From a virus, in IMG/VR virus record IMGVR_UViG_3300007770_001286, positions 1-59,138 of that record: DNA of 59,138 nucleotides; one strand, given 5' to 3'. Positions 1 to 59,138 of the stretch are shown one piece after another. Positions within the stretch are counted from its first letter, which is position 1; the number at the start of each line of letters is the position of its first letter. Made by a program: the position numbers and the translations under genes. The notes under the pieces were generated by a model, which saw only the letters and a program-made list of their open reading frames with translations, was not told the DNA's origin and did no database searches.

Positions 1-2
1 AT

Positions 3-638
3 GTCAGAGAGGGTGGCATTTACGCTGAGTATCTGGTGACACTATCAGATGTGGATGATTCAGCCGACCCCTACGGTCCAGTATCAGAGAAAGGTCATAC
101 GCACTCTTACGTTGTAACTAGCGCTGACTTAAGTCCCATTTTTCCGCCACCATCGGACCCGGAAGCAGGTCCGACTGAAGTAACATTAGAAGACCAAGTA
201 ACTGATATCTACAATTTCTTTAATCCTAACAACAACGCGATTGTGCGTTCATTCGAGGCAGCTGGCGGAAGGGGTTTAGCAGGGGTTATAACTAGCTTTG
301 ACATGGACTGGGGCGAAGCCATGTGGGATATGCGCGGCATAGGCCGAAGAGCACCGCAGTTCATAAAGTGTAGCGTATCCTTTAGTCCGATTCATGATAT
401 TGTACCGGGTCTTGATAATAATGGAGCAATGCGGGCCTACAACTATCCAGTCGGTGGAATCGCTGGCGGTCTTGGCCAAGATTATTATTCACGTGGTGCA
501 GGTAGACCCGCTACAGGCGGTGACAGAAGGTCTTCTCACGTCCAAGGCTTCGAGAACACCGATACCAATGCCGATACCCTCGAGGGCTTTGCAGACAGCA
601 TCTCTAAAGGCTATGGTTCAACTGAGGGAGAAGTCTAA
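3..638 (+). CDS. Tail/baseplate structural protein, 5'-truncated
   Basis: The reading frame is open to the left edge of the window, so this is the C-terminal part of a longer protein; the GTG at 36 is only the first internal start. The remnant has a Pro/Asp-rich linker followed by a conserved-looking block containing SFSPIHDIVPGLD and a YPVGG segment. I associate this block with baseplate or tail proteins of marine myoviruses, from memory of the pattern and not from a search. The stop overlaps the ATG of the next gene (TAATG). The two downstream genes are also tail-type, which supports a virion role. The precise subunit is unknown. Confidence 0.6.
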   Translation, partial: VREGGIYAEYLVTLSDVDDSADPYGPVSEKGHTHSYVVTSADLSPIFPPPSDPEAGPTEVTLEDQVTDIYNFFNPNNNAIVRSFEAAGGRGLAGVITSFDMDWGEAMWDMRGIGRRAPQFIKCSVSFSPIHDIVPGLDNNGAMRAYNYPVGGIAGGLGQDYYSRGAGRPATGGDRRSSHVQGFENTDTNADTLEGFADSISKGYGSTEGEV

Positions 639-934
639 TGCCTATTAACAGATATCAGAGAGCACCAAAGTTAGCTAATGGAAAGTTTTATGGGACTTTT
701 GATGCATGTTATATCGTGGCATCCGCTGTCGCGGCTGGTTCGATAGCTTGGAAAGGTCACATAACGAAAGAAGCTCAACGATTAGATGTTATCGCTGGAG
801 ATTTTTATGGTGATGGTTCTTTGTGGTGGGTAATCGCAGGTGCGAGTGGAATTGGGTGGAGTTTACAGGTGCCGGCAGGAATATATCTTAAAATTCCCAC
901 AGACATCGGTCAGATTGTGGCACTCATTGGATAG
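638..934 (+). CDS. Baseplate wedge gp53-like / LysM-type small tail protein
   Basis: This 98-residue protein starts at an ATG overlapping the upstream stop and is preceded by a GAGGGAG ribosome binding site. Its second half has the pattern RLDVIAGDFYGDGSLWWVIA followed by a G-x-x-L-x-IP ending. That arrangement is typical of gp53-like baseplate wedge and phage tail protein X (LysM-related) families: a short fold in which the protein 'sits' on another tail subunit. The position between two large tail proteins agrees. The family call is good; the exact gp53 equivalence is inferred. Confidence 0.6.
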   Translation: MPINRYQRAPKLANGKFYGTFDACYIVASAVAAGSIAWKGHITKEAQRLDVIAGDFYGDGSLWWVIAGASGIGWSLQVPAGIYLKIPTDIGQIVALIG

Positions 935-939
935 ACCTA

Positions 940-3900
940 ATGGCAGTATATGATGATAGATTAGGAGACATTGTTGACAAGCTAGGACGCTATTTCAGTA
1001 TAGTTTCTAAAGAAGACTTTATGTCACTTCTTGCTTTTGGTGATGATGACTCTATCAGCGATTTCGGAACTGTGAATCTAGACCCCAACCCTGAGATGGC
1101 CAAGGTTATACGGGCGTTTACCAATACAACAGAGGGTGGCGTTACTCTGATGCAGGGATTTCAGGGACTTGTGGATTTGATGAATGGTTCTACGTCTGGA
1201 GAAGTTTCAGACATGACTGCGTTGTCAAAGAAACTTTATCGTTTTGTGGGTGAGCCGGAAGCTTTTGAAAGCGTATCTTTACCTTCGGGAGTCCCCACCG
1301 GTGCGGGGGAGTGGATAGTCAGTAGATATTCAGTAAAAGACTGTTGCAAAATCACTGACGAAGGTGAAGGCGCAATCAATGGTGCGTTTGCTTCACCAAC
1401 GAAATTCACCCCCAGTCTTGGTGCACTTCAGATCTTGAGTCCTAAGTTGACCCCCGCAAAAAGAGACACTGGTGCTGTTGCGCTTTTCATGACTTCATTA
1501 CCGACTTTAGAAATTTCGAGATGCCAACCTTATCTTGACATAACGGTGATCACTAATAGGCGTTCTCTTGGGGATGACAATCGAATTCAGACTATGGGAC
1601 TGATGCAATTTTTGCTAGGTAGTAGTCAGATTGAAGAGGATACAGCAGATTATTTTATGGCATCTGCTTTAGACGAGTCCGCGCTTTATGAATTTGAACA
1701 ACAACAACAAGCGGCTGACGCGTATGATGCCGCGTACCCTCCTGGTGAAGATGCAGATGAAGAGGAAGACCCGGATCCAGCTATCGCAACATCTGGTATG
1801 GAGATGTTTACTGCGCCACAAACCCTTGTACCAGTTATCGGTACAGGGCCCGATGCTCGAATGGAGCGTTATGAAGATTATGAGCCTTTCCAGGCAGCTT
1901 CTGGAGGGTCAAGTGGTGATGTAGAAGATCTTCCATCTGTCGGTGGACGTCGTGGCGCAGGGATCATAGATCCTTTTAGGCCCATGATGTCGATTGAGGG
2001 GTTTAGTGTTTCTGTCACACCCTCCTCAGGAATGATGTCTCATGAAACAGCTGAATTGTCTCTGACCATGCATGACAGGTCTCGAATATCAGAAATATCT
2101 GAATTTGTTAAACCAGACTTATACGGACATACTGAACTCTTGATAACCTACGGGTGGTCTCATCCCGATCCTTCTGGTCATACAATAGCAGCCGGCCCAA
2201 ATGCGGGCCAGCTTTCTGGTAATTTCTACGGCGCGTTCCTAGACTTAATGAAGGTCACTAAAAAATATATGGTCGTTAATAGCTCATTTTCATTTGATGA
2301 AGTGGGTCAGGTTAAGATCAAGCTTAAGCTTTCTATGAAGGGCTCTGCTAATGTTGATACTGCGAACCTTAGCCAGGGAGAAGATGTTGATAACGTATTA
2401 GAGGTTATGAAAGAGTTGACTGAAGCGATTGCGGTTATTAAAGAGCAGATTATGGATGATGCTGAAGCAACGGGTGATACAGCGGCAGCTAAAGACATGT
2501 TTGGGTCGTCTTTTATGACAGCAGCTTCTGATACTAGTTCTGCAATGACTGTTGATCAAGAGACTGCTGACGCCATAAAAGCCTTTATTGCTGCCAAGAG
2601 AAATACAACTGATCCAGCGACAGCGGATCTACGAGACACTTTAGAAGAAATGTTCGGGTCTAGCGGGACGGGTGGTGTAGCGGAAGCAGCAAAACAAACA
2701 ATTGCAGATGCCGTCGCGTCAAAGATCCAGCACTTAAAGAGTATGCGCCAAAACGGTAAGGATCCATTTGCCTTCACTGTTCGGGGCGCTCATGGTAGTA
2801 CCAAGTATGTGAATGCGAGATATAACGATCCAAAATTTGTTTCTTTTGGGGCAATGTTGTTGTATATGGTTGGAAAACCGCTGGCATCGACCAGGCGCTT
2901 TGACGAGATTCAGTTTGTCTTTTATCCTGTCAACGATAAATCAAGTTATTTATCAATATTGAATATTGCCCAGATCCCGATAAGAATTGAAGATTTTGAG
3001 GCAAAGTTCGAAGAGCGGACACAGACGACTGTCAATATTCCTCTTAGCGCTTTTTTGAGCTTTGTTTCGAAAGAATTTATTCACAATCAGGCATCTTATG
3101 TTTACGGTCTCACGGCCCTTTATGAAACTGATGATGAGGGCGAGACGTCGATGAAGGAAGAATTTTCAGAGGATGCTACTGCGCTAAATGATGAAAAGAA
3201 AAAGCGTTTAGAAGATGCCTATGGAGAAGATGCAGACATTGAATTCAAGATGCCACGTATCAAGATGGAGATGCAAGCGGTACCTTGTAAAGTCGGTACT
3301 CATCCCCGAGGAAAGAGGGGCACGATATTACGCATCCATGTTTATGACACCACTTGTGGTGCCTATCCGTCCCTCATGAAAATGATGACCGCTGCAAGGA
3401 GCGATTCTATCGGTTTGCTTTCATCAGCCGCCGGCGGCGTCCCAGGCGAAGTTGAGGATGCGGATTCTAGTACTGAAGGAGCGAGTGTGGATCACACGAC
3501 AGCTTTCTACGAAGGCCTACAGGCCGCAATGGATGCGGGTATTATGGAGCCAGTTCCGACTACAACAACAGATCCTCCACAGCTATCAGACATTGATTTA
3601 GATGAAACATATTTTAGGATGAAAGGTGGTTTTCCAGCCTTGAAAAACTTTATGATGAGTAGCATGCCGTCGATAATTTACGGTAGTTCAAACTCTGCTG
3701 TATTGAGCGCTGATCTATCATCAATGAATAATTCTAAATTAGCTTCTGTTAATATGCTGCGCGCCGGTCAGGGTGGTGGCGATGGTCCACAAGGATCGCG
3801 TGATGCAGGACTTCCGTTGCAGACAACCCCTGTTTCGCTTTCATTGTCGACGTATGGCTGTCCGATGGTGAGTTATGGCCAGCAGTTTTTTGTCGATTTT

Positions 3901-4074
3901 GGAACTGGCACGACAATCGACAACGTGTTTGTTGTGACAGGTATCGATCATACTATAGAGCAAGGGAAATTTGAGACGAAATTGAAGATGACTCAGGTTG
4001 ATGCGTTTGGTAAATACATCAGTATGTTTGGAAATGTGAAAACTGCCTTGTCGGCTCTTTCCGAAGCTGATTAG
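940..4074 (+). CDS. Large virion protein, probable baseplate/tail component
   Basis: This is a 1044-residue protein with no signal peptide and no obvious enzyme motif. An acidic, low-complexity linker with Gln and Asp/Glu runs lies near residues 250-275. A middle domain contains LLITYGWSHPDPSG, and further beta-rich segments follow to the C-terminus. The preceding genes are baseplate-like and the size fits a structural hub or wedge protein, but I recognise no specific family. The Shine-Dalgarno is weak (GGATAG upstream), so expression may be coupled to the upstream tail genes. Confidence 0.55.
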   Translation: MAVYDDRLGDIVDKLGRYFSIVSKEDFMSLLAFGDDDSISDFGTVNLDPNPEMAKVIRAFTNTTEGGVTLMQGFQGLVDLMNGSTSGEVSDMTALSKKLYRFVGEPEAFESVSLPSGVPTGAGEWIVSRYSVKDCCKITDEGEGAINGAFASPTKFTPSLGALQILSPKLTPAKRDTGAVALFMTSLPTLEISRCQPYLDITVITNRRSLGDDNRIQTMGLMQFLLGSSQIEEDTADYFMASALDESALYEFEQQQQAADAYDAAYPPGEDADEEEDPDPAIATSGMEMFTAPQTLVPVIGTGPDARMERYEDYEPFQAASGGSSGDVEDLPSVGGRRGAGIIDPFRPMMSIEGFSVSVTPSSGMMSHETAELSLTMHDRSRISEISEFVKPDLYGHTELLITYGWSHPDPSGHTIAAGPNAGQLSGNFYGAFLDLMKVTKKYMVVNSSFSFDEVGQVKIKLKLSMKGSANVDTANLSQGEDVDNVLEVMKELTEAIAVIKEQIMDDAEATGDTAAAKDMFGSSFMTAASDTSSAMTVDQETADAIKAFIAAKRNTTDPATADLRDTLEEMFGSSGTGGVAEAAKQTIADAVASKIQHLKSMRQNGKDPFAFTVRGAHGSTKYVNARYNDPKFVSFGAMLLYMVGKPLASTRRFDEIQFVFYPVNDKSSYLSILNIAQIPIRIEDFEAKFEERTQTTVNIPLSAFLSFVSKEFIHNQASYVYGLTALYETDDEGETSMKEEFSEDATALNDEKKKRLEDAYGEDADIEFKMPRIKMEMQAVPCKVGTHPRGKRGTILRIHVYDTTCGAYPSLMKMMTAARSDSIGLLSSAAGGVPGEVEDADSSTEGASVDHTTAFYEGLQAAMDAGIMEPVPTTTTDPPQLSDIDLDETYFRMKGGFPALKNFMMSSMPSIIYGSSNSAVLSADLSSMNNSKLASVNMLRAGQGGGDGPQGSRDAGLPLQTTPVSLSLSTYGCPMVSYGQQFFVDFGTGTTIDNVFVVTGIDHTIEQGKFETKLKMTQVDAFGKYISMFGNVKTALSALSEAD

Positions 4075-4108
4075 CTGAACAATAGCATTCTTCTTCTTAA
4101 ATTAAAGG

Positions 4109-5305
4109 ATGCCGATTCTCTTACATAAAAATTATCTAGGGACCGAGACTCACATGATCATTAGCGGTAATCAGGTTAGGTGGACTAGCGATATTGGGGT
4201 CGGTGAGTATTTTGTGCTGGGATGTGAGGGTCGACCAGATTCTCTTGAGCCGCTATTACGTTTGTATGGTATAGAAATGCCAGACTTTGTACCTGCAAAA
4301 TTTCGAAAGAGCTTTTTAGACCTAAACGGCCCCAAGATAATTCCATGGAGATTTGTTCTACCGCGGGAAGTCTTTAAGGAAAATTTTAGGAGTTATGTCG
4401 AAGACCTGGCGAAGATAGAAGAGCTTTTTGTTGAAAGCAAATATCCATCGTTCTTTGTAGATTCGAATCGATTGTTTTCAAGACTTGAGCGCGCGAAGGT
4501 GGACAAAGTCTTATTACAGAAACTCATTCGAACTAACGATTCTCATGTGCTTCGTCATATGTTGTCTGGTTCTCATGATTCCTTGCTAAACGTACCATTC
4601 TATGATAGGGTTTCTACAAAGACGGGCAGGTTGACCATCAAATCAGGTCCGCAAGTTTTGACGCTTAAGAAAGAATTTCGAAGTATTTTCGCACCAAGAA
4701 AATCTAATTCGAGATTATTCGAAATTGACTTTGTTTCTCTCGAACCAAGAGTCGCTTTAAACTTTGCGAATGTGCATGCGTCAAATGACGTGTATCTTTC
4801 TTTCCTCGAAACTACGGGGGTCAAAGTATCAAGGGACACTGCGAAGCTCGCGGTGCTTTGTTCGCTTTATGGGGCAGGTAATTCCAGGCTTAATAAACTG
4901 TTGGCTACCGAGACTGTCGATATAACTGCTAGACAACTTGTACGTGCTGTGAGTGAATATTTCAAGCTATCAGCGTTAAAGAGGCATTTGTTTCAGCAAG
5001 CAAAAGAAGGTATTATACAGAATTATTTTGGTCGGCCAATTGATGTCGATAATGCAAGAGAAAGTATTCTAATCAATAATTATCTTCAGTCGACTGCTGC
5101 TGATGTCGCGATTGCGGGGTTTAGTCATTTTGTGCAGAAGTTTTCGAAACAGTGCCGTCCACTTTTCGTAATTCACGATGCGTTGATTATTGATGTTAAT
5201 AATGAGCATTTAGACGATATTAAAAGATATGTAGATATAGGGTACAGCGTACCGGGATTAGGAAATTTTCCACTTAAGATAAAAGAGTTTAACCATTATG
5301 AATGA
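4109..5305 (+). CDS. Compact family A DNA polymerase (polymerase domain only)
   Basis: The 398-residue protein carries the PolA polymerase core without exonuclease domains. A TxTGRL segment lies at about 170-175. Motif A is EIDFVSLEPRVA with D207. Motif B is R242...K246...Y254-G255, followed by the Q-helix NNYLQSTAAD. Motif C is VIHDA with D357. In most PolA enzymes motif C is HDE; here the Glu is Ala358, an unusual substitution, while both catalytic aspartates remain. The 3'-5' exonuclease seems to be supplied by the separate gene at 5868. The start has AAGG almost touching the ATG; a second possible start is the ATG at 4154. Role: DNA synthesis, gap filling or replication beside the DnaE-type enzyme at 21755. 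Confidence 0.88.
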   Translation: MPILLHKNYLGTETHMIISGNQVRWTSDIGVGEYFVLGCEGRPDSLEPLLRLYGIEMPDFVPAKFRKSFLDLNGPKIIPWRFVLPREVFKENFRSYVEDLAKIEELFVESKYPSFFVDSNRLFSRLERAKVDKVLLQKLIRTNDSHVLRHMLSGSHDSLLNVPFYDRVSTKTGRLTIKSGPQVLTLKKEFRSIFAPRKSNSRLFEIDFVSLEPRVALNFANVHASNDVYLSFLETTGVKVSRDTAKLAVLCSLYGAGNSRLNKLLATETVDITARQLVRAVSEYFKLSALKRHLFQQAKEGIIQNYFGRPIDVDNARESILINNYLQSTAADVAIAGFSHFVQKFSKQCRPLFVIHDALIIDVNNEHLDDIKRYVDIGYSVPGLGNFPLKIKEFNHYE

Positions 5306-5807
5306 GCAACAGATAAGACAAATTATTCAACAAGTCCTCACCGAGGGTGAAGAAGAAAAACCGAAAGGGCGTGGTAATAAGAAGAAAGTTGTAAAGATAA
5401 AAGCGGGTGAGATCGGTTTGTCAGTTGGCGGAGGCGCGTTCACCAAAGCTGTCGCGGATGCTGGTGCGTTGGCGACAAAGGACCCCAAGCAGTTGATGAA
5501 GAACCTCGAGGTATCGAGCGGTGGTTCTAACTTCGACGGTGCTGGAAAGATTATCCAGCAAGCCATCGGGGGTGCAGAGGTAATGCAGTTAGCCTACGGC
5601 GGCGTTAAGAAAGTTTCGAAGGGTGGTAATCCTGGCCTTCGTATTTCAATGGGCGAATTAAACGCCCGGAATGGAGCGAAGTTTCTTCACCATACTTTGA
5701 TGGGAGCTATGAAAGCTGGCTTACTAAAATCGAATGAACCGCTTCAGATCCAAGTGGACGGTGAAGGTGTAGTTGTTTACGCTTCAGAAATAAAGGGGAG
5801 CTGGTAA
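5298..5807 (+). CDS. Unknown protein with L-x-E-type leader helix
   Basis: This 169-residue protein overlaps the end of the polymerase gene by 8 bases. Residues 1-16 form an amphipathic helix (IRQIIQQVLTE) ending in L-T-E, matching the leader found on many proteins at 32-44 kb. A Lys-rich stretch (KGRGNKKKVVKIK) and a Gly/Ala-rich globular domain follow. I do not recognise the domain. If the leader is a prohead targeting peptide, the mature product would be a basic, possibly DNA-associated protein packaged in the head; that is inference. Confidence 0.6.
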   Translation: MNEQQIRQIIQQVLTEGEEEKPKGRGNKKKVVKIKAGEIGLSVGGGAFTKAVADAGALATKDPKQLMKNLEVSSGGSNFDGAGKIIQQAIGGAEVMQLAYGGVKKVSKGGNPGLRISMGELNARNGAKFLHHTLMGAMKAGLLKSNEPLQIQVDGEGVVVYASEIKGSW

Positions 5808-5867
5808 CTTTAGGTTGTACACTTTGCAAGTTGGCTCTATTATTTTAATAGCATTTGTGGAGCGTTA

Positions 5868-6707
5868 ATGAAGCATTTAGAACAAGACGGACAGATTATC
5901 TTAAGTAAGCTGGATGCTTTAAGGCCACCAGATCGAACCCCGGAAGATGGTGACGTAGTTGCTGCTATTGTAGATGTTGAGACAACCGGGCTTAACCACC
6001 AGAAAGATGAAGTGATCCAAATTGCGGTCCGTCCATTTTTTGTAAGCCTTAAAACGGGTGAAGTCTCCGGACTAAAGAAAACGCTCGTCGAAATGCAACA
6101 GCCCTCCTCTCCACTACCTTCGATTATTACAGAGATAACCGGGTTTGTGGATGAAGACTTGGAGGGTAAGTCAATCCCATGGGATCGCATTTCATCTATC
6201 CTTGGACGGTGTCAATTCATCATCGCTCATAATGCTTCTTTTGATAGAAAGTGGATAGAGCAAGCCATAAGAAATAACGGATGCTCCGTGCCCGAAGATG
6301 CCATCTGGGGTTGTTCGATGTCTCAAGTTGATTGGACTGGTACGGTTCGGTGCTCTAAGGCTTTAGAGGTCTTGTGTGCATGGCACGGCTTCTATTACGA
6401 TTCCCATAACGCAGAGTCAGATGTTGATGCGACTCTTCATCTCCTACGAAAGAAACATTACATGAAAGAGCTTCTTGAGAATGCTGTAGCTCCAGATTAT
6501 CATGTATTTGCAGCTGGATCTTTGCGGGAAGAGAATGTAATCTTAAAGCAGGGTCGATATCGTTGGAATCCTGATCTTGTTTGTTGGTGGAAAGCCACGA
6601 ACACGAAAGACGCCGCAGAACGTGAGTGTCAATGGCTCGTTGAAAATCTTTCTAAAGTTGAGCCGCAATATTTCGAAATAGAGCCCAAACATCGTTTTTC
6701 TGAATAA
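5868..6707 (+). CDS. DnaQ-like DEDDh 3'-5' exonuclease
   Basis: The 279-residue protein has all DEDDh exonuclease motifs: ExoI with D36 and E38 (VDVETTGL), ExoII with HNASFD and D126, and ExoIII with H180 and D185 (SHNAESDVDATL). A C-terminal domain beginning near residue 215 has a YRWNPDLVCWWK segment that may bind nucleic acid. The start is supported by a GGAG site six bases upstream. It probably gives proofreading to one or both phage polymerases, since the nearby family A polymerase lacks its own exonuclease. An RNase T-like role is the alternative. Confidence 0.88.
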   Translation: MKHLEQDGQIILSKLDALRPPDRTPEDGDVVAAIVDVETTGLNHQKDEVIQIAVRPFFVSLKTGEVSGLKKTLVEMQQPSSPLPSIITEITGFVDEDLEGKSIPWDRISSILGRCQFIIAHNASFDRKWIEQAIRNNGCSVPEDAIWGCSMSQVDWTGTVRCSKALEVLCAWHGFYYDSHNAESDVDATLHLLRKKHYMKELLENAVAPDYHVFAAGSLREENVILKQGRYRWNPDLVCWWKATNTKDAAERECQWLVENLSKVEPQYFEIEPKHRFSE

Positions 6708-6715
6708 TTAAAAGT

Positions 6716-6964
6716 ATGGATAGCCTTCGGGAATACATACGACTCTTGATTGAAGAAGAAGTTCTGGGTGAACCTGATCTAAGTGCAGAGGATGAGAGGG
6801 AAGATGATGATGAGAGCCACCATGATGAGCAAAGTTCTGGTGGCGTCCCGGGGCCTATGGTTCCCTTAGGTCGCGGTCCTTCTGGAGAAAGAAGGAAAAG
6901 GCGTAAGGATGCCGAGAAGGCAAACGCTTCAGCTTTTGGCGGCGCAAAAATAGCTAAAAAATAA
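6716..6964 (+). CDS. Small acidic protein with leader-like helix
   Basis: This 82-residue protein begins MDSLREYIRLLIEEEVLGE, a helix with I-E-E (12-14) and L-G-E (17-19) that resembles the shared L-x-E leader of the virion-type genes. An Asp/Glu/His-rich segment and a basic Arg/Lys-rich C-terminus follow. No domain is recognised. It lies 8 bases after the exonuclease gene and before the SSB promoter, so it probably ends that transcription unit. The Shine-Dalgarno is weak. Confidence 0.5.
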   Translation: MDSLREYIRLLIEEEVLGEPDLSAEDEREDDDESHHDEQSSGGVPGPMVPLGRGPSGERRKRRKDAEKANASAFGGAKIAKK

Positions 6965-6965
6965 T

Positions 6966-6994
6966 TTGAAAAACTGACTACCAACTATTATACT
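6966..6994 (+). promoter_or_regulatory. Sigma70-type promoter for the SSB gene
   Basis: TTGAAA (6966-6971) and TATACT (6989-6994) are separated by 17 bases. The elements lie in the 90-base gap ahead of the SSB gene and give a short leader. The match to a host primary-sigma promoter is strong, implying early or middle expression. Confidence 0.7.
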
Positions 6995-7054
6995 ATAAAT
7001 GTCCTTACGGACACATGACAATTAAACATTGCACACTAAACATTTGGAGAAAAA

Positions 7055-7849
7055 ATGGCAATTGATATGGAAGCGCTTCGTAAGAAGCTTGGCCAGCTAT
7101 CTGGCAATAACTCACGTCGAAATGTACTTTGGCGTCCCCAAGAAGGCGAAGAAAGCGTAGTTCGTCTTATGGCATTCAGCGATAATGATGATGGACTTCC
7201 ATTCTCAGAGCGTTGGTTTTATTATAACATCGGAAATAATCCCGGTCTTCTAGCACCTTACCAGTTCGGTAATCCAGACCCTGTTCAGGAGTTGATTACC
7301 AAGCTTAGGGATGAGGGCACAAAGGAGTCTTACGAGCTTTGTAAGAAGCTATATCCTAAGGCTCGCTATTATGCCCCGGTAATCGTTCGCGGCGAAGAAG
7401 ATAAGGGTGTTCGAGTCTGGTCTTTCGGTAAGACAGTTTATCAGTCCTTGCTGAACATTATGCTCGATGAAGATTACGGCGATATTACTGACCCGACTGA
7501 TGGTCGTGATGTTAAGGTAATCTGTACCAAGGCGCCGGGACGCATGTGGGCGACGACTGAAGTCCGTCCACGAGGAAAGCAATCACCTCTTTCTAAGGAT
7601 AATAAGCAGGCTGCAACATGGACAGAATCGATTCCAGTAATCGACGATCTTTATGAAGCGAAGGCGTATGAAGCGCTAGCGAAGATTATCAACGATTGGC
7701 TAGAAGGTGATGACGCTGAAACAGATGAGGGTGGAACGAGCCGCGGATTCAACGGTAATACTACCACTAGCTCCGCACCAAAAAATATCGAGTCTAAGTT
7801 CAAGAGCCTTGATGACGCGTTCGCCGATCTTGAGGATGACGACTTTTAG
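7055..7849 (+). CDS. Single-stranded DNA-binding protein (T4 gp32-like)
   Basis: This 264-residue protein has an N-terminal basic segment (LRKKLGQLSGNN), a core with RNVLWRPQEGEE and aromatic/basic residues, and a low-complexity linker. It ends in a strongly acidic tail, LDDAFADLEDDDF. This is the architecture of gp32-type SSBs: a basic N-terminus for cooperativity, an OB core and an acidic tail for partner recruitment. A GGAG site precedes the ATG. It has its own promoter and is followed by a strong terminator, so it is a monocistronic, highly expressed gene. It sits next to the recombinase gene, as expected for recombination-dependent replication. Confidence 0.85.
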   Translation: MAIDMEALRKKLGQLSGNNSRRNVLWRPQEGEESVVRLMAFSDNDDGLPFSERWFYYNIGNNPGLLAPYQFGNPDPVQELITKLRDEGTKESYELCKKLYPKARYYAPVIVRGEEDKGVRVWSFGKTVYQSLLNIMLDEDYGDITDPTDGRDVKVICTKAPGRMWATTEVRPRGKQSPLSKDNKQAATWTESIPVIDDLYEAKAYEALAKIINDWLEGDDAETDEGGTSRGFNGNTTTSSAPKNIESKFKSLDDAFADLEDDDF

Positions 7850-7876
7850 TCTGTAGTCTACGAGATCATCTCACCC

Positions 7877-7910
7877 AAGGGAAGAGGCGTTGCCTCTTCC
7901 CTTTTTATTT
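7877..7910 (+). terminator. Rho-independent terminator after the SSB gene
   Basis: GGGAAGAGGC (7879-7888) pairs perfectly with GCCTCTTCCC (7892-7901) over a 3-base loop, and flanking A-T pairs extend the stem. It is followed directly by TTTTTATTT. It isolates the SSB transcript from the recombinase gene. Confidence 0.93.
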
Positions 7911-7937
7911 GAACACTACAGCTTTTTTTCCTATAAT
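7909..7937 (+). promoter_or_regulatory. Sigma70-type promoter for the recombinase operon
   Basis: TTGAAC (7909-7914) and TATAAT (7932-7937) are separated by 17 bases. The -35 box uses the last bases of the preceding terminator tail. It restarts transcription toward the recombinase, FEN and helicase genes. Confidence 0.8.
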
Positions 7938-7955
7938 CTTTTACGAGGTAATAAT

Positions 7956-9146
7956 ATGGCAAAGAAAAAAGGTGGCGGCGATGATTTCACTTCTGACCTA
8001 ATCAAGTCTCTTAATAAAGAGCATGGTTCTAGAGTGGCGTATAATCTTTCAACCGATGAGTCACCAACTCATGTTAATCGATGGATTAGCACTGGCTCAG
8101 AACAGCTTGATTACATCATCGCAAATCGCAGTGATGGCGGCTTACCAGAAGGAAGAATCATAGAGATATTCGGTCCTCCTTCAATAGGAAAATCTCATAT
8201 TGCAATTCAGATAGCTCGCTCAACCCAACAGTTGGGCGGTATTGTTGTTTACATCGATACTGAAAATGCAACGTCTGTTGAAAATCTTGGGTTGCTTGGG
8301 GTTGACATCACAAAGCGTTTTGTGTATGTCGACACGCACTGCACAGAAGAGGTTTTAGGCATCGCGGAATCAACGATACTAAAAGCAAAAGCGATGGATA
8401 AAGACGTTCCCGTTACGATTATTTGGGATTCTGTTGCGGCTTCATCTCCAAAGGCTGAGCTAGATGGAACTTATGAACAAAATTCTATAGGCCTACAGGC
8501 TAGAGCTATTTCTAAGGGAATGCGAAAAATTACGGGGGTTATTGCGAACCAGAACGTGCTATTCATTTGTCTAAACCAAATTCGAACAAAGATCGGAGTC
8601 ATGTACGGTGACCCCACTACAACCCCCGGTGGTAAGGCGATACCTTTCCATTCATCAGTACGAATCAAGCTGGGAGCAGGACAGCAGATCACCAATAAAA
8701 ATAAAGAGGTTATTGGCATTCACGTTCGTGCTAAGACTATTAAGAATAAGGTTGCGCCGCCCTTCAGAGAGTGTAATTTCGAGATACACTTCGGCAAAGG
8801 GATTGTGGAACATGAGCAAGTATTTGACGAGCTAAGAAAACACGGTCCTGAAATTATCGATGGAAAAGAAATTTGTGTAAAGGGAACCAGCGCGTGGAAG
8901 AATCTAACAGTGACCGACACAAAGACTGGTGAAATAGAGATAGAAAAGAAATTCTACAAGGCTGATTTTGGTGGTGTGTGGAAAGACACTGCATATAGAC
9001 GTTATATCGATTCTCTTCTTAGCGCGTGTATGATTAGAAAAATGTCTGATGATGAGCATGCGACGCTTGACACTGAGTCTTACGAAGAGGTGCGAGCAGC
9101 TGCAATGGAAATTAACCTTGATGATCTGCCTGATCTAAATGAATGA
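7956..9146 (+). CDS. RecA/UvsX-like recombinase
   Basis: This is a 396-residue RecA-fold ATPase. Walker A is GPPSIGKS at 73-80, followed by VVYIDTENA, a Walker B-like strand VTIIWDSVAA, and the loop region with FICLNQIRTKIG and TTTPGGKAIPF. These are hallmarks of RecA-type strand-exchange proteins. The ATG at 7956 is chosen because GAGGT lies at the right spacing; an upstream in-frame ATG at 7890 lies inside the terminator and lacks a site. The acidic C-terminus (EINLDDLPDLNE) is typical. It overlaps the FEN gene by 4 bases and should act with the SSB and helicase in recombination-dependent replication and repair. Confidence 0.92.
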   Translation: MAKKKGGGDDFTSDLIKSLNKEHGSRVAYNLSTDESPTHVNRWISTGSEQLDYIIANRSDGGLPEGRIIEIFGPPSIGKSHIAIQIARSTQQLGGIVVYIDTENATSVENLGLLGVDITKRFVYVDTHCTEEVLGIAESTILKAKAMDKDVPVTIIWDSVAASSPKAELDGTYEQNSIGLQARAISKGMRKITGVIANQNVLFICLNQIRTKIGVMYGDPTTTPGGKAIPFHSSVRIKLGAGQQITNKNKEVIGIHVRAKTIKNKVAPPFRECNFEIHFGKGIVEHEQVFDELRKHGPEIIDGKEICVKGTSAWKNLTVTDTKTGEIEIEKKFYKADFGGVWKDTAYRRYIDSLLSACMIRKMSDDEHATLDTESYEEVRAAAMEINLDDLPDLNE

Positions 9147-10099
9147 TGCCAGTTAAGCCCGTTCTAATAATCGATGGACTGAATTGCTTCTATAGACACT
9201 TTGCCGCAAATCCTTCAATGGGGGAAAATGGAAATGCTGTGGGAGGAATTGTTGGATTCTTGAAAGGTCTACAGTTACTTTCTGAGAGGTATACACCACA
9301 GGATATCGTTGTTGTTTGGGAGGGTGGCGGCTCTCCTCGGAGGCGATCGATTGACCCGACGTATAAGGCAGGTAGACGTCCTGAGAAACTAAACCGATTT
9401 TATTCCGGTGATGATTTACCAAACACTGTTTCAAATAGAAACGAGCAAGTAGCCCAGCTCGTGAGCCTATTGAGGAAAGCAAGTGTTCCGCAAATTTATA
9501 TATCAGATTGTGAAGCTGATGATGTTATAGCGAGACTTGTTAGCGTTAACTTCAGCGATGAGAGATGTGTTATAATTTCCACAGACAAAGATTTTTACCA
9601 ATTGATCGATGATCGAATTTCGGTGTGGTCCCCCGGTAGCAAAAGGGAGTGGACTGCTACAAAAGTTGTCGATGAGTTTAACATTCATCCCAAAAATTTT
9701 TGTTTAGCCAGATGCTTTGTTGGTGACGGATCAGACGGGCTAAAAGGTGTCCCTGGCGCTGGGTTTAAGAGTCTTGCAAAGCGCTTCGGTACCCTGAAAG
9801 AACCAGAAAGTCTGGCTGTCGACGACATACTTACAAAATGTAGAAAACTTCGAAAACAAAAGAGTTTGAAGCTTTATGATAGCATCATCAATCACGAAGT
9901 CACGATTCGCAGAAATTGGAAGCTTATGTATCTAGGACACGGAAACTTATCTGGAACCCAGGTCCAGAAAATCGATGGCGCGCTAGAACTGGAAGATACA
10001 AAGAGAGACAAACTAGGATTTATTCGGTCTTTGATGAAACTTGGAATTCGCAATTTTGATTATGATAAATTGTTCATGACACTACGAGCATTAGGATGA
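9143..10099 (+). CDS. 5'-3' exonuclease / flap endonuclease (T4 RNase H-like)
   Basis: The 318-residue protein has the FEN motifs: LIIDGLNCFYR at the N-terminus, the YKAGRRP arch segment, an acidic metal cluster DCEADDVIARL, IISTDKDFYQL, and the helix-hairpin-helix entry GDGSDGLKGVPGAG. The role is removal of RNA primers and 5' flaps during lagging-strand synthesis. It overlaps the recombinase stop (ATGATG) and precedes the helicase. A second, divergent FEN is encoded at 46012, so this phage has two; this copy lies in the replication operon and is the likelier primer-removal enzyme. Confidence 0.88.
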   Translation: MMPVKPVLIIDGLNCFYRHFAANPSMGENGNAVGGIVGFLKGLQLLSERYTPQDIVVVWEGGGSPRRRSIDPTYKAGRRPEKLNRFYSGDDLPNTVSNRNEQVAQLVSLLRKASVPQIYISDCEADDVIARLVSVNFSDERCVIISTDKDFYQLIDDRISVWSPGSKREWTATKVVDEFNIHPKNFCLARCFVGDGSDGLKGVPGAGFKSLAKRFGTLKEPESLAVDDILTKCRKLRKQKSLKLYDSIINHEVTIRRNWKLMYLGHGNLSGTQVQKIDGALELEDTKRDKLGFIRSLMKLGIRNFDYDKLFMTLRALG

Positions 10100-10106
10100 G
10101 GTGAGA

Positions 10107-11510
10107 ATGGGCGCTCTTAGCCACGACATACTAAACGAAATCCCGGGAGGGCAATTTCGACAATATAACAAGTCTTTTCAAGAGAAAATCTTACAAGGAC
10201 TTTTAACTGATCATCAATGGGCCGCTCAAATGGTCGAGGTGATGAGGCCTGATTTTTTTGAGTTGCGATATCTTGAGTATCTATGCGAGAAATATTTCAA
10301 GTATTTTTTAGAATATCGATGTTTCCCTACGCAGGGTTTGCTGATCAGCATTATCAAAGATTCTTTAAGCGAAGATGGAGATGTTTTATTGCGTGATCAG
10401 ATCGTAAGCTATCTTATTCGAGCAAAAGAGAATCCCCACCCCGGTGATATTGCGTATGTTAAAGAGAAGTCTTTAGACTTTTGTAAGAGGCAGGCTTTTA
10501 AAGAAGCATTAGAAAAGTCTGTAGAATTAATAGCGGGTGATAATTTCGAATCGGTTATTTCTCTTATGAAAAACGCTGTTTCAATCGGGCTTTCAAACAC
10601 TGTTGGTCATGATTTCTTTGAAGACATGGAGGCGCGCTTTGTCGTCGCAAATCGTTGCGTTTGCCCTACTGGAATACCAGAGCTGGATGCAAAAGATGTT
10701 TTAGCTGGTGGATTGGGCAGGGGAGAGATTGGTGTCGTCACCGCGAATACCGGTGTCGGTAAATCCCATTATTTAGTTCAGATGGGTGCGAATGCGATGC
10801 GACGAGGAAAGAACGTCTTGCATTATACATTTGAATTAACAGAACAAGCTGTGGGAATTAGATATGATTCAAATCTGTGCGGGATTTCTTCGTCTGACGT
10901 CGTGAGTAATAAGGAACAGGTAAAGAAATTTTATGAAGGAAATTCTGATCTTGGTAGGTTGATTATCAAAGAATATCCTACAGGATATCCGTCTGTTACG
11001 ACGCTTAGAAACCACATCGAGAAATTAGCTTTAAGAGGATTTAAGCCGAGCGTGTTGATCATCGATTATGCAGACATTATGCGCTCAACAAGGTCATATG
11101 ATTCTTTACGTCATGAATTAAAGTTGATCTATGAAGAGCTAAGAAATCTTGCGATGGAGATTCGAATTCCAATTTGGACAGCTTCTCAAGCCAATAGAGA
11201 TTCTGCGAATTCGGATATCGTTGGTCTAGAGAATATGTCAGAGGCGTATGGAAAGGCGATGGTCGCTGACCTTGTTGTTTCGATATCTAGAAAAGCTACA
11301 GAAAAAGCTACCGGTGCAGGTAGACTTTACATCGCAAAAAACAGGGCTGGCAAGGATGGTATCGTTTTTCCTATTCACATCGACACCGCATGTTCTACTA
11401 TTAAGGTGTTAGATGAAGATATGTCGACTTTGTCAGAGGCTTTAGAAGATGAAGAGAAAGAGACAAAAGCGTTGATAAGAAAAAAGTGGAATGAATTAAG
11501 AAGCGTATAA
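10107..11510 (+). CDS. Replicative DnaB-like helicase
   Basis: This 467-residue protein has an N-terminal helical domain and a RecA-like C-terminal ATPase domain. Walker A is ANTGVGKS near residue 213, followed by HYTFELTE (the DnaB H1a glutamate region), VLIIDYADIM (Walker B) and WTASQANRDS (the H3/H4 area). This is the DnaB/gp41-family fold, a hexameric 5'-3' helicase. The ATG at 10107 has GAGGTGAG upstream; a GTG at 10101 is part of that site. No primase was found in the window, so priming must come from elsewhere in the genome or from the host. Confidence 0.88.
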   Translation: MGALSHDILNEIPGGQFRQYNKSFQEKILQGLLTDHQWAAQMVEVMRPDFFELRYLEYLCEKYFKYFLEYRCFPTQGLLISIIKDSLSEDGDVLLRDQIVSYLIRAKENPHPGDIAYVKEKSLDFCKRQAFKEALEKSVELIAGDNFESVISLMKNAVSIGLSNTVGHDFFEDMEARFVVANRCVCPTGIPELDAKDVLAGGLGRGEIGVVTANTGVGKSHYLVQMGANAMRRGKNVLHYTFELTEQAVGIRYDSNLCGISSSDVVSNKEQVKKFYEGNSDLGRLIIKEYPTGYPSVTTLRNHIEKLALRGFKPSVLIIDYADIMRSTRSYDSLRHELKLIYEELRNLAMEIRIPIWTASQANRDSANSDIVGLENMSEAYGKAMVADLVVSISRKATEKATGAGRLYIAKNRAGKDGIVFPIHIDTACSTIKVLDEDMSTLSEALEDEEKETKALIRKKWNELRSV

Positions 11511-11530
11511 GCTTAAGAATTGGGGATCGG

Positions 11531-14026
11531 ATGAAGTATGATTATCAGGATGCATATAACGCATCACTAGAATATTTTTCGGGTGATGAATTAGCTGCTA
11601 ACGTGGTGACGACGAAATATCTTTTAACTGATAAGCACGGCAATTATCTAGAAAAATCGCCAAGTGAAATGCACGAAAGAATCGCATCTGAGCTCTACCG
11701 CATAGAGCAAAAGTATCCCAATCCAATGTCATATGATGAAATCTTTGAGATGCTTGATCGCTTTAAGTACGTAGTCCCTCAAGGGTCTCCTATGTCTGGA
11801 ATCGGTAATAAAGAGAGAGTGCAAAGTCTTTCGAACTGTTTTGTTATTCCGGCACCGGAGGATAGTTACGGTGGGATCTTGAAAGCCGACCAAGAGCTTG
11901 TGCAGATCGCCAAGCGCCGCGGCGGCGTCGGATTTGACTTAAGTACTATCCGCCCGAAGGGTCTTTCCACCGCGAACGCTGCTCGTACGACAGACGGTAT
12001 CGAAGTGTTTATGGATAGGTTCTCTAATTCATGTAGAGAAGTAGCTCAGGGCGGCCGCCGGGGAGCCCTGATGTTAACGATATCCATCCATCATCCGCAG
12101 ATTAGAGATTTTATTAAGATTAAACAGAATCTTGCAAGAGTAACAGGGGCCAATATTTCTGTTAGGGTTTCTGATGAATTTATGAATGCAGTTCGTGAGG
12201 ATGAAGATGTCGAGCTGCGCTGGCCAGTTGACTCCAGCGACCCGGCGATTAGTGAACGCGTTTCTGCTTCAGATATTTGGCACGAGATTATCGAGGGAGC
12301 GCATGCAGCAGCTGAGCCAGGCGTGTTATTTTGGGATACAGCAAAGAAATATACACCAACGGATGCTTATTCAAGCGACGGCTTTGGATCTGTTTCAACT
12401 AACCCTTGCGGGGAAATTATTCTTTCACCGTACGATAGCTGCAGGCTTATGCTTCTTAATCTTACGAGTTTCGTTAAGTCACCTTGGAAAAAGGGCAAAT
12501 TTAATTTTAAGAAATTTGGTGAGATGACGCAGAAAGCGCAGCGCCTTATGGACAATATGATTGATCTTGAGATTGAGCAAGTAGACAAGATTATTTCTAA
12601 AATTGAGACAGATCCTGAGTCTACCTCCACAAAGGCGATCGAGCTTGGGTTATGGACGAAAATAAAACAACAAGCACTTCTTGGGCGTAGAACTGGTCTT
12701 GGAATAACAGGACTTGGCGACGCTCTTGCAATGTTGAATATTCAGTATGGTTCTGATGCGAGTGTTGAATTAACAGGGAAGATATACAGGGCTCTTGCGT
12801 TAAACGCTTATCGGTCTTCAATCGTAATGGCGAAAGAGCGTGGTGCTTTTGAAATTTTTGACGCTTCAAAAGAAAAAGATCACCCGTTTCTGGAGCGGAT
12901 ATGGAGTGAAGATCCAGAGTTGAAGAGCATGAATAAAAAGTACGGTCGTAGAAACATTGCATTAACGACGACTGCCCCAGCTGGGTCCGTGTCAGTATTG
13001 ACCCAGACCACATCTGGTATTGAGCCCGCATTTATGCTCCACTATACTCGTAGAAAAAAATTAACGGGTCAGGATGAAGATGCTAGGGTAGACTTTGTTG
13101 ACGAGAGTGGCGATCGATGGCAGGAATATACAGTCTATCACCATGGTTTTAGAAAGTGGATCGAGCAATCGATATTTCAAAATACTAATCCCATCGACGA
13201 GATGGTTGAATTAAGTCCGTATAAATATTCCACTGCTAAGGAGATCGATTGGGTCGCAAAAGTGAAGATGCAAGCAGCGGCGCAAGAATGGGTGTGCCAC
13301 GCAATATCAAATACGACCAACCTTCCTTCAGATATTGATGTTGAGACAGTAAAGCAAGTTTATATGACAGGCTGGGAATTGGGTTGTAAGGGAATTACTG
13401 TTTATCGAGATGGAAGCAGAACAGGAGTTCTGGTTTCTAATAAGAAAGAAGCAAACCCTCGAGAATCTGGTGAGATTATTACAAGGTCAGCTCCGCGTCG
13501 TCCAGAAGTTATGGAGTGTGATATTCATCAGGCGAACATCAAGGGCGAAGCCTGGACAATTCTAGTAGGTCTGATGGACGGAAAGCCTTATGAGGTTATT
13601 GGGGGATTGTCTGAGTATGTAGAAATTCCACGAAAGCACCAGTCTGGTATGATAAGGCGTCGATCTCGAAAGTCTGTTCCTTCTAAATATGATCTTATTG
13701 TTGGTACCAATGGAGACGAATTTGTGATCAAGGATATCGTGAAAGTTTTTGATAACCCAAATCATTCTGCATTCACTAGAACAATTTCGTTGGCGCTTCG
13801 ACATGGAGTTCCCGTTCAATATATGGTCGAGCAATTACAAAAAGATAAAGATGCCGACCTATTTAGTTTTGCAAAAGTAACAGCTCGTTGTCTCAAGAAG
13901 TATATAGCTGATGGAACAAAAGCGAGCAACGGAGTTTTCGATACAGCATGTTGCGACAATCCGAATATCATATATCAGGAAGGTTGCGCAACTTGTGTGA
14001 ACTGCGGAATGGCGAAATGTGGATAA
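11531..14026 (+). CDS. nrdJ: Class II (adenosylcobalamin-dependent) ribonucleotide reductase
   Basis: The 831-residue protein has the catalytic barrel signatures SLSNCFVIPAPEDSYGGI and GGVGFDLSTIRPKG, then NPCGEIILSPYDSC and later TTAPAGSVSVLTQTTSGIEP. It ends in a Cys-rich tail with C-x-x-C pairs (CATCVNCGMAKC) typical of NrdJ. The single large subunit, the tail and the absence of an NrdB gene favour the B12-dependent class. It reduces ribonucleotides to deoxynucleotides. Dependence on cobalamin implies a host that makes or imports B12. The start has GGGGATCGG upstream. Confidence 0.9.
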   Translation: MKYDYQDAYNASLEYFSGDELAANVVTTKYLLTDKHGNYLEKSPSEMHERIASELYRIEQKYPNPMSYDEIFEMLDRFKYVVPQGSPMSGIGNKERVQSLSNCFVIPAPEDSYGGILKADQELVQIAKRRGGVGFDLSTIRPKGLSTANAARTTDGIEVFMDRFSNSCREVAQGGRRGALMLTISIHHPQIRDFIKIKQNLARVTGANISVRVSDEFMNAVREDEDVELRWPVDSSDPAISERVSASDIWHEIIEGAHAAAEPGVLFWDTAKKYTPTDAYSSDGFGSVSTNPCGEIILSPYDSCRLMLLNLTSFVKSPWKKGKFNFKKFGEMTQKAQRLMDNMIDLEIEQVDKIISKIETDPESTSTKAIELGLWTKIKQQALLGRRTGLGITGLGDALAMLNIQYGSDASVELTGKIYRALALNAYRSSIVMAKERGAFEIFDASKEKDHPFLERIWSEDPELKSMNKKYGRRNIALTTTAPAGSVSVLTQTTSGIEPAFMLHYTRRKKLTGQDEDARVDFVDESGDRWQEYTVYHHGFRKWIEQSIFQNTNPIDEMVELSPYKYSTAKEIDWVAKVKMQAAAQEWVCHAISNTTNLPSDIDVETVKQVYMTGWELGCKGITVYRDGSRTGVLVSNKKEANPRESGEIITRSAPRRPEVMECDIHQANIKGEAWTILVGLMDGKPYEVIGGLSEYVEIPRKHQSGMIRRRSRKSVPSKYDLIVGTNGDEFVIKDIVKVFDNPNHSAFTRTISLALRHGVPVQYMVEQLQKDKDADLFSFAKVTARCLKKYIADGTKASNGVFDTACCDNPNIIYQEGCATCVNCGMAKCG

Positions 14027-14041
14027 TCTACAGGAGAAAAA

Positions 14042-14644
14042 ATGCACTGGACATCTGAATTAGATCCCAAGTTAAAAGAGGTTGAGCTGAGAAAGCCGCC
14101 TGTGATTATTAGGGTAAATAAGTTTGACGAAGATTCGGCGAAGAAGTTTATGCTTGAAATGGGAACAGCTCACAATACAGGACAAAAAGTTATCCCCGTA
14201 ATCATTGACTCGTATGGGGGACAAGTATACAGCTTAATGGCTATGATCTCTGCGATAAAACATGCAGAACTCCCGGTCGCTACGATAGTAGAGGGAAAAG
14301 CTATGTCGTGCGGTGCAATTCTTTTTTCTTTTGGCGAGCAAGGGCTTCGATTTATGGATCCTGATGCGACCATTATGATTCATGATGTTTCAAGTATGGC
14401 ATGGGGTAAAGTTGAAGAAGTGAAAGTCAGCGCGGAAGAAACTGATAGACTCAACCAGATTGTGTATACAATGATGGCTAGAAACTGTGGAAAGAAGGAT
14501 GACTACTTTCTAAAACTCGTGCACAAGAAGGGACATGCTGACTGGTTTTTAGATGCTCCTGCAGCAAAAAAGCACGGGCTGGCTAATCAACTCCGCGTCC
14601 CAAAGCTGTCTATTAAAGTAAGCGTTGACATAGATTTTGAGTAG
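14042..14644 (+). CDS. ClpP-like serine protease
   Basis: This 200-residue protein has the ClpP/crotonase fold pattern: IPVIIDSYGG (oxyanion region), GKAMSCGAILFSFG with candidate nucleophile S89, and ATIMIHDVSS with candidate H114. A C-terminal FLDAPAAKKHGL segment matches the region preceding the ClpP end and may hold the catalytic Asp. An AGGAG site precedes the ATG. It could form a phage proteolytic chamber or combine with host ClpX/ClpA. A prohead-protease role is an alternative, because some phage maturation proteases use this fold. The neighbours are NrdJ and the endolysin. Confidence 0.82.
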   Translation: MHWTSELDPKLKEVELRKPPVIIRVNKFDEDSAKKFMLEMGTAHNTGQKVIPVIIDSYGGQVYSLMAMISAIKHAELPVATIVEGKAMSCGAILFSFGEQGLRFMDPDATIMIHDVSSMAWGKVEEVKVSAEETDRLNQIVYTMMARNCGKKDDYFLKLVHKKGHADWFLDAPAAKKHGLANQLRVPKLSIKVSVDIDFE

Positions 14645-14652
14645 GAAGGCAA

Positions 14653-15564
14653 ATGCCAATTGACAAGGTTTTTTATAACAAGAGCTCGGCTGATTCATTG
14701 GGGTGGACACCCGAATGGTTCGGCGCGATATATCACGATGAGAAGCTAGTCAGTGCTATTAGAAAATGGCAGAAAGAGAGGGGTCTAACTGCGGACGGAC
14801 TTTGCGGACCAACAACGTATCGTCGTATATGGACTGAAAGAGAATCGGAAATAAGCGATTTCATTTATACATGCCCTCAAGAGAAAGACCAAAGCTATAT
14901 CATCTGTAATGGTCACCCGATTACAATTAATTGGCCAAAGGTTGTTTTATGGGATGAAGAGGGCGGATTTAAGTCGAATTCTGGAACGTACTATGATTAC
15001 TCAGGGAAGCCTGATCGTAAGCCAACTATGTTTGTGAACCATTGGGATGTTTGTCTAAGCTCAGAGTCCTGCGCGAAAGTACTCAATCGCCGCGGTATAT
15101 CGGTCCATTTTTTGATTGATAATGACGGCACAATATATCAGATGTTAGACACTCAACACGGCGCATGGCATGCCGGGGCTGTTAACCGCTGTGCTGTTGG
15201 TGTTGAAATTAGTAACGCTTATTATACGAAATACCAGAGTTGGTATATTAAACACGGGTTTGGTGAAAGGCCTGTGGTGACAGATGGAGAATGTCATGGG
15301 CGTGAAATGGAAGATTTTCTGGGGTTTTATGACGTTCAGATGGAAGCGCTTAAAGCGCTTTGGGTTGCGTGTCATGAAGCTTATGGGATTCCATTCGAGG
15401 CCCCTGAATCAGGTGATGAGGATTTCATGACAAGTAGGGAGCAAGATTCCTCTGTTAGAAATGGCAGGTTCAACGGGTTTGTAAGCCATTATCACCAAAC
15501 GTCAAAGAAGATTGATTGCGCGAATCTTGATATCGCCAAGATGCTAAAAGAGATGGAGGAATAG
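14653..15564 (+). CDS. N-acetylmuramoyl-L-alanine amidase endolysin
   Basis: This 303-residue protein has an N-terminal peptidoglycan-binding-type segment (AIRKWQKERGLTADGLCGP, about residues 36-54). An Amidase_2/PGRP catalytic domain follows: NHWDVCLSSESC, a metal histidine, ISVHFLIDNDGTIYQ, HGAWHAG and VGVEISN. It cleaves the amide bond between MurNAc and the stem peptide to lyse the host. No signal peptide is seen, so release needs a holin; a membrane-protein candidate lies at 37028. AGGAAGG precedes the ATG. Confidence 0.9.
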   Translation: MPIDKVFYNKSSADSLGWTPEWFGAIYHDEKLVSAIRKWQKERGLTADGLCGPTTYRRIWTERESEISDFIYTCPQEKDQSYIICNGHPITINWPKVVLWDEEGGFKSNSGTYYDYSGKPDRKPTMFVNHWDVCLSSESCAKVLNRRGISVHFLIDNDGTIYQMLDTQHGAWHAGAVNRCAVGVEISNAYYTKYQSWYIKHGFGERPVVTDGECHGREMEDFLGFYDVQMEALKALWVACHEAYGIPFEAPESGDEDFMTSREQDSSVRNGRFNGFVSHYHQTSKKIDCANLDIAKMLKEMEE

Positions 15565-15566
15565 CT

Positions 15567-16577
15567 TTGTTAGTTCATCTAGATTATCTCTGGGTTGACG
15601 GGTTTGATCATCCCGCACTCCGGTCAAAAACAAAAATGGTCCAGCTTACGCCTAATGAGGGTGGTGAAGTAGAGCTAAAAGTACCTGAGTGGAATTTTGA
15701 CGGTTCTTCCACAGGACAGGCTCCGACAGAAGATTCAGAAAGAATTTTAAAGCCTCACCGAGTATATCAAGTAGCAGATAATCATTACGTGGCTATTTGT
15801 GAAGTGTGTTTACCAGATGAGGAAAGAACACCACATGAAACAAATTATCGAGCCAAGCTACGTAAATTGGTCGAAGATGGCATTGCTACAAAAGAGTTGT
15901 GGATAGGGTTTGAGCAAGAGTACTTTATCACGTCAGAAGGCAAGAACGTTTTTTGGCCAGACCAGGGTGAGCCTATAAAAGATTCTCGCTATTACTGCTC
16001 ATCGGGTGGAAGTGTGAAGTATCGGAAGCTCGTTCGCGAACATGCATCTTTTTGTAATTCACTAGGGATTCGAGTTGTGGGTTACAACGCAGAGGTTTCG
16101 CCAGGTCAATGGGAATACCAGTGTTTTGGCGCAGATCCGCTAGAAGCATCAGACGCCCTTTGGGTAAGCCGCTATTTGCTGGAGCTAATGGCAGAAGACT
16201 TAGTACTCGGGATAGATTGGCACCCTAAGCCACATGCTGGATGGAATGGGTCAGGATGTCATACTAATTTTTCTACAAAATCAATGCGCGAATCCGGTGA
16301 AAAAGAAATCTTTGATAGGGTTATCGCCAACATGGAAAAATATCATGATGAATCGATTCGTGAGTATGGACCAGATAACGCCTTGAGGTTAACAGGCGGA
16401 TTTGAGACAGCAAGCATGGAAGAATTTAGTTGCGGAATCGCCTCCAGGGGAGCGTCAGTCCGGATCCCTAATTCAGTTCCAACAGCTGGATGGCGCGGAT
16501 ATCTTGAGGACCGGCGTCCATCATCGGGTTGTGATCCATATCGAGTTGCGCTACAAATTTGTAGATTTATTTTGTAG
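15567..16577 (+). CDS. Type II (eukaryotic-type) glutamine synthetase
   Basis: This 336-residue enzyme has the GSII signatures WNFDGSSTGQAPTEDSE, GFEQEYF, GYNAEVSPGQWEYQ, GWNGSGCHTNFSTKSM, RGASVRIPNSV and YLEDRRPSSGCDPY. All catalytic metal and ATP regions appear intact and the length is near that of full GSII, so activity is likely. It makes glutamine from glutamate, ammonia and ATP. The start is a TTG with GGAGG seven bases upstream. It sits between endolysin and thioesterase genes with no cognate nitrogen regulator. Glutamine feeds nucleotide synthesis, so a nitrogen-supply auxiliary metabolic role is inferred. Confidence 0.93.
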   Translation: MLVHLDYLWVDGFDHPALRSKTKMVQLTPNEGGEVELKVPEWNFDGSSTGQAPTEDSERILKPHRVYQVADNHYVAICEVCLPDEERTPHETNYRAKLRKLVEDGIATKELWIGFEQEYFITSEGKNVFWPDQGEPIKDSRYYCSSGGSVKYRKLVREHASFCNSLGIRVVGYNAEVSPGQWEYQCFGADPLEASDALWVSRYLLELMAEDLVLGIDWHPKPHAGWNGSGCHTNFSTKSMRESGEKEIFDRVIANMEKYHDESIREYGPDNALRLTGGFETASMEEFSCGIASRGASVRIPNSVPTAGWRGYLEDRRPSSGCDPYRVALQICRFIL

Positions 16578-16588
16578 AGAAAAATAAA

Positions 16589-17020
16589 ATGATGCAATTA
16601 ATCTCTACTCATATTTGCAAAGGACAGAATATCGGGGTGCATGGTAATCTCTTTGGGGGTGTTATGCTCTCTTGGCTGGACGAAGCCGGCGCTGCATTTA
16701 CTGCTCAAGTGTGTGGTTCTCCAAGGATGGTGACTAAATGCATTTCGCAAGTAGTGTTTCAGCGTCCAGTCCGCCCAGGTCAGATTATAAAGGTGTACGG
16801 TGATGTTGTCAAAATTGGGAGCTCTTCTATCACAGTGGCGCTTCAAGCCAGACGACACAGCGTTGTGAACGGTTCTCAACGCCCGGTATGTGAAGTTGAA
16901 ATGACGTTTGTAAGAATAGATGGTGACGGTGAACCCGTTCCAATTATCAATATAAAGAAAGAGTACCAAGATAAAAGAACGAAGAGCGAAGAAGAAATTC
17001 GAAAAGACATGGAGTACTGA
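16589..17020 (+). CDS. Hotdog-fold acyl-CoA thioesterase-like protein
   Basis: The 143-residue protein shows the YciA/BACH-type hotdog pattern: NLFGGVMLSWLDEAGA (catalytic Asp region), VVFQRPVRPGQIIKVYG and the paired strand VCEVEMTFVRID. Such enzymes hydrolyse acyl-CoA esters. The start ATGATG has a poor Shine-Dalgarno and its stop is followed directly by the GTG of ThyX, so it is translationally linked to thyX. A thioesterase is an uncommon phage cargo; altering host lipid turnover is only a guess. Confidence 0.8.
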   Translation: MMQLISTHICKGQNIGVHGNLFGGVMLSWLDEAGAAFTAQVCGSPRMVTKCISQVVFQRPVRPGQIIKVYGDVVKIGSSSITVALQARRHSVVNGSQRPVCEVEMTFVRIDGDGEPVPIINIKKEYQDKRTKSEEEIRKDMEY

Positions 17021-17728
17021 GTGAAAAGAATCGAACTTTATGATGACGCCATTGGCGCAGTCGAATACGTGGAGCATATGGGATCCGATTTAACAGTGGT
17101 GAACAGCGCTAGGGTTTCTTTTGGAAAAGTTAGGGAAGAGTTAGATGGAAAAGATAAGAAGCTTATTCGTTATCTCATCAATCACAAGCATACGTCAACG
17201 CTTGAGCACAACGTTATCACTTTTCGCTTTACTGTACCTCTCTTTGTGCGTAGCCAGCACCATCGTCATAGAACTTGGTCTTATAATGAGATATCTCGAA
17301 GATACACTGACGTAGACATTCGCTTTTATGAACCTCAAGAGTTTAGAACACAGCACAAGTCCAATCGTCAAGCCTCTAATTTAAATAAGAAAATTGATCC
17401 TGTGATGATCCCTGATTTAAGCGATCCCGATTATGGCACTTCTGCGTCAAGCGTGGTCAGGACGCATAACAAGACATGTCTTACTCTTTACCATAGACTA
17501 ATGTCTTCCGGAGTGTGTCGTGAACAGGCTCGTGCTGTGCTTCCGCAAAGTTTATATACAGAGTATTACGGAACCGTTAATCTCAATAATTTATTAAAAT
17601 TTATCGAGCTGCGTTTGCATGAAAGTGCCCAGTGGGAGATACAGCAGCTAGCTAAAGCGTGCTTACAAATTGCCGAAGAAATCTGGCCTGAAACAATATC
17701 GGCTTATCGAGAACGTAAAATGACGTAG
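17021..17728 (+). CDS. thyX: Flavin-dependent thymidylate synthase
   Basis: This 235-residue protein carries the ThyX signature RHRTWSYNEISRRYT and flanking motifs (NHKHTSTLEHNVITF, CREQARAVLPQSLYTEYYGT). It methylates dUMP to dTMP using methylene-THF and FAD. The GTG start follows the previous stop with GGAG at good spacing. Since ThyX covers dTMP synthesis, the ThyA-family homologue at 25429 is free for another pyrimidine reaction. Confidence 0.95.
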   Translation: MKRIELYDDAIGAVEYVEHMGSDLTVVNSARVSFGKVREELDGKDKKLIRYLINHKHTSTLEHNVITFRFTVPLFVRSQHHRHRTWSYNEISRRYTDVDIRFYEPQEFRTQHKSNRQASNLNKKIDPVMIPDLSDPDYGTSASSVVRTHNKTCLTLYHRLMSSGVCREQARAVLPQSLYTEYYGTVNLNNLLKFIELRLHESAQWEIQQLAKACLQIAEEIWPETISAYRERKMT

Positions 17729-17729
17729 A

Positions 17730-17738
17730 CATACTTAG
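17730..17738 (+). promoter_or_regulatory. CATAYTTAR motif (candidate phage late promoter)
   Basis: CATACTTAG lies in the gap after thyX, 39 bases before the ATG at 17769. The same motif recurs in five other gene gaps (see findings). Confidence 0.4.
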
Positions 17739-17768
17739 TAAAGCTTCACACTCTGGAGAAATACTGAT

Positions 17769-18530
17769 ATGTCTGAAGAAATATTTTTGTATTATTCGGG
17801 TGATGTACGAACTCTATTCGTTACGACGCCCAAGGTTTTCGAAACAATAAAAAATCAATTACCTGATTGTTCGATCCATGTTCGGTATTCATTTTGGGAC
17901 TCTATAGAGCGTTCAACGCGATTCTTTCCAAATGAAATTCGTGCTGAGGATTATGAGCTTTCAAAAGAAGATGTCAGCCTTAAGAATATTGATGCTTTTT
18001 TTCTGTCGCTTGGAGCAGTTTCAGTACTTGGAGAGGTAGAGCCGAAGGTCGACAAGGCCACTCCTTTTACATCTTCGAAAACGAATCTAAGTTGTCAATA
18101 CTATAAAATAAAAAGGGTAGTTGATCAATACCCTCCCGCAACCACGGACGGCATTTATGTTCGAATGCGGTCCGATGTAACGTTCGATGATTTTCCTGCA
18201 AGCGATACGTTATCAGGATTAAGCGATTCGATTGCGATTATTGAGACGCACCAACACCAATGTCCCGTGGGCCCAGCTCGATTACAGCATGGCGAGAAAC
18301 AGCTGCGACGAAACCAACCTATGAACGAGATGGTTTGGTTGAGCACAGGCAAGAATTTTCATGAGATATGTAGCCAACACGATCACGAAAAAGAAATAGC
18401 ATCGGCACTTGGCGTTACCAGGTGTTATGGAGAGGCAGTCACTGGCGAGTGGTTTCGAATGCTGTGTCGACCCAACAAACCACTCTCAGAAATGGTTGCG
18501 TTCTGTTTCAAATATACGGTGGTAAGATGA
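17769..18530 (+). CDS. Putative glycosyltransferase (WavE-like pattern)
   Basis: The 253-residue protein has a nucleotide-sugar-transferase-like beginning (IFLYYSGDVRT) and a segment CQYYKIKRVVDQYPP followed by IYVRMRSDVTFD. That pattern resembles WavE-type and related polysaccharide glycosyltransferases, in which the second acidic motif binds metal. No membrane segment is seen. A GGAG site precedes the ATG, and the stop overlaps the next gene, a cytidylyltransferase. The pair may build a sugar or polyol modification, but the acceptor is unknown. Confidence 0.5.
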   Translation: MSEEIFLYYSGDVRTLFVTTPKVFETIKNQLPDCSIHVRYSFWDSIERSTRFFPNEIRAEDYELSKEDVSLKNIDAFFLSLGAVSVLGEVEPKVDKATPFTSSKTNLSCQYYKIKRVVDQYPPATTDGIYVRMRSDVTFDDFPASDTLSGLSDSIAIIETHQHQCPVGPARLQHGEKQLRRNQPMNEMVWLSTGKNFHEICSQHDHEKEIASALGVTRCYGEAVTGEWFRMLCRPNKPLSEMVAFCFKYTVVR

Positions 18531-18982
18531 GTGATGAGCCAGCGAAAAAAAGAGTGTTGTACACGGGTGGAACATTCGATTTATTCCATTATGGACACAT
18601 TAATTTTTTGAGACAATGTAGTCATCTCGCAGATGAAGTTATTGTGGCGCTTAATCTAGATGGTTTTATCGCCAAGTTTAAGGGCTCACCCCCTATCATG
18701 ACGTACGAAGAAAGAGAAAAGTCGCTATTAAATTGCGAGTATGTATCAGCAGTTGTTCCCAATTTGTCTGGGGAAGACAGCAAGCAGACAATCATGAAAG
18801 TTAATCCGCACATCATCGCGATTGGTGATGATTGGGCAAAAAAAGACTATTATTCTCAAATGCAATTTACACAAGAATGGATTGAAAAAAACGGGATGGT
18901 GCTTGTCTATATTCCCTACACAGGCGGCATAAGCACAACTGAAATTAAACAGCGTATTTTAGAGGGTACATCGAGAAAATAG
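18527..18982 (+). CDS. TagD-like cytidylyltransferase
   Basis: This 151-residue protein has the nucleotidyltransferase HxGH motif in YTGGTFDLFHYGHINFLRQC, an IAIGDDW segment and the ISTTEI motif near the end. This is the glycerol-3-phosphate cytidylyltransferase / small nucleotidyltransferase family. The ATG at 18527 overlaps the upstream stop (ATGA) and has GGTGG upstream; a longer reading frame starting at 18422 is rejected. It activates a phosphorylated polyol or sugar with CTP; the substrate cannot be told from sequence. It is probably coupled to the preceding glycosyltransferase-like gene. Confidence 0.85.
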   Translation: MSDEPAKKRVLYTGGTFDLFHYGHINFLRQCSHLADEVIVALNLDGFIAKFKGSPPIMTYEEREKSLLNCEYVSAVVPNLSGEDSKQTIMKVNPHIIAIGDDWAKKDYYSQMQFTQEWIEKNGMVLVYIPYTGGISTTEIKQRILEGTSRK

Positions 18983-19040
18983 CGGATAAATGCATAATTA
19001 AAAATGCACATTCTGCTTAGCGTTTGTTTGGGGTGCCTGT

Positions 19041-19295
19041 ATGTCTAGTGATTCTGATTGTTTTCAAGTTAGGGTGGCGAAGCTTCGTAGTTTAAGAGAT
19101 AAATTATGTAGCAACTCTGCTGAATGGAAAGTTGGATTTGAAGTGAGGGATTTTGTGGTTTGTGAATTACAGAACATGCATGAACACTTAAGTAAGCCCG
19201 ATTCATCTGCAACTCCAGAGTGGTGTAAGGAAAAGGTAGAGCATATTCTTGGTGAGCTTTTATCTGTTCCTGAAATCGAACCAACTGGAGAATGA
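19041..19295 (+). CDS. Small protein of unknown function
   Basis: This 84-residue, mostly helical protein is rich in Cys and charged residues. It has no recognisable domain or signal peptide. The ATG follows a GGGG run, and the stop overlaps the region just before the next gene. Reading direction and spacing support a real gene. Confidence 0.45.
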   Translation: MSSDSDCFQVRVAKLRSLRDKLCSNSAEWKVGFEVRDFVVCELQNMHEHLSKPDSSATPEWCKEKVEHILGELLSVPEIEPTGE

Positions 19296-19296
19296 T

Positions 19297-19617
19297 ATGC
19301 CTGAAGATAGTGGATGGAGTGAATACTCGCGATTAGTCCTTAAAGAGCTCGAGACGCTAGCTACCAGTATTACGGCACTAAATTCCGAAATTCAAGAGCT
19401 TAAGCAAGAAATTGCTAGAATGCGTGAAAGAGAAGATCGTGTTGATGATCTCAAGGCTTGGAAAGAGAAGATCGACGAAGTGGCGTCCCCAACGCAGCTG
19501 AGCACAATGGTCAGAGAAGTGGAAGACCTCAAGGTTTTTAAGACGAAGGCAGTCACTGTTTTTGCAGTGGTCCAATTTGCTATGGCTGCCTTTGCTTGGG
19601 CTATGAATTATCTGTAA
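19297..19617 (+). CDS. Coiled-coil protein with C-terminal membrane anchor
   Basis: This 106-residue protein has heptad-rich coiled coil from about residue 10 to 80 and one hydrophobic helix at the C-terminus (AVTVFAVVQFAMAAFAWAM). The ATG at 19297 has GGAG upstream; the longer in-frame start at 19249 lies within the previous gene. Small tail-anchored coiled-coil proteins of this kind are common in phages and of unknown function. A membrane-associated or spanin-like role is possible but unsupported. Confidence 0.6.
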   Translation: MPEDSGWSEYSRLVLKELETLATSITALNSEIQELKQEIARMREREDRVDDLKAWKEKIDEVASPTQLSTMVREVEDLKVFKTKAVTVFAVVQFAMAAFAWAMNYL

Positions 19618-19645
19618 AAAACAGAGAAAACTGTTATCATAACAT

Positions 19646-20074
19646 ATGGTAACATGGATCCCTCCCGAGTCTCCGTATGATTTATTACAAGAGCGGTTCT
19701 GGCCTGACGGGTGGAAGATACTCATTGTCTGTTTACTTTTGAATCAAACATCTCGTAAACAAGTGGAACCCATCATAGCGGAATTTTTCGAAAAGTTCCC
19801 AAATCCGGAATCCCTGGTTGAGTGTGATGAAAATGATTTGAAGAATTTGATCCGACCTCTTGGGCTAGCAAATCGCCGCGCAAAGACGCTTAAAAGATTT
19901 AGCGAGGAATTTGTAACTAAAAAATGGGATAGAGCCGCAGAGCTTTATGGTTGCGGGAAATATGCCGATGACACCTATGAAATTTTTATAAAGGGAAAGT
20001 GGAAGAGCACTTACCCTGAAGATCATGCTCTTAATGATTATTATGGTTTTTTATTGACTAAAGAGTATGGCTGA
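19646..20074 (+). CDS. MBD4-like HhH-GPD DNA glycosylase
   Basis: The 142-residue protein covers a helix-hairpin-helix DNA glycosylase. Matching blocks are PYDLLQERFWPDGWKILI, LLNQTSRKQV, LIRPLGLANRRAKTL, the hairpin ELYGCGKYADDTYEIF (99-114), and PEDHALNDYY with candidate catalytic D126. These follow the order of the catalytic domain of eukaryotic MBD4, a thymine/hydroxymethyluracil DNA glycosylase, more closely than endonuclease III, and there is no iron-sulfur cluster Cys set. It should excise mispaired pyrimidines. In a phage suspected of carrying hydroxymethylcytosine, repair of deaminated bases is an attractive inferred role. Confidence 0.82.
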   Translation: MVTWIPPESPYDLLQERFWPDGWKILIVCLLLNQTSRKQVEPIIAEFFEKFPNPESLVECDENDLKNLIRPLGLANRRAKTLKRFSEEFVTKKWDRAAELYGCGKYADDTYEIFIKGKWKSTYPEDHALNDYYGFLLTKEYG

Positions 20075-20082
20075 TTTTTTAG

Positions 20083-20111
20083 TGTACACCTAGTGTTCAT
20101 AGAACTATAAT
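20083..20111 (+). promoter_or_regulatory. Candidate sigma70-type promoter
   Basis: TATAAT (20106-20111) lies 17 bases after TGTACA (20083-20088), which matches the -35 consensus at 4 of 6 positions. It is located in the 67-base gap before the gene at 20142. Confidence 0.5.
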
Positions 20112-20141
20112 GCTTAATGAATTTCTACAAGGAGAAAGAAA

Positions 20142-20432
20142 ATGGAAATTACTTCTGAAGTATCAGATGACCTGGATGTTACCGGGGTCGTTCACAATCT
20201 ATCCGACAATGCGATCGGTCATGTCGCGCAACTACTACAGCTTGCCATTCTTACAGGGACTGATATCATTGATCATTTTCGAGCAGTGAGTTTTACGATT
20301 AATGCGAATGATGGCAAAATAGAAGTTCACCCCCAGTACGCGGAAAATTTTAATAATAATCTTGAGCGTATGTTGGCTGAGGTTAACGAGAATATTACGA
20401 ACGCAACGGATGAAGAAGTTGTCGAACAATAA
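20142..20432 (+). CDS. Small acidic protein of unknown function
   Basis: This 96-residue protein has a strong ribosome binding site (AAGGAG) and its own candidate promoter. The composition is acidic with a predicted alpha/beta fold (VSFTINANDGKIEVHPQYA). It overlaps the following dUTPase-like gene by 23 bases. No family is recognised. Confidence 0.55.
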   Translation: MEITSEVSDDLDVTGVVHNLSDNAIGHVAQLLQLAILTGTDIIDHFRAVSFTINANDGKIEVHPQYAENFNNNLERMLAEVNENITNATDEEVVEQ

Positions 20433-20796
20433 GCTGGAAGAAGTATTCTCATTACGAGAAGAATTCATGAGCTTAATCAACGAGCGCATTCCTGATGCGT
20501 ATCCTCCCTGGCCAGTGGATCTTAGCAAGAAAAAGAACCAACAGGCTATTCGGGAATTTGCATTCCGGGGAATGGAAGAACTGTTTGAGGCCTTACTTCA
20601 CTTAAAGAATTGGAAGAATCATCGTGAAGCGACTTACGGTGTGCCAGAATTCGATCGTGAGGAATTTTTAGAAGAAATGATTGATGCGTTCAATTATTTT
20701 TTGGCGATTGTTGTTTTGGCTGGCGTGGATCATAAGGAATTTTTTGATGCCTATGTAAAGAAACATGGGATTATTTGTGAGCGTCTTAATGCATAG
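20410..20796 (+). CDS. All-alpha dUTPase / MazG-like NTP pyrophosphatase
   Basis: The 128-residue protein has the helical NTP pyrophosphatase pattern. REFAFRGMEELFEALLHLKN gives the first E-x-x-E metal motif, and EEFLEEMIDAFNYFLAIVV gives the second E-x-x-D motif. This resembles phage dimeric dUTPases. It would hydrolyse dUTP or a modified dNTP and protect DNA from uracil or supply dUMP to ThyX. The ATG at 20410 lies inside the previous gene with a weak site; an internal ATG at 20467 is possible but would remove a helix conserved in this family. Confidence 0.7.
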   Translation: MKKLSNNKLEEVFSLREEFMSLINERIPDAYPPWPVDLSKKKNQQAIREFAFRGMEELFEALLHLKNWKNHREATYGVPEFDREEFLEEMIDAFNYFLAIVVLAGVDHKEFFDAYVKKHGIICERLNA

Positions 20797-20812
20797 TTAG
20801 TAACACTATGCA
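20790..20812 (+). promoter_or_regulatory. Inverted repeat covering a start codon
   Basis: TGCATAGT (20790-20797) and ACTATGCA (20805-20812) form a perfect 8-bp stem over a 7-base loop. The ATG of the next gene (20808) lies in the 3' arm, and no Shine-Dalgarno is seen, so translation may depend on coupling or hairpin opening. Confidence 0.45.
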
Positions 20813-21530
20813 CGTGCCTTCAAGAATAACTCGCCGAAAAATTCGAATATTGCAATCTGAGCTACAGATGTTGCAACATTATTATTTTGAGATTTCTGAA
20901 TTATTTGACGATTATCAACACGAGTATTCTAAAGATTTAGATTTTTTTACTACGAAAGCTGAAGAGTTTTTTTCACAAATTGAAGACAAAACCCCACCAG
21001 CCCCCGATTCGCTTGAGATTGATCTAGCTAAGAAATTTCAAGAATATACGAAGACGCAAGACGGATTCGAAGAAGTTGAAGATGAAATCGGTCAATCCGA
21101 AGATACAAAACAAGAGATACCAGAGTGGGCAAAAAAATTATTCAAAAAGATTGCGTTGATGACCCATCCTGATCGAGTAAGCGATGAAGGTATGAGAGAA
21201 GAATTACAGAAGATTTTTCTTAGGGCTAGTACAGCTCTTGAATCTGGAAATTTTGAAGACCTCGTCGGCGCCGCAGTTGAGCTTAAATTGGATTCTGGTT
21301 TAGAGGATCGAGCATTGATCCCCTTGCTTGAAACGCGTGTAAGAAAGATAAAGTATGATATCGCGACTATAGAAAATACTGTCGAGTGGACTTGGGGAGA
21401 ATCGTTAGGTCTCCCCGGAGTCCGCGTCCATATGCTTGATCGTGTCTTGAAGCAAAGAGGGTATACTTTTTCTAAGGAAGATCTAATCGCGTTAATTTCT
21501 GAAAGAGAAAAGCTAAATGTTACCGGGTGA
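20808..21530 (+). CDS. J-domain (DnaJ-like) protein
   Basis: The 240-residue protein has a coiled N-terminal half and a J-domain-like segment centred on ALMTHPDR with HPD at 120-122, flanked by the helix WAKKLFKKIA and a following helix with IFLRASTALESGNFEDL. HPD is the motif that stimulates DnaK/Hsp70. The C-terminal third has more helices of unknown role. It could recruit host DnaK for phage assembly or replication. The GroEL-like gene at 47008 shows the phage invests in chaperones. The start codon sits in a hairpin arm. Confidence 0.72.
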   Translation: MHVPSRITRRKIRILQSELQMLQHYYFEISELFDDYQHEYSKDLDFFTTKAEEFFSQIEDKTPPAPDSLEIDLAKKFQEYTKTQDGFEEVEDEIGQSEDTKQEIPEWAKKLFKKIALMTHPDRVSDEGMREELQKIFLRASTALESGNFEDLVGAAVELKLDSGLEDRALIPLLETRVRKIKYDIATIENTVEWTWGESLGLPGVRVHMLDRVLKQRGYTFSKEDLIALISEREKLNVTG

Positions 21531-21732
21531 TATTGCTGTGATAATGGATTCGCATGTAGGCATAGATGATGAGATGCGAAGCTATGTGTTGACCCCTGGC
21601 GATTCTGGTCTGGTTATTTCTGTAGACCATGAAACAACTGCCCTTTTAATATCAAATACAATAGTCTACGTAGAAACACTTTCTTTACAGAAAATGCCCA
21701 CCCATCCTGAAAATATTCCAGATTTCCTTTAG
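21517..21732 (+). CDS. Small beta-rich protein of unknown function
   Basis: This 71-residue protein overlaps the J-domain gene by 14 bases. The predicted beta strands (GDIAVIMD, SGLVISVDHETTALLI) could form a small barrel like several other short proteins at 51-54 kb. No family was assigned. It lies directly before the DnaE gene. Confidence 0.5.
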   Translation: MLPGDIAVIMDSHVGIDDEMRSYVLTPGDSGLVISVDHETTALLISNTIVYVETLSLQKMPTHPENIPDFL

Positions 21733-21754
21733 AATAAACTAATCTGGAGACTCT

Positions 21755-24700
21755 ATGCGAAAGACCTCACTTGCTCCACCCAGTAAGTTTATTTCCCTTC
21801 ATTCACATGATGGGTTTAGCACATTCGATGGCCTTGGCTACCCTCAAGAACATATAGATTTTGTTATTGAAAATGGTATGGATGGTTGGTGCCTCACGAA
21901 TCATGGTCACATGAATTCTTTTGGTCATGCTTTTTTGCATGCTGAAAAAGTTCAAAAGCGGGGAGGAAAATTTAGGTTTGTTCCCGGTTGTGAGATGTAT
22001 GTGCACCCAGATTTGGATGCATGGCAATTAGACTATGAGATTCGTCAAGCTGCGAAGAAGGGTGATAAAGAAGCTCTATTCGATCTTCGGACTCGTCGTG
22101 AAGCGATTGCGACCCCGCTGACTGCTGTTGTGGATGGTGATGATGAGATTATCGATATTGGAAAAGAAGAAGCAGGGTTGACTATCGAAAATGAAGAGGA
22201 AACGAAGTCATCAAAATTCTATGATCCGATCAAGCGCCGCCATCATCTAGTTGTTCTTCCCAAGACAAGCGAAGGCCTTCAGCGTTTATTTCATCTTGTC
22301 AGCCGTGGTTACAGAGAGGGCTTCTATCGCTTCCCACGAATCGATTATAAAATGCTAAGGGAAGCAGCTGAGGGTGGCCACTTGATGGTCTCAACAGCTT
22401 GTATCGGTGGCCCGATTGCTTATGAGGTGTTTAGACATGCTCAGCAGGTAGAATTTGATGATTTGAGTTATAAGCTCATGAATGACCCGTCATTTCGAAA
22501 TAGCGTTATGACTGGTGTTGGAAATGCGTACCAGGGTCTGGTCGATGCAGTCGGTATTGATGATGTGCATCTTGAGCTTCAATTTAATAAGCTTCCTGCT
22601 CAACATCTCGTTAATCGTGCAATTATTGAATTTGCCAACAACAACGGTTTGAATGATAAGCTTGTCGTAACGACTGATTCTCATTATGCTCGCCCAGAAC
22701 ATTGGCGCGAGCGTGAGCTTTATAAGAAGCTTGGGTGGCTGAACTACCGTGATTTTGATCCGTCAAAGCTTCCACAGTCGAAAGAAGAGCTTAAGTGCGA
22801 GCTATATCCTAAGAACGCCCAGCAGGTATGGGATACATATCTAGAAAGCACTGAAGGCATGGACTTCTACAATGATGAGGTTATGAAGGCAGCGATTGAG
22901 CGGCCGCACCAGATTGTGCATGAAGAAATCAGTGAAATTATTCCTGATCGTACCATGAAGCTTCCATCTTACGTCGTTCCCGAGGGACAGACAGATGATA
23001 AAGCGCTTCTTGAAGCTTGTAAGAAGGGGCTTGTCGAACGCGGTTTGGCGAACGACCCTAAGTACATTGAGAGGCTAAAGTACGAGCTAAAGATTATCAA
23101 AGACAAGAATTTCTCTCGTTATTTCTTGACTATGGCTGCGATTATCGGTATTGCAAAAAAAGCAATGCTTGTCGGTCCCGGTCGCGGTTCTGCCGCCGGA
23201 AGCTTGGTCGCTTATGTTCTTAAGTTAACAGACGTTGATCCGTTTGAATACGATCTTATGTTCGGCCGTTTTCTGAATCCGTCTCGTGAGGGTGCTCCCG
23301 ATATCGATACTGACGTAGGTGATCGTGATTTACTTATCAATATGATGAAAGATAAGTGGGGTGACGAAAATATTGTTCCCATCTCGAATTACAACACTTT
23401 CAAGTTAAAGTCTCTTGTCAAGGATATTTCTCGCTTTTATGGTATCCCGTTTAACGAGGTAAATAAGGCGTTGGCTCCTGTTGAAGAAGATGTAAAGCGT
23501 GCTGTGTTTAAGCAGGGGACAGATAAAAATCTGTTTGTTTTACTTTACGAAGATGCCCTAGCTCACTCAAAGACATTCAGGGCGTTTATCGAAGCCCATC
23601 CAGAAGTAGCTGCGCCGATTCAGGTTTTGTTCAAGCAGAACAAGGCTCTTGGTCGTCATGCTGGGGGTTGTATTGTCGCAGAGGATATTGCGGAAAGGAT
23701 GCCGTTGATCAAAGCTCGTGGTGAGCTCCAGACCCCATGGGTCGAAGGCATGAACTATAAGCACCTTGAGACCTTCGGGTGGATCAAGTTCGATCTTCTC
23801 GGTCTTGAAACGCTTCGTATTATCCAACGAACTATTGAGCTGATTCTCCAGCGGAGAGAAGGAATTGAAGAGCCCACGTTCTCGCAGGTTTACGAGTGGT
23901 TTGACAATAATATGAACCCTAAAGTTTTGGATATGGATGATCAACATGTCTACGAACATGTTTATGCTTCTGGTCGATGGGCTGGCATTTTTCAGTTGGC
24001 GGGACGCGGCGCTCAAAATCTTTTTAAGAAAGCTAAGCCAAAGAGTATTGTTGACATTGCAACGCTGACGTCTATTTATCGCCCTGGACCGTTAACTGCG
24101 AAAGTTGACCGTCTCTATATTAAGGCAAAGAATAATCCTGAAGCTGTTGACTACGGTCACCCCTTGATCAAGGAAGTGCTGGAGGAGACATACGGTCTAA
24201 TCGTCTTCCAGGAGCAGATCATGAAGCTCTGTTCTGTGGTCGCGGGTTTCCCGGAAGAAGAAACAGACACTGTCCGTCGTAGCATTATGAAGCGAAAAGC
24301 TTCGGAAGCCGCGGAAAGTCTCGCGAAAGCGAGAGCTATTAAGGAGCAGTTTGTTGCTGGCTCGGTTAAGAATGGCGTCGATCGCCAGTTGGCCGATGAC
24401 CTATACGAAAAGATCTTGTTTTTCGCTGGTTACGGCTTCAATAAATCTCATGCAGTCTGTTATGCTATTGACTCGTACTACTGCGCGTGGCTGCTGACAT
24501 ATTTCGAGGAAGAGTGGCTTTGCGCTTATTTGGAGGCTATGTCTGGTAACGATAAGAAGCGCGCAAAAGCATTTGCAGAAGTGAAGGCGCTTGGTCATCG
24601 GGTTGTTCCCATTGATATCAACTACGCTACTAAGAAGTGGACGATTCTTGAGGGCAAGAAGTTTATGCCATCTCTGCTTTCTTGTAAGGGGATCGGTGAA

Positions 24701-25375
24701 GCTGCTATTGATGAGCTAGTTAGGAACAGGCCATATCAGTCCATTGAAGACTTGCTCTGGGATGAGGACGGTAAGTGGAAGCATTCGAAGTTCAACAAGC
24801 GGGCGCTTGAAGCGTTAATTAACATTCGTGCGTTCAAATCGATGGACGTTGTCGGTTCGGATAAAATGTTCGAAAGCTACAAGCACATGCATGAAGTACT
24901 GATTAACCACAACACAGACATTAAAAAGTGGACCAAGCGTGACCCTAATCGGGGCCGTAATAACTTCAACGAAGCGCTGCTCGATACAGCAGGTATTGGT
25001 GGGTGGTCCCGGCGAGAGATGGTCGAAAACAGTGTAAAGCACTTTGGGTCGTTCAACGCCTCGACATTGATTAGCGAAGACGTGCAGGAACGGCTTGCTT
25101 CAAAAGAAATCAGATGCATTGATGAAATCGATGCCAGGGGACATGATCTCTACTGGTTCTTGGTGTCAGATGTTAAGCCGAAGCTTACGAAGAATAAGCG
25201 TCCTTATCTGCTTGTGACAGCTACAGGGCTCGATGGTAAGAATTATAGAATGTTCTGTTGGGGTTGGGATGGGGAGACGGATCTACCGTTGTACAGCCTT
25301 TGCGTTGCTGAGATCAAGAAAAATGATTTCGGATATCAAACTTCTATGAGAAAAATTAAGCTTCTTCGTATATGA
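21755..25375 (+). CDS. DNA polymerase III alpha-like (DnaE-type, family C) polymerase
   Basis: The 1206-residue protein begins with a PHP domain: SLHSHDGFSTFDGLG, LTNHGHM (usually T-D-H-G), FVPGCEMYV and TTDSHYA. Most metal residues are kept, but one Asp is Asn. The polymerase core has GPGRGSAAGSLVAY, the catalytic pair in APDIDTD, and IKFDLLGLETL with the third carboxylate. A C-terminal helix-hairpin/OB-like region follows. No beta-clamp-binding motif was identified with confidence. A GGAG site precedes the ATG. This should be the main replicative polymerase; the family A enzyme at 4109 may serve repair, primer gaps or origin synthesis. Confidence 0.95.
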   Translation: MRKTSLAPPSKFISLHSHDGFSTFDGLGYPQEHIDFVIENGMDGWCLTNHGHMNSFGHAFLHAEKVQKRGGKFRFVPGCEMYVHPDLDAWQLDYEIRQAAKKGDKEALFDLRTRREAIATPLTAVVDGDDEIIDIGKEEAGLTIENEEETKSSKFYDPIKRRHHLVVLPKTSEGLQRLFHLVSRGYREGFYRFPRIDYKMLREAAEGGHLMVSTACIGGPIAYEVFRHAQQVEFDDLSYKLMNDPSFRNSVMTGVGNAYQGLVDAVGIDDVHLELQFNKLPAQHLVNRAIIEFANNNGLNDKLVVTTDSHYARPEHWRERELYKKLGWLNYRDFDPSKLPQSKEELKCELYPKNAQQVWDTYLESTEGMDFYNDEVMKAAIERPHQIVHEEISEIIPDRTMKLPSYVVPEGQTDDKALLEACKKGLVERGLANDPKYIERLKYELKIIKDKNFSRYFLTMAAIIGIAKKAMLVGPGRGSAAGSLVAYVLKLTDVDPFEYDLMFGRFLNPSREGAPDIDTDVGDRDLLINMMKDKWGDENIVPISNYNTFKLKSLVKDISRFYGIPFNEVNKALAPVEEDVKRAVFKQGTDKNLFVLLYEDALAHSKTFRAFIEAHPEVAAPIQVLFKQNKALGRHAGGCIVAEDIAERMPLIKARGELQTPWVEGMNYKHLETFGWIKFDLLGLETLRIIQRTIELILQRREGIEEPTFSQVYEWFDNNMNPKVLDMDDQHVYEHVYASGRWAGIFQLAGRGAQNLFKKAKPKSIVDIATLTSIYRPGPLTAKVDRLYIKAKNNPEAVDYGHPLIKEVLEETYGLIVFQEQIMKLCSVVAGFPEEETDTVRRSIMKRKASEAAESLAKARAIKEQFVAGSVKNGVDRQLADDLYEKILFFAGYGFNKSHAVCYAIDSYYCAWLLTYFEEEWLCAYLEAMSGNDKKRAKAFAEVKALGHRVVPIDINYATKKWTILEGKKFMPSLLSCKGIGEAAIDELVRNRPYQSIEDLLWDEDGKWKHSKFNKRALEALINIRAFKSMDVVGSDKMFESYKHMHEVLINHNTDIKKWTKRDPNRGRNNFNEALLDTAGIGGWSRREMVENSVKHFGSFNASTLISEDVQERLASKEIRCIDEIDARGHDLYWFLVSDVKPKLTKNKRPYLLVTATGLDGKNYRMFCWGWDGETDLPLYSLCVAEIKKNDFGYQTSMRKIKLLRI

Positions 25376-25428
25376 TTAGCTTGGTACAAAAAGTCTACAT
25401 CTAAACCTAATTGGAGTAAATTTGTAAC

Positions 25429-26460
25429 ATGCATATTGGCACATATCAATCATTCACTCACTGTTACTTGTCTTTGGTAAGACATGTTTATGAAAATCCG
25501 ACTTACGAATCTGCTCCACGCGGGCAGAGGGTCAAAGAACTCTTAGGAGCTTCTTTTACGATTACAAATCCACGTGATCGTATTCCTTACGTTACCGGTA
25601 GAAAGTTTAGCATGACTTATATGGTCGCCGAGCTTATCTGGTATTTGTCAGGAAGCAATAAGACGGAGTGGATTGCGAATTATTCTAATTTTTGGCGCGA
25701 TATTTCTGATGATGGAGTAACAGCAAACTCTGCGTACGGCGCAAGACTGTTTCAGCCTCACCACAAAATCGCTCAAGGACGATTTAGTCAGTGGGAATAT
25801 ATCATAGAAGAATTGCAGAGGGATCCTGATTCGCGTCGGGCAGTCATGCATCTTCGTGTTCCTGATGATAGCGTAGATGCGAAGCTAGATGTCCCCTGTA
25901 CACTTGCACTTCAATTTTTTATCCGTGATGGAAAGCTGCACCAGATTGTTAATATGAGAAGTTCTGATGTAATTTTTGGAATCGCTTATGACATTCCAGC
26001 TTTTACTCTTTTTCAAGAGCTTCTTGCCAATGAACTCGGGGTCGAGCTCGGGTCGTACACTCATATGAGCAATTCTCTGCATATCTATGAACGACATTTT
26101 GAGATGGCCGAGACGATTCTTAAAACATCGAATGTAAATCGATCACAGTTTGAGCTGTACAAGCGGAATGGACCGATGCCACCGATTGAGTGTGACTGTT
26201 CAGATCAAAGAAATTTCTTTATTGAGAAGCTGATGAGTTTTGAAGAAGACCTTCGTAAGTGCAACAGCTCATCTGCCGTTGAGCATGGCTTTCGAAGAGC
26301 CTTTGCGTATTCGTCAAGGGACGCATTTATGTGGCACGATTGGGGTATTATCTTAGCGGCTGATAGAATGAGAAAGCTTGGAGATAAAGAGTTAGCTAAA
26401 GAAATGCTTGAAAATTTGAAATTTAGCGGTTATCGTTTCAATATTAGGAGAAGGCAATGA
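25429..26460 (+). CDS. ThyA-family pyrimidine (probable dCMP) hydroxymethylase
   Basis: The 343-residue protein has the thymidylate synthase fold with catalytic C157 in LDVPCTLALQFF, NMRSSDVIFG (175-184) and LHIYERH. Two positions differ from true ThyA. The residue after the catalytic Cys is Thr rather than His. The Asn that reads the uracil ring (in ThyA PFNIA) is Asp188 in AYDIPAF. T4 dCMP hydroxymethylase shares both changes and the NMRSxDVxFG block. I therefore favour dCMP as substrate and hydroxymethyl- or methyl-dCMP as product, with ThyX making dTMP. The stop overlaps the mutase gene. Confidence 0.78.
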   Translation: MHIGTYQSFTHCYLSLVRHVYENPTYESAPRGQRVKELLGASFTITNPRDRIPYVTGRKFSMTYMVAELIWYLSGSNKTEWIANYSNFWRDISDDGVTANSAYGARLFQPHHKIAQGRFSQWEYIIEELQRDPDSRRAVMHLRVPDDSVDAKLDVPCTLALQFFIRDGKLHQIVNMRSSDVIFGIAYDIPAFTLFQELLANELGVELGSYTHMSNSLHIYERHFEMAETILKTSNVNRSQFELYKRNGPMPPIECDCSDQRNFFIEKLMSFEEDLRKCNSSSAVEHGFRRAFAYSSRDAFMWHDWGIILAADRMRKLGDKELAKEMLENLKFSGYRFNIRRRQ

Positions 26461-27575
26461 GCCGTCGAAAGTACGACTATCTGATTGTAGGAGCAGGCAT
26501 CTTTGGAGCGACATTCGCTAGAGAGATGACTGATGCTGGTAAAGAGTGTCTGGTAATTGATAAACGCCCTCACATCGGTGGGAACGTTTATTCCGAAAAG
26601 CGGAACGGTGTAGACGTTCATGTCTATGGTGCTCATATTTTTCACACGAATAATGAGAGGATCTGGGATTATGTTAATCGTTTTGCTACGTTTAACAATT
26701 ATGTAAACAAGCCAAAAATTCGCTTCAATGATCGGATCTTTTCATTCCCAATTAATCTGATGACTCTACACCAGCTTTGGGGTGTTATGACACCAGCAGA
26801 AGCTGAGAAGAAGTTAGAAGAAGTCAGGATCCCATGCGAGAATCCAGACAACCTTGAGGACTGGATCTTATCCCAGGTTGGACGTGAGGTGTATGAGACG
26901 TTTATCAAGGGTTATACAATGAAGCAGTGGCAGCGTGATCCGAAAGAACTACCGGCTTCTATTATTAAGCGTCTACCGATTAGGATGGTATTTGAAGAGA
27001 ATTATTTCTTTGACAAATATCAGGGTATCCCGATTGACGGTTATACTTCAATGGTGGCAAATATGCTGAAAGGTGTTTCAGTATGGACGGGTGTTGATTA
27101 CTTTTCAGATAAGGAGGAGTTTGATTCTCTTGCTGACAAGGTTGTGTTTACTGGAAAGATCGATGAATACTTCGGATTTCGCTATGGTGAGCTAGAGTAT
27201 CGGACGTTGCGGTTTGAGCATGAAGAGCTCGAGGGTGATTTTCAAGGAAACGCTGTAGTGAACTATACACACCCAGATGTTCCATTCACAAGAATTGTAG
27301 AGCACAAGCATTTTTTACCAGCAACAGCGGGTAAGCTTAAGAATACAATCATTACAAGAGAGTACTCTGACGAATATAGCAGGGGTAAGACGCCCTATTA
27401 TCCGATCAATGATGAGAAGAACGGTGCTATGTTTAAGAAGTATGCAGCCCTCGCTGCTGAACAAGATGGGATAATTTTTGGTGGAAGATTGGCAGAGTAC
27501 AAGTACTATGATATGCATCAGGTGATTGGTTCTGCTCTTGTAAAAGCTAAGCGTGAGCTTGAAAACAATGCTTAG
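26457..27575 (+). CDS. glf: UDP-galactopyranose mutase-like flavoenzyme
   Basis: The 372-residue protein starts with a FAD-binding Rossmann motif (YLIVGAGIFGATFAREM). HIGGNVY, VHVYGAHIFHTNN, FNNYVNKP and the Glf-typical FIKGYTMKQWQRDP follow. The end has GRLAEYKYYDMHQVIGSAL. All hallmark UGM segments are present. The enzyme interconverts UDP-pyranose and UDP-furanose sugars (galactose, or arabinose in related enzymes). AGGAG precedes the ATG, which overlaps the upstream stop. Being locked to a hydroxymethylase gene suggests that a furanosyl sugar ends up on DNA rather than on a cell envelope; that is inference. Confidence 0.93.
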   Translation: MSRRKYDYLIVGAGIFGATFAREMTDAGKECLVIDKRPHIGGNVYSEKRNGVDVHVYGAHIFHTNNERIWDYVNRFATFNNYVNKPKIRFNDRIFSFPINLMTLHQLWGVMTPAEAEKKLEEVRIPCENPDNLEDWILSQVGREVYETFIKGYTMKQWQRDPKELPASIIKRLPIRMVFEENYFFDKYQGIPIDGYTSMVANMLKGVSVWTGVDYFSDKEEFDSLADKVVFTGKIDEYFGFRYGELEYRTLRFEHEELEGDFQGNAVVNYTHPDVPFTRIVEHKHFLPATAGKLKNTIITREYSDEYSRGKTPYYPINDEKNGAMFKKYAALAAEQDGIIFGGRLAEYKYYDMHQVIGSALVKAKRELENNA

Positions 27576-27587
27576 ACTTGCTATAAT
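27559..27587 (+). promoter_or_regulatory. Sigma70-type promoter for the sugar gene cluster
   Basis: TTGAAA (27559-27564) and TATAAT (27582-27587) are 17 bases apart. They overlap the end of the mutase gene and precede the gene at 27609. Confidence 0.75.
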
Positions 27588-27608
27588 GAATAGTAACTCG
27601 GAGAAATA

Positions 27609-28664
27609 ATGAGAGTACTTTACAGTTTTTGGGGGTTTATTACTCCCCTTGAAAAGAACAGCGTTGTCAACACACCAGACGGTGAGCGTGGCAATCGTGT
27701 GGATTGGGTAAATGAATTACTAAAGCGTGGTCATACCCCTGTTCAGCTACAGCGTATGCGGGATGATGAGCAATATCCCGGCGTAGAATATGATGACGCT
27801 GGATTTCCGGATGGTGATATCTTGTATGTCGAATGGCGTTGGCCAACTTGGAAAAATAGCGGAGAAAATCCCGCTGAGCCGGACTACAATCGTCAGTGTG
27901 AGGTTCTTGATTATTACCATGGGCAGGGTATTCCAATTGTTATTGTCGATGGTGACCTTAAGATGACTCCCGAAGAAGAGCTTCGTTGGCCTAACGCCGT
28001 CTTAGCAGACGCGTGTGTTTCTCCTCGTCATCAGACCCGTAAGCGAATTACGATTCCATGGTGCAATTATATGAAGAGGTATTTCGAGCCAGTCGAGTAC
28101 TCTTACAACTATACTTACGTTGGGAATAACTACGAGCGTGAAGAGCAATTCGCGAAATACTATACGACCCCCAGCCCTGTCCTCAGAGAAGCTGGTATTC
28201 AGACTATGATTTATGGAAACTGGTTGAATAAATCACCTGAGAGAATCGATCCCGCCGTTTTGCTGGCTCAGACACCGAATGTGGCATTCGGTCCCCGGCT
28301 GGCTTATAAAGATATCTTCAAAGTGCTGAACGAATCAATTACTGTAACTCATATTACAAAGCCGGCTTACACTCCTTACGGAAATATCACTGGTCGATTC
28401 TTTGAAGCGATTAAGAGTAATGTACCTGCTCTCGTTCCGATCGAGTTTCAGCACGCTATTCCGGTAGGACTTGCTGATAAGTCTTTGCTGGTTGAAACCT
28501 GGTTGGATGTTGTAGAAAAAACTAAGTGGATCGCGACGCTGGACGCTACCGAACGGAAAGCTCTTGTTGATGCACAAGAGGAGGCTCTGAGGACCGTGAT
28601 CGATCCCAGGCCTGAATATAGGACTGATTTGCTTGAACACATTCTGAGTGATTATAGGGCATGA
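27609..28664 (+). CDS. Putative GT-B-type glycosyltransferase
   Basis: The 351-residue protein has two Rossmann-like halves. The N-terminal half has VLYSFWGFITP and GDILYVEWRWPTW. The C-terminal half has YGNWLNKSP and a segment GNITGRFFEAIKSNVPALVP that matches the R-x-F-E sugar-nucleotide-binding signature of GT-B glycosyltransferases. No family was named. It sits between the mutase and a nucleotide-kinase-like gene, which suggests transfer of a furanosyl sugar to modified DNA or a precursor. GGAG precedes the ATG, which follows a good promoter. Confidence 0.6.
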   Translation: MRVLYSFWGFITPLEKNSVVNTPDGERGNRVDWVNELLKRGHTPVQLQRMRDDEQYPGVEYDDAGFPDGDILYVEWRWPTWKNSGENPAEPDYNRQCEVLDYYHGQGIPIVIVDGDLKMTPEEELRWPNAVLADACVSPRHQTRKRITIPWCNYMKRYFEPVEYSYNYTYVGNNYEREEQFAKYYTTPSPVLREAGIQTMIYGNWLNKSPERIDPAVLLAQTPNVAFGPRLAYKDIFKVLNESITVTHITKPAYTPYGNITGRFFEAIKSNVPALVPIEFQHAIPVGLADKSLLVETWLDVVEKTKWIATLDATERKALVDAQEEALRTVIDPRPEYRTDLLEHILSDYRA

Positions 28665-29218
28665 AGATAGCATTCATCGGACCTGATATGACTGGAAAGT
28701 CGAATATCGCTGCTGAGCTTTCTCGCCAGACTGGTATTCCTGTTTTTAAGAATTCCGGGGAATGGAAAACACAATTGGACAGCCCAGATTACTTTCTTAA
28801 CCTTTTGCGGTACGGCGGTCCGTTTTTGATGGATTTCATGCACCAAACAGATGCGTCAGTTATCTTAGACCGCTTTTATCCTTGTGAGCTTGTTTATGCT
28901 AGCGCATTCGAGCGTCCTACTGATCTTGACGCAATTACATGGATGGATGATAAGTTTGCAGAGGTAAACGGCAAATTCATTCTTTGTTTACGAAAAGATT
29001 ACTCTGGTTTGGTTGATGACCAGTATCCAGATCAGTTACCACCGGAAATGCTGAAAGTCCTGGATAAACATTATCGAACGTTTTATGAAACGACGACATG
29101 TGAATGTCTTATTTTGGAAACCGATGATATGGACTTGAACAAACAGGTAAAGAAGATTAAAATGTTTTTAGGAATCAGTAAAGACTTAAACGCGGAGGAT
29201 TTTTGTGCATACACGTAA
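28661..29218 (+). CDS. P-loop deoxynucleoside/deoxynucleotide kinase-like protein
   Basis: The 185-residue protein has a Walker A motif, IAFIGPDMTGKSN, and an ILDRFYPCELVY segment like the DR(Y/F) motif of thymidylate and deoxynucleoside kinases. An LID-like basic helix lies near 110. It would phosphorylate a (modified) deoxynucleotide. By its neighbours, the T4 gene 1 role of raising hydroxymethyl-dCMP to the triphosphate is a plausible hypothesis. It overlaps both adjacent genes. Confidence 0.72.
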   Translation: MKIAFIGPDMTGKSNIAAELSRQTGIPVFKNSGEWKTQLDSPDYFLNLLRYGGPFLMDFMHQTDASVILDRFYPCELVYASAFERPTDLDAITWMDDKFAEVNGKFILCLRKDYSGLVDDQYPDQLPPEMLKVLDKHYRTFYETTTCECLILETDDMDLNKQVKKIKMFLGISKDLNAEDFCAYT

Positions 29219-30230
29219 AGCATTAGTCACAGGTTGCTGTGGCTTTATTGGTAGTCATGTAACACGTCAGCTTGTTGCTGCCGGATGGAGTGTCGAGGGG
29301 GTTGATGATTTATCGAATGGAGACCTGGCAACTTTAAGCGGACTTGAATTTAGAACGGTTACTGAGCACGTTCTACACCTGTATGATCAAAACAATACTG
29401 GTCCGTCGATAGTAGAAGAACCGGGTTCATTGCTTGTTATTACATCAGATTTCGCTGCAGGACCCATTCTACAGCGCGTCGCAGCCGGAAGGTATGATGT
29501 GATTTTTCACCTGGCCGCAAATCCTCGTGTAGAGTATTCAGTTAAATTTCCAGCTCTTACGACGCATACGAATGTTCAAAAAACAATTGAATTAATGTCT
29601 GCTGCCATTGATAAGATCGATCGTTTTGTTTTCGCGTCCTCGTCTGCATGTTATGGCGAAGTTTCTAGACTTCCCACAAATGAGAATGAAGCAGAAGATC
29701 CGACATCTCCCTACGGGTTGCAGAAGTTGGTGGTAGAGCAGTTTGGAGAAATGTACAATCGCCTGTATGGGATGGATTTTGTTGCGCTAAGGTTCTTTAA
29801 TGTGTACGGTCCGGGACAGTTGGGGGATTCTCCCTATTCAACTGCTGTTGCTGCGTGGTGTACACGACTAAAGAACGGTGAACCGCTTCGAAGTGATGGT
29901 GATGGTGAACAAACTAGGGACATGGTGTATGTAAAAGACGTAGCAAATGCGATGTTAGTTGCTGCTGATTACCCGGCTATTCTGGGATTTGAGATGTACA
30001 ACGTCGCAACTGGCACAGCTGTTTCGAATAACCAAATTCTTGCAACACTTAATGAGCAATTTTCTGAACTTTCCATTGCTCACGCACCAGAAAGACAGGG
30101 CGATGTCAAGCACACTCTCGGGTGTATAAATAAGATTAGTGAAGAACTTGGATGGATCCCTCAGGTTAAATTCTGGGATGGTCTAAATCAAACATTAAGA
30201 TGGTGGGAGTTGATTGAGACAGATGAATAG
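29205..30230 (+). CDS. NAD-dependent sugar epimerase/dehydratase (extended SDR)
   Basis: The 341-residue protein has the extended-SDR Rossmann motif LVTGCCGFIGSHV, HLAANPRVEYS, VFASSSACYG with catalytic Ser, and the Y-x-x-x-K pair in PYGLQKLVVEQ. LRFFNVYGPGQ and TRDMVYVKDVANAM follow. This is the UDP-glucose 4-epimerase-like group. It could make UDP-galactose or UDP-arabinose for the mutase two genes upstream. The GTG start has GGAGG upstream and lies inside the kinase gene. Confidence 0.9.
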   Translation: MHTRKALVTGCCGFIGSHVTRQLVAAGWSVEGVDDLSNGDLATLSGLEFRTVTEHVLHLYDQNNTGPSIVEEPGSLLVITSDFAAGPILQRVAAGRYDVIFHLAANPRVEYSVKFPALTTHTNVQKTIELMSAAIDKIDRFVFASSSACYGEVSRLPTNENEAEDPTSPYGLQKLVVEQFGEMYNRLYGMDFVALRFFNVYGPGQLGDSPYSTAVAAWCTRLKNGEPLRSDGDGEQTRDMVYVKDVANAMLVAADYPAILGFEMYNVATGTAVSNNQILATLNEQFSELSIAHAPERQGDVKHTLGCINKISEELGWIPQVKFWDGLNQTLRWWELIETDE

Positions 30231-30654
30231 ATGCGTATGGGCCAGTACATCTTCTTCAGAAGAGAAGCCTTGGGGCTATGAAATTCAGTGGAACGGCTTG
30301 TTTCATGGAAAAGAAATTCACCTTCGAGCAGGTCATCGCACGAGTCTTAAGTTCCATCCTACTAAAAATGAAGTTCTGTATATTCAACATGGAGAGATCC
30401 TTGCAGAAATCGCAGATGAAAGACACTTTCATAATTCAATTCAAGAGCCAGCGCGCTTGGTCACCCTAAAAAAGGGAGACATTCTGAATATTCAGGCAGG
30501 TTGCGCGTATCGATTGACTGCTCAAGATGATAGTGTGGTATTTGAAATTTCTGATGGCAATTGTGGCGAACCGATACGGCTGGAAGATGATTATGGAAGG
30601 GACACAACAGAGGACAAAAAATATACTTTTGTTCATCCGAAAAAACATAATTAA
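30223..30654 (+). CDS. Cupin protein (mannose-6-phosphate isomerase type II-like)
   Basis: The 143-residue protein has the sugar isomerase cupin pattern: EKPWGYEIQW, GKEIHLRAGHRTSLKFHPTK (metal His and Glu region), NEVLYIQHGEIL and a second motif near DILNIQAGCAYRL. It may isomerise a sugar phosphate or bind a nucleotide sugar. It overlaps the epimerase gene, which supports one sugar pathway. The ATG at 30223 is preferred to a TTG at 30214. Confidence 0.75.
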   Translation: MNRCVWASTSSSEEKPWGYEIQWNGLFHGKEIHLRAGHRTSLKFHPTKNEVLYIQHGEILAEIADERHFHNSIQEPARLVTLKKGDILNIQAGCAYRLTAQDDSVVFEISDGNCGEPIRLEDDYGRDTTEDKKYTFVHPKKHN

Positions 30655-30674
30655 ATTTCTATCGCGAGGGTATA

Positions 30675-31529
30675 ATGAGTACAATGGACCCAAATTCAGT
30701 TAATGTCGTAATCTATCATGCTGACTGCACAGACGGTTTCGGGGCGGCATATTCTGCATGGAAGCAGTTAGGGAATAGAGCAGAGTATTACGCTTGTAAG
30801 CATGGTACCCCGCCACCCGATGTTAAAGGAAAAAATGTAGTTATTCTGGATTTCTCTTATGATAAATCTACAACGAAGAAGATGATAAAGAAAGCCAAAA
30901 ATCTTATGATTATCGATCATCACAAGTCTGCGATGGTTGAACTTCATGATATCTCTAACACTCATTTTGATATGACAAAGAGCGGTGCAATACTGGCGTG
31001 GGAATATTTCCACCCGGGTAAGGAGCCACCGAAGTTTATCAAATATATTCAGGATCGAGACCTGTGGAAGTGGGAACTTGAGTATTCAAAAGAGTTTAGT
31101 GCAGCATTCGATATGGTACCGTTTGAGTTTGAAGAGTTCGAAAAGTTTGAAGATGACTCTGTGTTTGATGATGCATGTAAGCGAGGATCTTACATCCTGG
31201 CGTACAGTAAGACTGTTGTCAAAAAGGTCTGTGAAAAAGCGCAGCCCCGCATGATGGATGGGAAGGAAGTGCTGGTAGTAAATGCTTCTCACTGGATGTC
31301 AGAAATCGGAGCACGGCTTTCTCCTGATTGCGATTTTGCTTTGATCTGGTATTGGGATCATGAAGATGAAATAACGAAAGTCAGCTTACGAGCTTTTCAT
31401 GAGAGCGTTGACGTATCAGAAATTGCTAAGAGCTTTGGTGGCGGTGGCCACAAGAAAGCTGCTGGATTTACTTTACCTAAGGAGAAACACATTGAAGAAC
31501 TTTTTGACACAACCGAAGCCGAGGTTTGA
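30675..31529 (+). CDS. DHH/DHHA1 phosphoesterase
   Basis: The 284-residue protein has YHADCTDGFGAAY, VVILDFSYD, LMIIDHHKSA (the DHH motif) and the C-terminal DHHA1 element FGGGGHKKAAGF. This is the NrnA-like/RecJ-like family, which degrades short oligonucleotides or cyclic dinucleotides. In a phage it could recycle nanoRNA for nucleotide pools or remove signalling nucleotides such as c-di-AMP or CBASS-type products; this second idea is inference. GAGGG precedes the ATG. Confidence 0.88.
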   Translation: MSTMDPNSVNVVIYHADCTDGFGAAYSAWKQLGNRAEYYACKHGTPPPDVKGKNVVILDFSYDKSTTKKMIKKAKNLMIIDHHKSAMVELHDISNTHFDMTKSGAILAWEYFHPGKEPPKFIKYIQDRDLWKWELEYSKEFSAAFDMVPFEFEEFEKFEDDSVFDDACKRGSYILAYSKTVVKKVCEKAQPRMMDGKEVLVVNASHWMSEIGARLSPDCDFALIWYWDHEDEITKVSLRAFHESVDVSEIAKSFGGGGHKKAAGFTLPKEKHIEELFDTTEAEV

Positions 31530-32085
31530 CATTGTCTATTTGGATCCACCATGGGATTACAAGGGCCAGCTACAACATTCTAAACCTGGAATGGGTGATA
31601 CAGGTGGGGCTCGCAAGCATTATGGTACACTCAAGCTAAAGCAGCTAAAGCAGTTTCCAATGCAGAAGCTTCTCAACGAAGATTCTCTTGTCTTTATGTG
31701 GGTAACAAACCCTCATCTTGATCAGGGGATTGAGCTTCTAAAAAGCTGGGGGCTAAAATATTCTACCGTTGCATTCGTTTGGAATAAGATGAGAGTTAAT
31801 CCCGGATTTTATACCATGTCGCAGTGTGAGCTTTGTCTTGTTGGAAAAAATGGAAAAATTCCTCGACCTCGAGGTGCCAGAAATGTACGACAATATTTAG
31901 AGCACCTCCGTGAAGAGCATAGTAAGAAACCAGATGAAGTTCGAACTCGCATTGAGCAGATGTTTCCAGACCAGACGAAGGTTGAACTGTTTGCTCGCCA
32001 CCAGTTACCTGGATGGTCAGTTTGGGGAGATGAAGTCGAAAGCTGTGATAGCCTTAAGGGGTACTTGAATGAGCTCGGATGGTAG
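31492..32085 (+). CDS. MT-A70-like adenine N6-methyltransferase
   Basis: The 197-residue protein begins with DIVYLDPPWDY, the DPPW motif of MT-A70 m6A methyltransferases. FMWVTNPHLDQG, FVWNKM and VELFARHQLPGWSVWGDE follow. The TTG start at 31492 is chosen because AAGGAG lies seven bases upstream; it lies within the DHH gene in another frame. It would methylate adenine in DNA (or RNA), often for restriction evasion. The position in the base-modification module is notable. Confidence 0.85.
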   Translation: MKNFLTQPKPRFDIVYLDPPWDYKGQLQHSKPGMGDTGGARKHYGTLKLKQLKQFPMQKLLNEDSLVFMWVTNPHLDQGIELLKSWGLKYSTVAFVWNKMRVNPGFYTMSQCELCLVGKNGKIPRPRGARNVRQYLEHLREEHSKKPDEVRTRIEQMFPDQTKVELFARHQLPGWSVWGDEVESCDSLKGYLNELGW

Positions 32086-32488
32086 ACCACATTGGGATGA
32101 AATATGGATGGGTTTTGCTCACTCCATAGCTCGTAGATCGTATGACCCACGGTACCAGGTAGGTGCAGTGATCGTGACAGATGAAAATACTCAAGTACTC
32201 GCTGTCGGTTATAATGGAAATTATTCAGGCGGACCAAATGAGGTTGAGTCTGCTGAGCCAGGAAATTCAGGGATGATTCATGCAGAGATTAACGCACTGC
32301 TTAAGTGCGACTATAATAATCGCGGTAAAAAGATAATGTATATTACCTTAAGCCCTTGCAAGATGTGCGCGAAGGCTATTATTAACGGTGGCGTAAAAGA
32401 GGTAGTTTTTGATGAAGAATACCGCGATTTGTCTGGTATCGAGCTATTACGGTCAGCAGGAGTTTCAGTTAGGCGCTACACAACGTAG
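32069..32488 (+). CDS. dCMP deaminase
   Basis: The 139-residue protein has the zinc deaminase motifs HAEINAL and SPCKMCAKAII, with dCMP-deaminase-type surroundings (SYDPRYQVGAVIV, GYNGNYSGG). It converts dCMP to dUMP for ThyX. An AAGGGG site lies inside the previous gene, with which it overlaps by 17 bases. In T4-like metabolism this enzyme sits in the same complex as dCMP hydroxymethylase, in keeping with the proposed function at 25429. Confidence 0.92.
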   Translation: MSSDGRPHWDEIWMGFAHSIARRSYDPRYQVGAVIVTDENTQVLAVGYNGNYSGGPNEVESAEPGNSGMIHAEINALLKCDYNNRGKKIMYITLSPCKMCAKAIINGGVKEVVFDEEYRDLSGIELLRSAGVSVRRYTT

Positions 32489-32499
32489 TACCATCCGTC

Positions 32500-32515
32500 T
32501 TTACTCCATATTTAG
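32500..32515 (+). promoter_or_regulatory. CATAYTTAR motif (candidate phage late promoter)
   Basis: TTTACTCCATATTTAG lies in the only real gap after the dCMP deaminase gene, 40 bases before the ATG at 32547. It differs by one base from TTTACGCCATATTTAG at 57436-57451, upstream of another virion-type gene. Confidence 0.5.
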
Positions 32516-32546
32516 TTCTAAGCAGAAGTATTTAGGGGGCTCGTAA

Positions 32547-34580
32547 ATGAGCGGAATTATTTATAAAGCAGGTGTCACCTCCGGGCGAGCCTTTGTTAGG
32601 ACATATACCAACGCCTTGACTGAAGACCTCCTTCGTGAAGGTAACATGGCTGCTCTCCTTTTGGAAGAGCTAAATGATGAAGACGCAAAGGAGATGGACG
32701 CCACGATTAAAGAATTTGAAGCGACCATTGGTGAAGTAGAAGCCCAGCTGGCAGCGGGCGCCGCGAAGTCGGAATGGCAGTCAGCTCTCGAGCCGATTAA
32801 GTCACTGTACAATGATATTGCCGCAAATGTTGACTCGCTTTATGACGAAGGGACAGATGGAAAAGCTCGAGCAAAAACCGCATCAGATATCACTAAGCAA
32901 ATTCAAGATGCCTCTGGTGAGTTTGCTGCTTTGATCACTTGTATAGAGCAAGTGAAGGCAGAGCTACAAAAATATAAACCTGAAGACTCAACAAAGCCAA
33001 TTGGTGAATTGGCAAAAGCTGCTGATGAGGGCGGTGATGATGCCCCTGACTTTCCTACAACTGAGGATATTGCAAAAGCAGTCGAGAAGACCTATAAGGT
33101 TCCAGACTGGTTCAACGGTGCATGGGAAGCTGGAACTAAAGCTGCCGAAGCTGAGGGCGGCGGGTTCTTTAGTAAGGTAGTCGGATTCATCGCTGCATTA
33201 TTCAGCGGTGACAAAACCGGGAATCTTGTTGAGGGTGATCTTGTGGTCGAAGCTATCATGGCTTCTCCCTTCGAAGAGTTTGTTGCTCTCAATATGTCAA
33301 CAGCTCAGCAGAAACTGACCGGTGCGGTCGAGCAGGTTGGTGAAGAGACAGGTGAGGCGTCTGCCGCAGCTGCTGCTGCACAAGCTGGCGCTGAGCAAGC
33401 AAAGAGCGGTAAGGTAGACATGAAGGCAGCCGAGCAAGGAGCTGCTGCGTTGCAAAAGTCTCCTGAGGTTGCGAAAGATGTATTCGATGCAGCAAGCGGC
33501 GAGCTTGAGCCCGCTGATGCTGAAGCTTTAAAGCAAGGCTTGGCTGGAAAATTAGCTGACCTGGCTGTTAGACAGCAGGAAATTGTTGCACAGATTCTTG
33601 CTCTTTACACTTCTGGACCAGATGGTGCTACTCCTGAACAAGTCGCTGATATGGCAAACACAGCAGAAGAAGCAGCTGATGAGAGGGTCGCTAGCGCCTT
33701 TAAGAATTTAGACGCTTTAGCAGATCTTGGTGATGAGCATCTTGGAGATACGGGTGGCGAACTAGTAAAAACATTGTTATCAGACCCTGATGCTTCCAAG
33801 CTTTTTGCTGCGCACCACGAACCGACCGGAACCAAGATGCACGAGTCAAGTCTTTCTTCGCTTCTATTTGAACAAGAAGAGGAAGCGATTGCGATTGAAG
33901 ATATTGTGACAGCATTTGCAGATGTTGGAAAACCTATTGGCGCCGCCCCTGATGAAAAGGCTGTTACAGCATGGGCAACAGCTGTTAACGATGCAGAGCT
34001 GCTAGATAAAAAGATCGCAGTTGGTGAGGATGAAGCCGCTGAGGGTGAAGAGGGCGCGCCGGCTTCTGAAGAAGAAGCTGCAGAAGAGCAAGAGACCGCT
34101 CAGGCAGAACTTGAGACCGCTGCACAAGAAGCAGCTGCAGAACCAGAGGCACCAAGTGTGGCTGTTGCCAACGCTTTAGACAACTGGGCAGCCGGCCTTT
34201 CAAAGACATCACAAAGTTCTTTAACTGCTAAGAAGCGAATGACTGGACTGAAGGATTTGGTGAATGTAGCTTTGGATGGGGCTTCGAAAGCTGTTGAGAA
34301 AGAAGTGGCAAAAGCGATACAGAAGTGGAGGGGAGAGCATGAAGAGACTCTTATCAAGAGCAAGCGCTTCGCAAAGAAAAACTTTGATACGCTTTCAGAC
34401 TTGATCCCACAAATCGCTTCAGCCATGTTAAAGATGACCTCTGAAAATAATACTCGATTAACTCGCGGAGTGGTTCACAAATCAGTTTACAATTATTTAG
34501 ACAAGAAGTTCCGAACAGATAGAGTAATAGTGGAGTCTGCGAGGTGGGAAGTATTAGCAGGAATACGGAGATCCAAATGA
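32547..34580 (+). CDS. Large Ala/Glu-rich protein, probable head-interior or scaffold component
   Basis: The 677-residue protein is acidic and alanine-rich, mostly helical, with short Ala/Glu low-complexity runs (about 255-290 and 490-540). A helix TNALTEDLLREG ends in L-R-E at 29-31. A second such site, SSLSSLLFEQ with L-F-E at 440-442, would split the chain near its centre if the L-x-E protease idea is right. The C-terminal part is basic and helical (VHKSVYNYLDKKFRTDR). These features suit a prohead core or internal protein, but no family is recognised. It begins a long array of similar genes behind a candidate late promoter. Confidence 0.55.
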   Translation: MSGIIYKAGVTSGRAFVRTYTNALTEDLLREGNMAALLLEELNDEDAKEMDATIKEFEATIGEVEAQLAAGAAKSEWQSALEPIKSLYNDIAANVDSLYDEGTDGKARAKTASDITKQIQDASGEFAALITCIEQVKAELQKYKPEDSTKPIGELAKAADEGGDDAPDFPTTEDIAKAVEKTYKVPDWFNGAWEAGTKAAEAEGGGFFSKVVGFIAALFSGDKTGNLVEGDLVVEAIMASPFEEFVALNMSTAQQKLTGAVEQVGEETGEASAAAAAAQAGAEQAKSGKVDMKAAEQGAAALQKSPEVAKDVFDAASGELEPADAEALKQGLAGKLADLAVRQQEIVAQILALYTSGPDGATPEQVADMANTAEEAADERVASAFKNLDALADLGDEHLGDTGGELVKTLLSDPDASKLFAAHHEPTGTKMHESSLSSLLFEQEEEAIAIEDIVTAFADVGKPIGAAPDEKAVTAWATAVNDAELLDKKIAVGEDEAAEGEEGAPASEEEAAEEQETAQAELETAAQEAAAEPEAPSVAVANALDNWAAGLSKTSQSSLTAKKRMTGLKDLVNVALDGASKAVEKEVAKAIQKWRGEHEETLIKSKRFAKKNFDTLSDLIPQIASAMLKMTSENNTRLTRGVVHKSVYNYLDKKFRTDRVIVESARWEVLAGIRRSK

Positions 34581-35044
34581 CGGACACTACATTTCTTTTA
34601 GACGTCTTAAGACATGAATACCGCCAGCGCCTTCATGAGGTGATGGGTGAATCTGACGTTTTCGATGATAGAGGTAATTTAATTCTTTCTCCCGATCTAA
34701 AGGTACGTCACAAGAAATCTGGATATGAGTATACAATCGCTCATGTAAAAGGGGATAAACCTGGCGAAGTTCAGATAGTTTTACGTGAACCAGAAGAACC
34801 ACGTTTCGATGCTCCCCCAGAGGGAGAAGAAGTATTGGGAGGGCCCGATGAGCTCGGCGCGCTGAATGAAGATGATGAGGTTACAGCAGATCCCAGGATT
34901 CCTGAGTTGCTCGACCCCTCTCCTGAGGTTGATATCGATAGCAGGGTTCAGGCTGTTGCTGCCCTGACAGACGAGCCGGATGAGGATGAGGTTGTCTTTG
35001 TTATAGACCAAGAAGAATTTGAAAAAGAATACGAGGTGGACTAA
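34577..35044 (+). CDS. Acidic protein of unknown function
   Basis: This 155-residue protein starts with a helix (FLLDVLRHEYRQRLHEVMGE) similar in style to the L-x-E leaders. A short beta domain (LKVRHKKSGYEYTIAHV) reminiscent of a KOW/SH3-type barrel and a long acidic tail rich in Glu, Asp and Pro follow. ATG overlaps the previous stop (ATGA), with GGAG upstream. A virion accessory role is inferred from the neighbours. Confidence 0.5.
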   Translation: MTDTTFLLDVLRHEYRQRLHEVMGESDVFDDRGNLILSPDLKVRHKKSGYEYTIAHVKGDKPGEVQIVLREPEEPRFDAPPEGEEVLGGPDELGALNEDDEVTADPRIPELLDPSPEVDIDSRVQAVAALTDEPDEDEVVFVIDQEEFEKEYEVD

Positions 35045-35769
35045 TGCCCATTGATGAAAAAGAAATATTGAAAGTGATAAGTGAAACGCTGCAGAGGGGG
35101 ACTCCTTCTAGGGAGGATACCAAGCAGCTTTCGGAATCTTATGTCGTCCAAGCTAAGAAGTACGACATCAACACTGACATGCTTAGTGATAAAGCTATTG
35201 AAGCGAATATAGAGAATCTCCACTCTTATGTTGAAGCTCTTAATGACGTATCTGCGAAGCTTGATTCCGTAGATCGGTCAGAGGCGAATGATAAAGACTC
35301 TTCGTTCCGTGGTATCAAGCAAGAGGAAGCCTATAACATAAATGGTTCGTTTCTGACAGCCTATTATTTCGACAACATTGCCGACCCTACTTCAAAAATT
35401 ACGATGGATAGTTTAGCCTACATGAGGTTGGCTCGTGATTTTGGGACGTTTGAAGATTGGCAGAAAGATTTTATTGCATGCGGAATGGCAGCTCGTGATG
35501 GGTGGGTATGCACCGTCTATAATGGATTTATTAACCGCTATATCAACATCTTTGTTGATGGTAATGAGGTGGGCATTCCGATGAACTGCTACCCAGTCAT
35601 TGTTCTGTCTGTTCAGCAACGCGCATATTTTAGAGATTATCTAAATGATCGACGCAAGTATATTTTTGCAATGATGAAAGAGCTAAATTGGAATTTGGTC
35701 GAAATGAGAATTCGTCGTGCTGATAAGCTCGCAAAAATACTATCAGAGGGCCTCGGGAGTGAACAATGA
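35044..35769 (+). CDS. Superoxide dismutase-fold protein lacking metal ligands
   Basis: The 241-residue protein begins with a leader-like helix (ILKVISE, I-S-E at 12-14). The rest follows Fe/Mn-SOD order: an N-terminal hairpin ending HSYVEALN, the helix GSFLTAYYFDNI, FGTFEDWQKDFIACGMAARDGWV, and PVIVLSVQQRAYFRDYLNDR. In real enzymes the last block reads D-x-W-E-H-A-Y with Asp and His ligands; here they are S189 and R193. The two N-terminal His ligands align with Ala and Thr. It should therefore be catalytically dead, a reused fold in the virion-type cluster. The fold call is from motif order by eye. Confidence 0.65.
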   Translation: MPIDEKEILKVISETLQRGTPSREDTKQLSESYVVQAKKYDINTDMLSDKAIEANIENLHSYVEALNDVSAKLDSVDRSEANDKDSSFRGIKQEEAYNINGSFLTAYYFDNIADPTSKITMDSLAYMRLARDFGTFEDWQKDFIACGMAARDGWVCTVYNGFINRYINIFVDGNEVGIPMNCYPVIVLSVQQRAYFRDYLNDRRKYIFAMMKELNWNLVEMRIRRADKLAKILSEGLGSEQ

Positions 35770-36419
35770 AAAGAGATGATCTTAAAGAGTTTTTTCGAAA
35801 AGCGTATATTCTATCCGAGCAGGATGATCCCTTTGCTGATGAAGGTGGCGATGAAGAAGGTGGCGATGAAGAAGCCGGCGATGATCCCTTTGCTGATGAA
35901 GGTGGAGACGAAGAAGAGGGTGGAGACGAAGAGGGTGGAGACGAAGAAGCCGCCGAAGAAGAAGAAGGTGAAGAAGAAGGCCCCAAGGCAGAAGAAGAAG
36001 ACAAGGTTCGTTTTGAAAAATCATTAGATGACCAGTTACAGGCGATATTTATCGATATTGAATCTGACTCTATTAAAAGTGCTCAAGTGCAAGAAGAGAG
36101 TTATTCTCTTAAGCAGATATTTTTAAGAGAACAAGATGAAGGCGTAGATGTCTCGATTGACGTTGATAGATTTGCAGCTGAAACTGCCCGGTTAATCTTA
36201 AATTTCGATGCGTTTTTTGATATCGAAGAGATGATTATGTCAAAATCAAGAAGTTTTCTTCTTGACAAGTACGGTGAGGAAGTTGCCGATGAAGTCGCAG
36301 AGCTATTATCGACCCGTCATGACATCACTCGTAAAGAGGACCTTGAAGCAACGCGTGAAGAGTATGAAGACCAAGTTCCTATTGCTGTTGGTGCCTCCGC
36401 TGGCGCTGGTGGTCCATGA
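35766..36419 (+). CDS. Acidic repeat protein with leader helix
   Basis: The 217-residue protein starts MKRDDLKEFFRKAYILSEQ, with L-S-E at 16-18. A Gly-Asp-Glu repeat region (about 19-80, GGDEE units) follows, then a helical domain. A second leader-like helix, YSLKQIFLREQ with L-R-E at 120-122, occurs in the middle. The acidic repeat resembles prohead core or DNA-mimic tails. If cut at both sites, it would yield a very acidic peptide and a C-terminal helical domain. No known family is recognised. Confidence 0.55.
   Translation: MKRDDLKEFFRKAYILSEQDDPFADEGGDEEGGDEEAGDDPFADEGGDEEEGGDEEGGDEEAAEEEEGEEEGPKAEEEDKVRFEKSLDDQLQAIFIDIESDSIKSAQVQEESYSLKQIFLREQDEGVDVSIDVDRFAAETARLILNFDAFFDIEEMIMSKSRSFLLDKYGEEVADEVAELLSTRHDITRKEDLEATREEYEDQVPIAVGASAGAGGP
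35823..35960 (+). repeat. Short in-frame tandem repeats encoding GGDEE units
   Basis: A 26-base unit starting GATGATCCCTTTGCTGATGA occurs at 35823-35848 and again at 35880-35905, a 57-base period, with shorter GGTGG(C/A)GA(T/C)GAAGA repeats between and after. The repeats encode the acidic tract of the host gene and may expand or contract by slippage. Confidence 0.75.
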
Positions 36420-36703
36420 GCCGCTGGATGCGCAAAAAGTCGGTTCATTTTAATTTCTTGACAGAAACACACGCAGAATTTCGTGTGCTGGCTTTTCGGA
36501 AGAAGCTTTCCATGCAAGATATTGTAGAGGGCTTAATTTCGAGGCTGGTTAACGGTGAGCCCGCGCTAGTTAAAATAGTGGATAAGATATCTGTTGAAAA
36601 GCGTGATGGAGAATTACGCAAAGTTATGGGCACGGACGCAGAAAGTGTTTTTGACGTAATAGAGACGTATGATACCTTGAAAGATTCGTCTGGGGAAAAA
36701 TAA
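36416..36703 (+). CDS. Small protein with ribbon-helix-helix-like segment
   Basis: The 95-residue protein has a strand VHFNFLTETHAEFRVLAFRK followed by the helix LSMQDIVEGLISRLV. This resembles the strand-helix-helix order of Arc/CopG DNA-binding proteins. It overlaps the previous stop (ATGA). Possible roles are DNA binding or a small capsid accessory; the fold call is tentative. Confidence 0.45.
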   Translation: MSRWMRKKSVHFNFLTETHAEFRVLAFRKKLSMQDIVEGLISRLVNGEPALVKIVDKISVEKRDGELRKVMGTDAESVFDVIETYDTLKDSSGEK

Positions 36704-36976
36704 GTGTGGTGGCCATTTTCAAGTAAGGATACTAAGAAAGAGTTGGCTGATGCCAAGAGACGCATCGAGCAGCTTGAGGGTGATTACCAGACGCTCTACC
36801 TTACACTTCAAAATCTACAGAGCGCCATCATTGCGCTCTCTAGAAATAATGATCTTGTTGCCAATGACGTCAGAAATATTCAAGAGATGGTCGCGCACTT
36901 TCTTCATGATATAGATCCAGCACAACTGTTGTACGGTTTTTCAACAGCGAAAGACGACGATGACTCGATGAATTAG
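36704..36976 (+). CDS. Coiled-coil protein of unknown function
   Basis: This 90-residue protein begins with the GTG that directly follows the previous stop; GGGG lies upstream. Heptad-like spacing covers about 10-60, and the C-terminus is acidic. No family is recognised. Confidence 0.5.
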   Translation: MWWPFSSKDTKKELADAKRRIEQLEGDYQTLYLTLQNLQSAIIALSRNNDLVANDVRNIQEMVAHFLHDIDPAQLLYGFSTAKDDDDSMN

Positions 36977-36997
36977 AATCACCATCTTTAACTTCAC

Positions 36998-37015
36998 CAT
37001 ACTTAATGATATAAT
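36998..37015 (+). promoter_or_regulatory. Overlapping late-type motif and extended -10 promoter
   Basis: CATACTTAA (36998-37006) is followed at once by TGATATAAT (37007-37015), an extended -10 for host sigma70. Both lie in the 51-base gap before the gene at 37028, which might thus be read by two sigma factors. Confidence 0.5.
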
Positions 37016-37027
37016 CTTGGAGTTACG

Positions 37028-37267
37028 ATGAACGATAATGAAATAGACTTAAAAGAAGCGCAAGCTCTCATCGATGGCGAAAAGCTTGGTATCGTTGATA
37101 AGATTATCGGTAGGATAATCTCTAGAAAGTTTTTTGTTTTCTTAACAGCTACCGGTCTTCTTGCTTGGGCTAGCTTGGATAGTGAGACATGGGGAATGAT
37201 CGCGATGATATATATCGGTGGTCAATCTGTAATAGACGCAGCGATTGCTTGGAAACACGGTAAGTAG
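37028..37267 (+). CDS. Small two-helix membrane protein, holin candidate
   Basis: This 79-residue protein has two hydrophobic helices (KFFVFLTATGLLAWASL and GMIAMIYIGGQSVIDAAIAW) and a charged N-terminus. Its size and topology fit a class II holin, and no other holin candidate is as good. It is encoded far from the amidase but directly before another membrane protein. GGAG precedes the ATG. Confidence 0.5.
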   Translation: MNDNEIDLKEAQALIDGEKLGIVDKIIGRIISRKFFVFLTATGLLAWASLDSETWGMIAMIYIGGQSVIDAAIAWKHGK

Positions 37268-37669
37268 ATGCTGACGTGGTTGGCGGCAAAGGCGTGTGTT
37301 GTTTCTGCATGGAAGTCTTTCATTTCCTGGTGTAAGGAACGATGGGAGCTTTTAGTCGGTGTTGTTGTAGGTGTGCTGGGGGTCTTGACATTTACAAAGT
37401 CTTCTCGCGACGCAGCCGCGGCACTAGAAAAGAAACAAATATTGATGGATACGCTTCTTGATGCAGAGGCCGCTGCGACCGAACAAGAGCGTGAAGCTAT
37501 GGAGCGCAATCTAGAAAAATTTCTGGCGACGAATGAGCAGGCTAAGAGCGAGTTTGAAGAGACGCTCGAATCGCTAGACGCTGAAAAGAAAGAAAGAATT
37601 AGGGAGATCTTATCTCTAGAGTCCCCTGAAGATGAGATTGCGCTAAAGTTAAGGGAATATTTGGATTAA
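37268..37669 (+). CDS. Membrane-anchored coiled-coil protein
   Basis: The 133-residue protein has one N-terminal membrane helix (LLVGVVVGVLGVLTF, about 36-50) and a long charged coiled coil after it (70-125). The topology resembles an inner-membrane spanin (Rz) or a similar lysis accessory. It starts one base after the holin-candidate stop. The role is inferred from topology and position only. Confidence 0.5.
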   Translation: MLTWLAAKACVVSAWKSFISWCKERWELLVGVVVGVLGVLTFTKSSRDAAAALEKKQILMDTLLDAEAAATEQEREAMERNLEKFLATNEQAKSEFEETLESLDAEKKERIREILSLESPEDEIALKLREYLD

Positions 37670-37715
37670 ACGGGATATTTAATCAAGTACCGTTGCTACC
37701 CTTTAAGGATTTACA

Positions 37716-38711
37716 ATGAAAAATAGAACGTTAAAAGAAGTTTTTGGCTTTGATCCTCGGACTAAGAGAAATCGCAAGCTTTCCAGCGATCAGCTTAAGA
37801 GTGTTATCTTAAGTGAAATAAAGACAGTGCTGTTAGAAGATGCTGACCCTAAGAAAGTCGATACAGATCGTTTTCCGCTTCCGCTCTCATCGGTTGCTGG
37901 CGACCAGGAAAAGGCCCACGCGATTACTTCGTCCGGTAAGGACCAGACCGATGGTGGATCCGCAGACGATGTTATTGGAGTCGGTGGTGCTTCTTTTTCC
38001 GTGTCCGACCTGAAGCCTTCCCAGTCAAGTATGAATATTGAGAAGGCACTTAGCATGGCACTTGGTATGATCAGAGACGACAAAGCCGGCGGTGACTTAG
38101 GCGCATTTATTTCTAGCGATAAGCACATTATGGATGGCCATCATCGATGGGTTGCAACCGCTATGGTAGATCCCTCTGCTGAGATTGGTGGGTATGGTGT
38201 TGATTTTCCAGCTGATAAGTTAATTCCCGTTTTGAATGCTTTGACTGTTGGACGGTTTGGTGTCACATCCGGTAAACCGGCGACTGGTGGCTTTGATCAG
38301 TTTAAGGAAGCGCCGATCCGCGCCCAGCTAGAAAAGTATCTTGCAAATGGCGCATACCAGATGGATCCTGCAGCTGTCCAGTCAACGATTGAAAAGTTCA
38401 CCGAGGAGACCGGCGAGGCTGCCGTTGACGCCGCTGTCACTAAGTTCGTTGAGAATCTTGGTGCAGTGAAGTTTGATCTTCCTTCAGGCGCGCCCTCTCG
38501 TGAAGACATGCCCGTTATTGATGAGCCCGATGTTCCTGAAGCGGTGGCGGCTCTCTCGGCAGGTGAGGTTGACGTAAATGAACCCTACGGTTCAGAAGAA
38601 GATACAGGATGGGCCATGAAAAGCGGCAGCACAACGAAAGAGTCACAGCATGTTGAGGGTGATCTTGTTCTTGAGCGCTGGCGTAAACTTGCTGGTTTAC
38701 TAACTGACTAG
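37716..38711 (+). CDS. Virion-type protein with ParB/Srx-like D-G-H-H-R segment
   Basis: The 331-residue protein has a leader region with two sites (LSE 32-34, LLE 39-41). A domain containing ISSDKHIMDGHHRWVATAM resembles the D-G-H-(H)-R motif of ParB-like nuclease/sulfiredoxin folds. The C-terminus ends LVLERWRKLAGLL, a helix that I associate with marine phage virion proteins. The middle is Ala/Gly-rich. AAGGA precedes the ATG. It could be a packaged nuclease-like or NTP-using protein, but catalytic activity is uncertain. Confidence 0.55.
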   Translation: MKNRTLKEVFGFDPRTKRNRKLSSDQLKSVILSEIKTVLLEDADPKKVDTDRFPLPLSSVAGDQEKAHAITSSGKDQTDGGSADDVIGVGGASFSVSDLKPSQSSMNIEKALSMALGMIRDDKAGGDLGAFISSDKHIMDGHHRWVATAMVDPSAEIGGYGVDFPADKLIPVLNALTVGRFGVTSGKPATGGFDQFKEAPIRAQLEKYLANGAYQMDPAAVQSTIEKFTEETGEAAVDAAVTKFVENLGAVKFDLPSGAPSREDMPVIDEPDVPEAVAALSAGEVDVNEPYGSEEDTGWAMKSGSTTKESQHVEGDLVLERWRKLAGLLTD

Positions 38712-38713
38712 TC

Positions 38714-38733
38714 TTCATACAATTTGGTATGAA
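38714..38733 (+). promoter_or_regulatory. Inverted repeat covering a start codon
   Basis: TTCATAC (38714-38720) and GTATGAA (38727-38733) form a perfect 7-bp stem over a 6-base loop. The ATG at 38729 lies in the 3' arm. No Shine-Dalgarno precedes it, as at 20790-20812. Confidence 0.45.
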
Positions 38734-39178
38734 AATTATCCAGACCATTATGTGTGCATGGATTTGCGCATTCCTTATATTTTACCCAACGATCTCTTAC
38801 GCTGATGATCCTATTCCGATTAAAGAAGGGGATCCAGCTCCGTTTGATGGTGTAATTCTCACGACAGAAGACGCAGCAGAACTTCTTGTGACCCTTGAGC
38901 AGCAGCAGGCACGTTGTCAATCAAATATTGATTTAGCAGTTACGACAGCTATAGCAGCTAAGCAGCTTGAACTTGATACGTGTAATTCCAATTTTGAGAT
39001 TCGGACAACTCTTTATGACACGCAATTGGCGGCGTACCAAGACTACAGTGTTTTTTTAGAAGATAGATTGACAAAGCCCAAACTTGCTCCTGAGCTTGTT
39101 TTGGTAATTGGTATTTTGGCCGGCGTCGGAATTACCATCGGAGCTGGCGTTGCAATGAATCAAGCTGCAGGTCCTTAG
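38729..39178 (+). CDS. Exported protein with C-terminal membrane segment
   Basis: The 149-residue protein has a clear signal peptide (hydrophobic core WICAFLIFYP, likely cleavage after SYA at about 25). A helical periplasmic domain with two Cys and a hydrophobic C-terminus (LVLVIGILAGVGITIGAGVA) follow. The topology would place it in the periplasm, anchored at its end. It could be a lysis protein or envelope factor near the holin candidate. No lipobox is seen. Confidence 0.55.
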   Translation: MKIIQTIMCAWICAFLIFYPTISYADDPIPIKEGDPAPFDGVILTTEDAAELLVTLEQQQARCQSNIDLAVTTAIAAKQLELDTCNSNFEIRTTLYDTQLAAYQDYSVFLEDRLTKPKLAPELVLVIGILAGVGITIGAGVAMNQAAGP

Positions 39179-39197
39179 AAAAACTACTGATCTTCAT

Positions 39198-39206
39198 CAT
39201 ATTTAG
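39198..39206 (+). promoter_or_regulatory. CATAYTTAR motif (candidate phage late promoter)
   Basis: CATATTTAG lies in the 45-base gap before the gene at 39224. A small TCATC/GATGA inverted repeat flanks it. Confidence 0.4.
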
Positions 39207-39223
39207 TAGATGAGGTGGTTGCA

Positions 39224-40267
39224 ATGAAAGCGAACTTTAATAATTTTAGAAAAGAAGCAAGAAGATTGCTCTTTGAAGACACGTACCCAGAGTACAGTAA
39301 TTCGTCATGGGCAGACGGAGATCGTGCAGGTACTCAGTGGCCCGATGACGGTCCTGAAGAAGATGATCCGTTGGATATGCCTATCAACCCACAACCGCAG
39401 ATGGCTACCCAGTTAAGCGAGGATGAGCCGCCGGTTGATGATCCCGAATATACACCCATAAATAATCAACAGCTTGCTCGATCTCTATACACTCTTGCGC
39501 AACGTCTTCCCGATGAAGCGGATGTCGTTGAAAAGACATACGAGAAATTTAAGAAGTTTGTTGATGATCATGAGCGTGTCAGTGTAGAAGTGGTTGATCA
39601 AGCTGGTATGAATGAACCAGAAGAAGTCCAAGAGGCAAGAGCGATTATTAGGAACCAACTGCTAATGTCGCTTTTGGCAGAAGGTTGGGATGATTTTAAG
39701 CTCGGTGTCCACTACGATGAAGACGAAGAGGGTGAGTACGGAGAGCCAACAGACGAAGAGCTGCGTGCTATAGCGTCTGGAGACACCCGCACTGGCGAGT
39801 GGCAAAGAGGAGATGAAGCAACTCTCGAAGATGTTGCACAAGACATGGGACTTAGTGTAAGCGGTGTCAAAAAAATTGAGGGTGAAGCTCTGAAAAAAAT
39901 GCGGTTATCAATGGAGACGTTTCCTGGGGAAATAGATAAGTTAAAGGGCGTTGCTTTGAAATTTATGATGGATACAATGCTCGACTTAGACTTGATCGAT
40001 CAAGACGACGCCGCTGCATTTAATTCAGAGTATGGATCAAATCCAGAAATCAATGCGTGGCCCGCGTTGAGAACATTTATGTGGGACACATTTCTAAATA
40101 ACGTTTATAAGAAAATGTTAAGAGATGCTACGAGTCAGGGCATTGCAGAGGAAGACCTCGATCAACTGGAGCCAGGGCTCTATGATCGAGCAGTCGCATA
40201 TTTTGATGGTCTACCTCATGGAAAGAAAGTGCAAGGTGTTATAACAGCTTTAGCTAGCGATGAATAG
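39224..40267 (+). CDS. Leader-bearing protein with sigma region 4-like helix-turn-helix
   Basis: The 347-residue protein begins MKANFNNFRKEARRLLFED, with L-F-E at 16-18. An acidic disordered part follows, then near residues 199-231 a segment ATLEDVAQDMGLSVSGVKKI plus a helix ALKKMR. This is the pattern of sigma70 region 4 DNA-binding helices. The remainder is helical. If the leader targets the head, a DNA-binding protein would be packaged or attached inside. The ATG at 39224 has GAGG nine bases upstream and is preferred to a GTG at 39215. Confidence 0.6.
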   Translation: MKANFNNFRKEARRLLFEDTYPEYSNSSWADGDRAGTQWPDDGPEEDDPLDMPINPQPQMATQLSEDEPPVDDPEYTPINNQQLARSLYTLAQRLPDEADVVEKTYEKFKKFVDDHERVSVEVVDQAGMNEPEEVQEARAIIRNQLLMSLLAEGWDDFKLGVHYDEDEEGEYGEPTDEELRAIASGDTRTGEWQRGDEATLEDVAQDMGLSVSGVKKIEGEALKKMRLSMETFPGEIDKLKGVALKFMMDTMLDLDLIDQDDAAAFNSEYGSNPEINAWPALRTFMWDTFLNNVYKKMLRDATSQGIAEEDLDQLEPGLYDRAVAYFDGLPHGKKVQGVITALASDE

Positions 40268-40270
40268 ATA

Positions 40271-40669
40271 ATGATGCTAAATTCTCTAATGAAAGATTAC
40301 TTGAAGGAAAAGGAAACTACCGCTGGTCCTGAATTTGAATTATTCGGGTTAGTTAGAGAATCTGCTGATGTGCCCTTAGTTCCTGAAAAGAGTGAATGGA
40401 CGATTGTCGCTGCCCCCGAGCGACTTGCAAGAAAATTTATATTTGAAGATGTTGAAACCCGTAATTGGTTTTTGAAAGAATTGCTAGAAGATGAAGCGCA
40501 ATCCGGTCATAACGGAAAAATCACCATCGACGGCATGGAAATGTTAATAGAGGTCTGGACGCATGATCTTGACGCAGTTACTGAGCTTGATGTAGAGTAT
40601 GCTGCGAGATGCGATGATATTTTCGATGATGTTGCTTTGTTGGGAGAGTTAGGGTATGAGCACCGATAA
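40271..40669 (+). CDS. Pterin-4a-carbinolamine dehydratase-fold protein, degenerate
   Basis: The 132-residue protein has an N-terminal segment ending LVRE (27-30), then a PCD-like domain: W43, LARKFIFEDVETRNWFLKEL, SGHNGKITIDG, IEVWTHDLDAVTELD and AARCDDI. The THD...T-x-x-D pattern is strongly PCD-like. In active enzymes the helix reads E-x(3)-H-H-P; here it is S-G-H-N-G, so one active-site His and the Glu are absent. It may be a structural reuse of the fold, as with the SOD-like protein at 35044. Confidence 0.6.
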   Translation: MMLNSLMKDYLKEKETTAGPEFELFGLVRESADVPLVPEKSEWTIVAAPERLARKFIFEDVETRNWFLKELLEDEAQSGHNGKITIDGMEMLIEVWTHDLDAVTELDVEYAARCDDIFDDVALLGELGYEHR

Positions 40670-41111
40670 TAATATGACAGTAATAAATGAGGAGTACGAA
40701 CGTGCTCAAAAGGACATGGGCAATATTATCATGTCGGATGACCTTTTAGAGATGATGGGTGTCTCGTCTGAGTATCTTGACGAGCAACCCAGCGCAGACA
40801 GCCATGAGCTCTTTATATCCAGTGCCGATGATCCCTTAGACATTGCAAAAATCTCTGGGGGTATTCACACCATTACTTCACAAACCAGTCAAGATATGGC
40901 AATATCTTTTGAAGTAACCGCTGTAGCGCAAGAAATGCTGCAACGGCTTCATAAGTCGATGCACCTCGATAAGAAAGTTAATTTGACGCTAAAGGGAGAG
41001 TGTGGTTTTTCGTGCGAAGATAGCACGTTGAAAGACTGGCAACTTATGAAGATAGCACCTCGTCACTATCTTCTTAACATTACATTTAGGAGTGACAATG
41101 TCGTATTTTGA
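40656..41111 (+). CDS. Unknown protein of the virion-type cluster
   Basis: The 151-residue protein overlaps the PCD-like gene by 14 bases. It has an acidic N-terminal half and a beta-rich C-terminal half with two Cys (GECGFSCED). No family is recognised. The tight packing in the same array suggests co-expression. Confidence 0.5.
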   Translation: MSTDNNMTVINEEYERAQKDMGNIIMSDDLLEMMGVSSEYLDEQPSADSHELFISSADDPLDIAKISGGIHTITSQTSQDMAISFEVTAVAQEMLQRLHKSMHLDKKVNLTLKGECGFSCEDSTLKDWQLMKIAPRHYLLNITFRSDNVVF

Positions 41112-41283
41112 TAAATTCATGAAAGACCTTGAGCAGAAGCAGGCAGCAAAGAAGCAAGCGCAAGAGCGCGCTCAGACCGATGAAAGCAATCATCCGCAAC
41201 GACACCGCGTTCGTTTATACGCTGAAAAATGGCAGAATCGTGTAAGGTGGAATCGGGGGGGAAATGAAAAGAAATCTAAATAA
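41098..41283 (+). CDS. Small basic protein
   Basis: The 61-residue protein is helical at first (FDKFMKDLEQKQAAKKQAQE), then basic and rich in Arg, His and Trp. AGGAG at good spacing supports the ATG at 41098. It overlaps both neighbours. A nucleic-acid-binding role is possible from charge alone. Confidence 0.5.
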   Translation: MSYFDKFMKDLEQKQAAKKQAQERAQTDESNHPQRHRVRLYAEKWQNRVRWNRGGNEKKSK

Positions 41284-42211
41284 GATTGCTGACATTATCG
41301 CTAGCACAATTTTACGAGAAGACTTTAAGCTAGCCGATGAAGAATCCAAGCAGGCAGAAAAATCTAAAGAGATTGAGTCGCAAGACCTAAGGGCTCCTGC
41401 GAAGCAAAAGAAAGAAACGATTACTGATGAAGCAGAAGATGATGAGGTGGAAGAGGAAGAAGTAGCTGACGCAGAAGAAGAAGAGGAGGAGGAGGAAGAT
41501 ATCGAGGCGAAGCCCAAGCCTGACGCAGAGGGTGAAGAAGAAGAAAGCACCGGGGACTTTGAAGTCCAAGCACCTGATGTGATTCCTGCTGAACTTTCCT
41601 ATAAGCAAATCGAGAAACAGATAAACAATCTCCGAGCAGGAAAGAGCTTGAAGGATGAAGAGATATCTGGCGCTCTTGAGGATTATTTTGATGAGCTCGG
41701 TAAGGGAGAGCGTGACGCTTTGTTTACGTATCTTGCATCTCTGGGTGCCATTCTGACAGGTGGTACGTCAGCCTCAGAGGCCCCTCGTCCTTCCCAATTG
41801 GGGATAAAGATTGATCGACCCGAAGCAGAGGAAGAGAATAAGACTCCAGCTGGCGAACCAGAACCGCTGGGTCTACCACCAGGCGAGGCGCCTATAATCG
41901 TAGGTGAGGTAGCTGATAAGTATCCCGAGTTAATTGCACTTTTAGAAAATCTATCCTCTTCTGACCAGCATCGTTGCATGGGCGGGCAGATAGTGGATTT
42001 TGGAAGCTCTGAGTGTGTGCAAGATATTTCTTCACGAATAGACGATACTGCTGATCAGCGTGATTCTTTGAGACGAGGTACGTCAGATAGATCAAGTCTA
42101 AATGGCACGCTAAAATATCTAAGACAAAAATTAAGGGCGGCTCAGAAAGTTCATAAGCAAGATAACGAAGAGAAATTACAATCGAAATTAAACTTGGCGG
42201 ATTCTGCGTAG
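41264..42211 (+). CDS. Leader-bearing acidic protein of unknown function
   Basis: The 315-residue protein begins MKRNLNKIADIIASTILRED, with L-R-E at 17-19, directly followed by a Glu/Asp/Ala-rich stretch up to about residue 105. A helical domain (ELSYKQIEKQINNLR) and a Pro-rich linker follow, and a C-terminal basic helical part ends the protein. The architecture (leader, acidic, helical) is shared with the proteins at 35766 and 43236. GGGGG precedes the ATG. Confidence 0.55.
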   Translation: MKRNLNKIADIIASTILREDFKLADEESKQAEKSKEIESQDLRAPAKQKKETITDEAEDDEVEEEEVADAEEEEEEEEDIEAKPKPDAEGEEEESTGDFEVQAPDVIPAELSYKQIEKQINNLRAGKSLKDEEISGALEDYFDELGKGERDALFTYLASLGAILTGGTSASEAPRPSQLGIKIDRPEAEEENKTPAGEPEPLGLPPGEAPIIVGEVADKYPELIALLENLSSSDQHRCMGGQIVDFGSSECVQDISSRIDDTADQRDSLRRGTSDRSSLNGTLKYLRQKLRAAQKVHKQDNEEKLQSKLNLADSA

Positions 42212-43006
42212 ATGCTGGTCGAACGAAGACAAAAAGTCATCGAGCTAAGAGATGATGAGCTTTTAGAGATGGCTGATGTTTTATGTCACCAAAGTCCAAT
42301 CGTCCGCCCCATTTTTGAGTGTGTGAAAATTTTTGTTCGCTTACATGAGAGTAGTGAATTTACTTATGCTCGCCACCCGCTTGACCTGGGCTCGCAATTA
42401 ATAACTGCTAGCCAGATATCATTGCGGATGAATAATCCAGCTCGTGAGCAAGCTGTCTTAGACGCATTGACAACAGTGGAAGAAAGATGCGTAGAGGTCT
42501 GGCCATTCGCACCTGGCTCATCTAGCTGGGTATTACTGGAAATTCTACATCCAAGTATTCTAATCAATGGAATGCGTAATTTTCCAACTGTAATTTTTCG
42601 TAAAGCTGTGAGACTAAATTTTGAGGGTAAACATTCATCGACCCCGCTTATCGAGAGAATGTTCATGAAGTTAGGTAAGAATATTGAGCAGCAAAATGAG
42701 CATGTCGAAGACGGTGAATTTGTGTTCCGGGTTGATCCAAAGTTAAAGTTAAATAATATTTCGGGCACTGGTGTGTTTACCAAATTATCTTCAGATGATA
42801 GTTTATACATGGAAGCTAAAATGGAATTTGTGGATGAATTGCTGGAAAGTAATTTTGATATTCCGGTTCACCAGAACCCAGGTTTCTATTTTTCTGCTGC
42901 CGGGTCAGTCTTTTCAGTTCGTAGTAGCAAATTTCAGTCCTCCGTAAAGCGCACAAAACAGAAGGCAAATCTTCCGCCACTTCCAATTTCAGGATTGCTA
43001 AAATGA
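42212..43006 (+). CDS. Unknown protein of the virion-type cluster
   Basis: The 264-residue protein starts right after the previous stop. It has a helical N-terminal half with RDDELLEMADVLCHQSPIV, a central segment (VWPFAPGSSSWVLLEILHP) and a beta-rich end. Nothing matches a family I can name with confidence. It lacks the L-x-E leader. Confidence 0.5.
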   Translation: MLVERRQKVIELRDDELLEMADVLCHQSPIVRPIFECVKIFVRLHESSEFTYARHPLDLGSQLITASQISLRMNNPAREQAVLDALTTVEERCVEVWPFAPGSSSWVLLEILHPSILINGMRNFPTVIFRKAVRLNFEGKHSSTPLIERMFMKLGKNIEQQNEHVEDGEFVFRVDPKLKLNNISGTGVFTKLSSDDSLYMEAKMEFVDELLESNFDIPVHQNPGFYFSAAGSVFSVRSSKFQSSVKRTKQKANLPPLPISGLLK

Positions 43007-43236
43007 CAGAGAAAGAAATAACGCAACAAGCCATTCAGCTAGGGCCGATGCTTTTTATAAACAGTTGGATTGATTTGAAAAAAATGCTGCTTTGTACTTT
43101 ACCTTCGGAATCGCGCTCAAAATTTTCTGTAAGAGACCCTAAGACAAAAAAGCAGCAGTTAAATAAATTTGAGGAGAGGTTGCTGGATAGTTATTATTCT
43201 GCAACTGGTGTGGCATTGATAGAGGGGCGATATTGA
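43003..43236 (+). CDS. Small protein of unknown function
   Basis: The 77-residue protein is helical and mildly basic. It overlaps the preceding stop (ATGA) and the following ATG, so it is part of one translationally coupled array. Confidence 0.45.
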   Translation: MTEKEITQQAIQLGPMLFINSWIDLKKMLLCTLPSESRSKFSVRDPKTKKQQLNKFEERLLDSYYSATGVALIEGRY

Positions 43237-44450
43237 TGGAAGAGTTAGACGAAATTTTTATTAGAAATGAAATCAGAAAGATTCTAAATGAGCAGACTTT
43301 TGGTGTGACATTTGGAGATATTGTTCCACCCTCTGCGGATCAATTTTACAAGGCATTTATTGGTCCATTTGTGGATGTTTTCAAAGTAGCGCAGGTCGCT
43401 GTGAAGGATGTAGCTTCAGCGACCCTTACAACAATCGAATCTGCTTTAACGTTTGATACCAAGAAGCAACAAGAGCTGCTGGGAAAATTTCGTCAGGACC
43501 GTGACAAGTACAAGAGCGAGATGTCAAAAGCTCTGGAATCTTCCAAAGCAGCCTTATCATCTCCTGACGCTCAATTGATTATGTTCATGATGAACCCGGG
43601 AGCTTATCTCGGTGCTGGTCTTGCAACAGAAGTGAAAAACACCGCGGAGCCCGTTACAGAATTTATCGCTAGTAAGCTAGGTCCTATTGGCGCTGCGATG
43701 GGATATGAGCCAGCGCAAAAAGCGCAGGATGACAAGGGTCCTATTCGAGGAATTTTAGATGATATGAAGAAATTGTTCTTTGGTCATACCACCGAGGGCT
43801 TAGATGAGATTGATGACCTTGAAAGAATCCTTCGTGAGGGTGAAGAAGAGGAGGAAAAGCCTGCGGCCGAAGGCGAAGTTCAAGAAGAAATAGACAAATG
43901 GCTCGAGGATTCTGGCGCAGGTGGCCACATTAAGGGTTACGCAGAGAGTATACTCACTCAGAAGAAGGCTGAAGTTGAAGAGGTCAAAAAGCAGCGGATA
44001 GAGTTGATTGAGTCTTTAAACGCTGTTGCGAAAGTGGAGAGCTTTGAAGAACTAGCTACATTGATACCGAAAGTTGCTCAGGGCGGTATTGATCTGACTG
44101 AGCAAGCTAAAGAGGTGGAAAAAGCTGCCCAAGAACAGAAGGATATTCTTAAGAAGGGCGGCGAAGAAGCAGACAAGATGATCGAGGATCTTAAAAAGAC
44201 GCCAGATGGTAAGTCTATGCCGTCCAACGCGGCAGAAGAAGATTGGTTTGCTTTGGTAGACAAAGGTGTCCTTGCTGCTGCATTTGCAGAAGTAGTGACG
44301 AAAGCCAAAGAGCAAAGTGTAGGTCAGCTTCTTGGGTTTGTCGCTGAAATGACTCGTGAAGAATTAGCGGAATTGGCCAAAACTGGCCCTCTTGGGAAGC
44401 AATATGCCGAATTGATCATCGGCCTTGAGAACGATTTGCTTTCAATATGA
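43236..44450 (+). CDS. Leader-bearing helical protein with internal L-x-E site
   Basis: The 404-residue protein begins MEELDEIFIRNEIRKILNEQ, with L-N-E at 17-19. A hydrophobic Gly/Ala-rich segment (about 105-160) follows. Then an internal near-copy of the leader, LDEIDDLERILREG with L-R-E at 199-201, is followed by a Glu run and long helices. Two leader-like sites in one chain suggest a preprotein giving two mature parts. No known family. The ATG at 43236 is preferred to a TTG at 43233. This is the last gene of the array. Confidence 0.55.
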   Translation: MEELDEIFIRNEIRKILNEQTFGVTFGDIVPPSADQFYKAFIGPFVDVFKVAQVAVKDVASATLTTIESALTFDTKKQQELLGKFRQDRDKYKSEMSKALESSKAALSSPDAQLIMFMMNPGAYLGAGLATEVKNTAEPVTEFIASKLGPIGAAMGYEPAQKAQDDKGPIRGILDDMKKLFFGHTTEGLDEIDDLERILREGEEEEEKPAAEGEVQEEIDKWLEDSGAGGHIKGYAESILTQKKAEVEEVKKQRIELIESLNAVAKVESFEELATLIPKVAQGGIDLTEQAKEVEKAAQEQKDILKKGGEEADKMIEDLKKTPDGKSMPSNAAEEDWFALVDKGVLAAAFAEVVTKAKEQSVGQLLGFVAEMTREELAELAKTGPLGKQYAELIIGLENDLLSI

Positions 44451-44477
44451 TTATTTTTTTAATTTTTCGCGAATTTT

Positions 44478-44486
44478 TGATATAAT
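44478..44486 (+). promoter_or_regulatory. Extended -10 promoter
   Basis: TGATATAAT lies in the 56-base gap before the gene at 44507. No good -35 is seen (TTTAAT at 17 bases). Confidence 0.5.
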
Positions 44487-44506
44487 CACACAAACTGGAG
44501 GAATTA

Positions 44507-44872
44507 GTGTCAATCGAAGAGATGAACGCCCATTGGGTTCCCGAAATTTGTTATGAAGACGCCGATGATGGCTTAACTTCGAAGATTCCGTTTATAGAAG
44601 TGCCAAAAAATGAAAAGATGCCGAATATTCTCTTTATATTCGAGGCACGTGAAACTGGTGAGTTTGAACCTGGCCCGACAGGTGAGGCAATGCCTATAGT
44701 CGATCTGGATTTGCACCAATTTGCAGACATGAACGTTCTTAAAGAGAGGTTAACACAGGGGCTGTACGATGCTGTGCGTATTGCGCTCGGCCTTGAGCCT
44801 CTTTCTGAGGCTGTCCCTAAGGGCTTGAAGATCACAGAAAATGTGCGTAATAATGTCACACCCAACGGATGA
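44507..44872 (+). CDS. Small protein of unknown function
   Basis: The 121-residue protein has a GTG start with a GGAGGA site, its own promoter and a following promoter, so it is probably a single-gene unit. It is acidic with predicted strands (PNILFIFEARETGEFEPG) and a C-terminal helix. No family is recognised. Confidence 0.55.
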   Translation: MSIEEMNAHWVPEICYEDADDGLTSKIPFIEVPKNEKMPNILFIFEARETGEFEPGPTGEAMPIVDLDLHQFADMNVLKERLTQGLYDAVRIALGLEPLSEAVPKGLKITENVRNNVTPNG

Positions 44873-44897
44873 AAACTGTGTAAAATAGCCTGATTGG

Positions 44898-44906
44898 TGG
44901 TATAAT
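44898..44906 (+). promoter_or_regulatory. Extended -10 promoter
   Basis: TGGTATAAT, followed by AAAAA, lies ahead of the nuclease-like gene. Near-identical boxes occur at 45553 and 48610. Confidence 0.5.
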
Positions 44907-44946
44907 AAAAATGTGGGAGAACCACATCATCCAACAGGAGGCTATA

Positions 44947-45612
44947 ATGCAATATCTCACTAGAGATTCTTCACTCAAGGCTATCGGAAACATAAAAGAG
45001 CTTTTTTCAGACCTCAGAGGCTTGTACAGCTCTTATGGCATTGATATTACCGGTGACGTGGGTCGTCAGAATATTCTGATTTCTGCAGCACAAGAGCATT
45101 TCTTTGCGAAGGTCATTGATGAGGATTTTGGTGCGTGTGCAAACGATGGTCGCACCGGCGAGGCAGATATTGTCATTAATTGCATGGATGATAAAGAACT
45201 AGAGTGCAAAGTGGTATGTCAAGGGAAAACCGGGTCTTGGCATCTTCAGGCAGACAAAGCAACTCTGGAAAAGAAGGGAGAGTGTGATTTTCTTTACCTA
45301 CTTTTCGATCGAACACATGAGAACGTCGGACTGCTACTTTTTCGGGGCTTGACTCCCAACGACTTTAAAGATCCATCCCCCGGTTCCCGAGGCAAGTCTC
45401 GGCTGAACAAAAGTTCAGCATTTAAGAAGTGTACTCCCCTCGTGGGTTCGTTTGTTGACAAGCGGATGATTTATATGAAGAAGTATAATGACGCGCTCGC
45501 TTCAGCAACTACTGAAAAACAGAGAAAAACAGCTGCACAAAAATTGGAGATGTGGTATAATAAAACATCACAATATAAAATCCAGCTGGAGGATCTAAAT
45601 GAAATCTGCTAA
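44947..45612 (+). CDS. PD-(D/E)XK nuclease-like protein
   Basis: The 221-residue protein has the spaced residues of the PD-(D/E)XK fold: TGEADIVIN (Asp) then ELECKVV (E-x-K), followed by a helix with Gln and a strand FLYLLFDRTHENVGLLLF. This suggests a DNA-cutting enzyme, possibly one that degrades unmodified host DNA, given that the phage may carry modified cytosine. The ATG at 44947 has a perfect AGGAGG site; the longer in-frame start at 44911 is rejected. The specificity is unknown. Confidence 0.6.
   Translation: MQYLTRDSSLKAIGNIKELFSDLRGLYSSYGIDITGDVGRQNILISAAQEHFFAKVIDEDFGACANDGRTGEADIVINCMDDKELECKVVCQGKTGSWHLQADKATLEKKGECDFLYLLFDRTHENVGLLLFRGLTPNDFKDPSPGSRGKSRLNKSSAFKKCTPLVGSFVDKRMIYMKKYNDALASATTEKQRKTAAQKLEMWYNKTSQYKIQLEDLNEIC
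45553..45561 (+). promoter_or_regulatory. Extended -10 promoter inside a coding end
   Basis: TGGTATAAT, followed by AAAA, lies within the last codons of the nuclease-like gene, 38 bases before the next ATG. Confidence 0.45.
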
Positions 45613-46012
45613 TAGCGAGTTCGATGTTGGGACAGTCGTTTATTTTATCTCAAGTAAAAATGAGAAAGTTATCCCGGCTCTAGTCGCAGAAAAGATTGTA
45701 AGAACATCGCTGACGAATTCTTCTAAGGTGACTTATATTCTAGAAGTACGATCTGGAAAAGTTATGAAGTCAGTTGAAGTTGACCCTGCTACTTTAGATT
45801 TGTTTTCTACCCCACAAGACATCAGAGAGTTTATGATAGCTCGCACCACAAAGGCGATAGACGGTTTGATTGCAGCAGCTGTAGAGGCAGCTGGAACTTT
45901 TTCTGCTGCGAATCCGCAACAAGAAAGTCATTTACCTGCTCCTACGCTTGAAAAAGACGAGGATGCGTCTATAATCTTAGAAGATGGCACAGTCGCAAAG
46001 TTGCGGATGTAA
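45599..46012 (+). CDS. Unknown protein with beta-barrel-like N-terminus
   Basis: The 137-residue protein has a GGAGG site and overlaps the preceding gene by 14 bases. The first 60 residues form strands (FDVGTVVYFIS, YILEVRSGKVMKSVEV) suggesting a small barrel, and an Ala-rich helix follows. It ends one base into the start of the second FEN gene. The function is not recognised. Confidence 0.5.
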   Translation: MKSANSEFDVGTVVYFISSKNEKVIPALVAEKIVRTSLTNSSKVTYILEVRSGKVMKSVEVDPATLDLFSTPQDIREFMIARTTKAIDGLIAAAVEAAGTFSAANPQQESHLPAPTLEKDEDASIILEDGTVAKLRM

Positions 46013-46848
46013 TGATGAAGCACTTAATTCTTGATGCGAATAATTTACTTTTTCGTGCTAGGCACTCGTGCTATAGGCGAAATTATGATCATGTTATTGT
46101 TCATACATTCTTTCGAAGTCTAAAACCAATTGTAGAGAAGTTTTCACCAGACTACGTTTATTTTGTACTTGACGGATACCCAAAGAAGAGAATGGAGATG
46201 CAACCGACGTATAAGGGCAACCGCGTCTACCATGATAAAGACGGCTTTAGAGCCCAAAAGAAAAAAGCAGAATCGTTAATTCGTGAATGTGTGCCGTTTG
46301 TTGTTGCTCGTCACCCAGAGGCAGAGGCTGATGATGTGATTGCCGATCTAGTTCTTGGGCTGTTACCTTCGGCTGATGAAAAGATTGTGGTTTCCAGTGA
46401 CACAGATTTCATTCAGTTGTGTCAAGACGCTTTAAACACATATCTATATAATCCGATAAAGAAAGAGTTCAGAGACATACCAGATTATCCCTATGCTAAA
46501 TGGAAAGCTCTTAGGGGTGATTCTGCAGACAATATTGCTGGGCTTAGAGGAATTGGGAACAAAAGGGCTCAAACTTTGCTCGAGGGCACGAACTTAGAGG
46601 ATTTTTTTGATAAACGACCCGATAATCGCTCTCAATACTTAGAAAATCTTGCGATGATTTCGCTAACGACGATGGGTCAAGAAGACAGAGCTTGCGTAGA
46701 ATATTCTTATCCTCAAATGTCTCTGGAAACTTTACGTGATGCCTTTACTCAACTAAAATTTAAAAGTATGATTAGCGATGGTGCGTGGAAGAAATATTCG
46801 GCACCTTTTACGGAGTTGAAAGATGGCACAAAATACTTTATCACCTGA
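46012..46848 (+). CDS. Second 5'-3' exonuclease / FEN-like nuclease
   Basis: The 278-residue protein has LILDANNLLFRARHS, the arch-region YKGNR, EAEADDVIADLV, VVSSDTDFIQL and the HhH region RGDSADNIAGLRGIG. These are the FEN metal and DNA-binding motifs. It is distinct from the copy at 9143. Neighbours are small proteins and the chaperonin, so it may be used for repair or host DNA breakdown instead of primer removal. Start ATGATG: the second ATG at 46015 is equally possible. Confidence 0.85.
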   Translation: MMKHLILDANNLLFRARHSCYRRNYDHVIVHTFFRSLKPIVEKFSPDYVYFVLDGYPKKRMEMQPTYKGNRVYHDKDGFRAQKKKAESLIRECVPFVVARHPEAEADDVIADLVLGLLPSADEKIVVSSDTDFIQLCQDALNTYLYNPIKKEFRDIPDYPYAKWKALRGDSADNIAGLRGIGNKRAQTLLEGTNLEDFFDKRPDNRSQYLENLAMISLTTMGQEDRACVEYSYPQMSLETLRDAFTQLKFKSMISDGAWKKYSAPFTELKDGTKYFIT

Positions 46849-47011
46849 AAAGCTTCAGGAGCTCAGAGCACAAGGGGTAATTCAAGAAAATGAAATTGCT
46901 GTAGAAGAGGGCGATTTGATTGTTGCTCTCAATGTGATTACTGGCGAAAGAAGGCTTCTAAGCAAGAATCTGCAAGAATCGTCCAGCGGCAAGAGGTTAC
47001 TTAAAGGATGA
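46823..47011 (+). CDS. Small protein of unknown function
   Basis: The 62-residue protein overlaps the FEN gene by 26 bases and the GroEL-like gene by 4. It has a helical start and two strands (GDLIVALNVITGERRLL). No family is recognised. Its coupling to groEL makes a chaperonin-cofactor idea worth testing, but there is no GroES-like mobile loop to see. Confidence 0.5.
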   Translation: MAQNTLSPEKLQELRAQGVIQENEIAVEEGDLIVALNVITGERRLLSKNLQESSSGKRLLKG

Positions 47012-48588
47012 TTGAGCAAGAAAATCGTGTTATAACATTTTCAGAAGAGTCCCGAGATTTAGTTAGGGTCGGTGTTGAGCAATTGGCTGATGCTGTCCGT
47101 GTAACGATGGGCCCATCTGGGAAAAATGTTTTGATTGAACACCCTGGTTCCGCCCCTGTCTTGACCAAAGATGGGGTGACAGTAGCTCGGGCCATCAATT
47201 TAAAAGATCGTTTTGCAAATTTGGGCGTTCAGATTGTGAGAGAAGCTGCACAGCGTACGGCAGAAGAAGCCGGTGATGGAACTACAACTGCGACGGTTTT
47301 GGCTTGCGCAATATTTCAAGAAGGGTTGAAGGCTCTTGCTGGAGGGCACGAATTAAGAGTGATTCGAGACGGTATAAGGGAGGCAACAACTCTTCTCTGC
47401 CATGAAATCGAAAAGAACGCTGTCCCTGTAAAGTCTGATGAAGACTTAAGGAGGGTCGCTAATATCTCTGTTAATAATGAGCCAGATCTAGCTGAATTGA
47501 TTGTAGAGGCGATAAAGGCAGTAGGGGATCATGGCACAGTAACTGTTGATGAAGCCAAGGGTTTCGATTCTTCGCTTGAAGTTGTCGACGGGTGTGAATT
47601 GGATAGAGGATATGTTTCTCCATATTTTGTGAACAAACCTGCTCGGATGTCTTGTGAACTTTTCAATCCAGCAATTTTGGTCACTGATCAACGCATAAGC
47701 TCTATACACGACATTATGCATTTTATGGAAGAAGCAGCACGTGAGAATAGACCATTTGTGATCATCGGCCCAGAGACAACGGGAGATGCGCTACAGGGGC
47801 TTATTCTCAACAACACAAAGAACCTCATCAAGGCATGCGTGTTAGCTGCTCCAGAATTTGGGACTTCTCGTCTTGAAGCGCTCCATGATTTAGCTATTCT
47901 TTTGGGAGCCGATCTCTTGACGGGTGAGCCCGCGAGCTGGCGAAATGTGAAGCTCACTGATTTGGGATCCTGTAAGAAGATAGCAGCGTATAGATACCGC
48001 ACCATCTTCATTGACGCAACAGGAGATAGCGAGTCTAGGGAAGACCGTATTCAGCAGATAAAAGAAGCAGCGAACGAGTACATAGGCGATGCAGAAATGA
48101 TTAGCGTTTTAACTCGCCGCGTGAAGAGGATGAATAGCGGAATCGGTATTTTACGAGTAGGTGGAGCAACTGAAGCTGAAATAAGCGAAAGAAAAGACCG
48201 CGTTGAAGATGCGCTCTATGCTACGAAGGCAGCAATGCAAGAAGGGATCGTAGCCGGTGGAGGTTCACTGCTCGCAAAAGTTGCTAAATTGCAGCTTGAT
48301 AAAAAAGACTCTCTCTCGATTGGTCACAAGATTTTGTTCAGCGCTGCATGTGAACCTCTTAAGCAGATTGCTTCTAATTGCGGGTCAGTTCCTGAGGTTA
48401 TTCTAGAAAAGATTGTTGAAAAACCAAAGAATTTTGGATATAATGGAATTGATGGCGATGTTTGTAATCTCATGAAGACTGGAATTGTAGACCCTGCGAA
48501 GGTTACTCGATTAGCGCTCCAGAATGCGTCGAGTGTTTCTATTAATTTGTTATCGATTGGGTGCGCAATGGTCAGGGATGATGAATAA
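47008..48588 (+). CDS. GroEL-like chaperonin
   Basis: The 526-residue protein covers a whole Hsp60 chain: VTMGPSGKNVLIE, KDGVTVARAI, the ATPase loop AGDGTTTATVLA, VGDHGTVTVDEAKG, apical and intermediate segments, RVGGATEAEISERKDRVEDAL and the end motif AAMQEGIVAGGGSLL. Length and motifs imply an active ATP-driven folding ring. The C-terminal Gly-Met tail of bacterial GroEL is missing. No GroES gene was found in the window, so it may use the host GroES or none. It probably folds capsid or other phage proteins. Confidence 0.95.
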   Translation: MIEQENRVITFSEESRDLVRVGVEQLADAVRVTMGPSGKNVLIEHPGSAPVLTKDGVTVARAINLKDRFANLGVQIVREAAQRTAEEAGDGTTTATVLACAIFQEGLKALAGGHELRVIRDGIREATTLLCHEIEKNAVPVKSDEDLRRVANISVNNEPDLAELIVEAIKAVGDHGTVTVDEAKGFDSSLEVVDGCELDRGYVSPYFVNKPARMSCELFNPAILVTDQRISSIHDIMHFMEEAARENRPFVIIGPETTGDALQGLILNNTKNLIKACVLAAPEFGTSRLEALHDLAILLGADLLTGEPASWRNVKLTDLGSCKKIAAYRYRTIFIDATGDSESREDRIQQIKEAANEYIGDAEMISVLTRRVKRMNSGIGILRVGGATEAEISERKDRVEDALYATKAAMQEGIVAGGGSLLAKVAKLQLDKKDSLSIGHKILFSAACEPLKQIASNCGSVPEVILEKIVEKPKNFGYNGIDGDVCNLMKTGIVDPAKVTRLALQNASSVSINLLSIGCAMVRDDE

Positions 48589-48609
48589 AGGCAGCCAATT
48601 TTTGTACGC

Positions 48610-48618
48610 TGGTATAAT
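48610..48618 (+). promoter_or_regulatory. Extended -10 promoter
   Basis: TGGTATAAT, followed by TAAAAA, lies in the 51-base gap after the chaperonin gene, ahead of the gene at 48640. Confidence 0.5.
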
Positions 48619-48639
48619 TAAAAAGGGAGTAAACGTAAA

Positions 48640-48909
48640 ATGACAATTACCGCTAGTGATATTCCGTACGCTCGCGATGATCGTTTGAATCGTGAAATGA
48701 GTTTTCTTGCACAAAAAAGAGACAAATTCATGGAGCAGTTGAAGCGTAATAGAAAGGATGATATTCTTCGTGAAAGAGTCGCATCTATTGAGGTTGACAT
48801 CTGTTATATTTATCGTGAATTAGAGTGCAGGGCTGCTCGTAGAGCTGCTCACTCTGCATATCTTAGAAAGAAAAATAATAATTTCAGAAATCGTGCAAAT
48901 CGACGCTAA
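48640..48909 (+). CDS. Small basic helical protein of unknown function
   Basis: The 89-residue protein is rich in Arg/Lys and predicted to be helical throughout (FLAQKRDKFMEQLKRN). It has a GGGAG site and its own promoter. Charge suggests nucleic acid or sigma/RNA polymerase binding, but nothing firmer can be said. It lies just before the sigma factor gene. Confidence 0.5.
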   Translation: MTITASDIPYARDDRLNREMSFLAQKRDKFMEQLKRNRKDDILRERVASIEVDICYIYRELECRAARRAAHSAYLRKKNNNFRNRANRR

Positions 48910-48916
48910 AATAGTG

Positions 48917-48922
48917 TATAAT
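48917..48922 (+). promoter_or_regulatory. Candidate -10 box for the sigma factor gene
   Basis: TATAAT lies in the 76-base gap before the sigma factor gene, preceded by TG. No clear -35 is seen. Confidence 0.4.
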
Positions 48923-48985
48923 ATTAAAGATGGTAGGGACAGTTATGTCGCTTCATTCTTTCATTCATCCCTGGAGACATAATTG

Positions 48986-49744
48986 ATGCTAGAAAGTTAT
49001 TTCAAAGAAATTGGTAACCATAACCTTCTCACCCGCGCAGAAGAAGTTGAGCTAGCGAAAGCTATTGAGGCCGGCGACAATGCTGCAAGAGACCGTATGA
49101 TTCAAGCGAATCTTCGGCTCGCAATTTCGATTGCAAAGAATTTTCGAGATAAGGGTTGCTCTTTTGAAGACCTTATCCAAGAGTCGAACATCGGTTTGAT
49201 TCGTGCTGTAGATCGTTTCGATTGGCGGAAGGGCTTTAAGTTTAGCACCTATGCAGTTTGGTGGATTCGTCAAGCCGTTCAGTCTCATGTTGCAGGTCAG
49301 TCAGGCGCTATCAAGATGCCCACTTCTGCTCGTGCCGTCATGTATAAGGCGTATAAATTTCGAGAAGAATATCTAGAACAATTCAAATGTGAGCCCACCC
49401 CCCAAGAGGTCGCAACCGCTGTTGGCGTGCCTGTTGAGACTCTAAAGGCTATTCGAAAATCTGGAGCACCCCAGATTTCTCTTGATAAGCCGATCTCTTC
49501 TGATGATCCCGGCAGTCGTACATTCGCTGAGATTGTTGGCGGGGTAGATGACAAAGATCCAGGTGATGACCTTGACAAGGTTGTGCTTAGGGAAGCGCTG
49601 GTCATGTCGCTCCGGAATCTCTCGTCTAGAGAAGAAAAGATCATTCGGCTTAGGTTCGGCCTAACAGAGGATGTCGAAGACCATGTCAATTTCCCTATTA
49701 ACAAAAAAGAATATAATGAACTTAAGAAGCGAGGTGTTAAATGA
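48986..49744 (+). CDS. Sigma70-family factor, regions 1.2 to 4.1
   Basis: The 252-residue protein has region 1.2 (YFKEIGNHNLLTRAEEVELA), region 2 with the core-binding and -10 elements (NLRLAISIAKNF, FEDLIQESNIGLIRAVDRFD, FSTYAVWWIRQAV), region 3 (MPTSARAVMYK onward) and the beginning of region 4 (LSSREEKIIRLRFGL). It stops before the region 4.2 helix-turn-helix. The next gene, coupled by ATGA, supplies an HTH-like sequence, so the sigma factor seems divided into two chains. The ATG at 48986 is preferred to a TTG at 48983. It should redirect host RNA polymerase to phage promoters. Confidence 0.9.
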   Translation: MLESYFKEIGNHNLLTRAEEVELAKAIEAGDNAARDRMIQANLRLAISIAKNFRDKGCSFEDLIQESNIGLIRAVDRFDWRKGFKFSTYAVWWIRQAVQSHVAGQSGAIKMPTSARAVMYKAYKFREEYLEQFKCEPTPQEVATAVGVPVETLKAIRKSGAPQISLDKPISSDDPGSRTFAEIVGGVDDKDPGDDLDKVVLREALVMSLRNLSSREEKIIRLRFGLTEDVEDHVNFPINKKEYNELKKRGVK

Positions 49745-50022
49745 GCATGCCCAAAGGCTTTAAGGCAGACAATGGTTACGCAACTGTTGGTGATCGTGGC
49801 GGAAAAGGTTATCGTGAGATTGCAGAAATCATGACGAATGACGGTTATCCTATGAAGCATTCAGCTGCAAGAAATTACTTTCTATCTGGGATGCGAAAGC
49901 TAGCTGCGCCGATATGCGAGATGCACGGTCTTTCAAAAGATGAAGTAGATAGGATTGCACTAGATCCACGGTTCCAAGAAAGCATTGCAGACATTATTGA
50001 AGAGGAGGGAATCCAGTTGTGA
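49741..50022 (+). CDS. Probable detached sigma region 4.2-like HTH protein
   Basis: The 93-residue protein has GKGYREIAEIMTNDGYPM followed by the helix HSAARNYFLSGMRKLA. This resembles the 'E-I-A...M...R...AL-K-L' pattern of sigma region 4.2 HTHs. It overlaps the sigma gene by 4 bases. It may complete the sigma factor in trans by recognising the -35 element, or act as a separate regulator. A programmed or sequencing frameshift joining the two is an alternative, but each has its own stop and start. Confidence 0.6.
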   Translation: MSMPKGFKADNGYATVGDRGGKGYREIAEIMTNDGYPMKHSAARNYFLSGMRKLAAPICEMHGLSKDEVDRIALDPRFQESIADIIEEEGIQL

Positions 50023-50360
50023 TAAACATCATTCTCGGTTATCTTGGAGACTTACGAGCTCACACTGAATTGCTTGAGGTAATGAACTGGGATGAAGAAT
50101 TAACCGCTGAATTTATCGATGAATTAAAGACGCTACTCATTGCTGCGCCACCGAACGTGGATAAAGCGCTATTTTGGTTACGAAATACCCCATGGGATTG
50201 TTTTGAAGATAAAAAGATGACGCCGCAGGTCTACTATGTCGTGGAGAAGCTTATTCGCTCTCTAGAGCAGGATGTAAAAGCTGAGATTGCTATAAAGGAA
50301 AAGAGTCGTTTCGCTCTACCATTTTCTAAAAATAACCCCAATAATTCGGAGTGGAATTAA
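50019..50360 (+). CDS. Helical protein of unknown function
   Basis: The 113-residue protein begins with a GTG overlapping the preceding stop. It is mostly helical, with a motif KALFWLRNTPWDCFED in the middle. No known family. It is coupled to the sigma operon. Confidence 0.5.
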   Translation: MINIILGYLGDLRAHTELLEVMNWDEELTAEFIDELKTLLIAAPPNVDKALFWLRNTPWDCFEDKKMTPQVYYVVEKLIRSLEQDVKAEIAIKEKSRFALPFSKNNPNNSEWN

Positions 50361-50696
50361 ATGAGAACTTTTGAGAGATATATAAACCGGAAGAAGGTAA
50401 CAGATATCAAGAAGTATCTGCAAGACAGGGGTCTTGCTTCTGATGAGGATGTACGAGCCTGGTGCTTATCCCAAAACGTAGAGCCGCCGCTCGCCAATTA
50501 TTTCAGCTCTGATGTGACTGTTCACCCTGAACAAAGTGCACCAACAGAGAAACCACGGACCAAGGCCAATTCTGTTGAGGAATCAGACCCAGAGATCTGG
50601 CACGTTCCAGCCGCCGAGCGCCCGTTAAGGAAGTCTTCAAAAGCTGGAAAGAAGGCCACTCGGTCTGTACCACGAAAAAAGAGCACTAGAAAATGA
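50361..50696 (+). CDS. Protein with basic C-terminal tail, unknown function
   Basis: The 111-residue protein has a GGAG site and a short helical domain (ITDIKKYLQDRG-like), followed by a disordered Pro/Ser-rich segment and a strongly basic end with many Lys and Arg. The basic tail may contact DNA or RNA. No family is recognised. Confidence 0.5.
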   Translation: MRTFERYINRKKVTDIKKYLQDRGLASDEDVRAWCLSQNVEPPLANYFSSDVTVHPEQSAPTEKPRTKANSVEESDPEIWHVPAAERPLRKSSKAGKKATRSVPRKKSTRK

Positions 50697-50881
50697 GGAA
50701 GCTGAAGAAGATATTCCCTCTCTCGTTTAGGGGCTTTCTTTTTTGTGGTCTTACGTTTGTTAACGTTGGGTTAGCAACTTTTTTTATTTCCAATAATTTT
50801 CATCTACAGGGAGTACTCTGTATTGTTACATCGCTTCTATGCTTCGGCGTATGGTATACAGAGATAGATCTTGATTCCTGA
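50693..50881 (+). CDS. Small two-helix membrane protein
   Basis: The 62-residue protein has two hydrophobic helices (FRGFLFCGLTFVNVGLATFF and GVLCIVTSLLCFGVW) and a basic N-terminus. It overlaps the previous gene by 4 bases. A holin-like or envelope role is possible from size only. Confidence 0.5.
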   Translation: MRKLKKIFPLSFRGFLFCGLTFVNVGLATFFISNNFHLQGVLCIVTSLLCFGVWYTEIDLDS

Positions 50882-50893
50882 TAGGGGGCTACC

Positions 50894-51544
50894 GTGTATC
50901 GGAAAGTTCTTACGTGGCCTAATAAGAGGCTAAAAAATATAGCAACCGACCTCAGCAAAGAAGACAGCTTGGAGGTCGTAGCAGATCTTAAAGACTCTTT
51001 CACTGTGACTGGAGGTCTTGGTCTAGCTGCAACTCAAATCGGGATTGAGAAACGAGCGCTAGTTATCAATCCGTCATTGCTTGAGATATCAGAAGAAGAA
51101 CAGCTAGTGATGATCAATCCAGCCCTCGACATGTCAGGAGAAATATACGCTTCAGAAGAAGCGTGTTTTTCAATTCCTCAGGTCTCTAGTTTCGTGCCCC
51201 GATATTCACATTGTAAGATAACCTTCTATAATGAAGATTGGGAGAAGTGTGAATTAGAACTAGAGGGTCTTTCATCTGCTTGCGTCCAGCATGAGGTGGA
51301 TCATTTGGACGGTAAGCTTTTTTTAGATAGACTTTCTAGACTAAAGCGTCAGATTCTGAAAAAGAAGCTCTCTAAAGTTCGTAAAGAAATTGAGCGAATT
51401 GAAAAAGAAGCTGCCGCGGATTTTGAAAGAGATCACGCGGAATTGCGGATGTCTTACGATGGCCAAAAAACGATTAAAAAAACAACGTACTCGAAAAAGA
51501 GGAAGCTTAAGAAAAGACGAAAGTCTCGTTCACGAGGCAGGTAA
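50894..51544 (+). CDS. def: Peptide deformylase
   Basis: The 216-residue protein has the three deformylase motifs: GLAATQIG (usual GLAAPQ), EEACFSIP (usual EGCLS-type, keeping the Cys ligand) and QHEVDHLDGKLF (HExxH). It removes the formyl group from new N-termini. The fold needs about 170 residues; the remainder is a long charged helix ending in a Lys/Arg-rich tail, overlapping the next gene in another frame. The tail might bind ribosomal RNA. A GGGGG run precedes the GTG start. Confidence 0.92.
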   Translation: MYRKVLTWPNKRLKNIATDLSKEDSLEVVADLKDSFTVTGGLGLAATQIGIEKRALVINPSLLEISEEEQLVMINPALDMSGEIYASEEACFSIPQVSSFVPRYSHCKITFYNEDWEKCELELEGLSSACVQHEVDHLDGKLFLDRLSRLKRQILKKKLSKVRKEIERIEKEAAADFERDHAELRMSYDGQKTIKKTTYSKKRKLKKRRKSRSRGR

Positions 51545-51797
51545 CGTTTTATCCGCTGGAGATATAGTCATCTATAGCTCCATCGTTGAGGATGCATTGC
51601 TTGTTGACGAAAATGACGGGAAAGTTTATCTTTGTTTGGGCAATGCTGAGTCTAAAGAGCTTGGGAAAGTTGGGGATTTTATATCTGGTTCTTTCCCGTC
51701 TGTAAGAATTATGGCTGTTTTAGAGTCGGGTGGCGATGTTAATTTTTTCTTACCAGAGGAGCTAGTTTTAGCGAAGGAAGGAGATGAGCAAGCTTAA
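51459..51797 (+). CDS. Unknown protein with basic N-terminus and beta domain
   Basis: The 112-residue protein starts at ATG 51459 (MAKKRLKKQRTRKRG) inside the deformylase gene, then has predicted strands with GDIVIYSSIVEDALLV and VRIMAVLESGGDV. Both overlapping frames encode basic residues over 51459-51544. It resembles other short barrel-like proteins in this stretch. The start is uncertain. Confidence 0.45.
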   Translation: MAKKRLKKQRTRKRGSLRKDESLVHEAGNVLSAGDIVIYSSIVEDALLVDENDGKVYLCLGNAESKELGKVGDFISGSFPSVRIMAVLESGGDVNFFLPEELVLAKEGDEQA

Positions 51798-52101
51798 TTT
51801 AGATCATATTGCTTTAAGCGTTGAGGATATTTCAGCATCGGTTGCTTGGTACGAGAATTTTTTGCAAGCATCTGTTGTGTATCAAGACGATACGTGGGCG
51901 ATGCTTGATGTGGGTGGAGCAAAACTAGCGCTGACCGTACCGATACAGCACCCTCCCCATGTTGCGTTTGCAGTAAATGACATTGAAGAATTAGGCCCCG
52001 ATTATCGTGAACATCGCGATGGAAGCTGTTATGTTTATAAGTGCGACCCTGATGGAAACACAGTAGAATTAATTTATTGGAGAAATGACAATGGCACATG
52101 A
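51784..52101 (+). CDS. VOC-superfamily (glyoxalase-like) protein
   Basis: The 105-residue single-module protein has LDHIALSVEDISASVAWYEN, HVAFAVND and a C-terminal DPDGNTVELIYW, with metal-binding His and Glu of the vicinal oxygen chelate fold. Such domains act on methylglyoxal or bind antibiotics. The function in the phage is unknown. GAAGGAG precedes the ATG. Confidence 0.82.
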   Translation: MSKLNLDHIALSVEDISASVAWYENFLQASVVYQDDTWAMLDVGGAKLALTVPIQHPPHVAFAVNDIEELGPDYREHRDGSCYVYKCDPDGNTVELIYWRNDNGT

Positions 52102-52342
52102 GGTAAAGCTAAAGCGCGGTGATGTCGTACGACGTTCGATCGCGGGCGCGAAAGGGTTTTTTTATCCTGATATCAATGGGCGACGAATGATGGTGCATAA
52201 GGACTGCATTGCAGAGCACCAGGTCGGATGGCACGACCGTGATAACTACACGGCGTTCCAGGTTCCTACTGATGTATTCGCAGCTGAAGACCAATACGGC
52301 CCCGCTCAGATGATGGTCGTTTGGGTTGAAAAGAATGGCTAA
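52091..52342 (+). CDS. Small beta-rich protein
   Basis: The 83-residue protein overlaps the VOC gene. It has alternating strands and a 'KRGDVVRRS' opening shared in style with the proteins at 53035 and 53488. GGAG lies nine bases before ATG 52091. The function is unknown. Confidence 0.5.
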   Translation: MAHEVKLKRGDVVRRSIAGAKGFFYPDINGRRMMVHKDCIAEHQVGWHDRDNYTAFQVPTDVFAAEDQYGPAQMMVVWVEKNG

Positions 52343-52673
52343 AAAGCGAAGAAGCAGGGTTAAAAAGTCAAATACTTCGAAGTGGGGCCGCCCTGCTGGT
52401 CCGGTAAAGACTAGCCACCCTCATATCAAGCTAGTAATTCCCGCAGGGAAATGTCCAGTGAAGCTTTCTGGTAATGATAGAGAATCCATCAGGGATTGGG
52501 TCATTAAACTTACTCAAAAGAAAGATAATAACACAACATATCAAGCATCAGTTTACAAATATTGGGTTCGTGATTTTTGTGAGTCGTGTTCACAGGAATA
52601 TAAAGACATTGGCAAGGTTATTGATGAACTCGTAACTGGCGATGTCAACAAAGTTTCAGATATAGGAAAATAA
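52335..52673 (+). CDS. Small basic protein of unknown function
   Basis: The 112-residue protein has a Lys/Arg-rich N-terminus (AKKRRSRVKKSN) and a C-terminal helical part with two Cys (FCESCSQEY). ATG 52335 overlaps the previous gene. A nucleic-acid-binding role is possible from charge. Confidence 0.5.
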   Translation: MAKKRRSRVKKSNTSKWGRPAGPVKTSHPHIKLVIPAGKCPVKLSGNDRESIRDWVIKLTQKKDNNTTYQASVYKYWVRDFCESCSQEYKDIGKVIDELVTGDVNKVSDIGK

Positions 52674-52681
52674 AATGTCAA

Positions 52682-53038
52682 GTGTACTATCGAGCTAAGA
52701 ATCTCGCGCTCAATAATGGTAGACATTATCATCTTGCTGCAATTTTGAAGCGTAACGGGAAAGTCGTTAGGGTTGGTGAAAATACTGACAAAACGCACCC
52801 TCGCTTTAAGAGACAATATGCTGACGGAACGTGGGCTTCTCATATGCACGCAGAGATGAATGTTTTGAGATTTGCTCAGCCCGGTGATGAATTAGAGGTT
52901 ATCAGATTTAAGAAATGTGATCATGAAAGGACCATGGCTAGACCATGTCCTTTATGCATGCAGGAAATTAGAAAAGCTGGAATAAAGAGAGTTAAATACA
53001 CGAATTGGGACGGTGAGTGGGAGGAGATAGAGCTGTGA
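52682..53038 (+). CDS. Second zinc deaminase-like protein
   Basis: The 118-residue protein has H-A-E (SHMHAEMNVLRF) and P-C-x-x-C (RPCPLCMQEIRKAG), the cytidine/deoxycytidylate deaminase zinc motifs. It is shorter than and different from the dCMP deaminase at 32069, and lies in a separate operon. The substrate is unknown: a nucleotide, a base or tRNA. The only start in this frame is a GTG with no good site. An ATG seven bases upstream with an AGGA site runs in another frame and stops after seven codons, so a frame change at the N-terminus is possible. Confidence 0.75.
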   Translation: MYYRAKNLALNNGRHYHLAAILKRNGKVVRVGENTDKTHPRFKRQYADGTWASHMHAEMNVLRFAQPGDELEVIRFKKCDHERTMARPCPLCMQEIRKAGIKRVKYTNWDGEWEEIEL

Positions 53039-53316
53039 TTAAGAAAGGTACTCTCGTAAGACGTAATTCAAATGAGTTTTGTGCCGTCACCTGTGCTCTA
53101 AGACTCGACAAGCTTGCAGAGCTTTATCCACCCGAGCATTCATTGTGTGTTGTTTTAGGAGCTCCAAAAGAAAGAGACCTAAGTACACACGACAGGTATT
53201 ACAACTCGAAATCAGGGTTAATAGCACTCAAAAGGTCTATAGATGTAGTGTGCGATGGTAAGTGGTTCGGCCCCTGTGACGTCAAGGCTTTCGTAGAGGT
53301 AAAGCAAGATGGCTAA
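53035..53316 (+). CDS. Small beta-rich protein
   Basis: The 93-residue protein has a GTG start overlapping the deaminase stop, with GGAGGAG upstream. It opens VIKKGTLVRRNSNEF and has further strands and two Cys. It is similar in style to its neighbours. No family was assigned. Confidence 0.5.
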   Translation: MIKKGTLVRRNSNEFCAVTCALRLDKLAELYPPEHSLCVVLGAPKERDLSTHDRYYNSKSGLIALKRSIDVVCDGKWFGPCDVKAFVEVKQDG

Positions 53317-53500
53317 TAAATTATGTTATGTGAAATTAGCCGGCGCTGGTACTGAACAGGTTTCTCTTTTTTACCCTCATAATTTTTCTGGTGGAGAAAT
53401 TGTCCTGTGCATACAAGAACGTTTAGGGTTTGCAAAAGTATTTTATTGCGGAGAGTTGTTCACCATCGCGAAAGAATACTTAGCAGTATGGGTATCATAG
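53309..53500 (+). CDS. Small beta-rich protein
   Basis: The 63-residue protein overlaps both neighbours by a few bases. It seems to form a small all-beta fold. No motif is recognised. Confidence 0.45.
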   Translation: MANKLCYVKLAGAGTEQVSLFYPHNFSGGEIVLCIQERLGFAKVFYCGELFTIAKEYLAVWVS

Positions 53501-53670
53501 AAGTGGGAACGGTTTTGAAGTTGAACGATGATACAACGGCTGTTGTTGTACAAATTACAGACGCCGACCTGCTTGGAATATTTTATACAGTGATGGTTGC
53601 GGGTGAAGTAAGAGAAATTAACAAGTCACAGATTGCGCGCATCGTGACTAGGGATGCTGGTGACGAATGA
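53488..53670 (+). CDS. Small barrel-like protein
   Basis: The 60-residue protein (GTVLKLNDDTTAVVVQITD) looks like a minimal SH3/KOW-like barrel. The ATG at 53488 lacks a good site and overlaps the previous gene. The function is unknown. Confidence 0.45.
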   Translation: MGIIEVGTVLKLNDDTTAVVVQITDADLLGIFYTVMVAGEVREINKSQIARIVTRDAGDE

Positions 53671-54014
53671 GTGTTAATATTCTATATTCAGCCTTGTGTT
53701 TTGTCGGGTTGCACGTAATGGTATGGTTTGGGACAAACCTACAATTTATGGATTCAGCGTGGTCTGAAAAAAGTTTATGGGTTTCTTTGACGCTGGCGAT
53801 GCCAATATCAGTGCTAGCTTATTTTGGAGCTAGATTCGGCTACACTGCGCTTGGGGATTCCGCATGGGGTGTAAGATTCTTGGCATTCTCATTGTCTTAC
53901 TTAACTTTTCCTTTCATGACATATTACTTTTTAGGTGAATCGATGTTTACCCTTAAGACGATGTTGTGTATTACATTATCATTTGCTATTCTAGCTATCC
54001 AGCTTTTTATGTGA
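53667..54014 (+). CDS. Four-helix membrane protein (SMR/DMT-like)
   Basis: The 115-residue protein has four membrane helices spaced as in small multidrug resistance-type transporters. Near the second helix is SVLAYFGARFGYTALG, and the fourth helix ends LAIQLFM. The conserved Glu of SMR pumps in helix 1 is not seen. It overlaps the previous stop (ATGA). The role is unknown. Confidence 0.55.
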   Translation: MSVNILYSALCFVGLHVMVWFGTNLQFMDSAWSEKSLWVSLTLAMPISVLAYFGARFGYTALGDSAWGVRFLAFSLSYLTFPFMTYYFLGESMFTLKTMLCITLSFAILAIQLFM

Positions 54015-54025
54015 TATTTATAGCT

Positions 54026-54634
54026 ATGTCCACGTTTACTAGGGAAGATTTCGAAGACGTATATTCTACTGCTCAAATGGCTCATATGGGTCAAAAGCGT
54101 AGGGATGGCAGCGAATATTTTTTGCATCCTTCCGAGGTAAGAAATATAGTGCGTCGTTATTATCCAGATGACTACGCTGCTCAGATGGTAGCGCTTTTAC
54201 ATGATTCGCTTGAGGATGCTCCCGGATCAACAGTCAGCTCTATAGAAGAAATGGAGTCATTTATTCGGGGGTCAATTTCAGATTCTAACGCTGGTCAAGA
54301 AGTTATTGATGCTGTTCGAAATTTAACACATGAATCAGGAGCTGATTACGGCGCATATATCGTTTCATTGCTAGAAAAGCCGCTAGCTTTAAAAGTTAAG
54401 CTGGCTGACATGCTGCATAATCTTTCGACATCACCCTCGCTCAAGCAAAAGAAGAAGTACGAAGACGCGCTAGCTGTTGCGTCTGATAGTGCTGGTGGAA
54501 TTCCAGGCGGTATCGATCATCGTCATTGGGATGAATTAACTACGCTTGCCGAATCTTCTGAGAAGCGAGCGCTTCGCCTTCTTGTGAGGGAACACCTGGA
54601 AAAGCTAAGCTTGTCGGCTAGCTGGAGTGTCTAA
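54026..54634 (+). CDS. RelA/SpoT-type HD hydrolase (MESH1-like alarmone hydrolase)
   Basis: The 202-residue protein has the (p)ppGpp hydrolase HD pattern: AHMGQKRRDGSEYFLHPSEV, MVALLHDSLEDAP and ALKVKLADMLHNLS, supplying the metal His and Asp residues. There is no synthetase, TGS or ACT domain. This is the single-domain size of MESH1-type enzymes that cleave ppGpp. It could blunt the host stringent response during infection. ATG 54026 is chosen over longer frames. Its end overlaps, tail to tail, the minus-strand kinase gene by 30 bases. Confidence 0.82.
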   Translation: MSTFTREDFEDVYSTAQMAHMGQKRRDGSEYFLHPSEVRNIVRRYYPDDYAAQMVALLHDSLEDAPGSTVSSIEEMESFIRGSISDSNAGQEVIDAVRNLTHESGADYGAYIVSLLEKPLALKVKLADMLHNLSTSPSLKQKKKYEDALAVASDSAGGIPGGIDHRHWDELTTLAESSEKRALRLLVREHLEKLSLSASWSV

Positions 54635-55480
54635 CAACGCAGAAATCTTCTTTGCAACCCATGGGTCATCGGGGTCTGCGCCTTTTGCTGTGATTGCATC
54701 TTCGACCCATTGTCTACCAATCGGGTTTTGGACCGGAGCATCGATAAACGCTTGCGCCGCCGCAGCTGCTGATGATGCCGCATCGTCCCACGTGTACTCT
54801 GTATTATCAATGATAATGAAGTTTCCGACCCCGAAGAGGCTTTGGTAGGCTCCCATATTCGCTTGGACATTCGTCCAGATCTCTTCTACTGTTTCAGGTT
54901 TTAGTTTCCTGTCTCTATTCAGGTTTCGTTCTTGGGATTTTTCTAACGTGGTGTTTACAAAAACCATATACGTGTCATAGCCCAACGTTTCGGCAGCTTC
55001 TTTCTTAGCCGACATTTTCTTGAAGTCCTGACCGGTGCCATCAACGATCATTCCGATTCTTCCAATTCCCGCTGCTCGCTGAGCTGTTGACTTTAATTTC
55101 TTTGCTCTCCCACGAGGCGAGTCGGGTGGGTCCGTGATAGCCTCAAACTCTTCATCAGTCATATCTTTTAGATCAGAAGGAGATATACCAGCTTGTCTAA
55201 GAAATTCTTCAAATGCAGGGTCGCTATTAATGACACGAAGACCCGTTGTCGTTCCTGCCTGAAAGGCGGCTTTTTCAATCGCACCACCACCAAAAATTAT
55301 TTCCGCGGTTTTACTTTTTCCGCTTCCTGGACCACCTGCCATGAAGACAGCTTTTAGGATTCCGGGGTCATAGATACCCTCGAGGACAAGTCCGGCCATC
55401 GCTTCATTTATCTTTTGTTCTTGATGGTGCAGAACTTCTTCTTTGATTATTTGTAGTAGTCTTTGCTCTGTGAGCGCCAT
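54605..55480 (-). CDS. P-loop kinase-like protein with leader helix
   Basis: The 291-residue protein begins with a helix (RLLQIIKEEVLHHQEQK, I-K-E at 12-14) resembling the virion-type leaders. After LEGIYDPGILKAVFMAGGPGSGKS comes a Walker A motif (GGPGSGKS) of the AAA_33/zeta-toxin-like kinase group, then INSDPAFEEFL, GMIVDGTGQD and FVNTTLEKSQERNLNRDR. The C-terminus is Ala-rich. It is probably a nucleotide or protein kinase, and it may be packaged if the leader is real. It follows the FtsZ-like gene by 3 bases on the same strand. Confidence 0.72.
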   Translation of the reverse strand: MALTEQRLLQIIKEEVLHHQEQKINEAMAGLVLEGIYDPGILKAVFMAGGPGSGKSKTAEIIFGGGAIEKAAFQAGTTTGLRVINSDPAFEEFLRQAGISPSDLKDMTDEEFEAITDPPDSPRGRAKKLKSTAQRAAGIGRIGMIVDGTGQDFKKMSAKKEAAETLGYDTYMVFVNTTLEKSQERNLNRDRKLKPETVEEIWTNVQANMGAYQSLFGVGNFIIIDNTEYTWDDAASSAAAAAQAFIDAPVQNPIGRQWVEDAITAKGADPDDPWVAKKISALLDTPASRQA

Positions 55481-55483
55481 TTT

Positions 55484-56695
55484 TTACAGTCCGCCGAGTA
55501 ACGTAATCGCGATTAAGCCAGGGATTCCTTCTTTTACATACACTCCTGAGAACAGCGTATTTGCTCGCCCCCCCACATAAGAGAACGCGGACTCGAGTCT
55601 TCTACTAACGTCAGGGTCGCATGCCATGTTGCCGTCAACTATAAGCAGTAAGGTACCCGTCTCACCACCGCCTGATGGAACAGGACACGGGGAAGAGCGT
55701 AAGCACCCCTGGAAAACTAAGGAACCTAAGTCATTTCTTGTTACATCACGAACCACTGTACTACCAATCACCATCCGACCATCAGTGCTAAGACACTTTT
55801 CAAGATCTTTGCTGTCGAATGTTTGGATTTCAGTATGCTCATCAGCCAGCTTGAGGACTTGCGCTAGAAGTTTTGCAAAGTTTCTATTAGCGGATGGGAA
55901 CATGTTCATCATTCCCACTTTCCCTCTTAACAGCTGTAATTGTTTTTCATTATCGATGATGATGTGGGGGGTTCCTGCAATATCTTCTGAAAGGGATTTG
56001 TAGTTTTTAGAAATTGTAGGGTTTAGCATTTCCTGGGCTGTGGGTTTCGTCACGATATAAACCACTTTTCCAGACGCTTCAATCGAAGAAAGATATCTGC
56101 TAAGAGAACCATGCAATTCATGAGAAGCGCTTCCTGTTCCCCCGCCACCGCCAGCAAGAACGAACAGCCAGTCGACATGCCCGAGTCGTGTACGAACGGC
56201 GTCTTCGACAAACGCGCTATTTTCTTGGAGAACCTGCTTGCCAAGAGTTATGTCTTTTCCGACACCGTCTGCACCCGGCACTAGTACAAAGTGATTTTGA
56301 TCTAGTCCACCAGGTTGATCTTTTTCAGTGGTGTTGACTAATATTGTTTTGCTGAAGCCGATATCAAGAAAAGCCTTTGCAAGTTTTCCTCCGCCTCCTC
56401 CGACGCCCACGAACCCACAAGAAATAGCTGATCTTGCTTCGTTGTCGGGTAGAAGTCTTTCATCTGCTTCGGCGGGATCATCATCATAAGCCATCACAAA
56501 ATCAAAATCATCACCAGCGTCTGGGGTGTTGATGTATGTATCGTCATTTTTTTCATCAATAGTTGACATTTTGTTTTCCTCTTTTTGTTTCTCGTCTGGG
56601 ACGAGAGTTTCAAGAATATACAGTAAATCTAATTCTGATAATCCCGAATAGTCATTAAATTTTGTTCCTCTAAGGGCCCAGGTTCCCGAAGCCAT
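55484..56695 (-). CDS. FtsZ/tubulin-like GTPase
   Basis: The 403-residue protein has a 90-residue acidic N-terminal extension, then FtsZ-type elements in order. GFVGVGGGGGKLAKAF is the first nucleotide loop (97-105), with ILVNTTEKD next. LAGGGGGTGSAS is the tubulin signature loop (182-190). HIIIDNEKQL corresponds to FtsZ N-[DE]-[RK]-L, and TFDSKDLEKCL at 292-302 is a T7-like loop keeping both aspartates of FtsZ D-x-x-D. The GTPase pocket and the catalytic loop therefore look functional. It is unlike PhuZ in its long N-terminus and FtsZ-like T7 loop. GGAGAG precedes the ATG. It may form filaments or interfere with host FtsZ. Confidence 0.88.
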   Translation of the reverse strand: MASGTWALRGTKFNDYSGLSELDLLYILETLVPDEKQKEENKMSTIDEKNDDTYINTPDAGDDFDFVMAYDDDPAEADERLLPDNEARSAISCGFVGVGGGGGKLAKAFLDIGFSKTILVNTTEKDQPGGLDQNHFVLVPGADGVGKDITLGKQVLQENSAFVEDAVRTRLGHVDWLFVLAGGGGGTGSASHELHGSLSRYLSSIEASGKVVYIVTKPTAQEMLNPTISKNYKSLSEDIAGTPHIIIDNEKQLQLLRGKVGMMNMFPSANRNFAKLLAQVLKLADEHTEIQTFDSKDLEKCLSTDGRMVIGSTVVRDVTRNDLGSLVFQGCLRSSPCPVPSGGGETGTLLLIVDGNMACDPDVSRRLESAFSYVGGRANTLFSGVYVKEGIPGLIAITLLGGL

Positions 56696-56732
56696 GTTTT
56701 ACTCTCCAGCATACCCAGCCCGCATTCCTATA

Positions 56733-56741
56733 TTAAATATG
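56733..56741 (-). promoter_or_regulatory. CATAYTTAR motif on the minus strand (candidate late promoter)
   Basis: The minus strand reads CATATTTAA here, 46 bases upstream of the FtsZ-like ATG. It is on the same strand as its gene, like the five plus-strand copies. Confidence 0.45.
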
Positions 56742-56751
56742 CGGTTTGCCG

Positions 56752-57021
56752 TTAATTGTCTGCGGTTACTATACGTAACATAGAACACGCAGCTGGGCCA
56801 AAGAAACAGCATCGCCCACAGTCAACGCAATAATCACTAATTTCTTTTTCAGTATTAAGCTTTAGCTGTTCATCATGCGTTCGTAATTTTTGATTTTCCT
56901 TATCGAAAAAAATGCATTCTGGAAATATCTGGTTTGCATGATTCCAGGGGTATTTCCTACAGGTTTCTGGGCGATCGTTATAAATACTGCACAGATATTT
57001 TGTCTTTGCCTTTTCTGTCAT
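56752..57021 (-). CDS. Cys-rich YkgJ-like metal-binding protein (permuted order)
   Basis: The 89-residue protein has YLCSIYNDRPETCRKYPW and then, later, YCVDCGRCCFFGPAACS. Both are elements of the zinc/iron-chelating YkgJ family (C-x-x-C-x-x-CC and C-x-I-Y-x-x-R-P-x-x-C-R), but in reverse order to the usual. The reading frame is open further upstream, but that part lies in the tmRNA and is not coding; the ATG at 57021 is used. A role with iron-sulfur or metal is inferred. It is transcribed between tmRNA and the FtsZ-like gene. Confidence 0.6.
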   Translation of the reverse strand: MTEKAKTKYLCSIYNDRPETCRKYPWNHANQIFPECIFFDKENQKLRTHDEQLKLNTEKEISDYCVDCGRCCFFGPAACSMLRIVTADN

Positions 57022-57054
57022 GCAATATTTTATCCAATCGTAGTTAAAGATAAA

Positions 57055-57398
57055 TGGTGGAGGCGGCGGGAGTCGAACCCGCGTCCAAAGAAATTCAGGG
57101 ATCAAGTCATTCACAAGTTTAGGAAGTTTTTCTAAACTCCCAAAATTTCCGCTTGTTAAACCCTTCCATCCGCGGAGATGAAATTCGAGCATTCTTTTAT
57201 TTCAGTGATGCTACTTCACTTAGCCTAAATTGGATAGATGGTTTTAGGCAACCACCCAATTACGCAGCTAAGGCGTATTCGAAGTGATTGTTGTTATTTG
57301 CAACTATCTTTTTGAAACCGCGATTTAGGTCTGCTGTTTCGTGAGACCACTTGCACTCTTATACTCCTTCGTTACCCTGTCGAAGCCGTTACACCCCC
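57055..57398 (-). ncRNA. ssrA: Transfer-messenger RNA (one-piece tmRNA)
   Basis: The 5' end GGGGGTG (57398-57392) pairs with CGCCTCC before the encoded 3' ACCA (ending at 57055), giving a 7-bp acceptor stem with wobble pairs. The 5' part continues TAACGGCTTCGACAGGGTA, a near-universal tmRNA block. The 3' part has the T-arm GGGTTCGACTCCC. Between them lie a tag reading frame and pseudoknot-length sequence. The 344-base length is typical. tmRNA rescues stalled ribosomes with SmpB and tags proteins for proteolysis. No SmpB gene was seen in the window, so host SmpB is presumably used. Confidence 0.96.
57260..57301 (-). other. tmRNA tag-peptide reading frame
   Basis: The resume codon GCA and 11 more codons encode ANNNHFEYALAA before TAA. 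The ALAA end is the ClpXP degron of bacterial tags, so tagged proteins should be degraded by host ClpXP or, by inference, with the phage ClpP-like protein. The NNNHFEY part differs from the E. coli ANDENYALAA tag. Confidence 0.93.
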
Positions 57399-57410
57399 GT
57401 TGGATTAACT

Positions 57411-57416
57411 ATTATA
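57411..57416 (-). promoter_or_regulatory. -10 box for the tmRNA operon
   Basis: The minus strand reads TATAAT here, 12 bases before the mature tmRNA 5' end. No convincing -35 is seen. The transcript could run on through the Cys-rich, FtsZ-like and kinase genes. Confidence 0.6.
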
Positions 57417-57435
57417 TCGGACAGAACCAAGCTTT

Positions 57436-57451
57436 TTTACGCCATATTTAG
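57436..57451 (+). promoter_or_regulatory. CATAYTTAR motif (candidate phage late promoter)
   Basis: TTTACGCCATATTTAG lies between the divergent tmRNA promoter and the gene at 57482, with CATATTTAG at 57443-57451, 39 bases before the GTG. Confidence 0.5.
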
Positions 57452-57481
57452 AGAAGTTAGATTCTAGCATCGGGGTTTCTT

Positions 57482-58366
57482 GTGAACGAACATAAATTAC
57501 TTCACGCTGTGTTAAGAAGATTGGCAACTTATCAAAAGATAGATGAATGTATTATCGTCGCCGGTGAGGCTGACGGTAAGCACGTTCTTGCGAAGTCTCG
57601 AGACAGGAATTATCATGCAAGAGTCGAGATAATTCGAGACCTTTTAGACGATGGCACAGAAATCGTTTATTTTGAAGATTTAGATACGGGATATGCTGAG
57701 GGAATGAATTCTCACGGCCTTGGCGTCATTAACTCCGCTCTTTCAATTTCAGATGATGAAAAAGCTATTAAAGACAAAACAAAGGGGAAGGTCTCCTCTG
57801 ACGACGGTCCTAGAATGATAAATGCATTGCAGTTTCAAGACATAGATGAAGCTATAAAATCTCTTGTCGGCTTTATGGGCGGTATTAAGGGACATACATT
57901 CGTAGGTAACCCTACATCTTTGTATAGCATTGAAATGTCTTCTGAGCACACACCAGTTATTAACAAATTAGATCCCACGACTGGGTATGATGTGCGCACA
58001 AATCATGGTCAAGAGCACGATGGTGCTGGATATTCCCCAGACCGGCGCCCAGAAGACTACATGTCGTCGAAAATTAGGAAAGCTCAAGCCGAAGTGGAGT
58101 TAGCGGATATCAGTGACTTCGAAGAAATCGCTCCGGCGCTAGCTCAGCAGCATCTTGAGCCAGAGTCTAATAACAACATGCTTCGCCGTACAATTCCAGA
58201 TACAGGGATGATGACCACCTCACAGGTGGCAATGCACCTTCCAGACCGTGAGTTTGTTTTCTATTATTTCCCCAGCGAGTGTGATTTTGAAGGAGTTGTT
58301 GACAAAACACCAGATGATCATGAGCCAATAATCAATATTCGTGTTGTAGAGCGACCAGAGAGCTGA
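57482..58366 (+). CDS. Ntn-hydrolase-like protein with cleavable-type leader
   Basis: The 294-residue protein begins with a helix LLHAVLRRLATYQKIDE, then C23. The segment from C23 has the Ntn (acyltransferase / choloylglycine hydrolase-like) pattern: CIIVAGEADGKHVLAKSRDR, VYFEDLDTGYAEGMNSHGLG and later VRTNHGQEHDG. Ntn enzymes need an N-terminal nucleophile, usually exposed by self-cleavage; here I-D-E directly precedes the Cys, matching an L/I-x-E protease site. The C-terminal region ends in acidic and beta segments. The GTG start has GGGG upstream. The substrate is unknown. Confidence 0.6.
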   Translation: MNEHKLLHAVLRRLATYQKIDECIIVAGEADGKHVLAKSRDRNYHARVEIIRDLLDDGTEIVYFEDLDTGYAEGMNSHGLGVINSALSISDDEKAIKDKTKGKVSSDDGPRMINALQFQDIDEAIKSLVGFMGGIKGHTFVGNPTSLYSIEMSSEHTPVINKLDPTTGYDVRTNHGQEHDGAGYSPDRRPEDYMSSKIRKAQAEVELADISDFEEIAPALAQQHLEPESNNNMLRRTIPDTGMMTTSQVAMHLPDREFVFYYFPSECDFEGVVDKTPDDHEPIINIRVVERPES

Positions 58367-58408
58367 TCTGTACAAGCAACACAGTTTTCTTACAATATAG
58401 TTAAGGAT

Positions 58409-59053
58409 ATGCCTATTAAGAGAATCATAGCCTTTGATTTTGATGACACATTGGCTCATACCGTTTCTACGATCGGTATTAGGCGTCTTTTACCTGATGG
58501 TTCTGAAGACCTCGGGTTTGAAGACTTTCTTCTAGACAATAATATTCAATATGTCAGAAAAGATCAGGGATTTTGGTGGTTAGACTCTGCAAATTTTGCA
58601 CTCTTTGAAGATTTGCCGACCCCACAAGGGACCGAAGATGAGATCGACTATTCAGAGACGGCGTCTATAGATATGGAGCTTTCGAAGGGAATTGGGTCAA
58701 TGTTGTCGAAGCTTGCCGAAGCGCAAGCAGACCCAGAGTCCATCGCGCTAGTGGTAACAGCTAGAGCTGGAGAAAAAGCGATGTTTAGCCCCGCGCAGGG
58801 TGCGAACGTTGCGCCCCAGAACAGGGAACAGATCATTCAGTTTTTGAATGATAATGGAATCAGCATATCACCTGATCAGTTACATACAGTGGGTGATATG
58901 GATGGCGAAACGCCCCAAGGAAAAGCATCGGTCCTATCCGGTTACTTAGATCAGCACCAGCCCGAAGAGTTAATTTTTTACGATGATAGTGAAAGAAATG
59001 TCAAAGCAGTTGCTCAACTTTGTAAGCTATATTCCGCAGATGTGAAGATATGA
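58409..59053 (+). CDS. HAD-superfamily phosphatase
   Basis: The 214-residue protein has HAD motif I IIAFDFDDTLAHT (two Asp), motif II-like VVTARAG, a Lys in GKASVL and motif IV IFYDDSERNV. This supports a Mg-dependent phosphatase, possibly on polynucleotide 3' ends as in T4 Pnkp, or on a sugar or nucleotide. There is no kinase domain. AAGGA lies close to the ATG. Confidence 0.85.
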   Translation: MPIKRIIAFDFDDTLAHTVSTIGIRRLLPDGSEDLGFEDFLLDNNIQYVRKDQGFWWLDSANFALFEDLPTPQGTEDEIDYSETASIDMELSKGIGSMLSKLAEAQADPESIALVVTARAGEKAMFSPAQGANVAPQNREQIIQFLNDNGISISPDQLHTVGDMDGETPQGKASVLSGYLDQHQPEELIFYDDSERNVKAVAQLCKLYSADVKI

Positions 59054-59062
59054 GCATATAGA

Positions 59063-59138
59063 GTGTCATATGGTGGTGCTGCGACGCCAGAAACCTGCAA
59101 AGAAGTGATAAAACATCGTGTCCACGAAATACTTATGT
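59063..59138 (+). CDS. Possible gene start, cut by the window edge
   Basis: From a GTG at 59063 a frame stays open to the window end (VSYGGAATPETCKEVIKH...). There is no good ribosome binding site and only 25 codons are visible, so this is weakly supported. Confidence 0.25.
   Translation, partial: MSYGGAATPETCKEVIKHRVHEILM

Follow-up and report, generated by a model that had tools for sequence, protein, structure and literature searches.

Whether a given restriction, Type IV or CRISPR system can cut a phage is influenced by sugar-modified cytosine, of which types carrying glucose or arabinose are known. Phage T4 combines a hydroxymethylase with an Asp179-type active site (gene 42) and an adjoining GT-B-fold transferase, the beta-glucosyltransferase (BGT). 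The available part of PMC6400193 gives the roles of the folate-site residues in T4 gp42. In RB69 and Thanatos, a thymidylate synthase (TS)-family enzyme with Asp is part of an arabinosyl or pentosyl cytosine pathway, and sugar genes and a kinase are likewise present in the RB69 stretch; arabinosyl-dC has been assigned to 5-hydroxy-dCMP synthases in the accessible text of PMC13390438. Enterococcus phages VPE25 and VFW encode a TS-family enzyme of the Asp type close to a gene of the BGT family. According to the accessible text of PMC4999554, bisulfite and restriction tests have shown that VPE25 cytosine is modified, and its authors raised the possibility of further DNA modification by a galactofuranosyltransferase-like protein. 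Lactobacillus phage ATCCB carries an Asp-type TS-family gene, a glycosyltransferase (GT) gene and a UDP-galactopyranose mutase (UGM/Glf) gene consecutively (0045–0047, GenBank annotation), with a deoxynucleoside kinase annotated about 3 kb downstream; none of six modification terms occurs in the ATCCB paper (PMC6563214). A further relative is MilA, the CMP 5-hydroxymethylase of mildiomycin. Work on MilA has linked an Arg/Ser pair to deoxyribose preference, exchange at its Lys133 and Ala176 having turned MilA to dCMP, and has tied the combination of Asp, Ser and Arg to cytosine plus deoxyribose substrates (PMC5175136). In the part of the MetaGPA study available (PMC8670742), the two positions ranked highest for separating modified from unmodified contigs were 177 (Asn to Asp) and 147, after the Cys.

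The locus and its genes

The window is the whole stretch of 59,138 nucleotides of IMG/VR record IMGVR_UViG_3300007770_001286. The virus infects bacteria, and adjacent genes in it most likely form a cytosine-hydroxymethylation and sugar module. The features are as follows.

17021..17728, + strand, ThyX flavin-dependent thymidylate synthase (PF02511 1.6e-49)
20362..20796, + strand, MazG/PRA-PH-type nucleotide pyrophosphohydrolase, candidate dCTP-removing enzyme (PF01503 2.4e-5; phrog_12184 1.1e-12)
21755..25375, + strand, DnaE-type DNA polymerase III alpha (PF07733 6.8e-55)
25429..26460, + strand, dCMP hydroxymethylase-type protein of the thymidylate synthase superfamily, 343 aa (PF00303 1e-38)
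26457..27575, + strand, UDP-galactopyranose mutase (PF03275 1.1e-77; TIGR00031 374 bits)
27609..28664, + strand, GT-B-fold glycosyltransferase, candidate hmC-DNA glycosyltransferase (weak PF13524 7.1e-4, below cut-off; model)
28661..29218, + strand, P-loop dNMP-kinase-fold protein, candidate hmdCMP kinase (P-loop GPDMTGKS; AlphaFold model)
29205..30230, + strand, NAD-dependent nucleotide-sugar epimerase, GalE-like (PF01370 1.6e-47)
30214..30654, + strand, cupin-fold protein, possibly a sugar isomerase (Cupin_1 8e-4, below cut-off)
30675..31529, + strand, DHH-family phosphoesterase (DHHA1 2.6e-10; phrog_4771 1e-78)
31399..32085, + strand, MT-A70-type adenine methyltransferase (PF05063 6e-26; phrog_359 DNA methyltransferase 1.3e-62; MTase_II 4.3e-58)
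32069..32488, + strand, dCMP deaminase (PF00383 9.8e-23; phrog_174 8e-50)

The initial annotation had described a hydroxymethylase-like gene overlapping a Glf-type mutase gene, followed by GT-like, kinase-like, epimerase, cupin, m6A-type methylase and dCMP deaminase genes. The Pfam scan and a check of coordinates located all of these features: the hydroxymethylase stop and the UGM start overlap by four bases (ATGA, 26457–26460) with GGAG upstream, and the remaining genes follow in that order at 27609–32488. The DHH phosphoesterase within this stretch and the upstream pyrophosphohydrolase are additions to that description.

The hydroxymethylase-type enzyme

The residue pattern gives good support to a dCMP hydroxymethylase active site in the 25429 protein, with dCMP and 5-hydroxymethyl-dCMP as presumed substrate and product. 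Alignment with T4 gp42 places the catalytic Cys (C157=C148), the cytosine-reading Asp (D188=D179), the deoxyribose-preferring Arg and Ser (R136/R137=R123/R124, S178=S169) and the folate-site set (W89=W82, D180=D171, E68=E60) at equivalent positions, and Phe183 lies opposite T4 Phe174, a folate-site residue. The alignments also bear out the Asp188 (opposite MilA Asp186 as well) in place of the uracil-reading Asn, the Thr directly after the catalytic Cys (T158=T149) and the NMRSSDVIFG block (NMRSNDVVFG in T4 gp42) to which the initial annotation had drawn attention. Asp188, Ser178 and Arg136 make up the cytosine/deoxyribose combination of the MilA work, and the protein carries Asp and Thr at the two top-ranked MetaGPA positions (177 and 147). 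Asp was present in 36 of 37 TS-family proteins, a set chosen as relatives and not as a neutral sample.

The top PDB relative was MilA (4.8e-47), with the best thymidylate synthase at 1.1e-24 and T4 dCMP hydroxymethylase at 4.8e-19; the window enzyme is nearer to MilA and ATCCB in sequence than to T4. Scores against T4 gp42 (71.8 bits), RB69_048 (69.7) and Thanatos TH1_062 (68.5) were near-equal. A tree of 30 TS-family sequences was used for local grouping only, because its deep forks were weak and its branches long. A CMP hydroxymethylase as in MilA was rejected despite the best PDB match, since Lys133 and Ala176 of MilA and BcmA are absent and Arg136 and Ser178 stand there. Synthesis of dTMP as the main role was also rejected: Asp188 and Thr158 replace the ThyA residues Asn177 and His147 (E. 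coli numbering), the protein scored too low for the cut-off of any of the eight listed NCBIfam models of thymidylate synthase, and ThyX is separately present, as had been claimed. Among eight virus records searched, which may be fragments, each had one PF00303 gene and seven had ThyX, one of them being the same virus. Hydroxymethyl-dCMP synthesis, as implied by the earlier proposal that this phage makes hmdCTP, is well supported by the residue set, the relatives, the dNMP-kinase-fold neighbour, the separate ThyX and the cytosine modification of VPE25, whose enzyme is related.

The mutase, the candidate transferase and kinase, and the epimerase

The product of 26457–27575 is identified from its sequence as a genuine UDP-galactopyranose mutase. 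It exceeded the equivalog cut-off of TIGR00031 (374 vs 303.75 bits) and that of PF03275 (260.7 vs 26.3 bits), and matched PDB 1i8t at 1.8e-130. In that alignment it keeps GYTxKQW, RxPxR, TRIxEHKHF, PYYPxND and EYKYYDM, all of them segments conserved in the active site of E. coli Glf.

A DNA-acting glycosyltransferase at 27609 is plausible because of its modelled GT-B fold (AlphaFold, pLDDT 77), its conserved neighbourhood and a structural search that placed T4 BGT first (Z 21.2), tied with many other, non-DNA GT-B enzymes. By sequence it is no clear member of the BGT family: an hhalign profile match to that family covered the C-terminal half only (87.5%, 3.6e-6), no PHROG or NCBIfam match was significant (phrog_7922 only at E 0.28), and tblastn against 50,697 phage records gave no match at 1e-5. 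The ATCCB transferase differs in being of the phrog_7922 BGT type (4.9e-60).

The modelled 28661 protein (pLDDT 87) has a nucleotide-monophosphate kinase fold, with matches to thymidylate kinase 4s35 (Z 17.2, rmsd 2.9, 168 aligned) and YorR 3kb2 (Z 17.1). It is a candidate hmdCMP kinase, presumably in the role of T4 gp1; tblastn against the same 50,697 records gave no match at 1e-5. The epimerase has UDP-glucose 4-epimerase 4zrm as best PDB relative (5.9e-46) and scored below the TIGR01179 galE equivalog cut-off (153.7 vs 262.3 bits).

Conservation of gene order

The UGM control consisted of the best 80 of 338 viral loci, with flanks of 10 kb at most and in many cases shorter. In the 19 closest of these 80 (72–100% identical), a TS-family gene stands directly before UGM in every case, and the GT comes next within about 0.2 kb in 18, the remaining contig ending at UGM. 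Among these contigs the same virus occurs once and several are near-identical to one another; 13 distinct TS-family proteins are encoded on them. Since the two genes are neighbours on 19 viral contigs with 13 distinct TS-family proteins, their adjacency is not ascribed to chance. The fetched stretches of the other 61 loci (64% or less identical) had no TS-family gene, nor had the phage UGM stretches L161, L162 and L163, nor phiM9 (L150).

A sister clade of seven contigs keeps the order DnaE-GT-kinase-hydroxymethylase-epimerase with UGM missing from the operon, and UGM was not found in their seven virus records, which may be fragments; the GT may therefore not need UDP-Galf there. In a further sister-clade record (G018), the genes around UGM (L087) resemble a surface-sugar cluster on our reading of the ORFs. 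In both clades that have the GT, the kinase adjoins it on every contig long enough to include the kinase. Relatives L013, L014 and L015 keep the hydroxymethylase (50–57%), epimerase and dCMP deaminase; no GT homologue was found in their records or in that of G005 (L016), which may be fragments, and in L013 and L015 the kinase is near the hydroxymethylase without a GT. In G002 and G005, UGM is about 143 kb and 32 kb distant from the hydroxymethylase gene.

ATCCB shares 41.5% (TS) and 46.5% (UGM) identity with the window, and neither the epimerase nor the kinase of the window had a match in its fetched 17 kb. The 16.6-kb stretch fetched for VPE25/VFW contained no UGM match, and among Enterococcus records the UGM search yielded Efs 1-1-1 alone. 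T4 differs from the window in that the latter adds UGM and the epimerase. The 300-kb contig L025 has the order kinase-GT-UGM::DNA-GT-like domain-dCMP deaminase-hydroxymethylase, and its GT is homologous to that of the window (99.3%). The domain fused to its UGM matches phrog_842, hmC-DNA glucosyltransferases (3.9e-6), with no Pfam match at E 1 and no significant BLASTP match to T4 BGT. Scans for further contigs with this domain or the L025 GT returned the same contig only. Matches of the domain among phage records were confined to two records of a single phage, Nonlabens phage P12024L, with 34% over 27% of the query at 2e-3. One P12024L record is annotated as beta-glucosyl-HMC-alpha-glucosyltransferase.

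Alternative readings of the locus

Production of 5-methyl-dCMP or dTMP by the 25429 enzyme, which would leave the transferase without a hydroxymethyl acceptor, is quite improbable. A single replacement, Asp for Asn, can be enough to redirect a thymidylate synthase to dCMP, with 5-methyl-dCMP as product (PMC8670742, available part), but the nearest characterised relative is a hydroxymethylase, a GT follows and ThyX is present. The chances are smaller still for arabinosylated cytosine of the RB69 kind, in which a 5-hydroxy-dCMP synthase would be combined with arabinofuranosyl transfer and UGM would act on UDP-arabinopyranose. The near-equal scores with the T4, RB69 and Thanatos enzymes are compatible with it; however, Trp89, Asp180 and Phe183 of the window enzyme are replaced by Ala, Asn and Val in both RB69_048 and Thanatos. 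The use of Ala/Asn, both absent from the window enzyme, as a mark of 5-hydroxy-dCMP synthases is our own and is based on two sequences, RB69_048 (our identification, by annotation and place) and Thanatos, plus OLIVR5 by likeness, and the Trp89 position depends on the alignment, as td and Montesquieu also have Ala there and Goe26 has Met among the 30 aligned sequences. Isomerase and nucleotidyltransferase-like genes are annotated in the fetched RB69 stretch and UGM is not, whereas the Pfam scan of ten operon proteins gave no RB69-kind isomerase. Of the two furanosyl sugars suggested in the initial annotation, galactofuranose is retained as the best reading of UGM, and arabinofuranose is not supported, given Trp89, Asp180 and the assignment in the accessible text of PMC13390438.

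Other readings concern the fate of the sugar. The hydroxymethylcytosine may carry a pyranose, galactose or glucose, with the GT using epimerase-made UDP-Gal directly and UGM being a passenger or serving another product; this is unlikely, though it deserves more weight than any other alternative. The sister clade with GT, kinase, hydroxymethylase and epimerase but no UGM in the operon agrees with it, as does the tied first place of T4 BGT, a pyranosyl enzyme, in the structural search. Against it are the adjacency of UGM to the TS-family gene on all 19 close contigs with the GT next in 18 (best 80 of 338), and the recurrence of the same partners in ATCCB and L025. An envelope-sugar role of UGM was kept as an alternative because of the L087 cluster: the UGM, GT, epimerase and cupin would together build a glycan for a surface or the virion, and the operon would be all that links them to the nucleotide genes of an hmC phage. 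Proteins such as the cupin and the epimerase commonly belong to sugar pathways, and the 61 more distant UGM loci of the best 80 of 338 have no TS-family gene nearby. This reading is nevertheless rather improbable, as the GT is the single one among the ten proteins scanned and enzymes for nucleotides or DNA predominate among the other partners, the GT-kinase adjacency is kept in both GT-bearing clades, and UGM is fused to the phrog_842-like domain in L025.

Proposed pathway and its significance

In the preferred reading, the module makes 5-hydroxymethylcytosine DNA and decorates it, probably with galactofuranose; with putative substrates and products throughout, the whole has about an even chance of being correct. 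The sequence supports the residue set of the hydroxymethylase step, the identity of UGM, the kinase and GT-B folds, the conserved order and the recurrence elsewhere. The MazG-type enzyme and dCMP deaminase would remove unmodified dCTP and dCMP while ThyX would supply dTMP. The 25429 enzyme would convert dCMP and methylene-THF to 5-hydroxymethyl-dCMP, the 28661 kinase would phosphorylate it, a host kinase would complete hmdCTP and the phage DnaE would incorporate it. The GalE-like epimerase would provide UDP-galactopyranose and UGM would turn this into UDP-galactofuranose, from which the 27609 transferase would add galactose, most likely galactofuranose, to the hydroxymethyl group of the DNA, shielding it from host nucleases. 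Virion DNA very probably contains hydroxymethyl-dC, and this hmC is probably glycosylated; that the sugar is galactofuranose specifically has a chance slightly short of even. More tentatively, phage DNA may carry 5-(galactofuranosyloxymethyl)cytosine by means of the phage's own mutase, a solution that may have arisen more than once, including the L025 fusion, which could pass the donor on.

The initial annotation had called such a combination new or little described. Furanosyl-hmC DNA, which would have a furanosyl-hexose base if the sugar is galactofuranose, was not found in the open-access literature searched, but the grouping of hydroxymethylase, GT and UGM is not entirely undescribed, being preceded by the ATCCB annotation and the VPE25 speculation (PMC4999554, available part). 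A sugar on modified cytosine would most likely shield phage DNA against bacterial defences. A galactofuranose type, if true, would introduce a sugar that defences tuned to glucose may fail to recognise, and a new enzyme for labelling hmC in DNA. The operon is a compact, cloneable gene set, and since the isolated phage ATCCB has TS-family, GT and UGM genes too, the idea is testable at once.

Other genes of the region

No place in the proposed pathway was found for the cupin and DHH genes; the cupin matched a lyxose/mannose isomerase model at 0.021, below cut-off, and its best PDB match was 0.067. The MT-A70 methylase is not considered core because it is only about 30% similar in L029/L032-type relatives and undetected in L039/L042-type ones. 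The MazG/PRA-PH-type gene also lies upstream of DnaE in UGM-bearing relatives.

Organization of the module

The genes under study probably form a module of a known kind, the glycosylated hydroxymethylcytosine (hmC) type, with a new sugar. The window is a virus record of 59,138 bases, in which they lie in a run on the plus strand headed by DnaE, with two nucleotide-metabolism genes upstream:

17021-17728, ThyX, upstream of the gene run
20362-20796, MazG/PRA-PH-type pyrophosphohydrolase, upstream of the gene run
21755-25375, +, DnaE, head of the gene run
25429-26460, +, thymidylate synthase (TS)-family enzyme
26457-27575, +, UDP-galactopyranose mutase (UGM)
27609-28664, +, candidate hmC-DNA glycosyltransferase (GT)
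28661-29218, +, kinase-like gene
29205-30230, +, epimerase
30214-30654, +, cupin
30675-31529, +, DHH phosphoesterase
31399-32085, +, MT-A70 methylase
32069-32488, +, dCMP deaminase, end of the gene run

The coordinates and residues given for the module in the initial annotation were correct when re-checked on the window sequence. A 119-kb IMG/VR contig belongs to the same or a very close virus, the 12 window proteins compared being 99-100% identical. The epimerase resembles GalE but scores under the equivalog cut-off. The MT-A70 methylase has relatives of only about 30% similarity in loci of the L029/L032 type and was undetected in those of the L039/L042 type, which suggests that this spot is subject to exchange. 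No recognisable description of furanosyl-hmC and no joint occurrence of 'dCMP hydroxymethylase' and 'UDP-galactopyranose mutase' were found in searches of the open PMC literature.

The TS-family enzyme

Among solved structures, the closest relative of the 25429-26460 product is MilA, a CMP 5-hydroxymethylase (4.8e-47), against 1.1e-24 for the best thymidylate synthase and 4.8e-19 for T4 dCMP hydroxymethylase in the same PDB comparison. According to PMC5175136, cytosine substrates are marked by Asp186 in MilA and deoxyribose substrates by Arg and Ser in place of MilA Lys133 and Ala176, and the double exchange at these two positions switched MilA to dCMP. The window enzyme has Asp188, Arg136 and Ser178, counted on the alignment with PDB relatives and confirmed in two further alignments. 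The MetaGPA study ranked E. coli TS positions 177 and 147 as top separators of modified from unmodified contigs (PMC8670742), and here the enzyme has Asp and Thr, respectively. Asp is found in 36 of 37 distinct TS-family sequences aligned, all chosen as relatives, with Asn in Montesquieu; a 30-row set of the family has Asp in 27 and Asn in three (Montesquieu, T4-like td and Goe26 thyA). From these residues the enzyme is predicted to convert dCMP to hmdCMP. In line with the proposal that a separate ThyX supplies dTMP, ThyX is encoded at 17021-17728 and in seven of eight records (the eight include the same virus), and each of the eight has a single PF00303 gene; dTMP therefore need not rely on the 25429 enzyme. 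Whereas T4 gp42 has 246 residues in all, the window enzyme carries, past its PF00303-matched part, a C-terminal extension of about 100 residues (26161-26457), which has no Pfam match and falls outside the best PDB alignments.

A rival reading comes from the arabinosylating phages, in which a TS-family enzyme makes 5-hydroxy-dCMP and arabinose is attached directly, according to PMC13390438, an account that supersedes the arabinosyl-hmC described in PMC6024577. Bit scores place the window enzyme at nearly the same distance from T4 gp42, RB69_048 and Thanatos TH1_062. At the folate-site positions described for T4 in PMC6400193, it has the T4-like Trp89, Asp180 and Phe183, against Ala, Asn and Val in RB69_048 and Thanatos. 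These retained T4-type residues group it with the hydroxymethylases, by a criterion of our own, derived from a small number of sequences, in which RB69_048 counts as the synthase by virtue of its annotation. hmC is very likely present in the phage DNA. The annotated dCMP hydroxymethylase of Agrobacterium phage OLIVR5 (L174, 3989-4753) reads Ala and Asn like RB69, and this phage also carries UGM; furanosyl-hydroxycytosine is possible there.

UGM, glycosyltransferase and kinase

The UGM gene clears curated UGM models with margin, and its product aligns almost full length with E. coli Glf. Among the best 80 of 338 viral relatives taken, a TS-family gene directly precedes UGM in all 19 loci with 72-100% UGM identity to the window, and GT comes next, within about 0.2 kb, in 18 of them, the contig of L075 stopping at UGM. 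In the other 61 loci (64% identity or less), no TS-family gene was found in the fetched flanks, and the TS-UGM neighbourhood thus characterises this lineage rather than phage UGMs in general. An Agrobacterium phage paper regards UGM as a cell-wall gene (PMC6630229).

GT had no significant match in PHROG or NCBIfam. Its predicted model (pLDDT 77, 18-row alignment) is a GT-B fold whose top structural match by VIA-align is T4 beta-glucosyltransferase (1qkj, Z 21.2, rmsd 3.7, 303 aligned), with other GT-Bs within 1 Z of it and T4 alpha-glucosyltransferase at Z 18.8. In a profile comparison with the T4, Lactobacillus phage ATCCB and Enterococcus phage VPE25 transferases, the C-terminal half of GT aligns (87.5%, 3.6e-6). 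The kinase model (pLDDT 87) resembles thymidylate kinases and YorR (Z 17). In each of the two clades with GT, the kinase adjoins it on every contig that extends far enough. L013 and L015, where GT is absent, still have a kinase relative close to the enzyme, as would be expected if the kinase acts on nucleotides.

Recurrence in other phages

In ATCCB, which resembles the window, the gene for an Asp-bearing TS-family enzyme is followed directly by those for a BGT-type GT and UGM; its paper (PMC6563214) gave no match to modification terms. L025, a locus in a 300-kb contig, has a comparable set of kinase-like gene, GT, fused UGM and dCMP deaminase, together with an enzyme closely resembling T4 gp42. 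Its GT is homologous to that of the window (24% by tblastn; 99.3%, 6.8e-21 by hhalign). The UGM fusion (7490-9547, IMGVR_UViG_3300028805_000037), known from this single contig, sits between the GT and the dCMP deaminase/hydroxymethylase genes, and its C-terminal domain matches phrog_842 (3.9e-6), the beta-glucosyl-HMC-alpha-glucosyltransferase family of hmC-DNA glucosyltransferases. The window, ATCCB and L025 enzymes lie on separate branches of the TS tree. The VPE25 enzyme is likewise related to that of the window (39.4%) and has Asp; a BGT-family gene lies one gene farther along. VPE25 DNA is cytosine-modified according to bisulfite, EcoRI, MspI and PvuRts1I tests, and its authors speculated that a galactofuranosyltransferase-like protein might act on DNA (PMC4999554). 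For the window phage, a sugar on hmC is likely.

Identity of the sugar

Galactofuranose as that sugar is put forward tentatively, at somewhat under even chances, and several relatives count against it. A sister clade (L042, L044-L047, L049 and L051) has the gene order DnaE-GT-kinase-enzyme-epimerase, with no UGM among these genes; UGM was not found in the seven records of these stretches, and is missing from 9 of the 16 records searched. In two of the 16 (G002 and G005), UGM and the enzyme gene are some 143 and 32 kb apart. A further sister-clade record, G018, has UGM in a cluster that looks like surface-sugar synthesis, judged from its ORFs without a family search. L013-L015 retain the enzyme, epimerase and dCMP deaminase; no GT homologue was found in them, and G005 is also without GT. 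Given such UGM-less and GT-less relatives, some may have bare hmC or another sugar, and GT may take a pyranosyl donor; L013, L014 and L015 perhaps have bare hmC or another transferase.

Other genes in the window

The phage genome also has a tmRNA gene (57055-57398, minus strand; tag ANNNNHFEYALAA), a Tubulin/FtsZ-like protein (55484-56695, minus strand; PF00091 1.2e-4, below cut-off) and a glutamine synthetase-like gene (15567-16577; PF00120 4.3e-16). Phage copies of a GroEL-type chaperonin (47008-48588), peptide deformylase (50894-51544) and sigma-70 factor (48983-49744) are present, as is a second small deaminase-family gene (52682-53038; PF00383 2.5e-7).
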